From Clostridia bacterium (GTDB taxonomy: Bacteria; Bacillota; Clostridia; Oscillospirales; Acutalibacteraceae), in contig JAFQOJ010000025.1 of assembly GCA_017403265.1 (NCBI GenBank), forward strand, positions 1 to 47,513: 47,513 bases of DNA, read 5' to 3'. Each line of letters begins with the position of its first letter. The first letter of the stretch is position 1. Of the stretch, positions 1 to 47,513 are shown one piece after another. Below the pieces are notes generated by a model that saw nothing but the letters and a program-made list of their open reading frames with translations, was not told where the DNA came from and made no database searches. Both the position numbers and the translations under genes were made by a program.

Positions 1-519
1 ATTGGTCGTTACGGTCTTCTTACCTGGGTTCCCACCTACTTTATGGATGAGATGAACCTTTCAGTTAAAGACGGTATCTTCTCTTCAATTCTTCTTCCTA
101 TCGGTCAGGCATGCGCTATGTTCGTATTCCCCTTCATCACCGATAAGATTTTCAAGGGCAAACGTGAACCAATGCTTATCTTAGCTGCAATTGTTGCTTG
201 CGCAGGTCTTGTATGCTTCCCCTTCTTCAAAACACAGGCTCCTGCAACAATTATGTTGTTCGTAGTTGGCGTATTCTCAATGGTAACAGGTGTTATCTGG
301 GCTATCGCAGGCGATATGGGTGGCCGTGCACTTTCATCTACCGTTGTTGGTGTTCTTGACTGGGCTGTATATATGGGTGCTGCTATTCAGGCTTCTGTAT
401 TCGGCTTTGTTCAACAAAAATTCGGTTGGAATGCAATCTTTATCACTATCGGTTGCCTCTACATCGTATTACTTGTATTGACATTTTGCGCTCGCAAAAT
501 GAAGATGAAGAAACTTTAA
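1..519 (+). CDS. MFS transporter, C-terminal part (OPA-like organophosphate/anion family)
   Basis: The reading frame is open from the first base, so the N-terminal part lies outside the window. The visible 172 residues hold about five hydrophobic segments. A GRYGLLTWVPTYF stretch followed by a short cytoplasmic loop (ITDKIFKGKRE) resembles the centre of glycerol-3-phosphate/hexose-phosphate antiporters of the OPA branch of the major facilitator superfamily. The protein would sit in the cytoplasmic membrane. The substrate cannot be read from this half. The C-terminus (ARKMKMKKL) is short and basic, as expected of a cytoplasmic tail. A strong terminator follows 20 bases after the stop, so this is the last gene of its transcript. 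Confidence 0.75.
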   Translation: MGRYGLLTWVPTYFMDEMNLSVKDGIFSSILLPIGQACAMFVFPFITDKIFKGKREPMLILAAIVACAGLVCFPFFKTQAPATIMLFVVGVFSMVTGVIWAIAGDMGGRALSSTVVGVLDWAVYMGAAIQASVFGFVQQKFGWNAIFITIGCLYIVLLVLTFCARKMKMKKL

Positions 520-537
520 TCTTTATTAAAAATTTTA

Positions 538-567
538 AACAGCTCGACTTTGTCGGGCTGTTTTTTT
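538..567 (+). terminator. Rho-independent terminator after the MFS gene
   Basis: A 9-11 bp stem (CAGCTCGAC pairing with GTCGGGCTG, loop TTT) is followed by seven T. It separates the transporter gene from galE. Confidence 0.9.
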
Positions 568-582
568 ATATGTGTTTATTCC

Positions 583-611
583 TTGACAAAATATTGCATA
601 TATTATAAAAT
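583..611 (+). promoter_or_regulatory. Sigma-A promoter of galE
   Basis: TTGACA (583-588) is separated by 17 bp from TAAAAT (606-611), about 38 bases before the galE start. Confidence 0.7.
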
Positions 612-649
612 AAAAGGTAAGGAAAAATTTTTATTTTAAGGAGAATATT

Positions 650-1663
650 ATGGCTATTTTAGTTACCGGCGGTGCAGGCTATATAGGCAGTCACACCTGT
701 ATTGAAATGCAAAATGCAGGATATGACGTTATTGTTATTGATAACCTTGATAACTCCAGCAGCGAAGCCTTAAAAAGAGTAGAAAAAATCACAGGTAAAG
801 AAATTAAATTTTACCAAGAAGACGTAAGAAACAAAGAGGTTTTACGCAAAATATTCAGTGAAAATAATATTGAAGCGGTTATCCATTTCGCAGGACTTAA
901 AGCAGTTGGCGAATCGGTAAAAGAGCCTATTATGTATTATGACAACAACCTTATAAGCACCCTTGTTTTACTTGAGGTTATGAATGAATTTGGTGTTAAG
1001 AAGATAGTTTTCTCTTCTTCTGCTACAGTTTACGGTGTTGCTACCGAAATGCCTTTGGTAGAGGGTATGCCTTTGGGTGCAATCAACCCTTACGGCAGAA
1101 CAAAATACTTTATTGAAGAAATGCTTCGTGACCTTTATGTTGCAGATAAGGATTGGTGTATAGCGCTTCTTCGTTACTTCAACCCTATCGGTGCTCACGA
1201 AAGCGGAACAATCGGCGAAGACCCCAAGGGTATCCCGAACAATTTAATGCCTTATATTGCACAAGTGGCGGTTGGTAAGCTTGAAAAGCTTCATGTTTTC
1301 GGTAATGATTATAAAACGGTTGACGGCACAGGTGTTCGCGACTATATCCATGTAGTAGACCTTGCAAACGGCCATGTTAAAGCAGTGGATTGGGCGCTAG
1401 AACATAAGGGCTGTGAAGCATTTAACTTAGGCACAGGTAACGGCACAAGCGTTTTACAGCTTCGCGAAGCTTTTGTGAAAGCAAGCGGTATTGATGTACC
1501 TTATGTTATTGACCCACGCCGCCCCGGCGACCCTGACGAAGTTTACGCCAATGCCGATAAGGCACGCGAAGTGCTCGGTTGGGAAGCAAAGTTTGGTATA
1601 GACGAAATGTGCCGCGATACTTGGAACTGGCAGAAAAACAACCCACAGGGATATTTGAAGTAA
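650..1663 (+). CDS. galE: UDP-glucose 4-epimerase
   Basis: This enzyme interconverts UDP-glucose and UDP-galactose in the cytoplasm with bound NAD (Leloir pathway and cell-envelope sugar supply). The 337-residue length is typical. The Rossmann motif TGGAGYIGSHT is at residues 6-16. The SSSATVYG strand (122-129) supplies the active-site Ser, and the catalytic pair is Y148-x3-K152 in NPYGRTKY. A nucleotide-sugar segment (RYFNPIGAH) and the C-terminal DPRRPGDPDEVYA motif are also present. An AAGGAG ribosome site lies 7 bases before the ATG. It has its own promoter and appears monocistronic. galU, the other UDP-glucose gene in the window, is about 5 kb away on the other strand. Confidence 0.97.
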   Translation: MAILVTGGAGYIGSHTCIEMQNAGYDVIVIDNLDNSSSEALKRVEKITGKEIKFYQEDVRNKEVLRKIFSENNIEAVIHFAGLKAVGESVKEPIMYYDNNLISTLVLLEVMNEFGVKKIVFSSSATVYGVATEMPLVEGMPLGAINPYGRTKYFIEEMLRDLYVADKDWCIALLRYFNPIGAHESGTIGEDPKGIPNNLMPYIAQVAVGKLEKLHVFGNDYKTVDGTGVRDYIHVVDLANGHVKAVDWALEHKGCEAFNLGTGNGTSVLQLREAFVKASGIDVPYVIDPRRPGDPDEVYANADKAREVLGWEAKFGIDEMCRDTWNWQKNNPQGYLK

Positions 1664-1784
1664 AAAGTAAGAGTGAATAGTGAATAAGTAAGGAGTTTCG
1701 TACAGCGAAACGATATATAAGGTTTTTGCACCGCAAAAACACCTTACCTATTCACTATTACTTATTAACTATTACTTTATATTT
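1664..1784. repeat. Palindromic intergenic repeat with two internal hairpins
   Basis: The segment between galE and the tRNA is an imperfect long palindrome. The left arm (about 1664-1693, built from GTGAATA units) pairs with the right arm (about 1742-1780). Between the arms are two perfect small hairpins: GTTTCG/CGAAAC (1695-1711) and GTTTTTGC/GCAAAAAC (1722-1740). This cloverleaf-like layout is typical of small non-coding dispersed repeats. Only one copy is visible here, so dispersal is inferred. Confidence 0.6.
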
Positions 1785-1861
1785 CCGCCCGTGGCGCAGC
1801 TGGATAACGCAGCAGATTCCGATTCTGAAGAACGGGGGTTCGAATCCCTTCGGGCGGGCCA
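1785..1861 (+). tRNA. tRNA-Arg (anticodon CCG)
   Basis: The acceptor stem CCGCCCG (1785-1791) pairs with CGGGCGG (1851-1857), followed by discriminator G and an encoded CCA (1859-1861). The anticodon arm has loop TTCCGAT with anticodon CCG at 1819-1821, reading CGG codons. The T arm is GGGGG-TTCGAAT-CCCTT. The D stem has a 13-22 mismatch, and the first anticodon-stem pair (27-43) is G-A, which is slightly irregular. All invariant features needed for a working tRNA are present. Confidence 0.93.
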
Positions 1862-1906
1862 ATTTAAAAGAGAATCATTCCGTAAGGATTGGTTCTCTTT
1901 TAAATT
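1861..1906 (+). terminator. Hairpin after tRNA-Arg, probable terminator
   Basis: A perfect 14-bp outer stem (AATTTAAAAGAGAA at 1861-1874 with TTCTCTTTTAAATT at 1893-1906) begins at the last base of the tRNA. It has an A/T-rich tail rather than a clean T run. It probably ends the tRNA transcript or serves in 3' processing. Confidence 0.6.
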
Positions 1907-1918
1907 ATCTTCTGTTTA

Positions 1919-1937
1919 CCGAAGGGGTTCGAACACG
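1919..1937 (-). other. Inverted T-arm-like sequence beside tRNA-Arg
   Basis: Read on the minus strand, this segment (TGTTCGAACCCCTTCGG) matches most of the T arm and 3' acceptor of the neighbouring tRNA-Arg. It therefore forms an inverted repeat with the tRNA end. It is too short to be a tRNA. It may be a degraded tRNA fragment or part of a recombination scar. Confidence 0.35.
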
Positions 1938-1990
1938 CAGGTTAAAAAAATTAAAAGACTTCGAATTTACGCATTCTACTCAATGAATAA

Positions 1991-2019
1991 TTGATTCAAC
2001 CCAAAATTTCTGCTATAAT
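1991..2019 (+). promoter_or_regulatory. Promoter of the barstar-domain gene
   Basis: TTGATT (1991-1996), 17-bp spacer, perfect TATAAT (2014-2019), 22 bases before the chosen ATG. Confidence 0.7.
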
Positions 2020-2041
2020 ATTTTAAAAGGCGGTGCAACAA

Positions 2042-2902
2042 ATGGTTTTAAAAAATGATAAATTCAATGTGGAAATCAAAAAAATCAACATTGATACCAA
2101 TGACGAAAATTTCGATTATATATATGATTTTGAGCGCTACAAGGACGAAGAATTACATTCCGTTTTAGCCATAAAAATAATAACTGCCGTTAAGGAAACA
2201 CAAATAGCGCTATATTGTGATTTTTGCGGTGATTATAAATGTTGCACAGTTTTAAATAATGAAAAATTGCTTATAGCTAAATTCAATACCGTATATGAAA
2301 TAAATCTTATTAGCGGTGAAGCGCGCTACAAGCAGTTCAACGATTTAGCAGGTACTATGGGTCTATACAAGGTTGAAGATGGATATATTATTCACGGCGA
2401 AATGGAAATTGTAAAATTAGATTATAAGCTTACTACGGTTTGGCGGTTTGGCGGCGCAGACATATTTGCATCTCCACAAGGAAATGATTCATTTAAAATC
2501 TCAAACGACAAAATTGAGCTTATTGACTTTGAAAACAATCATTATACCATTAATTTAAACGGTCAATTAATTGAACAATTTATGAAAAAGCAGGATTGGT
2601 ATAATTCGTTTAAGCAAATAACTGAAAGCCCTATCATACTAAATTTCGCAAAATGCGGTAATAATTTAGGCGAAATTCACCTAATGCTTAAAGAAAAGTT
2701 TGGTTTGCCTGAATATTACGGCGAAAATTGGGACGCTCTTTGGGATTGCTTGCGTTATCTCTTTGATGATGAAATAACAGTAGAACTACATAATTTTTAT
2801 TCCTTGGAACCTAAGCTACAAGATTATTGTACTCCTATGTTAGAAGTTTTTAACGATGTTCATAATGAAACACCAAATTTTACGTATAAAATTATATCAT
2901 AA
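2042..2902 (+). CDS. Barstar-domain protein with an N-terminal beta-rich domain
   Basis: Residues of about 190-285 match the barstar (RNase inhibitor) fold. Diagnostic segments are KFGLPEYYGENWDALWDCL and the acidic EITVELHNF strand. In Bacillus amyloliquefaciens the equivalent helix and acidic residues block the barnase active site. The first 185 residues are beta-strand-rich and propeller-like (for example YEINLISGEARY and GYIIHGEMEIVKLDY) and are not assigned to a family. I chose ATG 2042 over GTG 2033 because AAAGGCGG ends directly at the GTG but lies 8 bases before the ATG. No barnase-like or other toxin gene is adjacent, so it is an orphan immunity-type protein. Fit to barstar is good; the biological partner is unknown. 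Confidence 0.75.
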   Translation: MVLKNDKFNVEIKKINIDTNDENFDYIYDFERYKDEELHSVLAIKIITAVKETQIALYCDFCGDYKCCTVLNNEKLLIAKFNTVYEINLISGEARYKQFNDLAGTMGLYKVEDGYIIHGEMEIVKLDYKLTTVWRFGGADIFASPQGNDSFKISNDKIELIDFENNHYTINLNGQLIEQFMKKQDWYNSFKQITESPIILNFAKCGNNLGEIHLMLKEKFGLPEYYGENWDALWDCLRYLFDDEITVELHNFYSLEPKLQDYCTPMLEVFNDVHNETPNFTYKIIS

Positions 2903-2918
2903 AATTCGGTTATTAAAT

Positions 2919-2970
2919 AAAACACCGTTGAAATCTGAACCCCTACGGTTTGGACTCCAATGGTGTTTTA
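2919..2970 (+). terminator. Long two-part hairpin after the barstar gene
   Basis: AAAACACCGTTG (2919-2930) pairs with CAATGGTGTTTT (2958-2969). An inner 8-bp stem (TCTGAACC with GGTTTGGA) sits inside it. The TTTT that follows is short, so it is a plausible but not ideal terminator. Confidence 0.55.
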
Positions 2971-3162
2971 CCTTTTAACCCTTTATTAAGCGACTATCCA
3001 AAGTTAATTTTTTATTTTAGGATGTGAATTAATTTCAAAACAAAACACAAAGAATCAAAAAGCTGCACTTTTTAGCCTATATCTCAACAAACTAAAAGTC
3101 GGTTGTTTAAGGCATAATTATGTTCTATTTCTTCAGGGTATAAATACTGCAACTTTTCAAAA

Positions 3163-3190
3163 CTTTACAGATAAGTTGACAGATGTAAAG
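3163..3190 (+). promoter_or_regulatory. Candidate NiaR operator overlapping the nadA -35 box
   Basis: The inverted repeat CTTTAC (3163-3168) / GTAAAG (3185-3190) and the direct repeat ACAGAT flank and cover the -35 hexamer. A repressor bound here would block RNA polymerase. The niaR gene at the end of the same operon makes NiaR the natural ligand. The site assignment is inferred from position and symmetry, not from a matched motif model. Confidence 0.5.
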
Positions 3191-3204
3191 TTTAGTGGTA
3201 TAAT
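3176..3204 (+). promoter_or_regulatory. Consensus sigma-A promoter of the nad operon
   Basis: Perfect TTGACA (3176-3181), 17-bp spacer, perfect TATAAT (3199-3204). Such an ideal promoter generally needs a repressor, which fits control by the co-encoded NiaR. Confidence 0.85.
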
Positions 3205-3249
3205 CTATGCGTTTAGTAATTCAGTTCGAGTGACAAAGGAAAGGCGTAT

Positions 3250-4149
3250 ATGAAAAATCAAATCGAACAATTAAAAAAAGAAAAAAATGCGGTAATACTT
3301 GCCCATTATTATGCTCCTGCCACGTTGCAGGAAATTGCGGATTTTGTAGGAGATTCTTTTTATCTAGCCAAGATTGCAAAGCAAAGTGATGCAGATATTA
3401 TTGTTTTTTGCGGTGTTAAGTTTATGGGAGAAAGTGCAAAAATATTAAATCAAGACAAAAAGGTTCTTATGCCCGACTTAACAGCCGATTGTGCTATGGC
3501 ACATATGGTAAAAAACGGCATTATTGACGAAATGAAGGCAAAATATGATGACCTTGCGGTTGTGTGTTACATCAATTCAACGGCAGAGCTTAAAGGCATA
3601 AGTGATGTTTGTGTCACCTCTTCTAATGCTGTGAAAATTGTAAAAGCACTTCCAAACAAGAATATATTCTTTATTCCTGACCGCAATCTTGGCAGATTTG
3701 TTGCCAAGCAGGTGCGCGAGAAAAACATTATTCTAAATGACGGATGTTGTCCTATCCATGCAAAAATCACAGCAAATCAGCTTATATCTTTGAAAGAAAG
3801 GTATCCGAAAGCAAAGGTGCTTTCACACCCCGAATGTAACCCTGCTGTGCTTGAATTATCGGATTATATCGGTAGCACCGCAGATATCATTGCATTTGCC
3901 AAAAAAGATAAGGCTTTAGAATACATAATTTGCACCGAATGCGGTGTAGACTATAAACTAATTACAGACAATCCCCACAAGCATTTTTATTATCCCGAAC
4001 CGCTTCCTTGCTGTAAGGATATGAAACTGAATACTCTTGAATCTGTCTTATCAGTACTTAAAAGAGAAGATAAAGAAGTAACTATATCTGAGGATATTTG
4101 CCAGAAAGCAATAATTCCTCTTAACAGAATGTTGGAGCTAGGCTGCTAA
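3250..4149 (+). CDS. nadA: Quinolinate synthase
   Basis: NadA condenses iminoaspartate with dihydroxyacetone phosphate to quinolinate, the second step of de novo NAD synthesis, using an oxygen-sensitive [4Fe-4S] cluster. At 299 residues it is the short type known from Thermotoga. Likely cluster cysteines are C81 (LTADCAMA), C166 or C167 (NDGCCPIH) and C254 or C255 (PLPCCKDM). The doubled Cys at two of the three sites is slightly unusual. Other family motifs are ILAHYYAP (residues 17-24), FCGVKFMGESAKIL (53-66) and SHPECNPAV (192-200). An AAAGGA ribosome site precedes the ATG. The stop codon overlaps the nadB start as TAATG, giving tight translational coupling. Confidence 0.95.
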   Translation: MKNQIEQLKKEKNAVILAHYYAPATLQEIADFVGDSFYLAKIAKQSDADIIVFCGVKFMGESAKILNQDKKVLMPDLTADCAMAHMVKNGIIDEMKAKYDDLAVVCYINSTAELKGISDVCVTSSNAVKIVKALPNKNIFFIPDRNLGRFVAKQVREKNIILNDGCCPIHAKITANQLISLKERYPKAKVLSHPECNPAVLELSDYIGSTADIIAFAKKDKALEYIICTECGVDYKLITDNPHKHFYYPEPLPCCKDMKLNTLESVLSVLKREDKEVTISEDICQKAIIPLNRMLELGC

Positions 4150-5423
4150 TGATTACAGACATATTAATTGTTGGTTGCGGTGTTGCGGGACTTTACTGTG
4201 CGCTTAATTTACCGAAAGACAAAAAAATCACCGTTGTTACCAAAAATAAAGCGCCCAAGAGTGATTCGTTTCTTGCTCAAGGAGGTATTTGCGTTCTTCG
4301 TGACGAAAAAGATTATAAATCTTTCTATGAAGATACGATGAAAGCAGGTCATTATGAAAACAACCCCGATTCTGTAGAAATTATGATTCGTTCTTCTCAG
4401 GAAGTCATCAGTGATTTAGTGGCCTTTGGTGTTCGCTTTGAAAAAAACGGAGAAGCCTTTACCTATACCCGTGAGGGTGCTCATTCTAAACCGCGTATTC
4501 TATTTCACGAAGACGAAACAGGAAAGGAAATTACCTCACATTTGCTTGAAACTGCAAAAAACCAACCTAACATAACGCTTATTGAAAACTTTACAATGGT
4601 GGACCTTATATGCAAAAATAATATATGCACAGGTATCATCGGACACGATATTCACGGAAAATATACAAGCATCCACGCAGATTATACTGTACTTGCAACA
4701 GGCGGCATAGGCGGACTCTTCAAGCATTCCACAAACTACCGACACCTAACAGGTGATGCCTTGGCATTAGCCCTAAAGTATGATATCAAACTGCAACATA
4801 TAGACTATATACAGATTCACCCAACAACGCTTTATACTAAAAAAGACGGACGAGAGTTTCTTATTTCCGAATCGGTGCGTGGCGAGGGCGCAATTTTGCT
4901 TAATTCTAAAGGCGAAAGATTTGTAAACGAACTGCTACCGCGCGATGTTGTAGCAAATGCTATCTTCCAACAAATGAAAAATGAAAACAGCGAATATGTT
5001 TGGCTGTCTTTAGCACCTATTCCTGCCCAAAAAATCAAAAATCATTTCCCCAATATTTATAAGCACTGTCTTGGCGAGGGTTATGATATAACAAAAGAGC
5101 CTATCCCTGTTGTACCGTCACAGCATTACTTTATGGGCGGTATTGATGTTGACCAATATAGCAAAACCTCTATGAATAGGTTATATGCTGTTGGTGAAAC
5201 GGCTTGTAACGGTGTTCACGGAAGAAATCGGCTTGCAAGTAATTCACTGCTTGAAAGTCTTGTGTTTGCCAAAAGAGCCGCAAAGCATATTATAGAAAAT
5301 TATGAAACCTTAAAATCGTTTACCGACATTACTGTCGATGTATCGCAGTATGACGGATATCAGGAAAAATACAAAGAATCAGTATTGAAGGCAATTGAAA
5401 AGGAGAAAAACAGCCATGAATAA
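4149..5423 (+). CDS. nadB: L-aspartate oxidase (short form)
   Basis: This FAD enzyme oxidises L-aspartate to iminoaspartate, the substrate passed to NadA. The N-terminal dinucleotide-binding motif ILIVGCGVAGLYCAL starts at residue 6. SFLAQGGICV, the succinate-dehydrogenase-like active-site segment (HIDYIQIHPT, RGEGAILLNSKGERF, LPRDVV), SQHYFMGGIDVD and GRNRLASNSLLESLVF are all present. The 424-residue chain lacks most of the C-terminal helical domain of the about 535-residue E. coli and Bacillus proteins, which is common in clostridial members. The start shares one base with the nadA stop, and the end overlaps the nadC start by 8 bases. Confidence 0.95.
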   Translation: MITDILIVGCGVAGLYCALNLPKDKKITVVTKNKAPKSDSFLAQGGICVLRDEKDYKSFYEDTMKAGHYENNPDSVEIMIRSSQEVISDLVAFGVRFEKNGEAFTYTREGAHSKPRILFHEDETGKEITSHLLETAKNQPNITLIENFTMVDLICKNNICTGIIGHDIHGKYTSIHADYTVLATGGIGGLFKHSTNYRHLTGDALALALKYDIKLQHIDYIQIHPTTLYTKKDGREFLISESVRGEGAILLNSKGERFVNELLPRDVVANAIFQQMKNENSEYVWLSLAPIPAQKIKNHFPNIYKHCLGEGYDITKEPIPVVPSQHYFMGGIDVDQYSKTSMNRLYAVGETACNGVHGRNRLASNSLLESLVFAKRAAKHIIENYETLKSFTDITVDVSQYDGYQEKYKESVLKAIEKEKNSHE

Positions 5424-6267
5424 TATTACAATGAAACTAAATGCAAACGATTTGATTTTGGCGGCACTTAAAGAGGATATCACCAGTGAGGATATCTCGA
5501 CTAATTCCGTAATGCCAAATTATCAGCTTGGCGAAGTGGAACTTATTTGCAAGGAAGATGGGGTCATTGCAGGTCTTGATGTATTTAAGCGTGTATTCCA
5601 ATTGCTTGACGAAAAAACGGAAGTGATATTTACCTGCGCTGATGGAGATACCGTTAAAAACGGACAAAAATTGGGATGTATTCGTGGTGATATACGGATT
5701 TTGCTTTCGGGCGAGAGAACAGCACTTAACTTTCTACAACGAATGAGCGGCATTGCAACCTATACTCGCACTATTGCCGATATGCTTAAAGGCAGTAATA
5801 CAAAACTTCTTGACACACGCAAAACCACACCTTGTATGCGTATTTTTGAAAAATATGCCGTCAAAGTCGGCGGTGGATACAATCACCGCTATAACCTAAG
5901 TGACGGTATTCTGCTAAAAGACAACCATATCGGTGCGGCAGGCGGTGTAAAAGAAGCTGTTAGAATGGCAAAAGAGTACGCTCCTTTTGTTCGTAAGATT
6001 GAAATTGAGGTTGAAAACCTCCAAATGCTTAAGGAAGCTCTTGAAGCAGGCGCAGATATTATAATGCTTGATAATATGAGCGTTGAAGATATGAAGGAAG
6101 CTGTAAAACTGTGTGCAGGTAAGGCAGAAACTGAGTGTAGCGGTAATGTTACAAAAGAAAATGTTGCAAAACTTGTAGATATTGGTGTAGACTATATTTC
6201 AAGTGGCGCACTTACACACTCTTCTCCAATATTGGATCTTTCTCTTAAAAATTTACACGCTGTATAA
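5416..6267 (+). CDS. nadC: Nicotinate-nucleotide pyrophosphorylase (carboxylating)
   Basis: This quinolinate phosphoribosyltransferase makes nicotinate mononucleotide from quinolinate and PRPP, with loss of CO2. Family motifs are SGERTALNFLQRMSGIAT (98-115), the substrate-binding DTRKTTP (133-139), GGGYNHRYNLSDGILLKDNH (152-171), EIEVEN and IIMLDNMS. The 283 residues are typical. The frame extends upstream to a TTG at 5395. I chose ATG 5416 because AAAGGAG (5399-5405, inside nadB) lies 10 bases before it. With nadA and nadB this completes the aspartate-to-NaMN route in one operon. Confidence 0.95.
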   Translation: MNNITMKLNANDLILAALKEDITSEDISTNSVMPNYQLGEVELICKEDGVIAGLDVFKRVFQLLDEKTEVIFTCADGDTVKNGQKLGCIRGDIRILLSGERTALNFLQRMSGIATYTRTIADMLKGSNTKLLDTRKTTPCMRIFEKYAVKVGGGYNHRYNLSDGILLKDNHIGAAGGVKEAVRMAKEYAPFVRKIEIEVENLQMLKEALEAGADIIMLDNMSVEDMKEAVKLCAGKAETECSGNVTKENVAKLVDIGVDYISSGALTHSSPILDLSLKNLHAV

Positions 6268-6280
6268 AAGGGGTGAAGAT

Positions 6281-6793
6281 ATGAAGGCGATTGACAGAAG
6301 AAAAGCCATTGCCAATCGGCTTTTGTCTGCAAATGAAGCTATTTCAGGAAGTGAACTTGCAAAGGAATTTGGTGTGTCCCGACAAATTATTGTACAGGAC
6401 ATTGCCACTCTAAAGGGTTCGGGCTATGATATTATTTCTACGCACAACGGATATATTATTCAAAAATCACCTTTTAAAGTACGTGTATTCAAACTACACC
6501 ACACAACAGAACAGACCGAGGATGAACTGAATACTATTGTTGACCTCGGCGGCACTGTTGTAGATGTTTTTGTATGTCATAAGGTATACGGTAAGATGGT
6601 AGCACCCTTAAATATCTTTTCCCGCCTTAATGTTAAACAATTCATCGAGGGAGTGCGAAGCGGAAAATCCTCTGAGCTAATGAATATTACAGGCGGATAC
6701 CATTATCATACAGTACGTGCTGACTCAGAGGAAATTTTAGATTCAATTGAAAACGCTCTTGAAAATAAAGGACTTATTGCGCCCAAAATATAG
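6281..6793 (+). CDS. niaR: NiaR-type transcriptional repressor of NAD biosynthesis
   Basis: The 170-residue protein has a winged-helix HTH (residues 5-60, SGSELAKEFGVSRQIIVQDI) and a C-terminal 3H domain (about 70-168). The 3H metal ligands are H74, E82, H141 and H143, with the same spacing as in the Thermotoga protein TM1602. The family senses nicotinic acid and represses NAD synthesis or niacin uptake genes. Being last in the nad operon implies autoregulation. The upstream frame runs into nadC, but ATG 6281 has the only good ribosome site (AAAGGGGTGA). The likely target is the dyad at the nadA promoter. Confidence 0.92.
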   Translation: MKAIDRRKAIANRLLSANEAISGSELAKEFGVSRQIIVQDIATLKGSGYDIISTHNGYIIQKSPFKVRVFKLHHTTEQTEDELNTIVDLGGTVVDVFVCHKVYGKMVAPLNIFSRLNVKQFIEGVRSGKSSELMNITGGYHYHTVRADSEEILDSIENALENKGLIAPKI

Positions 6794-6844
6794 TATTTTT
6801 TATTAAGTAATACACGTAAATTTTAATATAGCAATTAAACCGGC

Positions 6845-6864
6845 GAAGGTTCGAATTTCTTCGT
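6845..6864 (+). other. T-arm-like sequence between niaR and galU
   Basis: GGTTCGAATTTCTTCG repeats the T-arm core of tRNA-Arg (GGTTCGAATCCCTTCG, 1837-1852) with two mismatches, in direct orientation. No acceptor, anticodon or D arm is present. It is a decayed tRNA fragment or a chance match. Confidence 0.3.
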
Positions 6865-6883
6865 CAAGACAATCTCAAAAAGT

Positions 6884-6923
6884 AAAAGCAGATTTTCTAT
6901 TGTTTAGAAAATCTGCTTTTTAT
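6884..6923. terminator. Bidirectional terminator between niaR and galU
   Basis: A perfect 16-bp stem (6884-6899 with 6905-6920, loop TTGTT) has a T run on the plus side and an A run on the other. It can therefore end both the nad operon and the convergent galU operon. Confidence 0.9.
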
Positions 6924-7793
6924 TTATAATTCTTTTGCTAATTCTTTTATATATTCCCGTAATTCTTCCTTGGTTTCTGGGTGGTTAAGCGCAACTTCAA
7001 TATTAGCCTTTATAATACCGAACTTATTACCCATATCGTAACGGGTGCCACTGAAATCAACACCTGTCATACCCTTAGTTTTAGCAACCTCGCGCATTGC
7101 ATCTGTAAGCTGAAGCTCATTACCTGCGCCCAAGGGTGTACGCTCTAGGATATCAAAAATTTCGGGTTCTAAAACACATCTGCCTAAAATTGAGAAGTTA
7201 GAAAGCTTTTCTTCTAGCTTAGGCTTTTCAATCATATCGGTAACATTGTAGGTTTTATCGCCATTCTTTTCTACCGCTAAGGAACAATATTTTACTACTA
7301 AATGTTCGGGAACTTCTTTTATACCTACAACACTCTTGCCAAATGCTTCATAAGCATCAATCAACTCGCTAATTGCAGGAACTTCACCTATAATAACATC
7401 GTCACCGTAAAGCACCGCAAAAGGCTCGTCACCCACAAACTCGCGGGCTCTGAGTACCGCATCTCCAAGCCCCCTTGTTTCCTTTTGACGAATAAAATAG
7501 ATGTTCGCCATATTTGCTAAATCATCAAGCTCTTTTAAAGTGTCATACCTTTCACGCTTTAAAAGCATATTTTCAAGCTCAATAGAATGGTCAAAATGGT
7601 CTTCAATAATGCCTTTGCCACGGTTTGTTATGATTAAAATATCGGTAATTCCAGCCTTAACCGCTTCTTCAACTATATACTGAATTGCCGGTTTATCCAC
7701 TATTGGTAGCATCTCCTTAGGCATTGCCTTTGATGCCGGTAATACCCTTGTCCCAAGCCCTGCCGCAGGAATAATCGCCTTTTTGATTTTCAT
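6924..7793 (-). CDS. galU: UTP-glucose-1-phosphate uridylyltransferase
   Basis: The enzyme makes UDP-glucose from glucose-1-phosphate and UTP in the cytoplasm, feeding cell-wall and exopolysaccharide sugars and GalE. The 289 residues begin with the nucleotidyltransferase signature KKAIIPAAGLGTRVLPASKA, followed by PKEMLPIVDKPAIQYIVEEA. FAVLYGDDVI carries the metal-binding Asp pair, and EKPKLEE and GNELQLTDA follow. The ribosome site AAGAGGAG precedes the ATG. It is the last gene of a three-gene operon, 29 bases after the RING-type gene, and ends at the shared terminator. Confidence 0.96.
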   Translation of the reverse strand: MKIKKAIIPAAGLGTRVLPASKAMPKEMLPIVDKPAIQYIVEEAVKAGITDILIITNRGKGIIEDHFDHSIELENMLLKRERYDTLKELDDLANMANIYFIRQKETRGLGDAVLRAREFVGDEPFAVLYGDDVIIGEVPAISELIDAYEAFGKSVVGIKEVPEHLVVKYCSLAVEKNGDKTYNVTDMIEKPKLEEKLSNFSILGRCVLEPEIFDILERTPLGAGNELQLTDAMREVAKTKGMTGVDFSGTRYDMGNKFGIIKANIEVALNHPETKEELREYIKELAKEL

Positions 7794-7822
7794 AAAAAAC
7801 TCTCCTCTTAAAAGTTTTAATA

Positions 7823-8689
7823 TTACCCTATAAGTGACACAATAATTGCTGGAATATACTGCACTGCCATTACACCTATAAGGAACATGAAAATATTAAC
7901 TCCGCCCTTTTTGCGAAAATCGGTTTCCTTATTTTCACTTTTTTCCTTAATTTCTCTTATAGTGTTTACTGCATGCTTTTTATAAAGATAATCACCTAAA
8001 ATACCCACCACTATGCTAATGACAATACTTAATATACTTCCAATAAAAGCAACATATAATATAATTGGCGGAAATTTATCCATATTTTCCGCCATTTTTT
8101 GAAGCGTTTGTGGTTCGAACATCATACCGCTTAATCCCAAATTATAGCAAGTAAGCTGAAAAGGAACTGTAAGCAATGTTGCAATTATTTCGATTGCCCC
8201 TGTAATTATACCGTTAAGATACATTTTGCGTGAAAAAAACCATCCACTCGGCAATAAAAATGCCAAAAAGTTCCAAGAAGCCTTGTTGTACTTATTAAGC
8301 TTTTTAAACTTAGGAATATATCGCATTGTATTGGATACAACAAATTTTGCCGCTTCATTTGCGGTAACACCGTTGTCGATTTCATCCTCAGGCTTTACAC
8401 CGCCTAAAAAATCAATAGGAGAAAGCATACCAAAGGGAGTTTCATAATCGGTTTCGGCGGTTTCGAATTGCTTGGATTCCTCGTTTGCTTGCTTATCTTC
8501 AGCGGCTTTTTTAAGCTTATCGTACTGATTTTCAGTGCCGTGGAGTTCTTCTAAAGCACACTTATTAAGTTTATTGTAGCATTCTCTGTGGTGCGGTGCG
8601 CCACATTCGGGACAATATACAACATCGTCTTCTGCGAATAAATACGCATGGCACAAGGCACAGCTTTGGTTTTGTTCGTTTAAACTCAT
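7823..8689 (-). CDS. Prokaryotic RING-finger membrane protein (DUF2628-like)
   Basis: The 288-residue protein starts with a zinc-binding module: C10-x2-C13, C26-x2-C29, H33/H34, C37 and C44, the pattern of the prokaryotic RING family 1. A charged linker follows. A membrane domain begins near residue 140 (WNFLAFLLPSGWFFSRKMYLNGI, DUF2628-like) and holds about four hydrophobic segments up to the C-terminus. The zinc module would be cytoplasmic. The start overlaps the NUDIX stop by 4 bases (ATGA). No biochemical role is established for such proteins. Regulation or assembly of envelope enzymes would fit its place beside galU, but that is inference. Confidence 0.7.
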   Translation of the reverse strand: MSLNEQNQSCALCHAYLFAEDDVVYCPECGAPHHRECYNKLNKCALEELHGTENQYDKLKKAAEDKQANEESKQFETAETDYETPFGMLSPIDFLGGVKPEDEIDNGVTANEAAKFVVSNTMRYIPKFKKLNKYNKASWNFLAFLLPSGWFFSRKMYLNGIITGAIEIIATLLTVPFQLTCYNLGLSGMMFEPQTLQKMAENMDKFPPIILYVAFIGSILSIVISIVVGILGDYLYKKHAVNTIREIKEKSENKETDFRKKGGVNIFMFLIGVMAVQYIPAIIVSLIG

Positions 8690-9210
8690 ACGGTAACTCC
8701 TCTATCGGCTTCAATTGCCTCTAAAACGCACTTGAAATAATCTTTTCCGTAATTGTGAAAATGTCCTTTTTTTATCATATCGTCAAGCTCATCCCTTGTA
8801 ACCCAACGCGCCTCTGCAACCTCAGATTCCTGTAAGGTTAACTCGCTCTCCGAAACATCACTTGTAATAAGCCAAATATCCAAAAGCGAATTACGTCTTT
8901 TAAGGCGCAAAATCTTTTTCAAAGTCTGCTCATTAGAAGCAATGCCTAATTCTTCAAACAACTCACGATTGGCGGCTGTAAAAGAGCTCTCGCCCGAAAT
9001 TGCCGCGCCGCCTGTGGCCGCCCATTCACCCGGCATAAGCTTCTTTCTGTCACTTCTTCTTTGAAGCAAAAATCTACCGCCAGTTGATATTATCCATATA
9101 TGCACTACCAGATGATATTCACCCGGTTTTAAAAAATACCGTCCGCGCGCGACAGTTTTACCCGTAGGGTTTCCTTCGCCATCTAAGACATCCCAAATCT
9201 CTGTTTTCAT
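8686..9210 (-). CDS. NUDIX hydrolase (IPP-isomerase-like subgroup)
   Basis: A complete NUDIX box (GGAAISGESSFTAANRELFEELGI, about residues 66-89, written here as G-x5-E-x7-REL-x-EELG) binds the metal and cleaves a nucleoside-diphosphate-linked substrate. The opening EIWDVLDGEGNPTGKTVARG and the RSDRKKLMPGEW segment resemble the branch annotated as isopentenyl-diphosphate isomerase-like NUDIX proteins. The 174-residue length is usual for that branch. It is the first gene of the operon with the RING protein and galU. Its promoter faces away from the SRP RNA promoter. The substrate cannot be predicted. Confidence 0.85.
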   Translation of the reverse strand: MKTEIWDVLDGEGNPTGKTVARGRYFLKPGEYHLVVHIWIISTGGRFLLQRRSDRKKLMPGEWAATGGAAISGESSFTAANRELFEELGIASNEQTLKKILRLKRRNSLLDIWLITSDVSESELTLQESEVAEARWVTRDELDDMIKKGHFHNYGKDYFKCVLEAIEADRGVTV

Positions 9211-9246
9211 ATTATAAAAATCTCCGTAAAATCTACATTCATTTAT

Positions 9247-9275
9247 ATTATATCAATTATGTGAAAAATTTTCAA
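9247..9275 (-). promoter_or_regulatory. Promoter of the NUDIX-RING-galU operon
   Basis: On the minus strand, TTGAAA (9270-9275), 17-bp spacer, TATAAT (9247-9252). It lies back to back with the SRP RNA promoter, about 20 bp apart. Confidence 0.8.
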
Positions 9276-9294
9276 CATTTTATATCTTTTCCTA

Positions 9295-9323
9295 TTGTAA
9301 ATTTTTAATGAATGTGATAAAAT
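9295..9323 (+). promoter_or_regulatory. Promoter of the SRP RNA / dnaX unit
   Basis: TTGTAA (9295-9300), 17-bp spacer, TAAAAT (9318-9323). The expected start is about 9330, just before the RNA closing stem. Confidence 0.7.
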
Positions 9324-9340
9324 AATTATTGTATTAAGTG

Positions 9341-9488
9341 CATTGCGTATCGGAATGTGCGAATGGGCGGGTCCTGTGCGACGGAATGCTACGAACCATG
9401 TCAGGCGGGGAACCGAGCAGCATTAAGTAGATTTTTCTGTGCGCCGCAGTAAATCGGCTCATTCGTGCATTCGGATACGCAAATTTTT
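9341..9488 (+). ncRNA. ffs: Signal recognition particle RNA, small bacterial type
   Basis: The ends form a long closing helix: CATTGCGTATCGGAATG (9341-9357) pairs with CATTCGGATACGC (9468-9480) and beyond. The centre holds the Ffh-binding helix 8 signature: GTCAGG and GAGCAGC face each other around a GGGGAACC tip carrying a GGAA tetraloop, as in E. coli 4.5S RNA. At about 145 nt it lacks the full Alu domain of Bacillus scRNA. The closing stem followed by TTTTTT can also act as terminator. Position directly upstream of dnaX is the classical arrangement in Gram-positives. Confidence 0.9.
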
Positions 9489-9508
9489 TAAAATAAAGAG
9501 GCGAAAAT

Positions 9509-11107
9509 ATGGCTTATCAGGCTTTATACCGAAAATACCGTCCGAAAACCTTTTCGGAGGTTTACGGTCAGGAGCACATAACCGAAACCTTAAAAAATGA
9601 AATAGCTTCTAGCACTACTGTCCACGCTTACCTTTTTACAGGCACTCGCGGAACAGGTAAGACTTCCTGCGCCAAAATTTTGGCTAATGCCGTTAACTGT
9701 ACCGAATCTAAAGACGGTAACCCTTGCCTTAACTGTGAAAGCTGTAAATCCGCTCTAAGCGGTGAAAATACCGATATTGTGGAAATTGATGCTGCTTCTA
9801 ACAACAGCGTTGAAGATATACGTATTTTACGCGAGCGTATAAACTTTGCCCCCGCAGTTTCAAAATACCGCGTTTATATTATAGACGAGGTACATATGCT
9901 CTCTATTAGCGCCTTTAACGCTTTGCTTAAAACCTTGGAAGAACCGCCCGAGCATGTTATTTTTATTTTGGCTACTACCGAAGTTCATAAATTGCCCGCC
10001 ACTATTCTTTCGCGTTGCCAAAGATTTGATTTCAGAAGAATTGATACCCAAAAAATTTGCGAAAGGCTACAGTTTATAGCCAAGGCAGAAGGGCTTACCC
10101 TTACCGATTCTGCCGCAACACTGATTGCCGCCGCAGCTGATGGCGGTATGCGTGACGCTTTATCAATACTTGATTTATGTGCTTCTGCCGCAAAGAATAT
10201 TGACGAAGGCACAGTTGAAAGCGTTTGCGCTATGGCAGGTAATGATTATCTTATTGAGCTTACTGATTTTATTAAGCGTAAGGACACCGAAAATGCCCTT
10301 TTAATGCTTGACAGACTTCATAATTCGTCGGTGGATATGCTGCGTCTTTTGTCCGAGCTTATATCCCACTACCGCGACCTTATGATTATTAAAACCGTGA
10401 ACGGCGACCGTCTTCCAATAATTTGTTCTAACACCCGTCTTAAAGCCTTGAAAACGCAGGCAGCGGATTACGATATTAAGGACATTATGTTTGCTCTCGG
10501 TCGTTTACAGTCGGCTACTGCTGCAATGCAAAGCGGTAACCGCCGTTGCGAAATGGAAATGGCTGTAGTCAAGCTTTGCACCCCCTCATTATCGGTAGAT
10601 TTGGAAGCACTCGAAAGGCGCATTTCCGCCTTAGAAAGCGGTGCTAAAACAGTAACGGTAAAAGCAGAGTGTGAGCCTATAAAGGAAACTGCCGTCATCC
10701 CCGATACTGATGAAGAAATTCCACTTCCACCTGAACCGGATGCAGATTATCCCGAGCCCGTACCCGAAAAGCCGAAAGCGGCACCCTTTACCGAAGAACT
10801 CACCAAGGTGGACGATTGGGGTGAAATTGTAAGTGTACTTAAAAACACCTGCCCACTTATAGCCGGTGTTTTAGGCGATTCTACTGCCTATATTAAGGGT
10901 GAATATCTTTTAATTGACGCTAAAAACTCACAGTTTAGAACCCTTATAAAAACCAACACTATGTACAAAGACAGTATCAGAAAAGCAGCCTTTGATGTTT
11001 TGGGACAAACCTATAAGTTAGGTCCCTACAGTGCAGAAAAACAGTCAATCGCCCAAGACCCTCTTTTATCTTTGGCAGATAAGCTTAAAAATTTAGATAT
11101 CAACTAA
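9509..11107 (+). CDS. dnaX: DNA polymerase III gamma/tau subunit
   Basis: This AAA+ clamp-loader subunit opens the sliding clamp and couples it to the replicase. N-terminal motifs: YRPKTFSEVYGQEH; Walker A GTRGTGKTS (residues 45-53); zinc cysteines C64, C73, C76 and C79; Walker B IIDEVHML (124-131); and the SRCQRF arginine finger. The proline- and glutamate-rich linker is at about 390-430, followed by a C-terminal tau domain. The 532 residues are typical for Clostridia. AGAGGCG precedes the ATG. It is the first protein gene of dnaX-ybaB-recR. No clear frameshift site for a short gamma form is visible near the domain III/IV border. Confidence 0.97.
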   Translation: MAYQALYRKYRPKTFSEVYGQEHITETLKNEIASSTTVHAYLFTGTRGTGKTSCAKILANAVNCTESKDGNPCLNCESCKSALSGENTDIVEIDAASNNSVEDIRILRERINFAPAVSKYRVYIIDEVHMLSISAFNALLKTLEEPPEHVIFILATTEVHKLPATILSRCQRFDFRRIDTQKICERLQFIAKAEGLTLTDSAATLIAAAADGGMRDALSILDLCASAAKNIDEGTVESVCAMAGNDYLIELTDFIKRKDTENALLMLDRLHNSSVDMLRLLSELISHYRDLMIIKTVNGDRLPIICSNTRLKALKTQAADYDIKDIMFALGRLQSATAAMQSGNRRCEMEMAVVKLCTPSLSVDLEALERRISALESGAKTVTVKAECEPIKETAVIPDTDEEIPLPPEPDADYPEPVPEKPKAAPFTEELTKVDDWGEIVSVLKNTCPLIAGVLGDSTAYIKGEYLLIDAKNSQFRTLIKTNTMYKDSIRKAAFDVLGQTYKLGPYSAEKQSIAQDPLLSLADKLKNLDIN

Positions 11108-11119
11108 GGAGAATATATT

Positions 11120-11458
11120 ATGAAAGTAAGACTTCCCAATAACGGCGGCGGTAATATGAACCAAATGCTGAAACAGGCACAAAAAATGCAAGAGGATATG
11201 CAAAATCTTCAAGCAGATTTAGAGCAAAGAGAATACACTGCTACTTCGGGTGGCGGTTTAGTAGAGGTTACTGTTGACGGTAGGCACTTTATTACAGGCA
11301 TTAAAATAAATCCCGACGCAGTAGACCCCGATGACAGCGAAATGCTTGAAGACCTTGTTACCGTTGCGGTAAACGAAGCTATAGGCAACGCTATAAAGGC
11401 CAGTGAAGAAGAAATGTCAGCCATAACAGGCGGACTTAATCTTCCGGGAATGTTCTAA
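11120..11458 (+). CDS. YbaB/EbfC nucleoid-associated protein
   Basis: This small dimeric DNA-binding protein (112 residues) is conserved between dnaX and recR in many bacteria. The basic N-terminus (MKVRLPNNGGGNMNQMLKQA) leads into a helix (KMQEDMQNLQADLEQ), the beta segment GLVEVTVDGRHFITGIKI and the final helix. The C-terminal MSAITGGLNLPGMF is a family hallmark. AAGGAG is 9 bases before the start. The stop is only 2 bases before recR, so the two are coupled. Confidence 0.93.
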   Translation: MKVRLPNNGGGNMNQMLKQAQKMQEDMQNLQADLEQREYTATSGGGLVEVTVDGRHFITGIKINPDAVDPDDSEMLEDLVTVAVNEAIGNAIKASEEEMSAITGGLNLPGMF

Positions 11459-11460
11459 TT

Positions 11461-12063
11461 ATGGCAAATTACAATATTGTGCCTTTAAATGAGCTTATTG
11501 CTCAGTTTGAACGCTTGCCCGGAATTGGTAAAAAAACCGCTTCCCGCTTGGCTTATAATATTTTAGAACAGCCAAAGGAGATTGCCGAGCAGTTTGCTGA
11601 AGCTTTAGTAAATGCCAGACGGAAAATTCATTTTTGCAAAGAGTGTCAAGCCTTTACCGACTCAGAAAAATGCGGTATTTGCTTAGACGAAAAGCGAGAC
11701 CGCTCGGTAATATGCGTTGTAGCTGAGCCTAAGGATGTTATGGCATTTGAGCGAACACGCGAATTTTCGGGCCTTTACCATGTTTTACACGGTGTTATTT
11801 CCCCAATGGACGGCATTGGCCCTAATAATCTTAGAATAAAAGAGCTCATGGCAAGGCTTTCTTCAAATGAAGTAAAGGAAATAATTATGGCTACAAACCC
11901 CACCGTTGAGGGCGAGGCTACCGCCAGCTATATTTCACGCCTTGTAAAGCCTATGGGCATAAAGGTAACACGTTTGGCTTACGGTATTCCCGTAGGCGGC
12001 GACCTTGAATATGCAGACGAATTTACTTTAGCCCGCGCCTTAGAGGGCAGAAACGAAATATAG
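11461..12063 (+). CDS. recR: Recombination mediator RecR
   Basis: RecR works with RecO/RecF to load RecA at gaps. The 200-residue protein shows the helix-hairpin-helix FERLPGIGKKTASRLAYNI (16-34), a C4 zinc finger (C59, C62, C71, C74) and a TOPRIM domain from about residue 82 (VICVVAEPKDVMAFERT), followed by the C-terminal YGIPVGGDLEYADEFTLARAL. No strong ribosome site precedes its ATG; coupling to the ybaB stop 2 bases upstream probably supplies ribosomes. Confidence 0.97.
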   Translation: MANYNIVPLNELIAQFERLPGIGKKTASRLAYNILEQPKEIAEQFAEALVNARRKIHFCKECQAFTDSEKCGICLDEKRDRSVICVVAEPKDVMAFERTREFSGLYHVLHGVISPMDGIGPNNLRIKELMARLSSNEVKEIIMATNPTVEGEATASYISRLVKPMGIKVTRLAYGIPVGGDLEYADEFTLARALEGRNEI

Positions 12064-12076
12064 GATTTGATATTTT

Positions 12077-12295
12077 ATGACAGAAGAAAAAATCAAACGA
12101 ATAAATGAGCTTGCGCGTAAGCAAAAGAACGAAGGTCTTACAGAGCAAGAAAAAAAGGAACAGTATATTCTCAGACGGGAGTATATTGATTCCTTTAAGC
12201 AAAGCCTTATAGGTCAGCTTGAAAACACCTATATTGTTGAGCCTGACGGCACTAAACGAAAGGTAACTCGCAAAAATGAAGATACTAGTAACTGA
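12077..12295 (+). CDS. DUF896 (YnzC-type) small protein
   Basis: The 72-residue protein has the DUF896 signature: KIKRINELARKQKNEGLTEQEK followed by LRREYIDSFKQSLIGQLENT. It is a two-helix hairpin protein of unknown role in Bacillota; the Bacillus homologue YnzC is known only structurally. AGGATTTGAT precedes the ATG. Its last 20 bases overlap the next gene. Confidence 0.88.
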   Translation: MTEEKIKRINELARKQKNEGLTEQEKKEQYILRREYIDSFKQSLIGQLENTYIVEPDGTKRKVTRKNEDTSN

Positions 12296-13226
12296 TACAG
12301 CTACCCTACAATCTAATAACGATTTATCTTTAGAAGCCTTGTCAGATTTCGGCAAGGTTTCCCTATATGATAATATAACAAACGAAGACCTTGTGCGCGA
12401 GCTTAATGATACCGATATTTTGCTTTGTAATAAAACAGATATCGGCAAAGAGCTTATGGACATAGCACCAAAGCTTAAATATATAGGCATCTTTGCAACA
12501 GGCTATAACAATATTGATATAGAATACGCCAAGAAAAAAGGGATTGTGGTGTGTAACGCGCCAAACTATTCCACAAACGCAGTTGCGCAACAGGTTATTG
12601 CCTATATTTTAAATTTTTATACCAAAATAAATGAATACGATGCCTTTGTAAAGGCTGGCGGATGGCAGACCTCCCCCGTTTTTTCGCCGCTAAAATTCTC
12701 TACCGATGAAGTTTGCGGCAAAACCTTAGGTCTTATAGGCTATGGCGATATTGCAAAAGCGGTAGAAAAAATCGCGATAGCTTTAGGTATGAAGGTAATA
12801 GTTTACACCCATACCGTACGCGAACCGCATCCGCGTTTTAAGGATTTTGATTTTGTGCTAAAAAACAGCGACATAATATCGGTGCATTGTCCTTTGAATG
12901 AGCAAAGCCGTGAAATGTTCAATAAAGATGCCTTTGCAAAATTTAAAGACGGCGCTTATTTCATAAACACTGCACGCGGTGGTGTAATAAACGAGCTATC
13001 ACTCTATGAAGCCTTAAAAAGCGGTAAGCTTTCGGGCGCAGCTATAGATGTATTGACAACCGAACCTATGGCAAAAGACAACATTTTAAAGGATGCACCT
13101 AATATTACAATTACTCCCCATACCTGTTGGGCGCCACTTAGCACAAGAAAACGACTTTTAGATTTAGTTTGCGATAATATTTCCGCTTTCCTAAGCGGAG
13201 AGCCAAAAAATAACCTTACAAAGTAG
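12276..13226 (+). CDS. D-2-hydroxyacid dehydrogenase (glycerate-dehydrogenase-like)
   Basis: This NAD(P)-dependent enzyme reduces 2-keto acids or oxidises D-2-hydroxyacids. The 316 residues show the split catalytic domain, with ATGYNNIDIEYAKKKGI and the NAD-binding GKTLGLIGYGDIAKAVEKIA. The catalytic Arg is in NTARGGVINE, the Glu in LTTEPM and the His in ITPHTCWAP. The overall pattern is closest to hydroxypyruvate/glycerate dehydrogenases (HprA group), but substrate is not certain. The ATG lies inside the DUF896 gene with AAGGTAA upstream, giving translational coupling. Confidence 0.9.
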   Translation: MKILVTDTATLQSNNDLSLEALSDFGKVSLYDNITNEDLVRELNDTDILLCNKTDIGKELMDIAPKLKYIGIFATGYNNIDIEYAKKKGIVVCNAPNYSTNAVAQQVIAYILNFYTKINEYDAFVKAGGWQTSPVFSPLKFSTDEVCGKTLGLIGYGDIAKAVEKIAIALGMKVIVYTHTVREPHPRFKDFDFVLKNSDIISVHCPLNEQSREMFNKDAFAKFKDGAYFINTARGGVINELSLYEALKSGKLSGAAIDVLTTEPMAKDNILKDAPNITITPHTCWAPLSTRKRLLDLVCDNISAFLSGEPKNNLTK

Positions 13227-13234
13227 GTGAATTC

Positions 13235-14761
13235 ATGTTTTCAAGAACCCAAAGCGTAGGCGTATTCGGTTTTCACACCTATATGATACAGGTTGAAGCC
13301 GATATTTCTAACGGACTGCCTTCTTTTGATATTGTAGGTCTGCCCGATGCCACTGTAAAGGAATCTCGCGACAGAGTGCGTGCCGCTATAAAAAACTGCG
13401 GCTTTAAATTCCCTATTTCACGTATTACCGTAAATTTAGCCCCCGCTGACCGCAAAAAAGAAGGCTCGGTTTATGATTTGCCTGTGCTTTTAGCAATTCT
13501 TAAAGCTTCCGACCAGCTAAAAGCCGATTTATCGAACAGCGTAACCATAGGCGAAGTTGCGCTTGACGGTATTTTGCGCAGTGTAAACGGTGTTTTAGCT
13601 ATGACCATTACCGCCAAAGAAAACGGCATTGAAAATATATTCGTTCCCAAAGACAATGCTATAGAAGCGGCAGTTGTAGAGGGTATAAATGTTTACCCTG
13701 TAGAAAACATAAAAGAGCTAATAGATCACCTTAACGGTGAAAAAATGATAGAAAAACAACCGCTCACCCCCACAGCCGCGGTAAGCGATATTCGTGTGCC
13801 TGATTTTTGCGATGTAAAAGGTCAGGTTGCGGCTAAAAAAGCTTTGGAAATTGCGGCGGCTGGCAACCATAATATAGTTTTGGTGGGACCGCCAGGTGCA
13901 GGTAAAAGTATGCTTGCAAAGCGATTACCCGGTATTTTGCCTGATATGACCTTTGAAGAGTCAATTGAAACCACCAAAATTCACTCTATTGCCGGTATTC
14001 TAGATAATAAAAATCCCTTTGTATCTGTAAGGCCGTTTCGCTCCCCACACCATACTGTTTCGGTTGCGGGTATTTCGGGCGGCGGCACTGTGCCAAAACC
14101 GGGTGAAATCTCTTTAGCGCATAACGGTGTGCTGTTTTTGGACGAGCTACCCGAATTCCGCCGCGATGTTATGGAGGCTTTGCGCCAACCTATTGAAGAC
14201 GGCAAGGTTACAATTTCGCGAGTTGCGGGAACACTTACCTATCCAAGCTCTATTATGCTTGTAGCGGCAATGAACCCCTGCCCTTGCGGATTTTTCGGTC
14301 ACCCTACAAAAAACTGTAGTTGTTCACCACAGGCAGTACATAAATATTTAAATAAAATTTCAGGCCCGATGCTTGACAGAATTGATTTGCATGTTGAAGT
14401 TCCACCTGTTGACTATGCAGCTTTAAGCTCTAATTCTAACGAAGAAACCTCTGCCCAAATTAAAGCACGCGTAAATAAAGCGCGTAAAATTCAGCAAGAG
14501 CGATATAAGGGCACAGGTATTACCTGTAATGCCGCTTTAACGCCCGCGCTTCTTAAAAAGTTTTGCAAATTAACCCAGGATGCTGAAAAATACTTAGAGC
14601 TTTCGTTTGAACGCTTAGGAATGTCCGCACGCGCTTATGACCGCATTTTAAAGGTCGCGCGCACTATTGCCGACCTTGACGGTAGTGATATTATAGAAAA
14701 ACAGCATATTTTTTCGGCAATATCTTTCCGCAGTCTTGACAGAAAATATTGGAACAATTAA
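13235..14761 (+). CDS. ComM/YifB-family Mg-chelatase-like AAA+ ATPase
   Basis: The 508-residue protein has the N-terminal YifB domain (DIVGLPDATVKESRDRVRAAI, residues 32-52, and ITVNLAPADRKKEGSVYDLP). The Walker A is GPPGAGKS (218-225). FRSPHHT, Walker B LFLDELPEF, and the C4 zinc-like CPCGFFGHPTKNCSC follow. The C-terminal lid is MSARAYDRILKVARTIADL. In Vibrio the homologue ComM is a helicase promoting branch migration during transformation. The GTGAATTC-AGGTGA ribosome site is 8 bases after the dehydrogenase stop. Confidence 0.95.
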   Translation: MFSRTQSVGVFGFHTYMIQVEADISNGLPSFDIVGLPDATVKESRDRVRAAIKNCGFKFPISRITVNLAPADRKKEGSVYDLPVLLAILKASDQLKADLSNSVTIGEVALDGILRSVNGVLAMTITAKENGIENIFVPKDNAIEAAVVEGINVYPVENIKELIDHLNGEKMIEKQPLTPTAAVSDIRVPDFCDVKGQVAAKKALEIAAAGNHNIVLVGPPGAGKSMLAKRLPGILPDMTFEESIETTKIHSIAGILDNKNPFVSVRPFRSPHHTVSVAGISGGGTVPKPGEISLAHNGVLFLDELPEFRRDVMEALRQPIEDGKVTISRVAGTLTYPSSIMLVAAMNPCPCGFFGHPTKNCSCSPQAVHKYLNKISGPMLDRIDLHVEVPPVDYAALSSNSNEETSAQIKARVNKARKIQQERYKGTGITCNAALTPALLKKFCKLTQDAEKYLELSFERLGMSARAYDRILKVARTIADLDGSDIIEKQHIFSAISFRSLDRKYWNN

Positions 14762-14782
14762 AAAAAGAAAGGATGGTAGCGT

Positions 14783-15481
14783 ATGTCTGAAAATTTGCAT
14801 AAAGGTCACAGAAAGCGCCTTAGACACGAATTATTAGAACAGGATTTTCCGGATTCCGTACCATCCCATAAGGTGTTAGAAGCCTTGCTGTTTTACGGCA
14901 TACCGCAAAGCGATACAAATGGTATTGCGCATGAGCTTTTAGCAAAATTTGGCTCATTAAACGGCGTTTTTGAAGCCGACCCTAACAGCCTGTTCGAAGT
15001 TAAAGGCATGACCGAGCGCGCAGTCACTCTTATTAAAATGATTTTGCCACTTACTCGCAGAATACATACCGAAAAATATCAAAAGCACTACCGATTTAAA
15101 AGTATAGATGAATACGGCGACTATATAGCAAAGCATTTTATGGGTTATAACAATGAAGTTTTTATGGTTACTAGCTTTGATATAAACGGTAATCTAATAG
15201 AAAATGATATTATAAGCGACGGACATGCCGCGAGTGTATCGCTTTCGGTTAAAAAGATTGTCAAAAAAGTGCTTACAAGAAATCCTGCAAGCGTAATTAT
15301 TGCACATAATCATATTGGGCAAAGTGCTGTGCCTAGCTTTGCTGATATTCAAATGACTCAAAGCTTAAAATACACCTTGGAGCAAATTGAAGTAAAGCTT
15401 GTTGACCATCTTATAGTTTCTGGTACCGATTATATATCTTTAGCACAAAGCGGTGATTACAGTCAAATTTTCTCTTTATAA
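14783..15481 (+). CDS. RadC/JAB-domain protein with altered metal motif
   Basis: The 232-residue protein matches RadC (UPF0758): an N-terminal helix-hairpin-helix-like part (VLEALLFYGIPQSDTNGIAHELL, FGSLNGVFEA) and a C-terminal JAB/MPN domain. The zinc ligands are present as H175, H177 and D188 in AHNHIGQSAVPSFAD. The usual HNHPSG core reads HNHIGQ here. The function of RadC is unsettled; the historic repair role is not supported in E. coli. It is the last gene of the dnaX-to-radC run, before a strong terminator. Confidence 0.88.
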   Translation: MSENLHKGHRKRLRHELLEQDFPDSVPSHKVLEALLFYGIPQSDTNGIAHELLAKFGSLNGVFEADPNSLFEVKGMTERAVTLIKMILPLTRRIHTEKYQKHYRFKSIDEYGDYIAKHFMGYNNEVFMVTSFDINGNLIENDIISDGHAASVSLSVKKIVKKVLTRNPASVIIAHNHIGQSAVPSFADIQMTQSLKYTLEQIEVKLVDHLIVSGTDYISLAQSGDYSQIFSL

Positions 15482-15524
15482 AAACAGTGGGCTTTTGTTA
15501 GTTTTCTTAAATATCTGTAAATGC

Positions 15525-15557
15525 AAAAACGGAATCTCTTTCGAGATTCCGTTTTTT
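15525..15557. terminator. Bidirectional terminator, radC / isomerase cluster
   Basis: AAAAACGGAATCTC pairs with GAGATTCCGTTTTTT around a 4-base loop. It has T runs on both strands and serves the convergent radC gene and the seven-gene minus-strand cluster. Confidence 0.92.
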
Positions 15558-15564
15558 GTTTAAA

Positions 15565-16374
15565 CTATAAAGTTTTAAGATAGTTGATACTTCTTTCGGC
15601 ACATTCAAGACGGGATAAACCTTCGGTAGGTTCGTCTTGTTCTACTACTACCCAACGGGTTCCGCTTTCTTCGCAAGCCTTCAAAATTTCGGGGAAATTC
15701 TGTACGCCTGCACCTACATTACGGAAAGCAAAGCTGTTTTTATCAGCCTTTTTACCGTCATCTTCTATACCAATAAGAGCATACATATTTTCGCTCTTTT
15801 GACCTACAAAGTCCTTAAGATGTACAATTTCGCATCTTCCGGCATATTTGCGGATATAATTAGCAGGATTTTCTCCACCAACATTTACCCAACAAGTATC
15901 AAGCTCGGTTTGAAGCTTATCTGCAGGAACTTCCTTGTAAAGAATGTCTAAAGCATATTCGCCGTCAATCTTTAAAAACTCAAAATCGTGGTTATGATAA
16001 GCTAATTTCATACCCAACTCATTAGCTTTAGTTCCTAACATTTTGGCGCCTTCTATAACCTCTGCAAATTTTTCGCCTGAAGGACGGTATTCCTCAGTTA
16101 AGTAAGGAATAACCACAAATTCACAGCCGATTTCGGCATAAGTCTTTAAAATATCGGGGTTTGACATCATATCAACAAAAGGTACATGCGCAGAAATAGG
16201 TGTTAGACCTATTTCTTTACATAAAGCCTTTACTTCTGCCGCGTTTTTGCCATAAAGACCGGCAAATTCAACACCGTCGTAACCCATAGCCTTAACCTTT
16301 TTTAAGGTGCCTTCAAAATCACTTTCTAAGCAGGTGCGTACTGAATAGAGCTGTAAAGCAATTGGAAATTTCAT
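15565..16374 (-). CDS. Sugar phosphate isomerase/epimerase family TIM barrel (A)
   Basis: The 269-residue protein belongs to the xylose-isomerase-like / AP-endonuclease-2 TIM-barrel family, whose members isomerise, epimerise or eliminate on sugars and keto-sugars with a divalent metal. It starts with FPIALQLYSVR. Putative metal ligands lie in YHNHDFEF, ELDTCWVNVGG, IVHLKDF and VVVEQDEP. An upstream in-frame ATG exists, but ATG 16374 has GAGG 8 bases before it and begins at the usual first strand. It is the last gene of the cluster. The substrate is unknown; a 3-keto-glycoside or inosose is plausible. Confidence 0.85.
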   Translation of the reverse strand: MKFPIALQLYSVRTCLESDFEGTLKKVKAMGYDGVEFAGLYGKNAAEVKALCKEIGLTPISAHVPFVDMMSNPDILKTYAEIGCEFVVIPYLTEEYRPSGEKFAEVIEGAKMLGTKANELGMKLAYHNHDFEFLKIDGEYALDILYKEVPADKLQTELDTCWVNVGGENPANYIRKYAGRCEIVHLKDFVGQKSENMYALIGIEDDGKKADKNSFAFRNVGAGVQNFPEILKACEESGTRWVVVEQDEPTEGLSRLECAERSINYLKTL

Positions 16375-16388
16375 TATTACTACCTCTA

Positions 16389-17108
16389 CTATTCTATTGT
16401 TTTTAAGTAATCGAAGCAAATTTTAACTTCTTCGATACCGCTTGGTTTTAAGGTTTCACTTTCAACTACCATTCGCTTACCGTTAGCTATTGCCCACTCG
16501 CGAACTTCCTTAATTGGAGCAAAGCCCTGACCTAGCGGTGTGCCTCTGCCTTCACCGGTACCGTCTTTTAAGTGGATAAAGGTTACTCTATCCTTAACAC
16601 GTTCTAAAAGGGCTATGGGGTCTTTCATGCCTGCAAAAGCCCAATAAACGTCAACCTCCAGCTGTATGTCGGTACGGTAAATTAACTGGTCATAAACATG
16701 TGAACCGTCAGGATTCATAATAAATTCACGTGCGTGGTTATGGAAAGCAAGTGTAATACCGTGTTTGGCAAGCTTTTTATTGAGCACATTAACATTTTCA
16801 ACAAAGGCATCAATCTTATCCTGAGAAGATAAATCATGACCCGGGATAATGTAATGCTTATTACCAATTTTTTTATTGTATTCTACCACACCGTCGAAAT
16901 CTTGGAGCAAAAGGTCAAGACCTGAATGGATACTTGAAACCTCAAGACCATATTTATCAAGCATAGCACGAACTTCTTCGGCGCTATGGTCAAAAAAGCC
17001 TGCAAATTCAACCTGCTTGTAGCCTATTTCGGCAACCTGCTTTAAAGCTTCATCTAAGCTTTTACCTGCAAGGTCACGTACTGAGTACATTTGTACAGAA
17101 TAATCCAT
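16389..17108 (-). CDS. Sugar phosphate isomerase/epimerase family TIM barrel (B)
   Basis: This is a paralogue of protein A (YSVQMYSVRDLAGKSLDEAL at the N-terminus) with 239 residues, near the lower size limit. Ligand-bearing strands are LAFHNHAREF, LEVDVYWAF, TFIHLKDGTGEGRGTPLGQG and MVVESETL. The HLKDG-T-GRGTPLGQG loop is longer and glycine-rich compared with A. GGAGG lies upstream of the ATG. It is 3 bases after the oxidoreductase gene at 17112-18269 and 14 bases before gene A, so all three are co-translated. Confidence 0.85.
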   Translation of the reverse strand: MDYSVQMYSVRDLAGKSLDEALKQVAEIGYKQVEFAGFFDHSAEEVRAMLDKYGLEVSSIHSGLDLLLQDFDGVVEYNKKIGNKHYIIPGHDLSSQDKIDAFVENVNVLNKKLAKHGITLAFHNHAREFIMNPDGSHVYDQLIYRTDIQLEVDVYWAFAGMKDPIALLERVKDRVTFIHLKDGTGEGRGTPLGQGFAPIKEVREWAIANGKRMVVESETLKPSGIEEVKICFDYLKTIE

Positions 17109-17111
17109 TTA

Positions 17112-18269
17112 TTAAACCTCCGGAATTTCGATTTCTACTTCCTTACCTAACTTAGCAGAACGAACAAGGCCATCAATAATAGCCTGGTTGATAACGATTT
17201 CGCTTGAAGGAACAGTAGCTTTTCCGCCTTCCTTAACTGCATCTACGAAAGAACGCATCTTCTTGAAGAAGAAGTCAGCAGCGGGTTTCATCGGAACTTG
17301 GTATTCTACCATTTCATCGCATAATGTCTTGTAAATGGTAAGCGGAGTCTTAAATTCACCATTCCAACAGTCAGTTGAAGGAATTCTAAGACCACCCTTA
17401 GTACCCAAGATAAGAGCGTCACCGCAGGTATTCATATGCATTGCCCAAGAAATACGGAAGTCAAGCATAATTCCGCCTTCTAAACGAACAAAGCCTGCTG
17501 CGAAGTCATCAACGCCGAATTTTTCAGCATATTCGGGATGATTTGGATAATATGCAGGGTCTTTACCGAAGAAATCAGAAATATAACCAGTAGCGGTTAA
17601 TGGCTTCGGATAACCAACTGCATTAAGAAGCATATCTAAAGAATAGCAACCGATATCGCCCAATGCACCGATACCACCGGTTTCTTTTTCGATAAATGTT
17701 GTACCGAAAGGAGTCGGGATACCGCGGCGGCGACCACCACCTGTTTGAATGTAGTAAATGTCACCAAGTTCGCCAGACTGAACGATTTTCTTAATCATTT
17801 GCATATTTTCACTCATTCTGGGTTGGAAACCGATAGTTAAAATCTTACCGGATTTCTTTTCAGCCTTCATAACTTCGATAGCTTCATCTAAAGTTACGGT
17901 AAAGGGCTTTTCAAGCATTACATGAAGACCTGCTTCAAGTGCGTGAATAGCACAAGGAGCGTGCTGAGTATTGTAGGTACAAATAGAAACAGCATCTAAG
18001 TCCTTTTCAGCTGCAATAAGAGCTTCATCGCTTTCATAGTAGCGAGCATTCTCGATACCGAATCTTTGCGCAAATCTCTCTGCTTTGCCTGGGATTAAGT
18101 CAGCCAATGCAACGATTTCAACATCATCCATCTTAAGAAGTGCTCTTGCATGATTTTCTGCAATCCAACCGGTACCAATAATACCAATTTTCACCTTTTT
18201 AGAAGTGTCGATAACCTTTTCTTCTTCTTGGATTTTTTCGAATGCGTCTAAGTCTGCTATTTTTGCCAT
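17112..18269 (-). CDS. Gfo/Idh/MocA-family oxidoreductase (1)
   Basis: This 385-residue NAD(P)-dependent dehydrogenase has a Rossmann motif VKIGIIGTGWIAENHARAL after a 25-residue N-terminal extension. The catalytic-lysine motif is EKPFTVTLDEAIEVM, followed by the alpha/beta substrate domain (GGIGALGDIGCYSLDMLLNAVG). Family members oxidise a sugar or polyol hydroxyl to a ketone. The GGIGALGDIGCYSLD segment supplies the likely active-site Asp and nearby polar residue. AGGAGGA precedes the ATG. Codon choice is more ordered than in neighbouring genes, suggesting strong expression. Confidence 0.9.
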   Translation of the reverse strand: MAKIADLDAFEKIQEEEKVIDTSKKVKIGIIGTGWIAENHARALLKMDDVEIVALADLIPGKAERFAQRFGIENARYYESDEALIAAEKDLDAVSICTYNTQHAPCAIHALEAGLHVMLEKPFTVTLDEAIEVMKAEKKSGKILTIGFQPRMSENMQMIKKIVQSGELGDIYYIQTGGGRRRGIPTPFGTTFIEKETGGIGALGDIGCYSLDMLLNAVGYPKPLTATGYISDFFGKDPAYYPNHPEYAEKFGVDDFAAGFVRLEGGIMLDFRISWAMHMNTCGDALILGTKGGLRIPSTDCWNGEFKTPLTIYKTLCDEMVEYQVPMKPAADFFFKKMRSFVDAVKEGGKATVPSSEIVINQAIIDGLVRSAKLGKEVEIEIPEV

Positions 18270-18301
18270 TTTTAGTTCCTCCTAAAAATTTTTTTATTTT
18301 T

Positions 18302-19216
18302 TTAAATTACAAACTGACGTAAATAACGACAGCTTAGTTTAACAGAATCAAGTATCTTTTCTTTCGAACTTTCGAAAGCCTTATCTTCAACCTCAATACA
18401 AACGAAACTATCGTAACCTATATCGGTTAAAGCAGAAATATATTTACCCCAGTTAACATCACCAAGACCTGGTAATTTAGGGCTCATATATTCAAGCGGA
18501 TAAGCCATAACACCAACATCATTCAATTTATCGGGATACACCTTTATATCCTTACAGTGAACGTGGAAAATCTTATCCTTAAACTCATAAAGCGGTTTTA
18601 TGTAATCAATTTGTTGCCAAATAAAGTGGCTGGGGTCATAGTTAATACCAAAGTTATCACTTGGAATAAGTTCAAACATTTTTCTCCAAAGCTTAGGAGT
18701 AGTAAATAAGTTTTGTCCGCCGGGCCATTGATCCTTACCAAAGAGCATTGGGCAGTTTTCGATAGCAATTTTAACGCCCTTTTCTTCAGCCAACTTAATA
18801 ATTTCGGGCCAAATTTCCATAAAAAGTTCAAGGTTTTCTTCAACTGTTTTGGTTTGGTCGCGACCAATAAAGGTTGTCACCATATTAACACCTAAAAGCG
18901 CGCTCATATTGATAACCTTTTTAAGATGGTCGATATTCTTTTGGCGCTTTTCTAAGTCTCCATCCATTGCATTAGGATAGAAAGCCAAAGAAGAAATTTC
19001 TACCGATTTTTTAGCGCAGTAGTCTTTAACATACGCGATGTATTCTTCGCTTGTGTTTTCAACATCAATATGGCTTACACCTGCGTATCTTCTTTCTGCC
19101 TTTCCTTGTGGCCAACAAGCAACCTCTACACAACTACAACCGTTTGCGGAAACATCATCTATCATTTCCTCAAAGGTAAAGCCGTCATAAATTGCACTTA
19201 CGATACCTAATTTCAT
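18302..19216 (-). CDS. Sugar phosphate isomerase/epimerase family TIM barrel (C)
   Basis: The 304-residue member is of a different subgroup from A and B: KLGIVSAIYDGFTFEEMIDD at the start, EVACWPQGKAERRYAG, then the metal strands IAIENCPM, FGINYDPSHFIWQ, IFHVHCKDI and FVCIEVED. The ENCP/DPSHF pattern is that of isomerases annotated near inositol and 3-keto-sugar genes. The ribosome site AAAGGGG precedes the ATG. It sits between two oxidoreductase genes with gaps of 14 and 32 bases. Confidence 0.88.
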   Translation of the reverse strand: MKLGIVSAIYDGFTFEEMIDDVSANGCSCVEVACWPQGKAERRYAGVSHIDVENTSEEYIAYVKDYCAKKSVEISSLAFYPNAMDGDLEKRQKNIDHLKKVINMSALLGVNMVTTFIGRDQTKTVEENLELFMEIWPEIIKLAEEKGVKIAIENCPMLFGKDQWPGGQNLFTTPKLWRKMFELIPSDNFGINYDPSHFIWQQIDYIKPLYEFKDKIFHVHCKDIKVYPDKLNDVGVMAYPLEYMSPKLPGLGDVNWGKYISALTDIGYDSFVCIEVEDKAFESSKEKILDSVKLSCRYLRQFVI

Positions 19217-19230
19217 AAATAAACCCCTTT

Positions 19231-20217
19231 CTAATTTTTTGGATATTTAATTTCGGCATCCAGTTTTATTAAATCCATAGTTTTGTGTACACTACGGGTT
19301 AAATTACAAACATTTTTATAATCTGAAAGATTTTCCTCATATCTTAAAATGTAATCAGCAAAGCGCTTTGCTTCGCCGCTCATAAGTTCTGCCTTTGAAA
19401 CCGTACCAAAGACCTCTTGCTTTTTGCCGTCTTTAATAAGGTAAACATCCGTATATTGCGAAATTTTGCCTATTAAAAGCGTTCCGTTGTCACCTATAAT
19501 CTCACTACCGTTTACACTTTCACAGGTTTTCGCATAGGTTAAAACCGCCGAAAAATCACCATAATTTAAAATAGCACTTCCAAGCCCATCTGCGCCGTTA
19601 TAAAGAAAATTAGCTTGTGCCTTTACCTCTTTTGGCTCGCCCAATAAATCGAGCGCCCCATAAACACAGTAAACACCTATATCCATAAGGCAACCCGCCT
19701 TTAAGGACATATCGAAAATGTTTTGTTGCTTTCCTTCAAGAAAACTATCAAGCCGTGACGAGCGCTGACAAAAATCAATCTTAGCTGCTCTTATTTTTCC
19801 AATACTCGCAAGCGCTTGCTTAACCTTGCTGTAATGGGCTACATGGCGTGGGATTATAGCCTCAAGATAAATAAGCTTTTTTCGGTTAGCATATTCCAAA
19901 AGTTCTTTATACTCTTGGCTATTTGTTACAATTGGCTTTTCACACAAAACGTGTATACCGTTTTCTAAAAAAAGTTTACTTTGCTTATAATGAAAAGCGT
20001 TAGGCGAAGAAATATAAACCGCATCTAGAAATCCGCTTTTTGCCATTTCGTTTAAGTCACAAAAAGCTTTGTCACAGCCATGCTCTTCAGCAAACGCTAA
20101 GGCGTTATCATAATCTCTTGAATAAACCGCCGAAAGCATAAACTCGCCTGTTAAGTTTGCACCACCTAAAAAGCTACGGCAAATAAAGCTTGTGCCTACA
20201 GTACCAAGCCTTATCAT
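19231..20217 (-). CDS. Gfo/Idh/MocA-family oxidoreductase (2)
   Basis: The 328-residue protein opens with IRLGTVGTSFICRSFLGGA (the Rossmann loop is GTVGTSFI rather than GxGxxG). EKPIVTNSQEYKELLEYA follows, then the GCLMDIGVYCVYGALDLLG segment. It resembles the trans-1,2-dihydrobenzene-1,2-diol dehydrogenase/glucose-fructose oxidoreductase subgroup. Its ATG overlaps the stop of oxidoreductase 3 (ATGA, 4 bases), so the two are coupled and may act as successive or partner dehydrogenases. Substrate unknown. Confidence 0.88.
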   Translation of the reverse strand: MIRLGTVGTSFICRSFLGGANLTGEFMLSAVYSRDYDNALAFAEEHGCDKAFCDLNEMAKSGFLDAVYISSPNAFHYKQSKLFLENGIHVLCEKPIVTNSQEYKELLEYANRKKLIYLEAIIPRHVAHYSKVKQALASIGKIRAAKIDFCQRSSRLDSFLEGKQQNIFDMSLKAGCLMDIGVYCVYGALDLLGEPKEVKAQANFLYNGADGLGSAILNYGDFSAVLTYAKTCESVNGSEIIGDNGTLLIGKISQYTDVYLIKDGKKQEVFGTVSKAELMSGEAKRFADYILRYEENLSDYKNVCNLTRSVHKTMDLIKLDAEIKYPKN

Positions 20218-21257
20218 ATATCAACTTTTAAAGTCTGCTTATCTTGGGCAGACTTAAATGCCGCTTCCATAACACCAAGTACACGACGAACTTCACAGTT
20301 TTTGATTAACTGCTCACATTCACCGTCAATAGCGGCACAGAAATTGCGATAAAAATTATGCACATCACTTATTGGGCGCTCAATCTCATAGCTATCAAGC
20401 GTTAAATGGTCGCGCGGAGCCATTGTCTTTGTGATACCTGCAGCATTTTGTACAGGGGTAACATCCTTTTCAATCCAACGGGTAAGCTTTGCCACCTTAG
20501 CCTTTTGTTGCCAATCGGAGAGATGAAGACTGCCTTCTTTACACTGCATATAAAAACGCGGCATAGCTATAAAGTTATATGTACCAACTTCAACATAAGC
20601 GGTTTTTCCGCTCTGGAAACCTAATTCCAAACGGAAACCGTCGTCAACTTCTTCATTGGTGTAGTGTGTGGTGTTGCAGTTTACCGTAACAATCTTTTCG
20701 GTAATTAACTGAAGCATTTGGTCAATTAAATGCACACCCCAGTCAAGAATCATACCTCCGCCGGGTTCCTTGTGGCAACGCCAGTCACTCGGTATTCCGC
20801 GCGAACCGTGAATTCTTGATTCCACCCTTAAAACTTCACCTATCTCGCCGCTCTCGATTACCGATTTTGTAGCCAAAAAGTCTACATCCCAGCGTCTATT
20901 CTGGTGAACCGAAAGCTTTTTGCCTGATTCGTTTTGCGCTTCTACCATACGGTCAAATTCTTCTACCGATAAAGCAACGGGTTTTTCACAAATTACATTG
21001 TGGCCGCTTTTCAAAGCGTTTACAACCAAATCCTCATGTACATCGTTAGGAGTAGCAACAACAACAATATCTACATTCTTATCGGCGAAAATTGCTTCAT
21101 TAGATTCGTAAACAAAGATTCCGTTATCCTTTGCGGCAGCTCTGCGTTCTTCTCTAATATCATAAATACCAACAAGCTCTGTTACATCACTTTTTAAAAC
21201 CTGTGTACAGTGCCAAGCGCCCTGTCCACCATAGCCAATAACTGCAACTTTTTTCAA
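20214..21257 (-). CDS. Gfo/Idh/MocA-family oxidoreductase (3)
   Basis: The 347-residue protein has the Rossmann motif VAVIGYGGQGAWHCTQVL (4-21), the lysine motif EKPVALSVEEFDRMV and a substrate-domain segment GGGMILDWGVHLIDQML. It starts with TTG; a GGAGGA ribosome site lies 6 bases upstream, inside the last codons of the ThuA-like gene, so translation is coupled. It is the second gene of the operon. It is of the classic family size, and the substrate hydroxyl cannot be deduced. Confidence 0.88.
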   Translation of the reverse strand: MKKVAVIGYGGQGAWHCTQVLKSDVTELVGIYDIREERRAAAKDNGIFVYESNEAIFADKNVDIVVVATPNDVHEDLVVNALKSGHNVICEKPVALSVEEFDRMVEAQNESGKKLSVHQNRRWDVDFLATKSVIESGEIGEVLRVESRIHGSRGIPSDWRCHKEPGGGMILDWGVHLIDQMLQLITEKIVTVNCNTTHYTNEEVDDGFRLELGFQSGKTAYVEVGTYNFIAMPRFYMQCKEGSLHLSDWQQKAKVAKLTRWIEKDVTPVQNAAGITKTMAPRDHLTLDSYEIERPISDVHNFYRNFCAAIDGECEQLIKNCEVRRVLGVMEAAFKSAQDKQTLKVDI

Positions 21258-21259
21258 TT

Positions 21260-21970
21260 TTAGTCCTCCAAAGGCTTTTTAACGTGCGGGCAGCCCATTT
21301 TCACACGGTAGTCCGGTGCTGCCCAGTTTATTGCGTTCTTTATAATCTTAATAATCTCGGGGTTATAATATACGGGATAGGTTTCGTGACCGGGTTGGAA
21401 ATAAAAAATCCTTCCGTTTTCACGCTTATAGCAACAACCCGAACGAATTACTTCGCCACCTTCAAAGCTTCCGATAAATACAAGCTCTTGGGGTTCGGGA
21501 ATTGAAAAAGGCTCACCGTAAGTTTCTTCATTATCGATAACAACAAACCTACCCAAATCTTTAGCTATTGGGTGCGACGGCTTACAAACCCATAAAAGCT
21601 CGCGGTCGCCATTTTCACGCCAGGTAAGGTTACAGTTAGTACCCATCAAAAGCTTAAAAGGTTTAGAATGATGGCCAGAGTGTAAAACCACAAGCCCCAT
21701 CCCTTCTAAGACTGCCTGTTGTACCAAAACAGCCACTTCGTCGGGAACTTCTTGGTGTTTCATGTGTCCCCACCACAAAAGCACATCGGTGTTTTGCAAC
21801 TTTTCTTCGGTGATTTCATTTACCGTTTCAAGTGTTACGGTTTCAACCGAAAACTCATCACACAGTGCTTGCTTTAGTGCTATGTGTATTCCGTCAGGAT
21901 ACACCTTTGACGCTTGATTGTCATTTTGCCGTTCATGATAAAATTCGTTATAAATCAAAACTTTTTTCAT
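21260..21970 (-). CDS. ThuA-like protein
   Basis: The 236-residue protein has the class I glutamine-amidotransferase-like fold of ThuA: KKVLIYNEFYHER at the first strand, VLLWWGHMKHQEVPDEV, GLVVLHSGHHSKPFK, FSIPEPQELVFIGSFEGG and RIFYFQPGHETYPVYYNPEI. There is no nucleophilic Cys at the elbow (LVVLHSGHHS), as expected for ThuA rather than true amidotransferases. In rhizobia ThuA acts with the Gfo/Idh enzyme ThuB on 3-keto-trehalose and related sugars. As first gene of the cluster it supports a keto-sugar pathway. AAAGGCGG precedes the ATG. Confidence 0.85.
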   Translation of the reverse strand: MKKVLIYNEFYHERQNDNQASKVYPDGIHIALKQALCDEFSVETVTLETVNEITEEKLQNTDVLLWWGHMKHQEVPDEVAVLVQQAVLEGMGLVVLHSGHHSKPFKLLMGTNCNLTWRENGDRELLWVCKPSHPIAKDLGRFVVIDNEETYGEPFSIPEPQELVFIGSFEGGEVIRSGCCYKRENGRIFYFQPGHETYPVYYNPEIIKIIKNAINWAAPDYRVKMGCPHVKKPLED

Positions 21971-22019
21971 AAAAAGCCGCCTTTTTGTTCAAAAATACCG
22001 ATTATTTAAAAGAATTCGA

Positions 22020-22091
22020 TTGTCTACCTATCATTATTGTATAATTTTTCATATAAATATACAAGTCATTTATATTTACATTAGTAGACAA
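22020..22091. promoter_or_regulatory. Inverted TTGTCTAC / GTAGACAA pair, candidate AraC operator
   Basis: TTGTCTAC (22020-22027) and its exact complement GTAGACAA (22084-22091) lie in the intergenic region between the ThuA cluster and the AraC gene. Their centres are 64 bp apart, close to six helical turns. One site lies next to the start of the cluster transcript; the other is 16 bp upstream of the araC -35 box. Binding by the adjacent AraC protein is inferred. Confidence 0.5.
22036..22064 (-). promoter_or_regulatory. Promoter of the ThuA/oxidoreductase cluster
   Basis: On the minus strand, TTGTAT (22059-22064), 17-bp spacer, TACAAT (22036-22041), giving a leader of about 60 bases. Confidence 0.6.
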
Positions 22092-22107
22092 ATGTTGCGA
22101 TTTTTTG

Positions 22108-22136
22108 TTGCAAAGTAATTAAAAGTATGATATACT
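22108..22136 (+). promoter_or_regulatory. Promoter of the divergent AraC gene
   Basis: TTGCAA (22108-22113), 17-bp spacer, TATACT (22131-22136). Confidence 0.7.
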
Positions 22137-22157
22137 CTAAATAAGGCGGTGAGATTT

Positions 22158-22934
22158 TTGAAACAAGCACTTTTTCAAAGCAAAAAAAAGGATTTTGAGA
22201 TAATGCCAACTAACGCTTTATCCCCAACCCCTCATTTTCACAACCAAATTGAACTTGTTTATGTTATAAGCGGGCAGACGGTAGCTTTTGCCGACCAAAA
22301 GAAAATTGTTACAAAAGCAGGCGAGCTGTTTGTTGCTTTTCCCAATCAAATACATTATTACGAGAAGACCGTCATAGGTAGATATATTGTTATTATTTTT
22401 TCACCTGAGCTAATTTACGGTATGGAGGATATACTTTATAACAACATTCCAAAATTAAATTTGCTAAGTGAAAGCAAAATGCGTGATTTTGCAAATATAA
22501 TATTGAACATTGTAAACGCAGGCGGTGATTTTTCGCACACCGTAAGAGTAGGACTCATGAATCAGCTTTTAGCTGGTATTTTGCCCGAATTCGAGCTTAT
22601 GCCGCGTATCAAAACCAATAACACAACCTTGCAAAGCGTGCTTAATTACTGCACCAAAAACTTTTCGAACGACCTTACTTTAGATATTTTGGCTGAGGAT
22701 TTACACATAAGCAAATTCCATATTTCACATTTGCTAAATCAAAAATTAGGCATAAGCTTTAGCGCTTATTTAAATAATATTCGTGTACATAAGGCATGTT
22801 CTTTGCTAAACAACAGCCAAAACAAGATTTCGGATATATCGGAAGAAGTGGGATTTGGCTCTATCCGCTCCTTTAACCGCGCCTTTAAAAGCGTTATGAA
22901 TATGACGCCAATAGAATACCGAAACCAGATTTAA
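22158..22934 (+). CDS. AraC-family regulator of the oxidoreductase cluster
   Basis: The 258-residue protein has an N-terminal cupin-type sensor (PHFHNQIELVYVISGQTVAF, a metal- or sugar-sensing beta barrel) and a C-terminal double HTH (LTLDILAEDLHISKFHISHLL; KISDISEEVGFGSIRSFNRAFKSVMNMTPIEYR). A GTG at 22149 is in frame but overlaps the ribosome site. TTG 22158, 8 bases after AAGGCGG, is the better start. It is divergently transcribed from the ThuA cluster, so it most likely activates it in response to the sugar. Confidence 0.9.
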   Translation: MKQALFQSKKKDFEIMPTNALSPTPHFHNQIELVYVISGQTVAFADQKKIVTKAGELFVAFPNQIHYYEKTVIGRYIVIIFSPELIYGMEDILYNNIPKLNLLSESKMRDFANIILNIVNAGGDFSHTVRVGLMNQLLAGILPEFELMPRIKTNNTTLQSVLNYCTKNFSNDLTLDILAEDLHISKFHISHLLNQKLGISFSAYLNNIRVHKACSLLNNSQNKISDISEEVGFGSIRSFNRAFKSVMNMTPIEYRNQI

Positions 22935-22958
22935 TAATAAATTTATCAAGATATAACT

Positions 22959-22990
22959 AAGGCACACTCCAAAATTTGAGTGTGCCTTCT
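22959..22990. terminator. Terminator between araC and the NUDIX/LtaS operon
   Basis: AAGGCACACTC pairs with GAGTGTGCCTT (11 bp), loop CAAAATTT, with short T tails on both strands. It serves convergent genes. Confidence 0.85.
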
Positions 22991-23006
22991 TGTAATTACT
23001 TTATTT

Positions 23007-23471
23007 TTAAATTTTTTCGCCATTTAATACCGCATTTATCAGTTTGTCGCCTATATATTCAAGCTTTAACGAAAAGAACGGCACATTTTCATCCATAAGT
23101 CTTAGAAATATTTTATCCCCTTCCCATATAGGCAGATTATAAATTTCTTCCTTTGGTATCCAACAAAGGTCCCCTTCGTCACAGGACTTAACTTCACCCG
23201 AAAAATCGTTTGAATGAAAAATATGCATATACTCGGTTTCCCATTTATCCGAAACAAAGGTAACAATTCCGCAATATCTTGCAGAATTAAGTGTTAAGCC
23301 TGTTTCTTCGAGTGTTTCACGAAAATTACACTCTTCAGGGCTTTCCTTATCCTCAAACTTACCGCCTACCGCAACCCACTTATCGCGGTTTAAATCGTTC
23401 TCTTTTTTTACACGGTGAAGCATAAGATATTTTCCGTCTTTTTCGATGTGGCAAAGTGTTGTATTACGCAT
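23007..23471 (-). CDS. NUDIX hydrolase (8-oxo-dGTP diphosphatase-like)
   Basis: The NUDIX box runs G-KFEDKESPEECNFRE-TLEETGL (about residues 37-59). RNTTLCHIEKDGKYLMLHRVKK at the N-terminus and the ELCWIPKEEIYNLPIWEGD-type region are typical of the MutT group annotated as 8-oxo-dGTP diphosphatase. The 154-residue length fits. It would remove oxidised nucleotides or another NDP-X substrate in the cytoplasm. The start is 2 bases after the LtaS-like stop, and AGGAAG inside the end of that gene is the ribosome site, so the pair is coupled although no functional link is obvious. Confidence 0.85.
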   Translation of the reverse strand: MRNTTLCHIEKDGKYLMLHRVKKENDLNRDKWVAVGGKFEDKESPEECNFRETLEETGLTLNSARYCGIVTFVSDKWETEYMHIFHSNDFSGEVKSCDEGDLCWIPKEEIYNLPIWEGDKIFLRLMDENVPFFSLKLEYIGDKLINAVLNGEKI

Positions 23472-23473
23472 AG

Positions 23474-25669
23474 CTATTCTTCCTGCTTTTCTTCGGTTTC
23501 ATTTTCCTCAAGCTCGGTTGCCTCGTGAGTGTAGCCGTCTATAAAAAAGGTTTCGGTTTTAAGATTTTCCTTATCAAAAATACCGTTGTACTGAATTTGC
23601 TCGTACTCGCTTAAAAGCTCGGTATAAGGGGAAACATCGCTCCACTTATAGTAACTGCCCTGCTTATCAATATATCCGACACTATTGATAACAGGAAGTG
23701 TTTTTCTAAGCTTAAGCAGGTATTCATTATAATCGGTAAGCTTTACACCTGCAGTTTTAAGCACTAGCGAAGAAAGATAATTTGCGCTTATACTCTCAAT
23801 ATTCTTTTCCTTTATATCATAGTTTGCCCAAATATAAAATGGTGTTATATGGCGTTTTTGCTCTTGCTCAACAGTTAGGTTTGAAAGGCTTTTAACACCC
23901 AAAAGCTCAGAAACAAACTCGGGCTCTACATTGGGCTGATGGTCACCAAACATACAAATTACCGTAGGCTCTTGTACCTTTTTAAAATACTCTATAAGCT
24001 TTTTAAAGGCGGTATCGCTTTTCTTCACAAGCGAAAGATACTGATTAACCTTAGGATATTCGTTCTCGCTTGAAGTAACATAAATATTCTGATTAAAATT
24101 ATCACACTGTGTAGTATAACCGCCGTGATTTTGCATTGTAACATTAAAAGCATAATAGGGGAATTTTTTATCGCGTTTTTCAAAATCCTTTATAAGCAGC
24201 TCATAGTTGTACTCGTCACTTACATACTGGCGCACAAGCATATTGGAGTTTGGATAATTTTCATCTATTAACGACTGCAGATAGTTTGCATCCGAGCCAT
24301 TTGCTTGAAACTGTTGCATAAGCGAAATGTCTATAATATTCTCAAGCGAAACAAATGAATCAAATCCGAAATTTGAATAAACCTTAGTGCGCCGCCAACC
24401 CGATGCATAATATGGGTGAAGCGCAAACGAAGAATATTTTTGTGCCTTAAGGGTAGAAGTCAAGGAAGCCGTAGGGTCTTTAACATAAAGCATATACGCA
24501 TTACTACCCGAAGGTAAAAACGCTGTGGTGTGACCTGTTAAAAACTCAAACTCGGTATTAGAAGTGCCAGCTCCTATCACAGGAACATAAAGGTTACCTC
24601 TTATAGTATTTTCTTTTAAGGAATTCATAAAGGGCATATATTCCTTATTTGTCTCAAAATCGCCCAAAACGCTCAAATCAGCAAGTGATTCATTCATTAT
24701 ACATATAATATTAGGCGTATCCTTAGTGTAACTTTCGTCTTCTTTTTCTTCCTTTTCAATCATATCCTTAATTTTATCAGGGTCATAATCGTCAGGCTTA
24801 TGCATATAAAGATATTTTGTGTTTGTAAAGAAATTAAGCACAAAGCCGTAATTGTGATAACCGCGAGTTTGGTTCCAGAAATCAGGGCGTACACCCATAT
24901 CGGCAAAAAGGCTTGTAAAGTAGAACAAAACCATTACAACCGTAGTAAAAGTACCTGTAAACGCGCGGGAAATAATCTTTGTAGGCAAAGTGTATTTCGG
25001 GGTTTTCATTTTAATAACTATTACAGTCAGTAAAACAAATAAAAGTACCGCGGTAACAACTTTATAGTTTGGTGTATAGTCATAAGTATTGGCAACACCT
25101 ACTGCAGTAGTGACACTTAAAAAGTCCATTGGCTGAAAGGGAGTGCCGCGAAAATCAATAATATAGCTATGTGCCATAGCAAGACCCACAAGCACCGTAT
25201 TCACAAAAAGGTAGGTTATTTTAAAGCTGCCTGTTATTGCAAAGAATATAAAATAAACCATTAAAATCACAAGGTAATTGCCTAAAAAACCGAGCGCAGT
25301 CATATTAAAAACAAAAACATTATTAAGCGCTTCGGTAATGGTCATAAGTGCAACAGGCATTAGCATTAAATTTACAAAGCCCGCAATTTTACGCACCTTT
25401 TCGCTTTTTAGCCTCACAGTATATATGGTACAAAGCGCCAAAACAAACGGTAGTATAAGGTCTACAGCCATAAGCAGCCATCTTTTATAATTTGTAAGTG
25501 CCGAAAACCCATCAATACATAAAATCACCAATAAAAGCCCTAAAAGACAGAAAACACAGCCTACTGTTTTGGAAGCCTTTGTATATGTTATATCAAAGTT
25601 TTTTTTGATAAACTGCGGTATTTTTTCAGAACAAAAGGTATAAACCTTTCCTAATGCGCTTTCAATCAT
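23474..25669 (-). CDS. LtaS-like phosphoglycerol transferase (sulfatase family)
   Basis: The 731-residue membrane enzyme has about five to seven hydrophobic segments in residues 35-255 and an extracytoplasmic sulfatase-type domain from about 318. The metal/active-site motif IICIMNESLADL provides E328. The catalytic nucleophile is T369 in GAGTSNTEFEFLTG (LtaS motif GKTSDSEF). HPYYASGWRR, NVTMQNHGGY and MFGDHQP complete the site. It probably transfers glycerol phosphate from phosphatidylglycerol to build lipoteichoic acid or decorate a glycan. The acidic Lys/Glu-rich tail (EATELEENETEEKQEE) is unusual. AAAGGAGTG precedes the ATG. Confidence 0.92.
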   Translation of the reverse strand: MIESALGKVYTFCSEKIPQFIKKNFDITYTKASKTVGCVFCLLGLLLVILCIDGFSALTNYKRWLLMAVDLILPFVLALCTIYTVRLKSEKVRKIAGFVNLMLMPVALMTITEALNNVFVFNMTALGFLGNYLVILMVYFIFFAITGSFKITYLFVNTVLVGLAMAHSYIIDFRGTPFQPMDFLSVTTAVGVANTYDYTPNYKVVTAVLLFVLLTVIVIKMKTPKYTLPTKIISRAFTGTFTTVVMVLFYFTSLFADMGVRPDFWNQTRGYHNYGFVLNFFTNTKYLYMHKPDDYDPDKIKDMIEKEEKEDESYTKDTPNIICIMNESLADLSVLGDFETNKEYMPFMNSLKENTIRGNLYVPVIGAGTSNTEFEFLTGHTTAFLPSGSNAYMLYVKDPTASLTSTLKAQKYSSFALHPYYASGWRRTKVYSNFGFDSFVSLENIIDISLMQQFQANGSDANYLQSLIDENYPNSNMLVRQYVSDEYNYELLIKDFEKRDKKFPYYAFNVTMQNHGGYTTQCDNFNQNIYVTSSENEYPKVNQYLSLVKKSDTAFKKLIEYFKKVQEPTVICMFGDHQPNVEPEFVSELLGVKSLSNLTVEQEQKRHITPFYIWANYDIKEKNIESISANYLSSLVLKTAGVKLTDYNEYLLKLRKTLPVINSVGYIDKQGSYYKWSDVSPYTELLSEYEQIQYNGIFDKENLKTETFFIDGYTHEATELEENETEEKQEE

Positions 25670-25708
25670 ATAGGCACTCCTTTCTGCAAAACTTTTATGT
25701 TAAATATT

Positions 25709-25737
25709 AGTATATCACATATTTTTCACAATAACAA
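25709..25737 (-). promoter_or_regulatory. Promoter of the LtaS-NUDIX operon
   Basis: On the minus strand, TTGTTA (25732-25737), 17-bp spacer, TATACT (25709-25714). Confidence 0.7.
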
Positions 25738-25779
25738 CAATTTTGTTCTATCTTAATAAATAGTTAAAACTTTTAACAC

Positions 25780-25808
25780 TTTACAACAATATGTGATTAA
25801 AGTATAAT
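25780..25808 (+). promoter_or_regulatory. Promoter of the first binding-protein gene
   Basis: TTTACA (25780-25785), 17-bp spacer, TATAAT (25803-25808). The -35 lies in CACTTTACA, which recurs at the second binding-protein promoter. Confidence 0.75.
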
Positions 25809-25838
25809 AATAATATAAACTTAAAGGAAGTGCCGAAA

Positions 25839-26597
25839 ATGAAAAAGCTCTTAATCTTATTCCTCACCTTAATAATGTCGCTTAATCTTGTAGGCTGCAA
25901 GCGCGGAAGCGACCTTGAAGAAGTGAAAAAAGCAAACAAGCTTGTGGTGGGCATCACCTATTATGAGCCTATGAATTATAAGGTGGAGGGTGAGTGGACC
26001 GGCTTTGATACCGAGTTTGCTCGTCTTTTTGCAGAAGAATTAGGTGTGGAAATAGAATTTAAAGAAATTTCGTGGCAGGATAGACTCAACGAGCTTACTG
26101 AATATAATATTGACTGCATTTGGAACGCTATGTCTATTTTGGAACAGCACGAAAATTTTATGAGCTTTTCTAACCCGTATATTTTAAACGGTCAGGTTGT
26201 TATCATGAATACAGAAAATGCCAAAAAATATTCCGATTCCACTAAAGCCAGAAGGCTTAAATTCGCTGCAGAAGAAAAGTCTGCCGCTTCTAATATCCTT
26301 TTAGAAGAAGGCTATACCAACAAACAACTTGTAAAAACTCAATACGCCGCACTTGATGCAATTGTAAACGGAACCGCCGATGCAGCAATTGTAGATATAA
26401 TATTTGCCGATGCGGTTATGGGAAAAGGAAAAAAATACGAAGACTTGGTAAAAACCTACACCTGTTCGGGTGAAAACTGCGCCGTAGGTTTTCGGCTTGA
26501 TTCTGATTTAATAGATCCATTTAACGAATTTTTAGAGGAAATTAGAGACACTAAGCTTATTGACCTTGCTAACAAATACGGCTTAACATTGTGTTAG
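25839..26597 (+). CDS. Amino-acid-type ABC transporter substrate-binding lipoprotein (1)
   Basis: The 252-residue family 3 extracellular binding protein has a lipoprotein signal peptide (MKKLLILFLTLIMSLNLVGC, lipidated Cys20). The fold segments are VVGITYYEPMNYKVEGEWTG, GFDTEFARLFAEELG, DCIWNAMSI and LAALDAIVNGTADAAIVD-like repeats. At the place where family members carry the ligand-carboxylate Arg (usually T-x-x-R before DFS), this protein has EQHENFMSFS, without Arg. The substrate may therefore differ from its paralogue 160 bases downstream. ATG 25839 has AAAGGAAG 8 bases upstream; an in-frame GTG at 25830 overlaps that site. Confidence 0.88.
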   Translation: MKKLLILFLTLIMSLNLVGCKRGSDLEEVKKANKLVVGITYYEPMNYKVEGEWTGFDTEFARLFAEELGVEIEFKEISWQDRLNELTEYNIDCIWNAMSILEQHENFMSFSNPYILNGQVVIMNTENAKKYSDSTKARRLKFAAEEKSAASNILLEEGYTNKQLVKTQYAALDAIVNGTADAAIVDIIFADAVMGKGKKYEDLVKTYTCSGENCAVGFRLDSDLIDPFNEFLEEIRDTKLIDLANKYGLTLC

Positions 26598-26632
26598 ATT
26601 ATATTCGAGGAATGAGTCACAAATATGCACAA

Positions 26633-26660
26633 CACTTTATCTCTTTAGTTGTGTAAAGTG
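26633..26660. promoter_or_regulatory. Overlapping dyads between the two binding-protein genes
   Basis: CACTTTA (26633-26639) / TAAAGTG (26654-26660) and, alternatively, CACAAC (26628-26633) / GTTGTG (26648-26653) overlap. They may be an operator or a weak terminator of gene 1. There is no T run, so an operator is as likely. Confidence 0.35.
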
Positions 26661-26689
26661 CCAAAAATGAAAAAATTTTTAAAAAACAC

Positions 26690-26718
26690 TTTACAAATTT
26701 AGTTTGGTGAAGTAAAAT
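26690..26718 (+). promoter_or_regulatory. Promoter of the second binding-protein gene
   Basis: TTTACA (26690-26695), 17-bp spacer, TAAAAT (26713-26718). Confidence 0.7.
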
Positions 26719-26760
26719 AGCAATATCGAATTTAACTTTTACATAAAAGGAGAAAGCAAA

Positions 26761-27555
26761 ATGAAAAACACATTAAAAAAATTATTAGCCATTGCTATGG
26801 TACTTACAATGCTTTTTGCATTTGCAGGCTGTGGCTCAAAAAAGGTAATCACCGTAGGCTACACTATTTACGAGCCTATGAACTATGAGGATGCAGACGG
26901 CAACCTTATCGGTTACGATACCGACCTTGCAAAAGCTGTATTTGAAAACTTAGGTTATGAAGTTATTTTCCAGGAAATTGTTTGGGAAAACAAGTATACC
27001 GACCTTAATTCAGACACTATTGACTGCATTTGGAACGGTTTCACCTGCAACACTAAGGACGACGACGGTGTTGCACGTGCAGACAAGGTGGATTTCTCTT
27101 ACAACTATATGGAAAACCGTCAGGTTGTAGTTGTTAAATCCGATGCCAACATTAAAGCTGCCGCTGATTTAAAGGGCAAGTTTGGTGTTGCCGAAAGCGG
27201 CTCCGCAGGCGAAACCTATGCTAAGGCATTTGAGGGCACTACCTTCAAGGGCTTCACAAAGCAGACCGAATGCTTAACAGAAGTTAAAGCCGCTACTGCA
27301 GATTTCGCAGTTGTTGATGCTCAGTTAGCCAAAAGCTACTGCGGCAAAGGCGACTATGCTGACCTTGTAATTGTAGAAGATCTTTCAAGCGATGTTGAAT
27401 ACTATGGTATCGGCTTCAAGAAAGGCAGCGAACTTACCGCAAAGGTTAATGCTGAGCTTGAAAAATTAGGCGCCGACGGTACAATTGAACAACTTGCTAA
27501 AAAATACGGTGTAGAGAATACCGCAATTAAGGATTTTTCAGACCAGAAGAAATAA
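26761..27555 (+). CDS. Amino-acid-type ABC transporter substrate-binding lipoprotein (2)
   Basis: The 264-residue lipoprotein (lipobox FAGC, Cys24) is a paralogue of the preceding protein: shared VGYTIYEPMNYEDADGN, GYDTDLAKAVFENLG, DCIWNGFT and a C-terminal LAKKYG helix. Here the ligand-binding Arg is present (GVARADKVDFS). Codon use is cleaner than in gene 1, suggesting high expression, as is usual for binding proteins. A hairpin directly after the stop separates it from the permease gene. Confidence 0.92.
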   Translation: MKNTLKKLLAIAMVLTMLFAFAGCGSKKVITVGYTIYEPMNYEDADGNLIGYDTDLAKAVFENLGYEVIFQEIVWENKYTDLNSDTIDCIWNGFTCNTKDDDGVARADKVDFSYNYMENRQVVVVKSDANIKAAADLKGKFGVAESGSAGETYAKAFEGTTFKGFTKQTECLTEVKAATADFAVVDAQLAKSYCGKGDYADLVIVEDLSSDVEYYGIGFKKGSELTAKVNAELEKLGADGTIEQLAKKYGVENTAIKDFSDQKK

Positions 27556-27580
27556 TTTATACAACTAAAATAAAAATACT

Positions 27581-27613
27581 AAATGTGGCAGGTAAAAAGC
27601 CTGCCACATTTTT
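27581..27613 (+). terminator. Intra-operon attenuator between binding protein and permease
   Basis: AAATGTGGCAGG pairs with CCTGCCACATTT (12 bp, loop TAAAAAG), ending in TTTTT directly before the permease ribosome site GGAG. Partial read-through would give more binding protein than permease. Confidence 0.85.
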
Positions 27614-27625
27614 GGAGTTATTAAA

Positions 27626-28321
27626 ATGTCATTTTCAGAGGTTACGCTATTTCTCTTAGACGGATTTAAAATATCGCTCATTATTTTTGCGGTAACACTT
27701 ATATTCGGTATACCATTAGGTCTTCCTATAGCCTTTTGTTCTATGAGCCGCTTTAAATTGGTTAAAAATGTTTCAAAGGTTATAGTTTGGATAGTACGTG
27801 GTATTCCGCTTATGCTGCAAATTTTTATTATCTATTATGTTCCGGGATTACTGTTTGAGTTTCCGTTGTTTAGTAATATTGATAAATATATGTATATCAA
27901 TTACGGAATTGCCGATTCAGGAAGAATTATTGCGGTACTTATCGCTTTTACAATCAATTACGCTTGCTATTTTTCGGAAATTTACCGCGGCGGAATTGAA
28001 AGCATTCCAAAAGGGCAGTATGAAGCGGGCTATGTTTTAGGTCTTACAAAATCGCAAATTTTTAAAAAGATTATTTTAAAACAGGTTATAAAAAGGATTG
28101 TACCACCCCTTTCTAACGAAATTATAACCCTTATTAAAGATACCGCGCTTGCTAACTGTATTATGGTTTGCGAAATCATTAAACAGGCCAAAGAGCTTGC
28201 AGCTACAAAGGCTCTTGTGTGGCCGCTTTTCTACACAGGTGTTTTCTATCTATTGTTTGTAGGACTTCTCACAATAATTTTAGGAAAGCTTGAACGAAAA
28301 CTTGATTATTTCAGGAGTTAA
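27626..28321 (+). CDS. Amino-acid ABC transporter permease
   Basis: The 231-residue membrane protein has about five hydrophobic segments and the EAA loop YEAGYVLGLTKSQIFKKIIL that contacts the ATPase. PLMLQIFIIYYVPGLLF, INYACYFSEIYRGGIESIPKGQ and TLIKDTALANCI are typical of HisM/GlnP-type permeases. It is unusual only in its insertion (FPLFSNIDKYMYINYGIADSG) before the second core helix pair. It lies 2 bases upstream of the ATPase gene. It probably acts as a homodimer with binding protein 2 and the following ATPase. Confidence 0.93.
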   Translation: MSFSEVTLFLLDGFKISLIIFAVTLIFGIPLGLPIAFCSMSRFKLVKNVSKVIVWIVRGIPLMLQIFIIYYVPGLLFEFPLFSNIDKYMYINYGIADSGRIIAVLIAFTINYACYFSEIYRGGIESIPKGQYEAGYVLGLTKSQIFKKIILKQVIKRIVPPLSNEIITLIKDTALANCIMVCEIIKQAKELAATKALVWPLFYTGVFYLLFVGLLTIILGKLERKLDYFRS

Positions 28322-28323
28322 CT

Positions 28324-29082
28324 ATGTCAGTTTTAGAGGTTAAAAATATAAAAAAGAGCTTCGGAAAGTTAGAGGTTTTAAAGGGCATAAGCTTTTCGCT
28401 CGAAAAGGGTGAGGTTTTAACCATTATCGGCTCGTCAGGAAGCGGTAAAACCACTCTGCTTCGTTGCCTAAACTTTTTAGAGTTTGCCGAAGAAGGTACC
28501 ATTATGGTAAACGGTACCGAAATATATAACGGGGAAGATAAGAAGACATTAAAGGATGAGGAAATACGCCAAAAGCGTTTGCACTTTGGCTTGGTTTTTC
28601 AGTCATTTAATCTTTTTCCGCAGTATAATGTGTTAGAAAATGTAACCTTGGCGCCAACCCTTTTAAAAATGGGCACCACCGAAGAAATTACGCAACGCGC
28701 CTTAAAGCTTATTGAGCGTGTCGGACTTACCGAAAAGCTTAACAGCTACCCTTGTGAGCTTTCAGGCGGGCAGCAACAGCGTGTTGCAATTGCGCGCGCA
28801 TTAGCGCTTGAGCCTGATATCCTTTGCTTTGACGAGCCAACCTCTGCCTTAGACCCCGAGCTTACAGGCGAAGTTTTAAAGGTTATAAAGGGCCTTAAAA
28901 GCAAAGACAGTACAATGATTATTGTAACTCACGAAATGGAATTTGCCAAAAATGTTTCAGATAAAATAATATTTATGGCAGACGGCGTTATTGAAGAAAT
29001 GGGCACCCCTAAGGAAGTATTTGAAAATCCAAAATCCACGAAAACGCGTAATTTTTTCAGTAAATCTATGGAAGAAATATAA
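28324..29082 (+). CDS. Amino-acid ABC transporter ATP-binding protein (GlnQ type)
   Basis: The 252-residue ATPase powers the transporter. Walker A is GSSGSGKTT (36-44), the Q-loop FGLVFQSFNLFPQYNVLENV, the signature LSGGQQQRVAIARAL, Walker B ILCFDEPTSALD and the H-loop VTHEM. The C-terminal FFSKSMEEI is short, as in polar amino-acid uptake systems. AGGAG lies inside the end of the permease gene, so translation is coupled. Confidence 0.96.
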   Translation: MSVLEVKNIKKSFGKLEVLKGISFSLEKGEVLTIIGSSGSGKTTLLRCLNFLEFAEEGTIMVNGTEIYNGEDKKTLKDEEIRQKRLHFGLVFQSFNLFPQYNVLENVTLAPTLLKMGTTEEITQRALKLIERVGLTEKLNSYPCELSGGQQQRVAIARALALEPDILCFDEPTSALDPELTGEVLKVIKGLKSKDSTMIIVTHEMEFAKNVSDKIIFMADGVIEEMGTPKEVFENPKSTKTRNFFSKSMEEI

Positions 29083-29094
29083 GAAGGCAAGAAT

Positions 29095-29373
29095 ATGCTT
29101 ACAAAAAAAGTAACAGATCAAATGCTAAAAGATGTATACAACCTTTTAGCAGAAATTGATGACCCTCACGAAATGGAAATATTACTTAAAGACCTTTGTA
29201 CCAATAAAGAGCTTGAGCAAATGGCTCAGCGCATTACGGCAGCAAAGCTTTTGCTCGAGGGCAAAACCTATAATCAGGTTATTGAAAAAACCGATATTTC
29301 TTCGGCAACACTCAGCAGAGTATCAAGCGCTGTAAAATACGGTGAAGGCTATAAAAAATATTTAAAACAGTAA
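29095..29373 (+). CDS. YerC/YecD TrpR-like DNA-binding protein
   Basis: The 92-residue protein matches the TrpR-superfamily YerC group: DPHEMEILLKDLCTNKELEQMAQRITAAKLLLEGKTYNQVIEKTDISSATLSRVSSAVKYG (in two parts, helices then HTH). The Ser/Thr-rich recognition turn SSATLSRV is conserved. Such proteins lack Trp-sensing residues in most Bacillota and their targets are not settled. It follows the ATPase gene by 12 bases and precedes a strong terminator, so it is co-expressed with the transporter. Confidence 0.92.
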   Translation: MLTKKVTDQMLKDVYNLLAEIDDPHEMEILLKDLCTNKELEQMAQRITAAKLLLEGKTYNQVIEKTDISSATLSRVSSAVKYGEGYKKYLKQ

Positions 29374-29378
29374 AATTT

Positions 29379-29413
29379 AAGGGAACTATCCATCGAGATA
29401 GTTCCCCTTTTTT
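29379..29413. terminator. Bidirectional terminator after yerC
   Basis: GGGAACTATC pairs with GATAGTTCCC around CATCGA, with a T run on the plus side and an A-rich opposite flank. It ends both the ABC operon and the convergent FtsK operon. Confidence 0.9.
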
Positions 29414-30299
29414 ATTTCTCTGTTTTCAGTTTAACTTCATTATCTGTAAAATCAAAGGTCACATCGCCGTTTTTATCGGTGCGAAACGTTTTTGCACCGT
29501 ACTTTTTAAGAGCATTTAAGGTTTCGGTATGCGGATGTAAATAGCTGTTGTCTTCACCTACCGAGATAACCGCATATTCGGGTGTTGCTTCACTCAAGAA
29601 GCATTCACCCGAAGAAGTATTACTTCCGTGATGGCCTACCTTTAAAATATCACAGTCAATATTTATATTCTCATCTAAAAGCTTGTTTTCGGTTTTAATT
29701 TCGGCATCACCCGTAAACAGAATTTTAGTGCCGTCAATTTCTGCCATAACAAAAACCGAGCGGTGATTTTCTTCCGCGCTTTCGTTATAATCACTTAAAA
29801 TAGTAATTTCAAACTCACCTATTTTAAAGTTGGTGCCTTGGTCTATTTCATAAAACGCGGCGCCGTTTTGAACGGCGGTTTCCTTGCCTGTTTTAGCGGC
29901 TATTATGCTTTTATTAAGTATTTTGGGCATAAAAAGATTTTGTATTGGATACAATTCGGCTATTTCGGGCAGAGCACCTACATGGTCGGAATGAAGATGA
30001 GATATAATCAAAGCGTCAATCTCTTCTATGCCGTAATCTCTAAGTGCTTTGTTAAGCGTAGGCGCCGCCTCAGGCTCACCCACATCTATAACCGCACAGT
30101 AGCCGTTACTATAGATGATCGCGCAGTCGCCCTGTCCTACATCGAGAAATTCAATAAAATCGGCTTCATGCGATAGTTGAGCGGTCCCACCTAACAGTGC
30201 GTTTTGCGAAAAACAAAGCAGTACTGCAAAAATAACTATGCCTACAACGGTGCAAACTATTAAAGTATTGCGCCGTTTTTGGTTTTTATAATTATTCAT
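29412..30299 (-). CDS. ComEC-like metallo-beta-lactamase protein, membrane-anchored
   Basis: The 295-residue protein has one N-terminal transmembrane anchor (residues about 12-33) and an extracytoplasmic MBL domain. FLDVGQGDCAIIYSNG, the metal motif H101-x-H103-x-D105-H106 (SHLHSDHVGALPEI), ILFTGDAE and VGHHGSNTSS are the pattern of the ComEC C-terminal nuclease-like domain. Stand-alone forms are often called competence-like hydrolases. It could cleave DNA or a phosphodiester outside the cell; this is inferred. It overlaps the ftsK stop by 8 bases and has only a weak ribosome site, so coupling is likely. Confidence 0.88.
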   Translation of the reverse strand: MNNYKNQKRRNTLIVCTVVGIVIFAVLLCFSQNALLGGTAQLSHEADFIEFLDVGQGDCAIIYSNGYCAVIDVGEPEAAPTLNKALRDYGIEEIDALIISHLHSDHVGALPEIAELYPIQNLFMPKILNKSIIAAKTGKETAVQNGAAFYEIDQGTNFKIGEFEITILSDYNESAEENHRSVFVMAEIDGTKILFTGDAEIKTENKLLDENINIDCDILKVGHHGSNTSSGECFLSEATPEYAVISVGEDNSYLHPHTETLNALKKYGAKTFRTDKNGDVTFDFTDNEVKLKTEK

Positions 30300-32679
30300 C
30301 AGATGAGAGTTCCATTTCCATAAGCTCGTTTTCGGTTATAAGCACCTTTCTCGGCTTTGCACCCTCAAACGGACCTATAACTCCACGTTGCTCCATTTCA
30401 TCTATAAGGCGGCCTGCACGCGAATAGCCCACCTTAAGCTTTCTTTGTAAAAGCGAAGCAGATGCCTGACCTACCTCTACTACAATGCGAATAGCATCCT
30501 TTAACATCGGGTCTTCATCAGGACCGTCTTCAACAAGACCTGTTCTTTGCTTTTTATCAATAGCGGCTTGCCTTTCGATTTCAAACATAACCTCATCATT
30601 ATAGTTTGCAACAGTGCCGTTTTTAATAAAGCTTACAATATCTCTTATTTCCTTATTACTTACAAAACAGCCTTGTACACGAAGCGGCTTATTTGTGCCT
30701 ATAGGGCTAAACAGCATATCACCATAGCCTAAAAGCTTTTCGGCGCCTGCAGAATCTATAATAGTACGGCTATCAATTTGTGAAGATGTGGTAAGTGCAA
30801 TTCTTGTGGGAATATTCGCCTTAATAACACCTGTAATAACATCTACCGAAGGACGCTGAGTAGCAAGTAAAAGGTGTATACCTGCCGCTCTCGCCTTGGC
30901 GGCAATACGGCTAATAGAATCTTCCACTTCCTTAGATGCAGTTTGCATTAAATCTGCAAACTCGTCTATCATAATAACTATGTAAGGCATTTTTTCAACC
31001 TCTCCGGCTTCTTCGCCCTCTAAGGTTTCAACAAAGCTATTATATTCTTCAATATTACGCACCTTGCGGTCAGAAAGCATTTTGTAACGCTTTTCCATTT
31101 CTTCAACCGCCCACCCGAGTGCGCCTGCCGCCTTTCTAGGCTCGGTAATAACAGGTACCATAAGGTGCGGAATACCGTTATAGGGCTCAAACTCAACTGT
31201 TTTCGGGTCAATAAGCAAAAGCTTTAACTCATCGGGTGAGTTTTTATATAAAAGGCTTATAATAATCGAGTTTGTACAAACCGATTTACCAGAGCCCGTT
31301 GCACCCGCAATAAGACCGTGCGGCATTTTTGCAATATCGGTAGTAATAATATTACCGCTTATGTCCTTACCTAAAGCTACGGTAAGCTTGGATTTTGCCG
31401 CTACAAATTCGGGCGCCTCTAATATTTCGCGAATACCTACTGTGTTCTTATCCTTGTTAGGCACTTCAATACCTACTGCCGCTTTGTTTGGAATTGGCGC
31501 TTCTATACGAACATTACCTGCCGCAAGATTAAGGGCAATATCGTCAGCCAAAGAAGTGATACGGCTGATTTTTACACCCGCGCAGGGTTGCAATTCATAC
31601 CTTGTAACTGTAGGGCCGCGGCTGATATCAACTATACGAGTTTCAACGCCGAAGCTTTTAAGTGTGCTTACAAGCCGCTCGGCAGTAACATTGGTATCCT
31701 GTGCAGTAGTTGCCTTTGTAGCCGACGGCGGTGCTAACAGCGTAATCGGAGGATAAACATAACCTTTATCGGTGCTTTCGTCAAGTTCTTCAACTTCTTT
31801 GGTAAAGTTTTCTGTTTCTTCTTTAAGGTTGATTTGCGGAACCTCTTCACCCGCATTTTTAAGCGCATTATCCATTTGCTCGCGGTCTTCACTGCCTTCG
31901 GGAGCGGTCACCTTAATCTCTTCAGGCTCTTCGGGCAAAAGCTCGGCGTTTTGATAAGAATCTATTACCCTTCTTTGCTTAGGTGACATGTTTTCACGAA
32001 TTTTCTTTCGCTCTTTTGGTCCGTCATCTACAGGCAAATCAATATTAAACTGTCTGTTATTTTGCTCTTCTATTCGTTTTGCATAGGCTTCGCCCGCGCG
32101 TTCTTTAACCACTGTAACCGGCTTAGAAATTGCGCGTAAAAGTGATATAAGCGTGGTGCGTGTAAGTATCATTAAAAGCACGAAAATTAAAAGTATAAGG
32201 GTTATTGCAGCCCCCGTTTTACCAAAAGCTGCAAATATAGGCTTGCCTATAAGTCCACCCAAAAATCCCCCGTTTTTAAGATTTACACCTTGGGTATAGG
32301 CGGTTGTTAAATGCTCCCAAAAATCAAGGTCTTGGGGCATTGCAAAAACATCAATTACACCGCTTAACAAAACCGTAATACCTACTGCCTCCAGCATATT
32401 AGCTTTAGCAGAGGCTTGCATTTTGTCGCTTGCATACATAAAGGCAATAAAGCCTAAAAGGAAAGGATAAAAATAAGCTGTTACACCAAACAATCCGAAA
32501 ACAAAATTATGTATAAAGGTCCAGATATTCTGTCCTTTAATGAAAACCACGCATAGCAAAAATACTGCCAATGCAAACCATATTACCGAATAAAGCTGTC
32601 GGTTTCCGTCGGCTATACGGTTGTTAGCGCGGTTTTGTTTTTTAGTTGTAAATTTAGCATTCTTTCTTTTTGTTGCCAT
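30292..32679 (-). CDS. ftsK: DNA translocase FtsK/SpoIIIE
   Basis: This hexameric pump clears chromosomal DNA from the closing division or sporulation septum. The 795-residue chain has about four transmembrane segments in residues 30-175 and a Glu-rich linker (245-305). The alpha/beta motor domain (from about 330) has Walker A GATGSGKSV (459-467), Walker B IVIMIDEFADLM and LLATQRPSVDVITGVIKANI. A C-terminal gamma winged helix (KVGYSRAGRLIDEMEQRGV) reads orienting sequences. CAAGGAGAG precedes the ATG. It lies between a TepA-like protease gene (23-base gap) and the MBL gene. Confidence 0.97.
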   Translation of the reverse strand: MATKRKNAKFTTKKQNRANNRIADGNRQLYSVIWFALAVFLLCVVFIKGQNIWTFIHNFVFGLFGVTAYFYPFLLGFIAFMYASDKMQASAKANMLEAVGITVLLSGVIDVFAMPQDLDFWEHLTTAYTQGVNLKNGGFLGGLIGKPIFAAFGKTGAAITLILLIFVLLMILTRTTLISLLRAISKPVTVVKERAGEAYAKRIEEQNNRQFNIDLPVDDGPKERKKIRENMSPKQRRVIDSYQNAELLPEEPEEIKVTAPEGSEDREQMDNALKNAGEEVPQINLKEETENFTKEVEELDESTDKGYVYPPITLLAPPSATKATTAQDTNVTAERLVSTLKSFGVETRIVDISRGPTVTRYELQPCAGVKISRITSLADDIALNLAAGNVRIEAPIPNKAAVGIEVPNKDKNTVGIREILEAPEFVAAKSKLTVALGKDISGNIITTDIAKMPHGLIAGATGSGKSVCTNSIIISLLYKNSPDELKLLLIDPKTVEFEPYNGIPHLMVPVITEPRKAAGALGWAVEEMEKRYKMLSDRKVRNIEEYNSFVETLEGEEAGEVEKMPYIVIMIDEFADLMQTASKEVEDSISRIAAKARAAGIHLLLATQRPSVDVITGVIKANIPTRIALTTSSQIDSRTIIDSAGAEKLLGYGDMLFSPIGTNKPLRVQGCFVSNKEIRDIVSFIKNGTVANYNDEVMFEIERQAAIDKKQRTGLVEDGPDEDPMLKDAIRIVVEVGQASASLLQRKLKVGYSRAGRLIDEMEQRGVIGPFEGAKPRKVLITENELMEMELSSDE

Positions 32680-32702
32680 ATTACTCTCCTTGAAAGTAAG
32701 TT

Positions 32703-33377
32703 TTATTCATTATCCTCAATAAGACTGTAAAGTCCGTCTAAAACATCCGATAAAGTACCTACATTATCTATAAGTCCTGTTTGTACAGCTTTCTCTCCCG
32801 AAAGCACAGAGCCAACATCGGTCACCATTTCGCCCGTATTCATCATAAGCGAAGTAAACTCATCCTTGCTAATTTTTGAGTTGCGCACAACAAAATCGGT
32901 AATGCGCTCTTGCATACGGGCAAAGTGGTTAAACATTTGAGGGACACCAATTACAAGCCCATTTGTTCTTACAGGGTGCACGGTCATTGTAGCCGACGGC
33001 GCTATATAAGATTTTTTTGCCGAAACTGCAAGCGGAACACCGATAGAATGTCCACCGCCCAAAACAAAGGATACCGTTGGCTTTTTAAGACCAGAAATAA
33101 GCTCTGCTATAGCAAGACCTGCTTCTACATCGCCGCCTACAGTATTAAGGATTACAAGCAAACCCTCTATATCCTGTGATTCCTCTACCGCCACTAGCTG
33201 AGGTATAATATGCTCATACTTAGTGGTTTTGCTCTGTTCTGACAAAACAGTATGCCCTTCAATTTCACCAATTATTGTAAGACAGTAGATTTTATGCTTA
33301 CCAGAAAATGCAGTTATTGCACCGAACTCATTTATTTGTTCTGTTTTTGAATTTTGATTGTTTGTTTTGTCGCTCAT
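32703..33377 (-). CDS. ClpP/TepA-like serine protease
   Basis: The 224-residue protein has the ClpP/crotonase fold as in the Bacillus protein TepA: TIIGEIEGH, VILNTVGGDVEAGLAIAELI, the active-site strand FVLGGGHSIGVPLAVSA (with the probable nucleophile Ser after GGH) and ATMTVHPVR holding the His. There is no signal peptide, so it is cytoplasmic or membrane-associated. Members sit beside spoIIIE/ftsK in many Bacillota, as here. The substrate is unknown. GGGTGA precedes the ATG, and its own promoter drives the three-gene unit. Confidence 0.9.
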   Translation of the reverse strand: MSDKTNNQNSKTEQINEFGAITAFSGKHKIYCLTIIGEIEGHTVLSEQSKTTKYEHIIPQLVAVEESQDIEGLLVILNTVGGDVEAGLAIAELISGLKKPTVSFVLGGGHSIGVPLAVSAKKSYIAPSATMTVHPVRTNGLVIGVPQMFNHFARMQERITDFVVRNSKISKDEFTSLMMNTGEMVTDVGSVLSGEKAVQTGLIDNVGTLSDVLDGLYSLIEDNE

Positions 33378-33448
33378 TTAATTCACCCAAAAATAGTATG
33401 TAAAAAATTCGGGCAATAATTCAGCGAAAAATAATTTCATACTTATTT

Positions 33449-33477
33449 ATTATACCATATAAACTTAAATATAACAA
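33449..33477 (-). promoter_or_regulatory. Promoter of the TepA-FtsK-MBL operon
   Basis: On the minus strand, TTGTTA (33472-33477), 17-bp spacer, TATAAT (33449-33454). Confidence 0.8.
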
Positions 33478-33491
33478 GTTTTAAAAAAAGA

Positions 33492-33520
33492 TTGTAAAAT
33501 TTATCTTTTTATGATATCAT
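33492..33520 (+). promoter_or_regulatory. Promoter of the E2-like gene
   Basis: TTGTAA (33492-33497), 17-bp spacer, TATCAT (33515-33520), divergent from the FtsK operon promoter. Confidence 0.6.
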
Positions 33521-33566
33521 TATTTATGGATTTATTTTTACAAAATTCGACAAAAAGGGGAAAAAT

Positions 33567-34409
33567 ATGAGAGCAGACGGCAGAAGACTTAAAAATACTG
33601 ACCCTATGTATAGGGTTGCAGCACATATTATGGATAAGCGTGTTGACTCAATGAATATGACCACCATCGATATTCCGTATCAACCCATTCAGGATTATGT
33701 GAACAAGAAACGAAAAGACGGTATTTCAATAAGCCATATGGCGATAATTATTGCGGCTTATGTTCGCACTATGGCAAAATTTCCCGAACTCAACCGTTTT
33801 ATTGTTAACAAAAAGGTTTATCTTCGTAACGAGATTGCAGTAGGTATGGTGGTATTGCAGTCACTTGAAAGTCACGAAGGCACAATGTCTAAAATGTATT
33901 TCGACAAAGCGAACACCGTTTTTGATGTTAATAATACAATAAATAAATATGTCACCGAAAACCGCGAAGCACCCGAAAACAACGGTACCGAAAAGATTAT
34001 TAAAATACTTTTAAGTATTCCCGGTCTTTTAACGGTTGGTGTAAAGCTGTTTAAATTTTTAGATAAACACGGTTTATTGCCTAAAGCTATTATCGATATG
34101 TCACCCTTCCATATGAGCCTTGGTATTACAAACCTAGCTTCTATTCGTACTAACCACATTTATCACCACTGTTACGAATTTGGTACCACAAGTGTATTTT
34201 TAGCTATGGGTAATCTTCGTGATGTACCAAAACGCAAGGGTGGAGAAATTACTTTTGAACGCAGTATGCCCATAGGTGTTACTATGGATGAGCGTATCTG
34301 TTCGGGCAGTTATTTTGCTACCGCTTTCAGATATATGAAAAAATTACTTGCAAACCCCGAAGTGTTAGAGCTTCCACCCGAAGAAATTATCGAAGACACT
34401 TGTAAATAA
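33567..34409 (+). CDS. Stand-alone 2-oxoacid dehydrogenase E2-like acyltransferase without the catalytic motif
   Basis: The 280-residue protein is only the catalytic (CAT-like) fold of E2 chains, with no lipoyl or E1/E3-binding domain: RVAAHIMDKRVDSMNMTT, SISHMAIIIAAYVRTMAKFPELNRFI, EIAVGMVV, and FHMSLGITNLASI. The motif that carries the catalytic His in E2 and chloramphenicol acetyltransferase (DHRVxDG) reads DERICSG at residues 241-247, so both His and Asp are missing. No E1 or E3 genes are near. It may be a non-catalytic acyl-CoA binder or use another chemistry. Family assignment is sound, function unknown. AAAAAGGGG precedes the ATG. Confidence 0.82.
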   Translation: MRADGRRLKNTDPMYRVAAHIMDKRVDSMNMTTIDIPYQPIQDYVNKKRKDGISISHMAIIIAAYVRTMAKFPELNRFIVNKKVYLRNEIAVGMVVLQSLESHEGTMSKMYFDKANTVFDVNNTINKYVTENREAPENNGTEKIIKILLSIPGLLTVGVKLFKFLDKHGLLPKAIIDMSPFHMSLGITNLASIRTNHIYHHCYEFGTTSVFLAMGNLRDVPKRKGGEITFERSMPIGVTMDERICSGSYFATAFRYMKKLLANPEVLELPPEEIIEDTCK

Positions 34410-34413
34410 GGCT

Positions 34414-34442
34414 TGATTTTAAAAGTATTATAGTATAAAATA
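34414..34442 (+). promoter_or_regulatory. Promoter of the aldolase gene
   Basis: TTGATT (34414-34419), 17-bp spacer, TAAAAT (34437-34442), so the aldolase gene is separate from the E2-like gene. Confidence 0.65.
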
Positions 34443-34475
34443 TTTATAGCAAAAACTACTATTGGAGGAACAAAA

Positions 34476-35339
34476 ATGTTAGTATCAGCAAAAGAAATGC
34501 TTCAAAAAGCAAAGGCAGGCAAATATGCCGTAGGTCAGTTCAATATCAACAACCTTGAATGGACCAAGGCTATTTTACAAACCGCACAGGAATTAAATTC
34601 TCCTGTTATCTTAGGCGTTTCCGAAGGCGCAGGTAAATATATGTGCGGATATACCACTATCGTTGGTATGGTAAACGGTATGATAAACGAGCTTGGTATT
34701 ACAGTTCCTGTAGCTCTTCACTTAGACCACGGCTCTTATGAACACGCTAAGAAGTGCATTGAAGCAGGCTTCTCTTCTGTAATGTTTGATGGCTCTCACT
34801 ATCCGATTGAAGAAAACATTGCAAAAACTAAGGAATTAGTTGAATATTGCAACAAATTAGGTTTATCTTTAGAAGCCGAAGTAGGCTCTATCGGCGGCGA
34901 AGAAGACGGCGTTGTAGGCGCAGGTGAGGTTGCAGACCCCAACGAATGCAAAATGATTGCCGACTTAGGCGTTACTATGCTTGCTGCAGGTATCGGCAAT
35001 ATTCACGGTAAGTACCCTGAAAATTGGGCAGGTCTTAGCTTTGATACCCTTGACGATATCCAAAAGCTCACAGGTGATATGCCTTTAGTTTTACACGGTG
35101 GTACAGGTATCCCTGCTGATATGATTAAGAAGGCTATTTCTTTAGGCGTTTCTAAAATTAATGTTAATACCGAATGTCAGCTTGCTTTCGCTGCTGCTAC
35201 CCGCAAGTATGTTGAAGCAGGCAAGGATTTACAGGGCAAGGGCTTTGACCCACGTAAGCTTTTAGCAGACGGCTCACAAGCCATTAAAGATACAGTTAAA
35301 GAAAAGATGGAGCTTTTCGGTTCTGTAAACAAGGCATAA
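34476..35339 (+). CDS. fba: Class II fructose-1,6-bisphosphate aldolase
   Basis: This zinc-dependent enzyme splits fructose-1,6-bisphosphate into DHAP and glyceraldehyde-3-phosphate. The 287 residues show AVGQFNINNLEW, the LHLDHGSYE segment (81-89, with the catalytic Asp84 and zinc ligand His85), LEAEVGSIGGEEDG, AGIGNIHGKYP and LHGGTGIPADMIK. Codon use is strongly optimised, as expected of a highly expressed glycolytic gene. GGAGGA is 8 bases upstream. It is monocistronic, with its own promoter and terminator. Confidence 0.96.
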   Translation: MLVSAKEMLQKAKAGKYAVGQFNINNLEWTKAILQTAQELNSPVILGVSEGAGKYMCGYTTIVGMVNGMINELGITVPVALHLDHGSYEHAKKCIEAGFSSVMFDGSHYPIEENIAKTKELVEYCNKLGLSLEAEVGSIGGEEDGVVGAGEVADPNECKMIADLGVTMLAAGIGNIHGKYPENWAGLSFDTLDDIQKLTGDMPLVLHGGTGIPADMIKKAISLGVSKINVNTECQLAFAAATRKYVEAGKDLQGKGFDPRKLLADGSQAIKDTVKEKMELFGSVNKA

Positions 35340-35357
35340 TTATTAGTTATACCTATT

Positions 35358-35395
35358 AAGCAGTATGTAAGTAATCCTTACATACTGCTTTTTTA
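35358..35395 (+). terminator. Terminator after the aldolase gene
   Basis: AAGCAGTATGTAA pairs perfectly with TTACATACTGCTT (13 bp, loop GTAATCC), followed by TTTT. Confidence 0.92.
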
Positions 35396-35404
35396 TAAAA
35401 ATCC

Positions 35405-35433
35405 TTGAATTTGTAAATGTGATGTGATAAGAT
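35405..35433 (+). promoter_or_regulatory. Promoter of the GH39-like gene
   Basis: TTGAAT (35405-35410), 17-bp spacer, TAAGAT (35428-35433). Confidence 0.55.
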
Positions 35434-35496
35434 ATGCGTGGGATTTATAGTAAAAGAATAACCCCAAAGTTTTTGTCTTTTATGAGGTGATAGACA

Positions 35497-36840
35497 ATGG
35501 AAAATATTAAAATCAATTTTAGTAAACCCGTAGGACCTATGAAGCCAATGCATGCTGTTAATAACGGTCCGTTAGCCAAAAGCGTTAGAGCAACCGATAA
35601 CTTTGACCTTTATGCCGCTGCAGGCTTCCCTTATGCCCGTAACCACGATGCATCCTTTTATTCCGGTTATGGCGGCGAGCATACCGTAGATGTGCATAGA
35701 ATTTTTAAAAATTTTGAGAGGGACGAAAACGACCCTGCTTCATATATGTTCGCTTCAACTGATAAATATGTTAAAAATACAATTGATGCAGGCACTAAAG
35801 TCTTCTACCGTTTAGGCGCTAGTATTGAACACGGTCAGAAGTGGGGTACATTCCCACCCAAAGATTTTGCAAAATGGGCAAGGATTTGCGAGCATATTAT
35901 TAGACACTATACTGAAGGCTGGGCAGACGGCTTTAATTACGATATTGAGTATTGGGAAATTTGGAACGAGCCCGAGTGTGTAAATGCTGACGGTTCAAAC
36001 CCCTGTTGGCAGGGAACTCCTGAACAGTTTATCGAGTTTTATACCATTGTAGCGTCACATTTGAAAAGCTGCTTCCCACACCTTAAAATAGGCGGCCCCG
36101 CATTTACTTCACCTTGGAGAAATAAATTTAAAAGAGATTTCTTAAAGAATGTTAAAGAAAACAACGTTCCGCTTGACTTCTATTCATACCATTGCTACGC
36201 TGCAGCACCTATTGGCATTTATGAAGCAGTTATTGAAGGCGAAAAAGCTTTGGCAGAATATGACCTCCAGAGCACCGAAACCATTTTAAACGAATGGAAC
36301 TATGTTAAGGGTTGGCGCGGTGACGATTGGAAAGCTACTCTTGAAGGCGAGCAAGGACTTTTGGGTTCGGCTTTCACAGCCTCTGCTATGAGCCTTTGTC
36401 AGTATTCGTCCTTAGGTATGCTTATGTACTATGAGGCACGTCCATGTAGCATGAGCGGAATATTTGATACCGATATGCCGTGGAAGCCCCGCAAGTCATA
36501 TTATTCATTTAAAATGTTCAGTGAACTTTATAAATTAGGCACCGCTGTAGAGCTTTCGAGCGATAGCAAAACAGTATTTGGCTGCGCTGCAACTAATGAT
36601 GAGAAGTGTGCTGTTATGTTCTCTCACTTCAGCGCTGACGAGAATGCTGCCCCCGAAACTGTAAAGGTTGATATGAGCGGCTTTAGTTGCGAAAACGGTG
36701 TTAAGGCGCAGTATTATTTAATTGATGAAGAACACAACCTTGGGCTTGTAAAAGAGGAAGTTCTTACAGGTGATTCATTTGCCGCAACGGTTGAATTACC
36801 ACTTTATTCTTCTTGTCTTATAATGCTTGAAAAGAACTAA
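35497..36840 (+). CDS. GH39-like glycoside hydrolase (clan GH-A), cytoplasmic
   Basis: The 447-residue retaining glycosidase has the GH39 pattern: the acid/base Glu in YWEIWNEPE (N157-E158) and the probable nucleophile E266 in TILNEWNYV. A TIM barrel precedes a C-terminal beta-sandwich (about 350-447). GH39 members are beta-xylosidases or iduronidases. No signal peptide is present, so it acts on imported oligosaccharides. Subtype cannot be assigned. The gene has its own promoter and terminator and is not in an operon with a transporter here. AGGTGA is the ribosome site. Confidence 0.85.
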   Translation: MENIKINFSKPVGPMKPMHAVNNGPLAKSVRATDNFDLYAAAGFPYARNHDASFYSGYGGEHTVDVHRIFKNFERDENDPASYMFASTDKYVKNTIDAGTKVFYRLGASIEHGQKWGTFPPKDFAKWARICEHIIRHYTEGWADGFNYDIEYWEIWNEPECVNADGSNPCWQGTPEQFIEFYTIVASHLKSCFPHLKIGGPAFTSPWRNKFKRDFLKNVKENNVPLDFYSYHCYAAAPIGIYEAVIEGEKALAEYDLQSTETILNEWNYVKGWRGDDWKATLEGEQGLLGSAFTASAMSLCQYSSLGMLMYYEARPCSMSGIFDTDMPWKPRKSYYSFKMFSELYKLGTAVELSSDSKTVFGCAATNDEKCAVMFSHFSADENAAPETVKVDMSGFSCENGVKAQYYLIDEEHNLGLVKEEVLTGDSFAATVELPLYSSCLIMLEKN

Positions 36841-36845
36841 TAAAC

Positions 36846-36881
36846 TAATAAAACCCCGTAATTTACGGGGTTTTATTTTTT
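36846..36881. terminator. Bidirectional terminator, GH39-like / HAD genes
   Basis: AATAAAACCCCGTA (36847-36860) pairs with TACGGGGTTTTATT (36864-36877), with T runs on both sides. It serves convergent genes. Confidence 0.92.
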
Positions 36882-36888
36882 CCTATTG

Positions 36889-37527
36889 TTAACTAAGATC
36901 TAGCAATTCCGAAAAATCATAGATATAATAATCGGTATTCTCTTTAATCTGTTCTGTATATTCCTTTGAACTGTCGTCATAAACTCCGCACACGCACATA
37001 CCTGCCGATTTTGCTGTCATATCGGCATTCAAATTATCATCAAGAAACAGGATATTCTCTACTTTTTCACCTATTCTTTCAGCCGCCATTTTATAAATTT
37101 CGGGATTGGCCTTTGTTGTTTCAAAATCGTCACAAGACCACACATTATCAAACAAATCATAAATGCCTAATCTTTTAAGACAGGCATCTAAAGTTATATG
37201 CGGACTGGCTGTTAAAACATTTAAACTAGCGCCGCTTTCTTTTAACTCCTTTAATACCGATATTACATTTTTCTTTGCGGGAATATGATAAAAATACGCT
37301 TCTTTCATATACTTTTTCATCAATGAAACAATTTCTTCTATAGGAAGTGAGAGTCCCATTTTTATATAGTATTTTGCAGTGCCTAAAACACCAAGCGGTG
37401 TTATTATTTTAATTATATCGTCATTATAGGCAATGCCGTTATCATTAAGAATTTTAAGCATTGCTGAAATATATGTTGGCATAGAATCAACCAATGTGCC
37501 GTCGAAATCAAAAAGATAAGTTTTCAT
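36889..37527 (-). CDS. HAD-superfamily phosphatase (phosphoglycolate-phosphatase-like)
   Basis: The 212-residue hydrolase starts with the motif I KTYLFDFDGTLVDSMPT (nucleophile Asp in DFDGT). Motif II is in LNVLTASPH, motif III Lys in TTKANPEIY and motif IV is FLDDN. The cap domain is the small helical type. It would dephosphorylate a small sugar or glycolate phosphate. The upstream frame is open for 25 more codons into the amidohydrolase gene, but ATG 37527 has AGGTGA just before it and begins at the usual first strand. It follows the amidohydrolase stop by 4 bases. Confidence 0.9.
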   Translation of the reverse strand: MKTYLFDFDGTLVDSMPTYISAMLKILNDNGIAYNDDIIKIITPLGVLGTAKYYIKMGLSLPIEEIVSLMKKYMKEAYFYHIPAKKNVISVLKELKESGASLNVLTASPHITLDACLKRLGIYDLFDNVWSCDDFETTKANPEIYKMAAERIGEKVENILFLDDNLNADMTAKSAGMCVCGVYDDSSKEYTEQIKENTDYYIYDFSELLDLS

Positions 37528-37531
37528 AAAT

Positions 37532-38479
37532 TCACCTAAAAAACAGTTTATTGGCATTATTGTAAAATATATCTTCAATCTGACTTTTATTAAGGTCGGC
37601 AAGGATTGCGGTCTGCCGCATTGCCATAAAGCCTTCTGTCATAATATTCCAGGTGTTAAAATTCAAATCAGCTGCTGGTATCCAATGGAATTTATCAGCA
37701 ATAGATACCGCCTTGCCGTCAAACAAGCATATGGGATAATCTGTGCCCCACATACACCGCTTGGCACCTATTTTTTTTAAAATATAAAGCATTGCGGGGG
37801 ATTCACAAATGGCTGAAAAATCAAACCATACATTTTCGTAAGGCACTAATTTGTCAACAACATCAAAAACTGTCCAAGCCGCAAAGGCACGCGCCGCGTG
37901 CGCGAGAATCAATATCGCATCCGGATATTTTTTAGCCATTTTTATAATATAATTAAGATTATTCGGGTGCGAAAGCGCTTCATCCTTTACCAAATGAAGC
38001 GTAATTGCAAGCTTCTTTTCATTAGCCACTACCCACGCGGCTTCGGGCAAATATTCTTCTATGTTGGCATACATATTATCGGGTCTTTTAGCATATATAC
38101 AATAACATTTTAAACCGCGAATATTTTTATGAACAAGCCGTTTTTCTATATCAGCAACTGTATCTGTAGCCAAAACCATTATTTCTGCAACATTGTCGGT
38201 ATATTTATCTAATTGTGAGCAAACAAACTTAACCGAGTTATCCATTTCGGCAGGATTTTTAAGCTGGGCTTCCGGGAAAACTATACCGTTACAACGCACT
38301 ATTCTATTTTTACTATACACCTTGATATCATCATAATAATTTTGGAATGTAGTATAACTGCAAGAAGCGGTGTTAAGGTGCGAAATATGCATATGCGCGT
38401 CAAACAATTTTTCGGGTAAAAAATCGTCAATTATTTTTAAAGCTTCGGTTGAATATTTGCTAATGGTACAATCTTTCAC
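37532..38479 (-). CDS. Amidohydrolase-2 family metal-dependent hydrolase
   Basis: The 315-residue TIM-barrel enzyme has FDAHMHISH near the N-terminus (HxH metal ligands), an ILAHAARAF strand with a third His, and MWGTDYPI with the conserved Asp. Members hydrolyse or decarboxylate small ring or acid substrates. The long insert YAKRPDNMYANIEEYL is ordinary for the family. The gene starts with GTG (38479); AGGAG is 9 bases upstream. It heads a two-gene operon with the HAD phosphatase. Specific substrate unknown. Confidence 0.85.
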   Translation of the reverse strand: MKDCTISKYSTEALKIIDDFLPEKLFDAHMHISHLNTASCSYTTFQNYYDDIKVYSKNRIVRCNGIVFPEAQLKNPAEMDNSVKFVCSQLDKYTDNVAEIMVLATDTVADIEKRLVHKNIRGLKCYCIYAKRPDNMYANIEEYLPEAAWVVANEKKLAITLHLVKDEALSHPNNLNYIIKMAKKYPDAILILAHAARAFAAWTVFDVVDKLVPYENVWFDFSAICESPAMLYILKKIGAKRCMWGTDYPICLFDGKAVSIADKFHWIPAADLNFNTWNIMTEGFMAMRQTAILADLNKSQIEDIFYNNANKLFFR

Positions 38480-38510
38480 AACTTTTTTCTCCTATATTTC
38501 AGATAAATTT

Positions 38511-38538
38511 ATTATACCACCGCACCAAAAAAAGTCAA
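38511..38538 (-). promoter_or_regulatory. Promoter of the amidohydrolase-HAD operon
   Basis: On the minus strand, TTGACT (38533-38538), 16-bp spacer, TATAAT (38511-38516). Confidence 0.75.
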
Positions 38539-38604
38539 TGCTTATAAGCCGCTTATCACTCCCACAAAAAGACACCTTTTCTTATAACTTGTCCTTTTTT
38601 TGTA

Positions 38605-38633
38605 TTACACTGAAGAAACCTTTTGCTTATAAT
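38605..38633 (+). promoter_or_regulatory. Promoter of the unrecognised 38667 gene
   Basis: TTACAC (38605-38610, weak), 17-bp spacer, TATAAT (38628-38633). The weak -35 suits activator control, and AraC genes are nearby. Confidence 0.45.
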
Positions 38634-38666
38634 TAATATAAAAACTATTAAAAAGGAATGATTGAT

Positions 38667-39581
38667 ATGCCAAAATCGGTTCTTGAACTTGATATGCACC
38701 GAAATATTGTAGGCGGTTCACCCGAAGAATTACGAAAGGCAATTAAAAACGCCGCTAATCTTAGAATTTTCACAAGCTTCAAGCACAACGAGCATATTGA
38801 CACTGCATCAGACAACGACGAAATGATTCGCGAGGTTTCGGATTTCCCCGCAACATATCTTATTGACGATAAATGGGCATGCGGTATGATGACCTTGCGT
38901 CAGCCCGTAACCTTGCCCGACCGTTTTGGAGACAGAGCGTCTATGTCCTTTTTTATGTATAACGAAAACGGACTTCAAGCCTGCGCACGCCCCTACCTTG
39001 ACGGCAACGGATATATTGAATGTACCGACGAGCCGCCTGTTGACCCATTTAAGAACGACAAAGATGAAAAACCAATGATTCATATGCACGATATCGACTC
39101 GGTGGACGACAGCAAAAACTCAAATATCCGCAACTTTATTTATGATTTTTATTCGTACAATTTCTTAGTTCAGGACGATTGGACCGAGGTTTTAGCTCAC
39201 GATGAAAACGGCAATGTTATTTCAGGATCTGCCCAAGCACTTGACGAAGCATCCACCGCAGGATGTGAAATTAAGGTAGCAATCAGCGGAATATGTGACA
39301 GTATGTGCGATAAAACTCAAAAAATAAAGCACGAGCTTTTTATTGAAACAGGCCCGCATTACTACTACAGCGAAACCGGTTTTATGGTTGTTGAAACAAG
39401 GCCTTTTGTACGTGTGCGCCCCCAAATTCCAATGAGCTATAAAAAAGGTAATTGGGACTTCGGTTGGGCAATTGCAAGAAGTGACGGTCATGTTGCAGGA
39501 TTGTTTTATGACCCATATACCCTTAAGGTTCGCAAAACATATTCAAAACATGCTATGCGTTGGTTTGTGCGTAAAAAATAA
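38667..39581 (+). CDS. Unrecognised conserved-looking cytoplasmic protein
   Basis: I do not recognise this 304-residue protein. It has no signal peptide, no transmembrane segment and no nucleotide-binding motif. Visible features are PATYLIDDKWACGMMTLRQP, ASMSFFMYNENGLQACARPYLDG (a beta-rich core), an acidic stretch DPFKNDKDEKPMIHMHDIDSVDDSKN and a KGNWDFGWAIARSDG segment near the C-terminus. Several His, Asp and Cys (ICDSMCDK) could bind metal. The ATG at 38658 lies only a base or two after AAAAGGA; ATG 38667 has the correct spacing. It is convergent with the AraC gene and shares its terminator. Confidence 0.6.
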   Translation: MPKSVLELDMHRNIVGGSPEELRKAIKNAANLRIFTSFKHNEHIDTASDNDEMIREVSDFPATYLIDDKWACGMMTLRQPVTLPDRFGDRASMSFFMYNENGLQACARPYLDGNGYIECTDEPPVDPFKNDKDEKPMIHMHDIDSVDDSKNSNIRNFIYDFYSYNFLVQDDWTEVLAHDENGNVISGSAQALDEASTAGCEIKVAISGICDSMCDKTQKIKHELFIETGPHYYYSETGFMVVETRPFVRVRPQIPMSYKKGNWDFGWAIARSDGHVAGLFYDPYTLKVRKTYSKHAMRWFVRKK

Positions 39582-39584
39582 CAG

Positions 39585-39616
39585 AAACGGAACAGTTTAG
39601 GCTGTTCCGTTTTTTT
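39585..39616. terminator. Bidirectional terminator at the end of the 38667 and AraC genes
   Basis: AAACGGAACAG pairs with CTGTTCCGTTT (11 bp, loop TTTAGG) followed by TTTT. The hairpin overlaps the last codons of the convergent AraC gene. Confidence 0.88.
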
Positions 39617-40460
39617 GGCTTTTATATTCTTTCGGGGTACACCCGTATGCTTTTTTAAACTGAGAATAAAAATAGCTTTCAGATGAAAAGTCCAGATTTT
39701 CTACAATTTGCGCTACCGTACTGTCGGTATACTGCAAAAGCCGACAAGCCACAGTCAATTTTCGTTCTAATAATAGTTCAGACGGTGATTTATTATAATA
39801 TTTATGCACCGTTCGCGACGCTTGCCTTAAACTAAGGCACAAATTATCAGCTATTGCCTGCATAGATAAACCGTTGCCAAAGTTATTTATCATTTCATCT
39901 ATTTCCATAAAATAACTTTTTTCAGAGATAAAAGCTTTTGCTTCTTTTGTTCCCCTGTCTTCGCAGTTCAATTTATAGAGCTTGTAAAAAATCATCTTTA
40001 AAACGCATACCACCATTTCGGTATTCACACTTTGTTCCAAGAAAATAAGCTTTTCAAGGTCTTTAAGATATACAGCTATCTCTGCGCCCATTTTGAATGT
40101 TAGCGGTTGTTTGCTCTCGAGGAGGTCATATATAAATCTTGCAAAACCGCTGTTGTTCTTTTCAGTATTCTTTTCAATATAGAAAAGAAATCTGTAGCCA
40201 CTGCGGCGAAAAGACAGATGGCTAAAATGTGGCGGCACACACAATATACAGTTATTATACTCTGTCTTTTTGTCTTCATAAAAAAAGGTAAGAGATTGCC
40301 CCTCAACGAAAAACAACTCGCATCCCAAATGGCTGTGCTGATGCATCATAGAGCAAACATGCTCGTCGCGTGATTCAAAATTAAGTATATTTGAATATGA
40401 GTCATCAATGCCTACAACCAAAGATACATCTTTAATTTTAAAGTTATAGCTTGCAGTCAT
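39597..40460 (-). CDS. AraC-family regulator (second)
   Basis: The 287-residue protein has an N-terminal cupin sensor (HQHSHLGCELFFVEGQSLTFFY) and a C-terminal double HTH (LSMQAIADNLCLSLRQASRTVHKY; STVAQIVENLDFSSESYFYSQFKKAYGCTPKEY). The ribosome site is a run of seven G (AAAGGGGGGGC), which is an unusually long homopolymer. It follows the metallophosphoesterase gene by 27 bases, so it is probably translated from the serpin-phosphoesterase transcript or its own promoter. Ligand unknown; a link to sugars is inferred from family and neighbours. Confidence 0.88.
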   Translation of the reverse strand: MTASYNFKIKDVSLVVGIDDSYSNILNFESRDEHVCSMMHQHSHLGCELFFVEGQSLTFFYEDKKTEYNNCILCVPPHFSHLSFRRSGYRFLFYIEKNTEKNNSGFARFIYDLLESKQPLTFKMGAEIAVYLKDLEKLIFLEQSVNTEMVVCVLKMIFYKLYKLNCEDRGTKEAKAFISEKSYFMEIDEMINNFGNGLSMQAIADNLCLSLRQASRTVHKYYNKSPSELLLERKLTVACRLLQYTDSTVAQIVENLDFSSESYFYSQFKKAYGCTPKEYKSQKNGTA

Positions 40461-40487
40461 ATTTGCCCCCCCTTTCTTTGCCGAATT

Positions 40488-42083
40488 TTACTCCTTGCAA
40501 AGCTCAATAACATCAATTCTCTCTAAAGAATTATCGGCGGTATTATATATCGTAACCTTTGCATATTTTTCATACAGCTCGAAAACTGCATATTTATCGT
40601 AGGTCATTGACACATCATAATCATACAATCCATTGTATTTATACAAGTTATAATTTCTGTTGTGCTCATGCCCGTTAAGGTATAGCTTAATACCGTACTT
40701 TTTGCAAAGATTTTCTATCTTGCCAAGTCCCGTTTCGGGAAGTATCGGAGCGCTAAGCGCTTGCGAAATACCAAAATGATTACACAAAACAATTTGCTCA
40801 GCACCGTCTTGTTTTGCCTTTATAATTGCTTGCTCTACAAACTCAAGCATCTCATCAATAATTATTCCGTAGGACATATAGCTTGAATATTCGTGCGCCA
40901 CCGAGAAATTAACCGCAGGGTAACCGCCGTATTTTGTAGAAAAGGCAATAAATGCCACCTTTTTGCCGTCACTACTTTCACTATACCAAAGCTTTTTGTT
41001 AAAAAAGCGGGTATCCATTGATGTATCGTGATTTCCCTGAAGCTCATAATGCGGAATTTTACCCGTTTCCCTATTTTTAATCGGGTTTATAGGGTCACAG
41101 ATAGTAAGTTTTTTAATTACATCAAGGTAAATATCATAATCTGTTTGGTAAGTTTCCGCATACCCATCGTCAATATTATCACCAAGGCTTAGTACAAAAT
41201 CAAACGGAGTGGTTTTATGAAGTGCTTCCAAATGCGCAAACACACCGTAAAGCCAATCGTAATTCTCCCATTCATACCGAATCCCGATATGTGAATCTGC
41301 CATTACGGCAAACCTTGTCAGAAGCTTTCCAAAATCAATACTGAGCAGTTCTTCTTGTGCCTTAACGGTTAGCATTGCTGGATTTTTGTCAGAAAGCTCT
41401 TCTTCTAATCGGGCGCCGTTATAAAAATTTGCGCTAACACAGGCGGGGGCACCGTCGGCTAAAGCTTGAAAGCTTTGGTCGGGAATTATAATTTCATCAC
41501 TGGTACGCTTTGCAATTTCATTATAACTCATCCCCCATTTGCCAAAGCAGAGCATAAGCGTTGCTATTTTTTGGCGAGTAATGCTCGCATCAATCGGTTT
41601 TTCACTCTTCCATTTTACCGTTATATCGGAAGTTGTAAAATAAGCCACATCTTTATAGGCACCACCGCGCCATTTGGTTGTGTGACTTACTGCGGTTTCA
41701 ATATCAGGCACAGGCAAATCGCCAAAATAATAAAGAACGTGATTAACATTTTCTATTTTAAATTCGCCACAGCTTGCCACCGCGTTTTCAAGAAAAACAT
41801 CAATAATATAGCGCCTAAAATGGCAGCGCTTGTCGTGACTGTCTTCGGGAACAGCCCGAAAATGCGACTGTAAAATATATGCAGGCCCATCGGTAAAAAT
41901 ACTGTAAAGAGTGGTATCCCTATCGGCTGAAATGTTCATAAATCCATAGTTTAAGCCCTTGTAAATATTCCATCCCAAAAAGGAACAGCCTTTATATTGA
42001 AGTCTTGGTAGCAGTACTGTCTCATTTTCCTTTACATCCAAAAACTGCTGAGTGTTATTTTGGGTTAATTGAAGCTTTATCAT
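40488..42083 (-). CDS. Calcineurin-like metallophosphoesterase with an N-terminal repeat-like domain
   Basis: The 531-residue protein has the full dimetal site of the calcineurin-like family: D263-x-H265 (MADSHIG), G301-D-N (LSLGDNIDDG), N351-H-D (LQGNHD), N435-H436 (CNHF) and GHEH near residue 480. Residues 1-65 (GCSFLGWNIYKGL, ISADRDTTLYSIFTDG) resemble the InlB/Flg_new beta repeat of secreted Gram-positive proteins. Residues 70-240 are not assigned. No signal peptide or anchor is seen, which is odd for that repeat. It likely cleaves a phosphodiester or phosphomonoester. It lies 35 bases downstream of the serpin gene. Confidence 0.82.
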   Translation of the reverse strand: MIKLQLTQNNTQQFLDVKENETVLLPRLQYKGCSFLGWNIYKGLNYGFMNISADRDTTLYSIFTDGPAYILQSHFRAVPEDSHDKRCHFRRYIIDVFLENAVASCGEFKIENVNHVLYYFGDLPVPDIETAVSHTTKWRGGAYKDVAYFTTSDITVKWKSEKPIDASITRQKIATLMLCFGKWGMSYNEIAKRTSDEIIIPDQSFQALADGAPACVSANFYNGARLEEELSDKNPAMLTVKAQEELLSIDFGKLLTRFAVMADSHIGIRYEWENYDWLYGVFAHLEALHKTTPFDFVLSLGDNIDDGYAETYQTDYDIYLDVIKKLTICDPINPIKNRETGKIPHYELQGNHDTSMDTRFFNKKLWYSESSDGKKVAFIAFSTKYGGYPAVNFSVAHEYSSYMSYGIIIDEMLEFVEQAIIKAKQDGAEQIVLCNHFGISQALSAPILPETGLGKIENLCKKYGIKLYLNGHEHNRNYNLYKYNGLYDYDVSMTYDKYAVFELYEKYAKVTIYNTADNSLERIDVIELCKE

Positions 42084-42118
42084 TGGTATACACCTCTTAT
42101 TGTATCCGTTGAAACAAA

Positions 42119-43375
42119 TTACTTTTCAACATTCATCATTGTACCGATAAAGAACGGAATATTGTTTTCACAATCTATAAGCATATAAACAAACGGTCTG
42201 TCAAGGTAAACTTCCTTCGGTTCCTGTGGCTCAGCAAAAAAATTCTCCATTATGACAGCCGTAGCGGCTCCTGCCTTAGTTCCCTTTTCGCCAACAGAAA
42301 TATAGGTTTTGTGATACACTTTTTCAATAAAAATATTTCCATTGGAAGATGTGCCCAACGATGAAAATTCCGCATTGTTGTAGTCAAACGCCAACGGCAT
42401 TCCCATAGTCTTTAAGATCTCCGCCATTTCCACCGTATACTCGGCTTCAAATTTAGGGATTGAAGTATAAACAGTAGCGTATTGCGGATTTGCAAGCAGT
42501 GCGTTAAGCGCTTTACCGTCAAGCGAGGCGACATAATCAGATACGCTTACATCCTTTTTTGGAAGCATTGCGGCGAAAGCGTACTTGCCGTCTTTATAAT
42601 ATTTTATGAAACCTGTTGCATTATCATCTTCAAGATAAACATCTTCGGTACTGTTCATAAACTGTGCCTCTTGCTTTGTTCCGTCTTCTTTAGTAAACTT
42701 TCCGTCTTCAACCTGATGGTATTCATAAATTTCCGACCATTCCGCTTCAAATGCAAGAGCATTCACAAGAATCATAACTGCAGTAGGCGAAATTTCATTC
42801 AAAATTTCAGGAATCATCTCATCAGTTTTTTCTTTCACCCAATTGTTTATATCTGTACAAGTACGATTATCAAAGGGTGCTTTATAAATATCAGCTCCGT
42901 AATAATCGGCATTGGTCTGTAAAAAATTCTTGTCAACTGTAAAACGCTCGGCTTGAGTAAACCAAACAGAATTAGCAAGCTTTAACTTGTATTTGTCACC
43001 CTGCGGTAAATTTTTCATATAACTGTAAAGATACATATTAAGGTCTTCGGTTTTCATACCCAAAACCTTTTCCATTTGCTGTAAAGTTTCATTCTCGGCG
43101 CCGTTTACTGTCATTGCCAACGCGCGAAGCACCGACAATGGAGAAACAAGCGTATTTCCCCCGCCTTGTTCACTTGCTTTAAATAGACGAATTGCAAAAT
43201 CGGTAACATCGGCATTATGTAAGTTAAGGTCATCTATAACATTCACATTATTGGGCTTTATGCCTTTCATCAAGTCTTCCGCTTTGGCAGTCATAGTACA
43301 ACCGGTCAGGTTAACTGCCATTGCGCATACTAAAATCAAGCTTAAAATCACTAAACCAATATGTCTTTTTTTCAT
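42119..43375 (-). CDS. Serpin, predicted surface lipoprotein
   Basis: The 418-residue protein is a serine-protease inhibitor of the serpin family, exported by a lipoprotein signal peptide (lipobox NLTGC, Cys26). Core motifs: NTLVSPLSVLRALAMTVNGA, LANSVWF, MILVNALAFEAEW, the hinge EKGTKAGAATAV (363-374) and DRPFVYMLIDCENNIPFFIGTM. By serpin numbering the scissile bond falls near F379-F380, so chymotrypsin- or elastase-like targets are likely. The hinge has the small residues an inhibitory loop needs. AGGAGG lies 7 bases before ATG 43375; longer in-frame starts are less favoured. Gut Clostridia serpins that inhibit host proteases are known from Eubacterium siraeum. Confidence 0.93.
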   Translation of the reverse strand: MKKRHIGLVILSLILVCAMAVNLTGCTMTAKAEDLMKGIKPNNVNVIDDLNLHNADVTDFAIRLFKASEQGGGNTLVSPLSVLRALAMTVNGAENETLQQMEKVLGMKTEDLNMYLYSYMKNLPQGDKYKLKLANSVWFTQAERFTVDKNFLQTNADYYGADIYKAPFDNRTCTDINNWVKEKTDEMIPEILNEISPTAVMILVNALAFEAEWSEIYEYHQVEDGKFTKEDGTKQEAQFMNSTEDVYLEDDNATGFIKYYKDGKYAFAAMLPKKDVSVSDYVASLDGKALNALLANPQYATVYTSIPKFEAEYTVEMAEILKTMGMPLAFDYNNAEFSSLGTSSNGNIFIEKVYHKTYISVGEKGTKAGAATAVIMENFFAEPQEPKEVYLDRPFVYMLIDCENNIPFFIGTMMNVEK

Positions 43376-43425
43376 TGCCATTCCTCCTAACAATTGCAAA
43401 GCATTCAAGTGTCCGCTTTTAAATA

Positions 43426-43446
43426 TACTTAATTGCAGATTAAGTA
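43426..43446. promoter_or_regulatory. Perfect 8-bp palindrome upstream of the serpin gene
   Basis: TACTTAAT (43426-43433) and ATTAAGTA (43439-43446) flank TGCAG. It lies 50 bases before the serpin start and over the lipase stop codon. It may be an operator; with no T run it is not a convincing terminator. Confidence 0.4.
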
Positions 43447-44183
43447 TTCATAGTTACTGTTTTTTCAAACTCAGATAAAAGAAAATCCCAATCCTTTTTA
43501 TCATAATAGTAATGCCCCGAACTTTTAAGAATTTTTACCGAAATGTACGGGTTATTTTCTAAATATCTTATACTCCGTTTTGAAACCATTTCATCATTAC
43601 CGGATTGATATACACTACACTCTGTATCAATTAGCGTTATAATTTTACGGGTTTGGCTAATTTTTTTAAACAACTCTAAAAACCTTGGTATCCAACCAAT
43701 ATACCGAAAGGGATTTCGGTCTTTTCCAATACCGTAACATTTTTTAGCTGCCAATGCTTCATAATCATCCAAACGAATCTTATCAAAATAAACCTTTAGC
43801 GAATTAATTGGCATTTTTGGTTTTAAAGCTAAACTCAATGGTACTGCAACCAAAAAAAGTTTGCTAATCTTTTTATTTTTAATAGCCTGCTCCATTGCCA
43901 ATAACGTTCCCATAGAATGTGCAACAATATATATTTCCTTATGCGTTAAAGATAATTCTTCAACAACAGAAGTGACTTGTGACTCCCATTTTTTCATCGA
44001 AGCTTTTGAAAAATCCTTAACTCCCTTGCCGTGACCGTCTAAGAGCATATTATAAACCGATATAAACTCTGGAACTAAAGAAATAAATTCATTAAAATGG
44101 TTTGGGGTACCTACTATTCCGTGTATAAACAAAATTGCGATATCTGAATTCCTAATTATTCTTTTGTATTCCCTATGCTCCAT
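43440..44183 (-). CDS. Alpha/beta hydrolase (carboxylesterase/monoglyceride-lipase-like)
   Basis: The 247-residue enzyme shows the oxyanion segment LFIHGIVGTPNHF (18-30), the nucleophile S90 in VAHSMGT, an acid residue after LIDTECSVYQSGNDE and a catalytic His in SSGHYYYDKKDW. The DGHGKG segment resembles the monoacylglycerol lipase/Est30 carboxylesterases. There is no signal peptide, so it is cytoplasmic. I chose ATG 44183, directly after GGTGA, over the longer frame. Its end overlaps a palindrome that precedes the serpin gene. Substrate is probably a short-chain ester or glyceride. Confidence 0.85.
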   Translation of the reverse strand: MEHREYKRIIRNSDIAILFIHGIVGTPNHFNEFISLVPEFISVYNMLLDGHGKGVKDFSKASMKKWESQVTSVVEELSLTHKEIYIVAHSMGTLLAMEQAIKNKKISKLFLVAVPLSLALKPKMPINSLKVYFDKIRLDDYEALAAKKCYGIGKDRNPFRYIGWIPRFLELFKKISQTRKIITLIDTECSVYQSGNDEMVSKRSIRYLENNPYISVKILKSSGHYYYDKKDWDFLLSEFEKTVTMNT

Positions 44184-44202
44184 ATAATCACCACTTATAA
44201 CT

Positions 44203-44231
44203 ATTATACATAAGAAAGGATAGTCTTTCAA
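44203..44231 (-). promoter_or_regulatory. Promoter of the alpha/beta hydrolase gene
   Basis: On the minus strand, TTGAAA (44226-44231), 17-bp spacer, TATAAT (44203-44208). Confidence 0.75.
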
Positions 44232-44363
44232 GTTTTATTCCAACTTTGTCGGAGTGTTATTATCACCTTATGACTACGGTGTCATTTAAATCTTTCGGTT
44301 TTAGAGGTGTTTTGGCTTATAAACCAATGAAGACAATACAACTTACATTTAGCGAATAAAACT

Positions 44364-44390
44364 GCGAGACTTCCATTAAGGAAGTCTCGC
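44364..44390 (-). terminator. Terminator of the ROK-PRTase operon
   Basis: A perfect 11-bp stem, GCGAGACTTCC (44364-44374) with GGAAGTCTCGC (44380-44390), loop ATTAA. On the minus strand it is followed by AGTTTTATT. Confidence 0.8.
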
Positions 44391-44416
44391 TACAGCTAGT
44401 TTTATATATTTCGATT

Positions 44417-45055
44417 TTAAAGCTTAGAGAAGCCGTGGCTATTGATAAGCGCATCGATTTTTCGGCCCTCTTTACACAATGGGCACTCGTTTGGAGCGTA
44501 GGTTTGATAATCGGGTAAATCCTTAGGATTAAATACCGAGCGCACAGGCAATCCTGCACATTCCTCAACAGTTGAGAAAATTGAAGCAATACCCGAAACC
44601 TTACCGCCATAATATTTTACTGCGTCAACTGCGGTTTCTACGGTTTTACCTGATGATACCGAAACAGCAAGTATCATAACATGCTTATCCTTAATCATTG
44701 GAACAAGGTTATCTCTGAAAAGTAGCTGACCGTTTACAAGCTCAGGTGTTACAACGTAAATGGTTTGGTGAGCATTCATATTAACAAAATCAGCTTTTGT
44801 AAGACCTTCTGCAAGACAAGTACCTATAACCTCTGTACCGTCAAGACAAAGAATAGTATCAACAATAGTATCGAAGTAAAAATAACTTCTAAGCTCTTCG
44901 GCTACTGCCTTAGCTTCGGTAAGGCGTGATTTTTGAGACACAACATCAATATAATAGTTTGAATGTCTGTTGCTTGTAGCAAAATGACCTTTAGCAACCC
45001 TTAAATGTAGGTTTTTACCCTTGGTCGAATACTTCATAATGTCTAAAGTCGGCAT
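44417..45055 (-). CDS. Phosphoribosyltransferase-like protein with degenerate PRPP loop
   Basis: The 212-residue protein matches the orotate-type phosphoribosyltransferase fold (NRHSNYYIDVVSQKSRLTEA at the N-terminus). At the PRPP-binding loop, orotate enzymes have IVDDVITAGTT; this protein has ILAVSVSSGKT (128-138), so the two acidic residues are missing. A CPLC pair (191-194) near the C-terminus could bind a metal. It lies 12 bases downstream of the ROK kinase gene, with AAGGAGG upstream. It may bind PRPP or another ligand as a sensor rather than act as an enzyme. It is sometimes annotated as orotate phosphoribosyltransferase; I doubt that activity. Confidence 0.75.
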   Translation of the reverse strand: MPTLDIMKYSTKGKNLHLRVAKGHFATSNRHSNYYIDVVSQKSRLTEAKAVAEELRSYFYFDTIVDTILCLDGTEVIGTCLAEGLTKADFVNMNAHQTIYVVTPELVNGQLLFRDNLVPMIKDKHVMILAVSVSSGKTVETAVDAVKYYGGKVSGIASIFSTVEECAGLPVRSVFNPKDLPDYQTYAPNECPLCKEGRKIDALINSHGFSKL

Positions 45056-45067
45056 AGATTTTCCTCC

Positions 45068-46021
45068 TTAAATCCCAAGTACTGCTGCACCGATAATTCC
45101 GGCATCGTTACCAAGCTCGGCGATCTTAATTTCGGTGAATTTTGTCTTAGTGTCTGCGCCGTAAACTTCCTTCCAAATTTCCTTTTTAAGCGGAATTAAA
45201 AGGTTATCGCCCTCATTGCAAACGCCACCGCCGATACAAAGCACCTCGGGATCGAAAATGTTAATCATATTAGCAAGACCGCAAGCAAGATACTTAATAT
45301 ACTCGTCTACAACCTTTTGACCTGCTTTATCGCCTTCTTTTGCGGCATTAAAAGCAGTGCGTCCGCTAACCTTTGAGAGATCTCCATCCACCATTTTCCA
45401 CATAGAAGTCTCTTTATTAGCCTGCATTTCATCCTTGGTCATATTGATAAGACCTGTAGCCGAGCTATAGGCTTCAAAACAACCCTTACGTCCGCAAGAA
45501 CAAGCTCTGCCACCCATTTCAATTACAGTATGGCCAAGCTCTGCGCCGCAATAAGAGAAGCCCGAATAAAGCTTACCGTCTATTACAATACCGCCGCCAA
45601 CACCGGTGCCCAAGGTAATCATAATAACGTCCTTAGCGCCTTTTCCGGCGCCCGCCCTAGCCTCAGCCAAAGCAGCTGCATTAGCATCGTTTTCCAAAAA
45701 CACCTTTGTTAAAGGTGTGCGTTTAATAAGTTCATTTGCCATGGGGTAGTTTGTCAAATTTATATTGTTAGCATAACAAACATATCCCTTTGCAGGGTCA
45801 ATAGAGCCTGGTGCAGCTATGCCTGCAGATTTAACTTCCGAAAAGCTTACGCCTGCACGCTCTACAACAGATATACACAAAGCCGCCATATCGTCCATAA
45901 TTGCATCTATCGGACGTGATGCGCCTGTGGGAACGCTATCCTTAAACACAATTTTTAAATTCTCATCAACAAGACCTACGGCTATGTTTGTTCCGCCGAG
46001 GTCAATACCTAAATAATACAT
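45068..46021 (-). CDS. ROK-family glucokinase
   Basis: The 317-residue sugar kinase phosphorylates glucose (or a related hexose) with ATP. It has the phosphate-binding GIDLGGTNIAVG (5-16), the catalytic D112 in ENDANAAALAEA, the ATP motif LGTGVGGGIVIDG and the ROK zinc site: H164 with C174, C176 and C181 in GHTVIEMGGRACSCGRKGCF. The N-terminus has no HTH, so it is an enzyme, not a ROK repressor. GGTGAT precedes the ATG. It is the first gene of the operon with the PRTase-like gene and is divergent from nagA. Confidence 0.93.
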   Translation of the reverse strand: MYYLGIDLGGTNIAVGLVDENLKIVFKDSVPTGASRPIDAIMDDMAALCISVVERAGVSFSEVKSAGIAAPGSIDPAKGYVCYANNINLTNYPMANELIKRTPLTKVFLENDANAAALAEARAGAGKGAKDVIMITLGTGVGGGIVIDGKLYSGFSYCGAELGHTVIEMGGRACSCGRKGCFEAYSSATGLINMTKDEMQANKETSMWKMVDGDLSKVSGRTAFNAAKEGDKAGQKVVDEYIKYLACGLANMINIFDPEVLCIGGGVCNEGDNLLIPLKKEIWKEVYGADTKTKFTEIKIAELGNDAGIIGAAVLGI

Positions 46022-46052
46022 AACATCACCTACAGTATATTCATTTAATATT

Positions 46053-46081
46053 ATTGTACCAAAAAGTCACAAAAATGTAAA
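46053..46081 (-). promoter_or_regulatory. Promoter of the ROK-PRTase operon
   Basis: On the minus strand, TTTACA (46076-46081), 17-bp spacer, TACAAT (46053-46058). Confidence 0.75.
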
Positions 46082-46108
46082 GCAAATCATTTAAAATTGT
46101 TAAAAGCC

Positions 46109-46137
46109 TTGAATTCTACACTTTAAAATGGTACAAT
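46109..46137 (+). promoter_or_regulatory. Promoter of nagA
   Basis: TTGAAT (46109-46114), 17-bp spacer, TACAAT (46132-46137), 30 bases before the start and divergent from the ROK promoter. Confidence 0.7.
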
Positions 46138-46167
46138 GTAAACAAAACTTTACTAAAGGAAAGCGGT

Positions 46168-47301
46168 ATGAAATACATTGTAAACGGCAAAATTATTTTG
46201 CCCAATGAAATTTTACAGAACAAAGCGTTAGTTTACGACACTAAAATCATAGATATAATCGACCAAGAAAACGTGCCCGAAAGTGCAGATATTTTAGATG
46301 CTAACGGCGGATATGTTTCCCCCGGACTTATTGATATTCATATTCACGGCTTCCTGGGTGCCGATGTTTCTGACGGGGATGCCGATGGGATTAGAAAAAT
46401 CGCTAACGGTATCATAAAAAACGGCGTAACCTCGTGGTGCCCTACTACTATGACGGTAAGTACCCCCGAAATAAACAAAGCGCTTTCTACGGTTCGCTCA
46501 CTAAAGAATGAAAGTAAAAATTGGAACGGCGCCGAAATTTTAGGTGTAAACCTTGAAGGTCCGTTCATAAACCCCGAAAAAAAGGGCGCTCAGGCAAGCG
46601 AACACATAAAACCGCTTGATGCGCAATTTATTATAAATAACGCTGATATTATTTCGCTCACAACAGTTGCGCCGGAAATGGAAGGCAATATTGACGAAAT
46701 TAAAAAAATAGTTAAAGGCTGTAAAGTTAAGGTGGCAATAGGGCACAGTAACGCAACATACGAAGAAGCTTTAGAAGGAATTGACGCAGGAGCTACGCAT
46801 ATCACCCACCTGTTCAATGCACAAAGCGGACTAAACCACCGCAATCCAGGTGTTGTAGGCGCGGCGCTTACAACCAATACTTCGTGTGAGCTTATTTGTG
46901 ATACTTTTCATATCCACAAAACCCTTTTTTCGCTTATTCATAAATTAAAAAAGGAAAAACTTGTGCTTATTACAGACAGCACACGCGGCGGCGGTATGCC
47001 TGACGGTGAATACACCTTAGGCGGACAGAAAATCACAGTAAACGGAGTTAAATGCCTGTTACCTGACGGCACTATTGCAGGCAGTGTATTAAAATTAAAC
47101 GAGGCGGTTAAAAATATGCGCGATAATACCAATATTCCGCTTTTTAAAATTGTAGCCGCGGCAAGTCTTAATGCGGCAAGGGTTATCGGCGAAGATAAGC
47201 GCAAAGGCTCACTCTATAAAGGCAAGGATGCCGACATAATCATTACCGATAGCAATTTTAATGTTTTAAAAACGATTGTTAAAGGAAATCGTCTATATTA
47301 A
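46168..47301 (+). CDS. nagA: N-acetylglucosamine-6-phosphate deacetylase
   Basis: NagA removes the acetyl group from GlcNAc-6-P in amino-sugar catabolism. The 377 residues show GLIDIHIHG (H58/H60 metal site), VNLEGPFINPEKKGAQ (E130), IGHSNATYEEA (H193), ATHITHLFNAQSG (H214) and the catalytic D270 in LITDSTRGGGMPDGEY. Most homologues have TDAM or TDAT at that last place; here TDST. AAAGGAAAG is the ribosome site. No nagB follows inside the window. The next 200 bases are a repeat, so the operon context is cut. Confidence 0.95.
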   Translation: MKYIVNGKIILPNEILQNKALVYDTKIIDIIDQENVPESADILDANGGYVSPGLIDIHIHGFLGADVSDGDADGIRKIANGIIKNGVTSWCPTTMTVSTPEINKALSTVRSLKNESKNWNGAEILGVNLEGPFINPEKKGAQASEHIKPLDAQFIINNADIISLTTVAPEMEGNIDEIKKIVKGCKVKVAIGHSNATYEEALEGIDAGATHITHLFNAQSGLNHRNPGVVGAALTTNTSCELICDTFHIHKTLFSLIHKLKKEKLVLITDSTRGGGMPDGEYTLGGQKITVNGVKCLLPDGTIAGSVLKLNEAVKNMRDNTNIPLFKIVAAASLNAARVIGEDKRKGSLYKGKDADIIITDSNFNVLKTIVKGNRLY

Positions 47302-47334
47302 ACAATTTAATTTGTAAAGATTATTTGTAGAGTG

Positions 47335-47513
47335 TGAATCGCCCACCCTGTCATTGCGAAGCCGATTTGTCAGCTGTGGCAATCTGTTCTTTTTGGATTA
47401 CAGATTCTTTTGGCGTTTCACTCCTCAAAATGACACTGGTTTGTCATTTCCAACGAATGTGAGAAATCTTTAAAATAAGACCCCTCGGCTTCGCTCGGGG
47501 TGACAAAGGAAAA
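47335..47513. repeat. Intergenic dispersed-type repeat with internal hairpins
   Basis: The sequence from about CACCCTGTCATTGCGAAGCC to the window end resembles the small non-coding repeats common in Clostridia. It contains hairpins AATCTGT/ACAGATT (47381-47406) and AAATGAC/GTCATTT (47428-47449) and a G/C-rich CCCCTCGGCTTCGCTCGGGG tip. Ends CACCCTGTCAT and GGGGTGACAAAG are near-inverted copies. No ORF is seen. It continues to, or ends near, the window edge. Confidence 0.6.

Follow-up and report, generated by a model that had tools for sequence, protein, structure and literature searches.

An AraC-flanked operon of Clostridia that probably splits beta-glucosides by oxidation and elimination in place of a glycosidase

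We propose that a tightly packed set of genes from a Clostridia genome forms an AraC-switched operon by which beta-glucosides are probably hydrolysed, in net terms, with no glycosidase taking part. The proposal draws on protein families, conserved residues, fold matches, gene order and an operator-like site, and the central reading of a first-pass annotation, i.e., that a glycoside is oxidised and cleaved and the sugar then reduced, is supported by the sequence, fold and neighbourhood evidence. The operon lies in the window, by which we mean the whole 47,513-nucleotide stretch analysed, and consists of the following features:

15525..15556, reverse strand: hairpin with a U-rich tail just downstream of T1, likely operon terminator
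15565..16374, reverse strand: T1, TIM barrel, probable 3-keto-beta-glucoside 1,2-lyase (O-glycoside beta-eliminase)
16389..17108, reverse strand: T2, TIM barrel shorter than T1, probably another lyase of the T1 type
17112..18269, reverse strand: GA, Gfo/Idh/MocA, candidate glycoside 3-dehydrogenase (DgpA match, own clade)
18302..19216, reverse strand: T3, TIM barrel, probable 2-hydroxy-3-keto-glucal hydratase
19231..20217, reverse strand: GB, Gfo/Idh/MocA, possible ketoreductase (2ho5/4iq0 match)
20214..21257, reverse strand: GC, Gfo/Idh/MocA of the shared core, candidate 3-keto-glucose reductase or glycoside oxidoreductase
21260..21970, reverse strand: ThuA-like protein (PF06283, 1t0b)
22036..22066, reverse strand: putative operon promoter, ACTTG plus a -10-like TACAAT, at a fixed distance from the upstream site
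22085..22098, reverse strand: GCAACATTTGTCTA, putative AraC-type operator, conserved upstream in related loci
22158..22934, forward strand: AraC-family regulator (PF12833)

The eight ORFs of the first-pass annotation were all present at the coordinates given there, and all eight exceeded the Pfam cut-offs for their families (three Gfo/Idh/MocA oxidoreductases, hereafter GFOs, three AP_endonuc_2 TIM barrels, one ThuA and one AraC). The tight packing was borne out by gaps of 2-32 bases and an overlap of 4 bases computed from the ORF coordinates: ThuA and GC are separated by 2 bases, GC and GB overlap by 4, and gaps of 14, 32, 3 and 14 bases follow between GB and T3, T3 and GA, GA and T2, and T2 and T1, respectively. 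For T1 the most likely start is ATG 16374 and not TTG 16419, because its orthologues begin at the former; GC starts at TTG 21257. As had been noted before, the operon holds neither a kinase nor a glycosidase; elsewhere in the window there are a ROK kinase (45068-46021) and a GH39-like protein (35497-36840). No transporter was found within the operon, which counts against our reading, and two MFS_2-type transporters elsewhere in the genome (87% complete) showed no link to it.

The following scheme is an inference in all of its catalytic steps, in its preference for O- and beta-glycosides, in its split of the GFOs into oxidiser and reducer, and in any part played by GB and ThuA. GA, and perhaps GC, would oxidise C3 of the glucosyl unit, after which T1 (and T2) would draw on a divalent metal and on a histidine acting as base to abstract H2, and the aglycone would leave by beta-elimination. 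Hydration by T3 of the resulting 2-hydroxy-3-keto-glucal would give 3-keto-glucose. GC and/or GB would then reduce this sugar to glucose, and the cycle may be of the ping-pong type, with the bound NADH re-oxidised by 3-keto-glucose itself. The scheme leaves ThuA and GB without a firm step, which counts against our reading. This chemistry is not new, as it matches oxidation-elimination-hydration-reduction pathways described in two published reports (PMC10628242, PMC7676230).

T1 is probably a 3-keto-beta-glucoside 1,2-lyase, i.e., an O-glycoside beta-eliminase. In its profile alignment the AtOGE metal ligands (His132, Asp163, His189 and Glu233) and catalytic His134 were all aligned, and H127, H129, D159 and H185 were invariant in 18 of 18 sequences, T2 among them. 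When the predicted T1 model was compared with structures, its fold was closest to known lyases among the matches listed, the best being AL1 and BT1 (PDB 8tcd, 8tcr, 8tct), which share 27-31% identity with it and come from Alistipes and Bacteroides. These 3-keto-beta-glucopyranoside-1,2-lyases reportedly belong to a 2024 paper on an alternative pathway. By Z-score, IolE (25.6) stood above AtOGE (24.0; shorter chain), which counts against our reading; the 50 matches listed showed neither a recognisable C-deglycosidase alpha subunit nor AtHYD, from which we draw nothing. T2, at 31% identity to T1, is probably a second lyase of the same type, judging by its matches to 8tcs/8tcd (E 4-5e-19) and 8bvk (3.3e-16) and by the HNH motif that it keeps, although the Glu233 position, clear in T1, is shifted in the T2 alignment and T1's loop after strand 7 is missing. 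The pair may widen the substrate range. The triple redundancy on which a multi-substrate route had been postulated thus survives as two lyases and not as a redundant TIM-barrel triplet; the multi-substrate argument is weakened since only T1 and T2 have the look of lyases, T3 resembling the hydratase, and since the only close T2 relative in the other fetched loci (L041, 54%) occupies T1's place.

The T3 model suggests that this protein is probably a 2-hydroxy-3-keto-glucal hydratase, AtHYD being its closest fold among the characterised enzymes in the matches listed, where no AtOGE was recognised (again, nothing is drawn from this). As a single sequence T3 matched AtHYD weakly (E 6e-4, vs 1e-6 for 3wqo and 9e-6 for IolE 3cny), while as a profile it gave 6e-7 for AtHYD vs 1e-6 for IolE; that other barrels score as well or better counts against our reading. 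These IolE matches, the Z-scores of T1, and the ranking of IolE and IolG near the top of the NCBIfam models for several of the proteins are what inositol catabolism has in its favour, with the TIM barrels as inosose dehydratase/isomerases and the GFOs as inositol dehydrogenases. We hold this to be highly improbable: the clear inositol-pathway hits that the first-pass annotation had looked to as contrary evidence did not appear, the IolE, IolG and IolO models falling far below their cut-offs (equivalog cut-offs for IolG and IolE) and IolD not being found.

Among the oxidoreductases, GA matched DgpA (7xr9) at E 3.3e-44. Its identity to DgpA-like proteins is only ~30%, and it has Tyr where they have His, both of which count against our reading; with its relatives it forms a clade of its own. 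The motif DIG[CSA]Y was present in 19 of 19 sequences in place of the Asp-x-Gly-x-His of 7xr9 and 9m3d, which we take to be the catalytic position; by this motif GA does not group with the DgpA-type glycoside 3-oxidoreductases. GC matched 3e18 (E 7e-93) and DgpA2 9m37 (E 2.8e-52), and all 22 members of its clade, which includes GFOs of four C-deglycosidase loci, carry DWGVH. GB, a possible ketoreductase, matched 2ho5/4iq0 (E 2.3e-40) and had no counterpart above 150 bits in loci L062-L087. The clades come from a quick tree with long branches, and our use of it is confined to those of GC, core GA and GB; it takes in ORFs of 300-420 aa, a length filter that dropped five GFOs (L047, L050, L054 and two in L078).

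The kinship of the core enzymes GA, GC and T3 with proteins from C-deglycosidase loci speaks for another reading, in which the operon would serve C-glycoside deglycosylation of the Dgp/Dfg type, with T1 or T2 replacing the C-deglycosidase. We regard this as very unlikely. T1 resembles AtOGE, which is reported to be O-glycoside-specific (PMC10628242). Furthermore, the claim that a DUF6379 partner is missing held up in a profile search for the C-deglycosidase beta subunit PF19906, which was not found in the 87%-complete genome. We take PF19906 to be 'DUF6379'. The model matched nothing in control genomes, gave 127 bits on a fetched homologue and matched loci L067, L069 and L073. Across the genus, 0 of 70 genomes passed the cut-off, the sole match (G005; 18.8 bits, in a 1904-aa frame) lying under it. 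Our operon shares a DgpA-kind GFO with the Dgp/Dfg operons of gut Bacillota (PMC8563793, PMC11170127), but differs from them in that DgpB was not found, OGE-type lyases stand instead, and GA has its Tyr for His.

The ThuA-like protein scored 108.6 bits for PF06283 (cut-off 33.4) and matched 1t0b at E 1.7e-80. A GFO gene lay within 1.5 kb in 10 of 18 ThuA loci of relatives, a pairing that recalls ThuA/ThuB disaccharide use, where a ThuA family member likewise sits beside Gfo genes; here the gene set is larger and also includes probable lyases and a probable hydratase. This pairing is in keeping with the use of an anhydrosugar (levoglucosan-type) or an alpha-disaccharide (trehalose/maltose, ThuAB-type) via 3-keto intermediates, with ThuA as a main enzyme, as is the tie of thuAB to maltose in Paenibacillus (PMC4765114). 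The levoglucosan pathway of Bacillus smithii (LgdA-B1-B2-C) also follows the same four-step logic of oxidation, elimination, hydration and reduction by four enzymes (PMC7676230). Nevertheless, we judge this alternative unlikely, as the levoglucosan dehydrogenase model NF052479 gave only 82, 35 and 81 bits for GA, GB and GC against a cut-off of 650, AtOGE is described as beta-specific (PMC10628242), and the flanks fetched for L041, L046, L049 and L058 contain no ThuA although these loci keep T1 or T2. If beta-glucoside cleavage is the correct reading, the operon places the 1t0b-like ThuA subgroup in a defined chemical setting.

Among the closest known systems is the AtOGE/AtHYD operon of Agrobacterium tumefaciens (PMC10628242), which combines beta-eliminase and hydratase TIM barrels with a Gfo reductase in an identical four-step logic; there, however, the flavoenzyme GlycDH carries out the first oxidation, whereas the present operon has only Gfo/Idh/MocA oxidoreductases and brings in ThuA and an AraC switch besides. 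Oxidation followed by elimination has lately been recognised as an alternative to the ordinary glycosidases, and what is probably new here is the gene arrangement with its own switch. Literature searches listed no earlier report of the present operon.

With regard to control, the regulator matched PF12833 at 1.3e-21, and in 14 of the 22 core loci an AraC homologue, 40-51% identical, sits beside the operon. Reading the sequence by eye, TTG 22158, behind GGCGGTGAG, is the more likely start over GTG 22149. A scan of the window for the operator with one mismatch allowed gave 1 match vs 0.64 expected, which proves nothing on its own, and the exact 14-mer occurs once in the genome with no second site, which counts against our reading; the weight of the putative operator lies in its position and conservation. 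The spacing from promoter to upstream site was identical in 12 of 14 sequences. A pattern with a 12-15 base gap had no match in 12 genomes, since most sequences have a gap of 16. The hairpin at 15525-15556 had a folding energy of -20.1 kcal/mol (z -7.5), with 0 of 200 shuffles equally stable. A simple promoter scan, whose totals were little above shuffles (25 vs 19.7; 10 vs 6.9), reported neither the putative promoter nor the hairpin.

Of the 22 fetched loci with a T3 at least 74% identical, 7 carry the whole six-gene set ThuA-GC-GB-T3-GA-T1, and several of the rest are cut by contig ends; such an order is not chance. L042 and L043 hold GC-T3-GA without a lyase in the fetched flank, which counts against our reading, and C-deglycosidase loci also carry T3 and GC relatives. 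Perhaps, and we put this forward tentatively, gut anaerobes possess a modular platform with a fixed GA-T3-GC core, exchangeable lyase cassettes, its own AraC operator, and ThuA as a further 3-keto-glycoside-processing enzyme. The core would oxidise, hydrate and reduce, closing the redox loop through 3-keto-glucose, while cassettes would serve O-glycosides (T1 or T2) or C-glycosides (DgpBC). The records of the core loci name sheep, goat, water deer, cattle, water buffalo and horse. If the beta-glucoside reading is right, herbivore-gut Clostridia break plant beta-glucosides by a route missed in glycosidase-based annotation, and the lyase cassette beside the shared core would predict O- vs C-glycoside use from sequence. 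A Pfam survey of 40 chosen neighbouring proteins (four sets of ten, one mostly C-type) found no partner recurring across the sampled core loci. Rhamnose isomerase, spore-germination, LepA, ABC/ECF and serpin genes near the loci look unrelated, and genes for GH2, GHL10, GH65, GH116, GH3, GH95 and an apiosidase lie near single loci.

The eight genes of the first-pass annotation have the places and families claimed there: seven run on the minus strand in the order ThuA, GC, GB, T3, GA, T2, T1, separated by 2 to 32 bases except for one overlap of 4 bases, with a strong hairpin closing the operon and the AraC gene opposite. GA, GB and GC are Gfo/Idh/MocA (GFO) proteins and T1 to T3 are TIM barrels. 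The operon is a new arrangement of a known kind of pathway; its chemistry is ordinary, and its usefulness lies in its modularity, a dedicated operator-like site and the question of ThuA. The earlier overall reading, a pathway for an unusual glycoside, holds, and its argument from triple redundancy is replaced by two probable lyases (T1, T2) and one probable hydratase (T3) among the barrels. Four steps would follow one another, C3 oxidation, beta-elimination, hydration and reduction, a scheme drawn from passages of PMC10628242 and PMC7676230. According to a passage of PMC11239390, one DgpA keeps its NAD(H), which is re-oxidised by 3-oxo-glucose; were GA or GC to behave like that DgpA, the pathway would be redox-neutral. 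Inositol catabolism is extremely improbable, as the model cut-offs were missed by wide margins and IolD was not found. Absences from the own genome are provisional, as it (1.70 Mb, 74 contigs) is 87% complete.

Scanning with T3 as query gave 48 loci, including 22 core loci (L040-L061) with T3 identity of at least 74%, and T3 orthologues (>600 bits) were present in 15 of 70 genus genomes, the own genome included. When profiled with models built from the loci's own proteins, 15 of the 48 held a full T1- or T2-type lyase (>400 bits) and eight a C-deglycosidase beta subunit (L062, L063, L066, L067, L069, L071, L073 and L078; three checked with Pfam PF19906). The two were found together in none of the 48, L063 having a distant T1-like protein (67 bits) besides its beta subunit, and neither was found in the remaining 25, some of which are short or distant. 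The beta subunit shares a same-strand gene run with T3 in L062, L063, L067, L069 and L073, and lies 4-10 kb from it in L066, L071 and L078; T3 of these eight C-type loci is 65-71% identical to that of the window. Taken with the GFO tree below, this makes T3 and GC look like a shared core, with the lyase as the piece that is exchanged. Deglycosylation of C-glycosides by the window operon itself is highly unlikely, since the beta subunit was not found in the own 87%-complete genome, nor above cut-off in any of the 70 genus genomes.

ThuA-GC-GB-T3-GA-T1 is complete in seven of the 22 core loci (L040, L045, L048, L051, L052, L055 and L056; from their lengths, L040, L052, L055 and L056 were judged the same contigs as L022, L027, L026 and L024, respectively), and L053 has this order with ThuA cut. 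GC-GB-T3-GA-T1 is kept in L049 and L058, and in L047 and L054 with GC cut at the contig end, GB of L054 being detected by profile search only. In L041 the place of T1 is taken by a T2 relative (54%), the sole other close T2, and L057 has a partial T1-like stretch only (84 bits); L044 and L050 are short loci. In L042, L043, L059 and L060, T3 is present and the retrieved flank shows no T1/T2-type lyase. The small barrier computed for 3-oxo-O-glycoside cleavage, in a passage of PMC11239390, may explain such lyase-free loci. Directly behind the L059 T3 orthologue is a two-domain hexokinase (5949-7238; Hexokinase_1 and _2 models), and ROK-type kinases (cluster c13, one scanned) occur in C-type loci L066, L067, L069 and L073; both are in keeping with a hexose released in free form.

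A quick tree built from 77 GFOs puts window-type GC into one clade (SH-aLRT 100) with GFOs from four C-type loci and two others, and all 22 members of this clade carry DWGVH. GA forms a separate clade (SH-aLRT 100) with DIG[CSA]Y in 19/19, and the tree's eight GA-like GFOs from C-type loci (that of L078 was left out by length) have His at the position of GA's Tyr. GA has thus diverged at this position, a catalytic one. Use of levoglucosan or an alpha-disaccharide is quite unlikely, the levoglucosan dehydrogenase model having failed. In 10 of 18 ThuA loci of relatives, a same-strand GFO is found no more than 1.5 kb from ThuA; in L030 a GFO, a T1-like barrel (28%) and ThuA stand in a row.

None of 97 loci has more than one copy of the 12-mer CAAYATTTGKCT. 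Of 18 core loci with enough sequence, 11 carry it in the 400 bases ahead of the operon's first gene, a twelfth (L051) has it just within an ORF seemingly called too early, and six lack it; it was absent from all 15 other T3 loci tested. A constant spacing from the site to a following ACTTG or GCTTG and -10-like TANNAT (positions 32 and 57) is seen in 12 of the 14 sequences compared, which include a near-identical pair. The exact 14-mer GCAAYATTTGKCTA, searched in 12 of the 15 T3-holding genus genomes, had a single copy in eight and none in four. All eight matches are at the operon, six adjoining ThuA and those of G070 and G086 placed by a distance of 2-3 kb and orientation to T3; a reversed control pattern gave five matches against these eight in the 12 genomes. 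The site looks like an operator dedicated to the operon, and the adjacent AraC protein would most simply be its owner, binding being inferred. In 14 of the 22 core loci the operon has an AraC homologue (40-51% identity) beside it, at one end or the other.

A second AraC-flanked cluster in the own genome, L098 (G000:C68) 2741-10895, combines three Gfo/Idh/MocA genes with a single TIM barrel; after these come a radical SAM protein and a glycyl radical enzyme of pyruvate-formate-lyase-like type. At L067:4811-7228 a large AraC-type regulator is fused to a GH39-type domain (the sole member scanned); it has six relatives (L062, L066, L069, L071, L073, L078), and each of these seven loci also holds the C-deglycosidase beta subunit. 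Three further genes, two of them for serpins (protease inhibitors most familiar from eukaryotes), were seen:

Window 35497-36840, GH39-like protein, whose gene comes right after one for a class II fructose-bisphosphate aldolase
Window 42119-43408, serpin with a lipoprotein-like start (by eye)
L060:11072-12334, serpin adjoining the T3 gene
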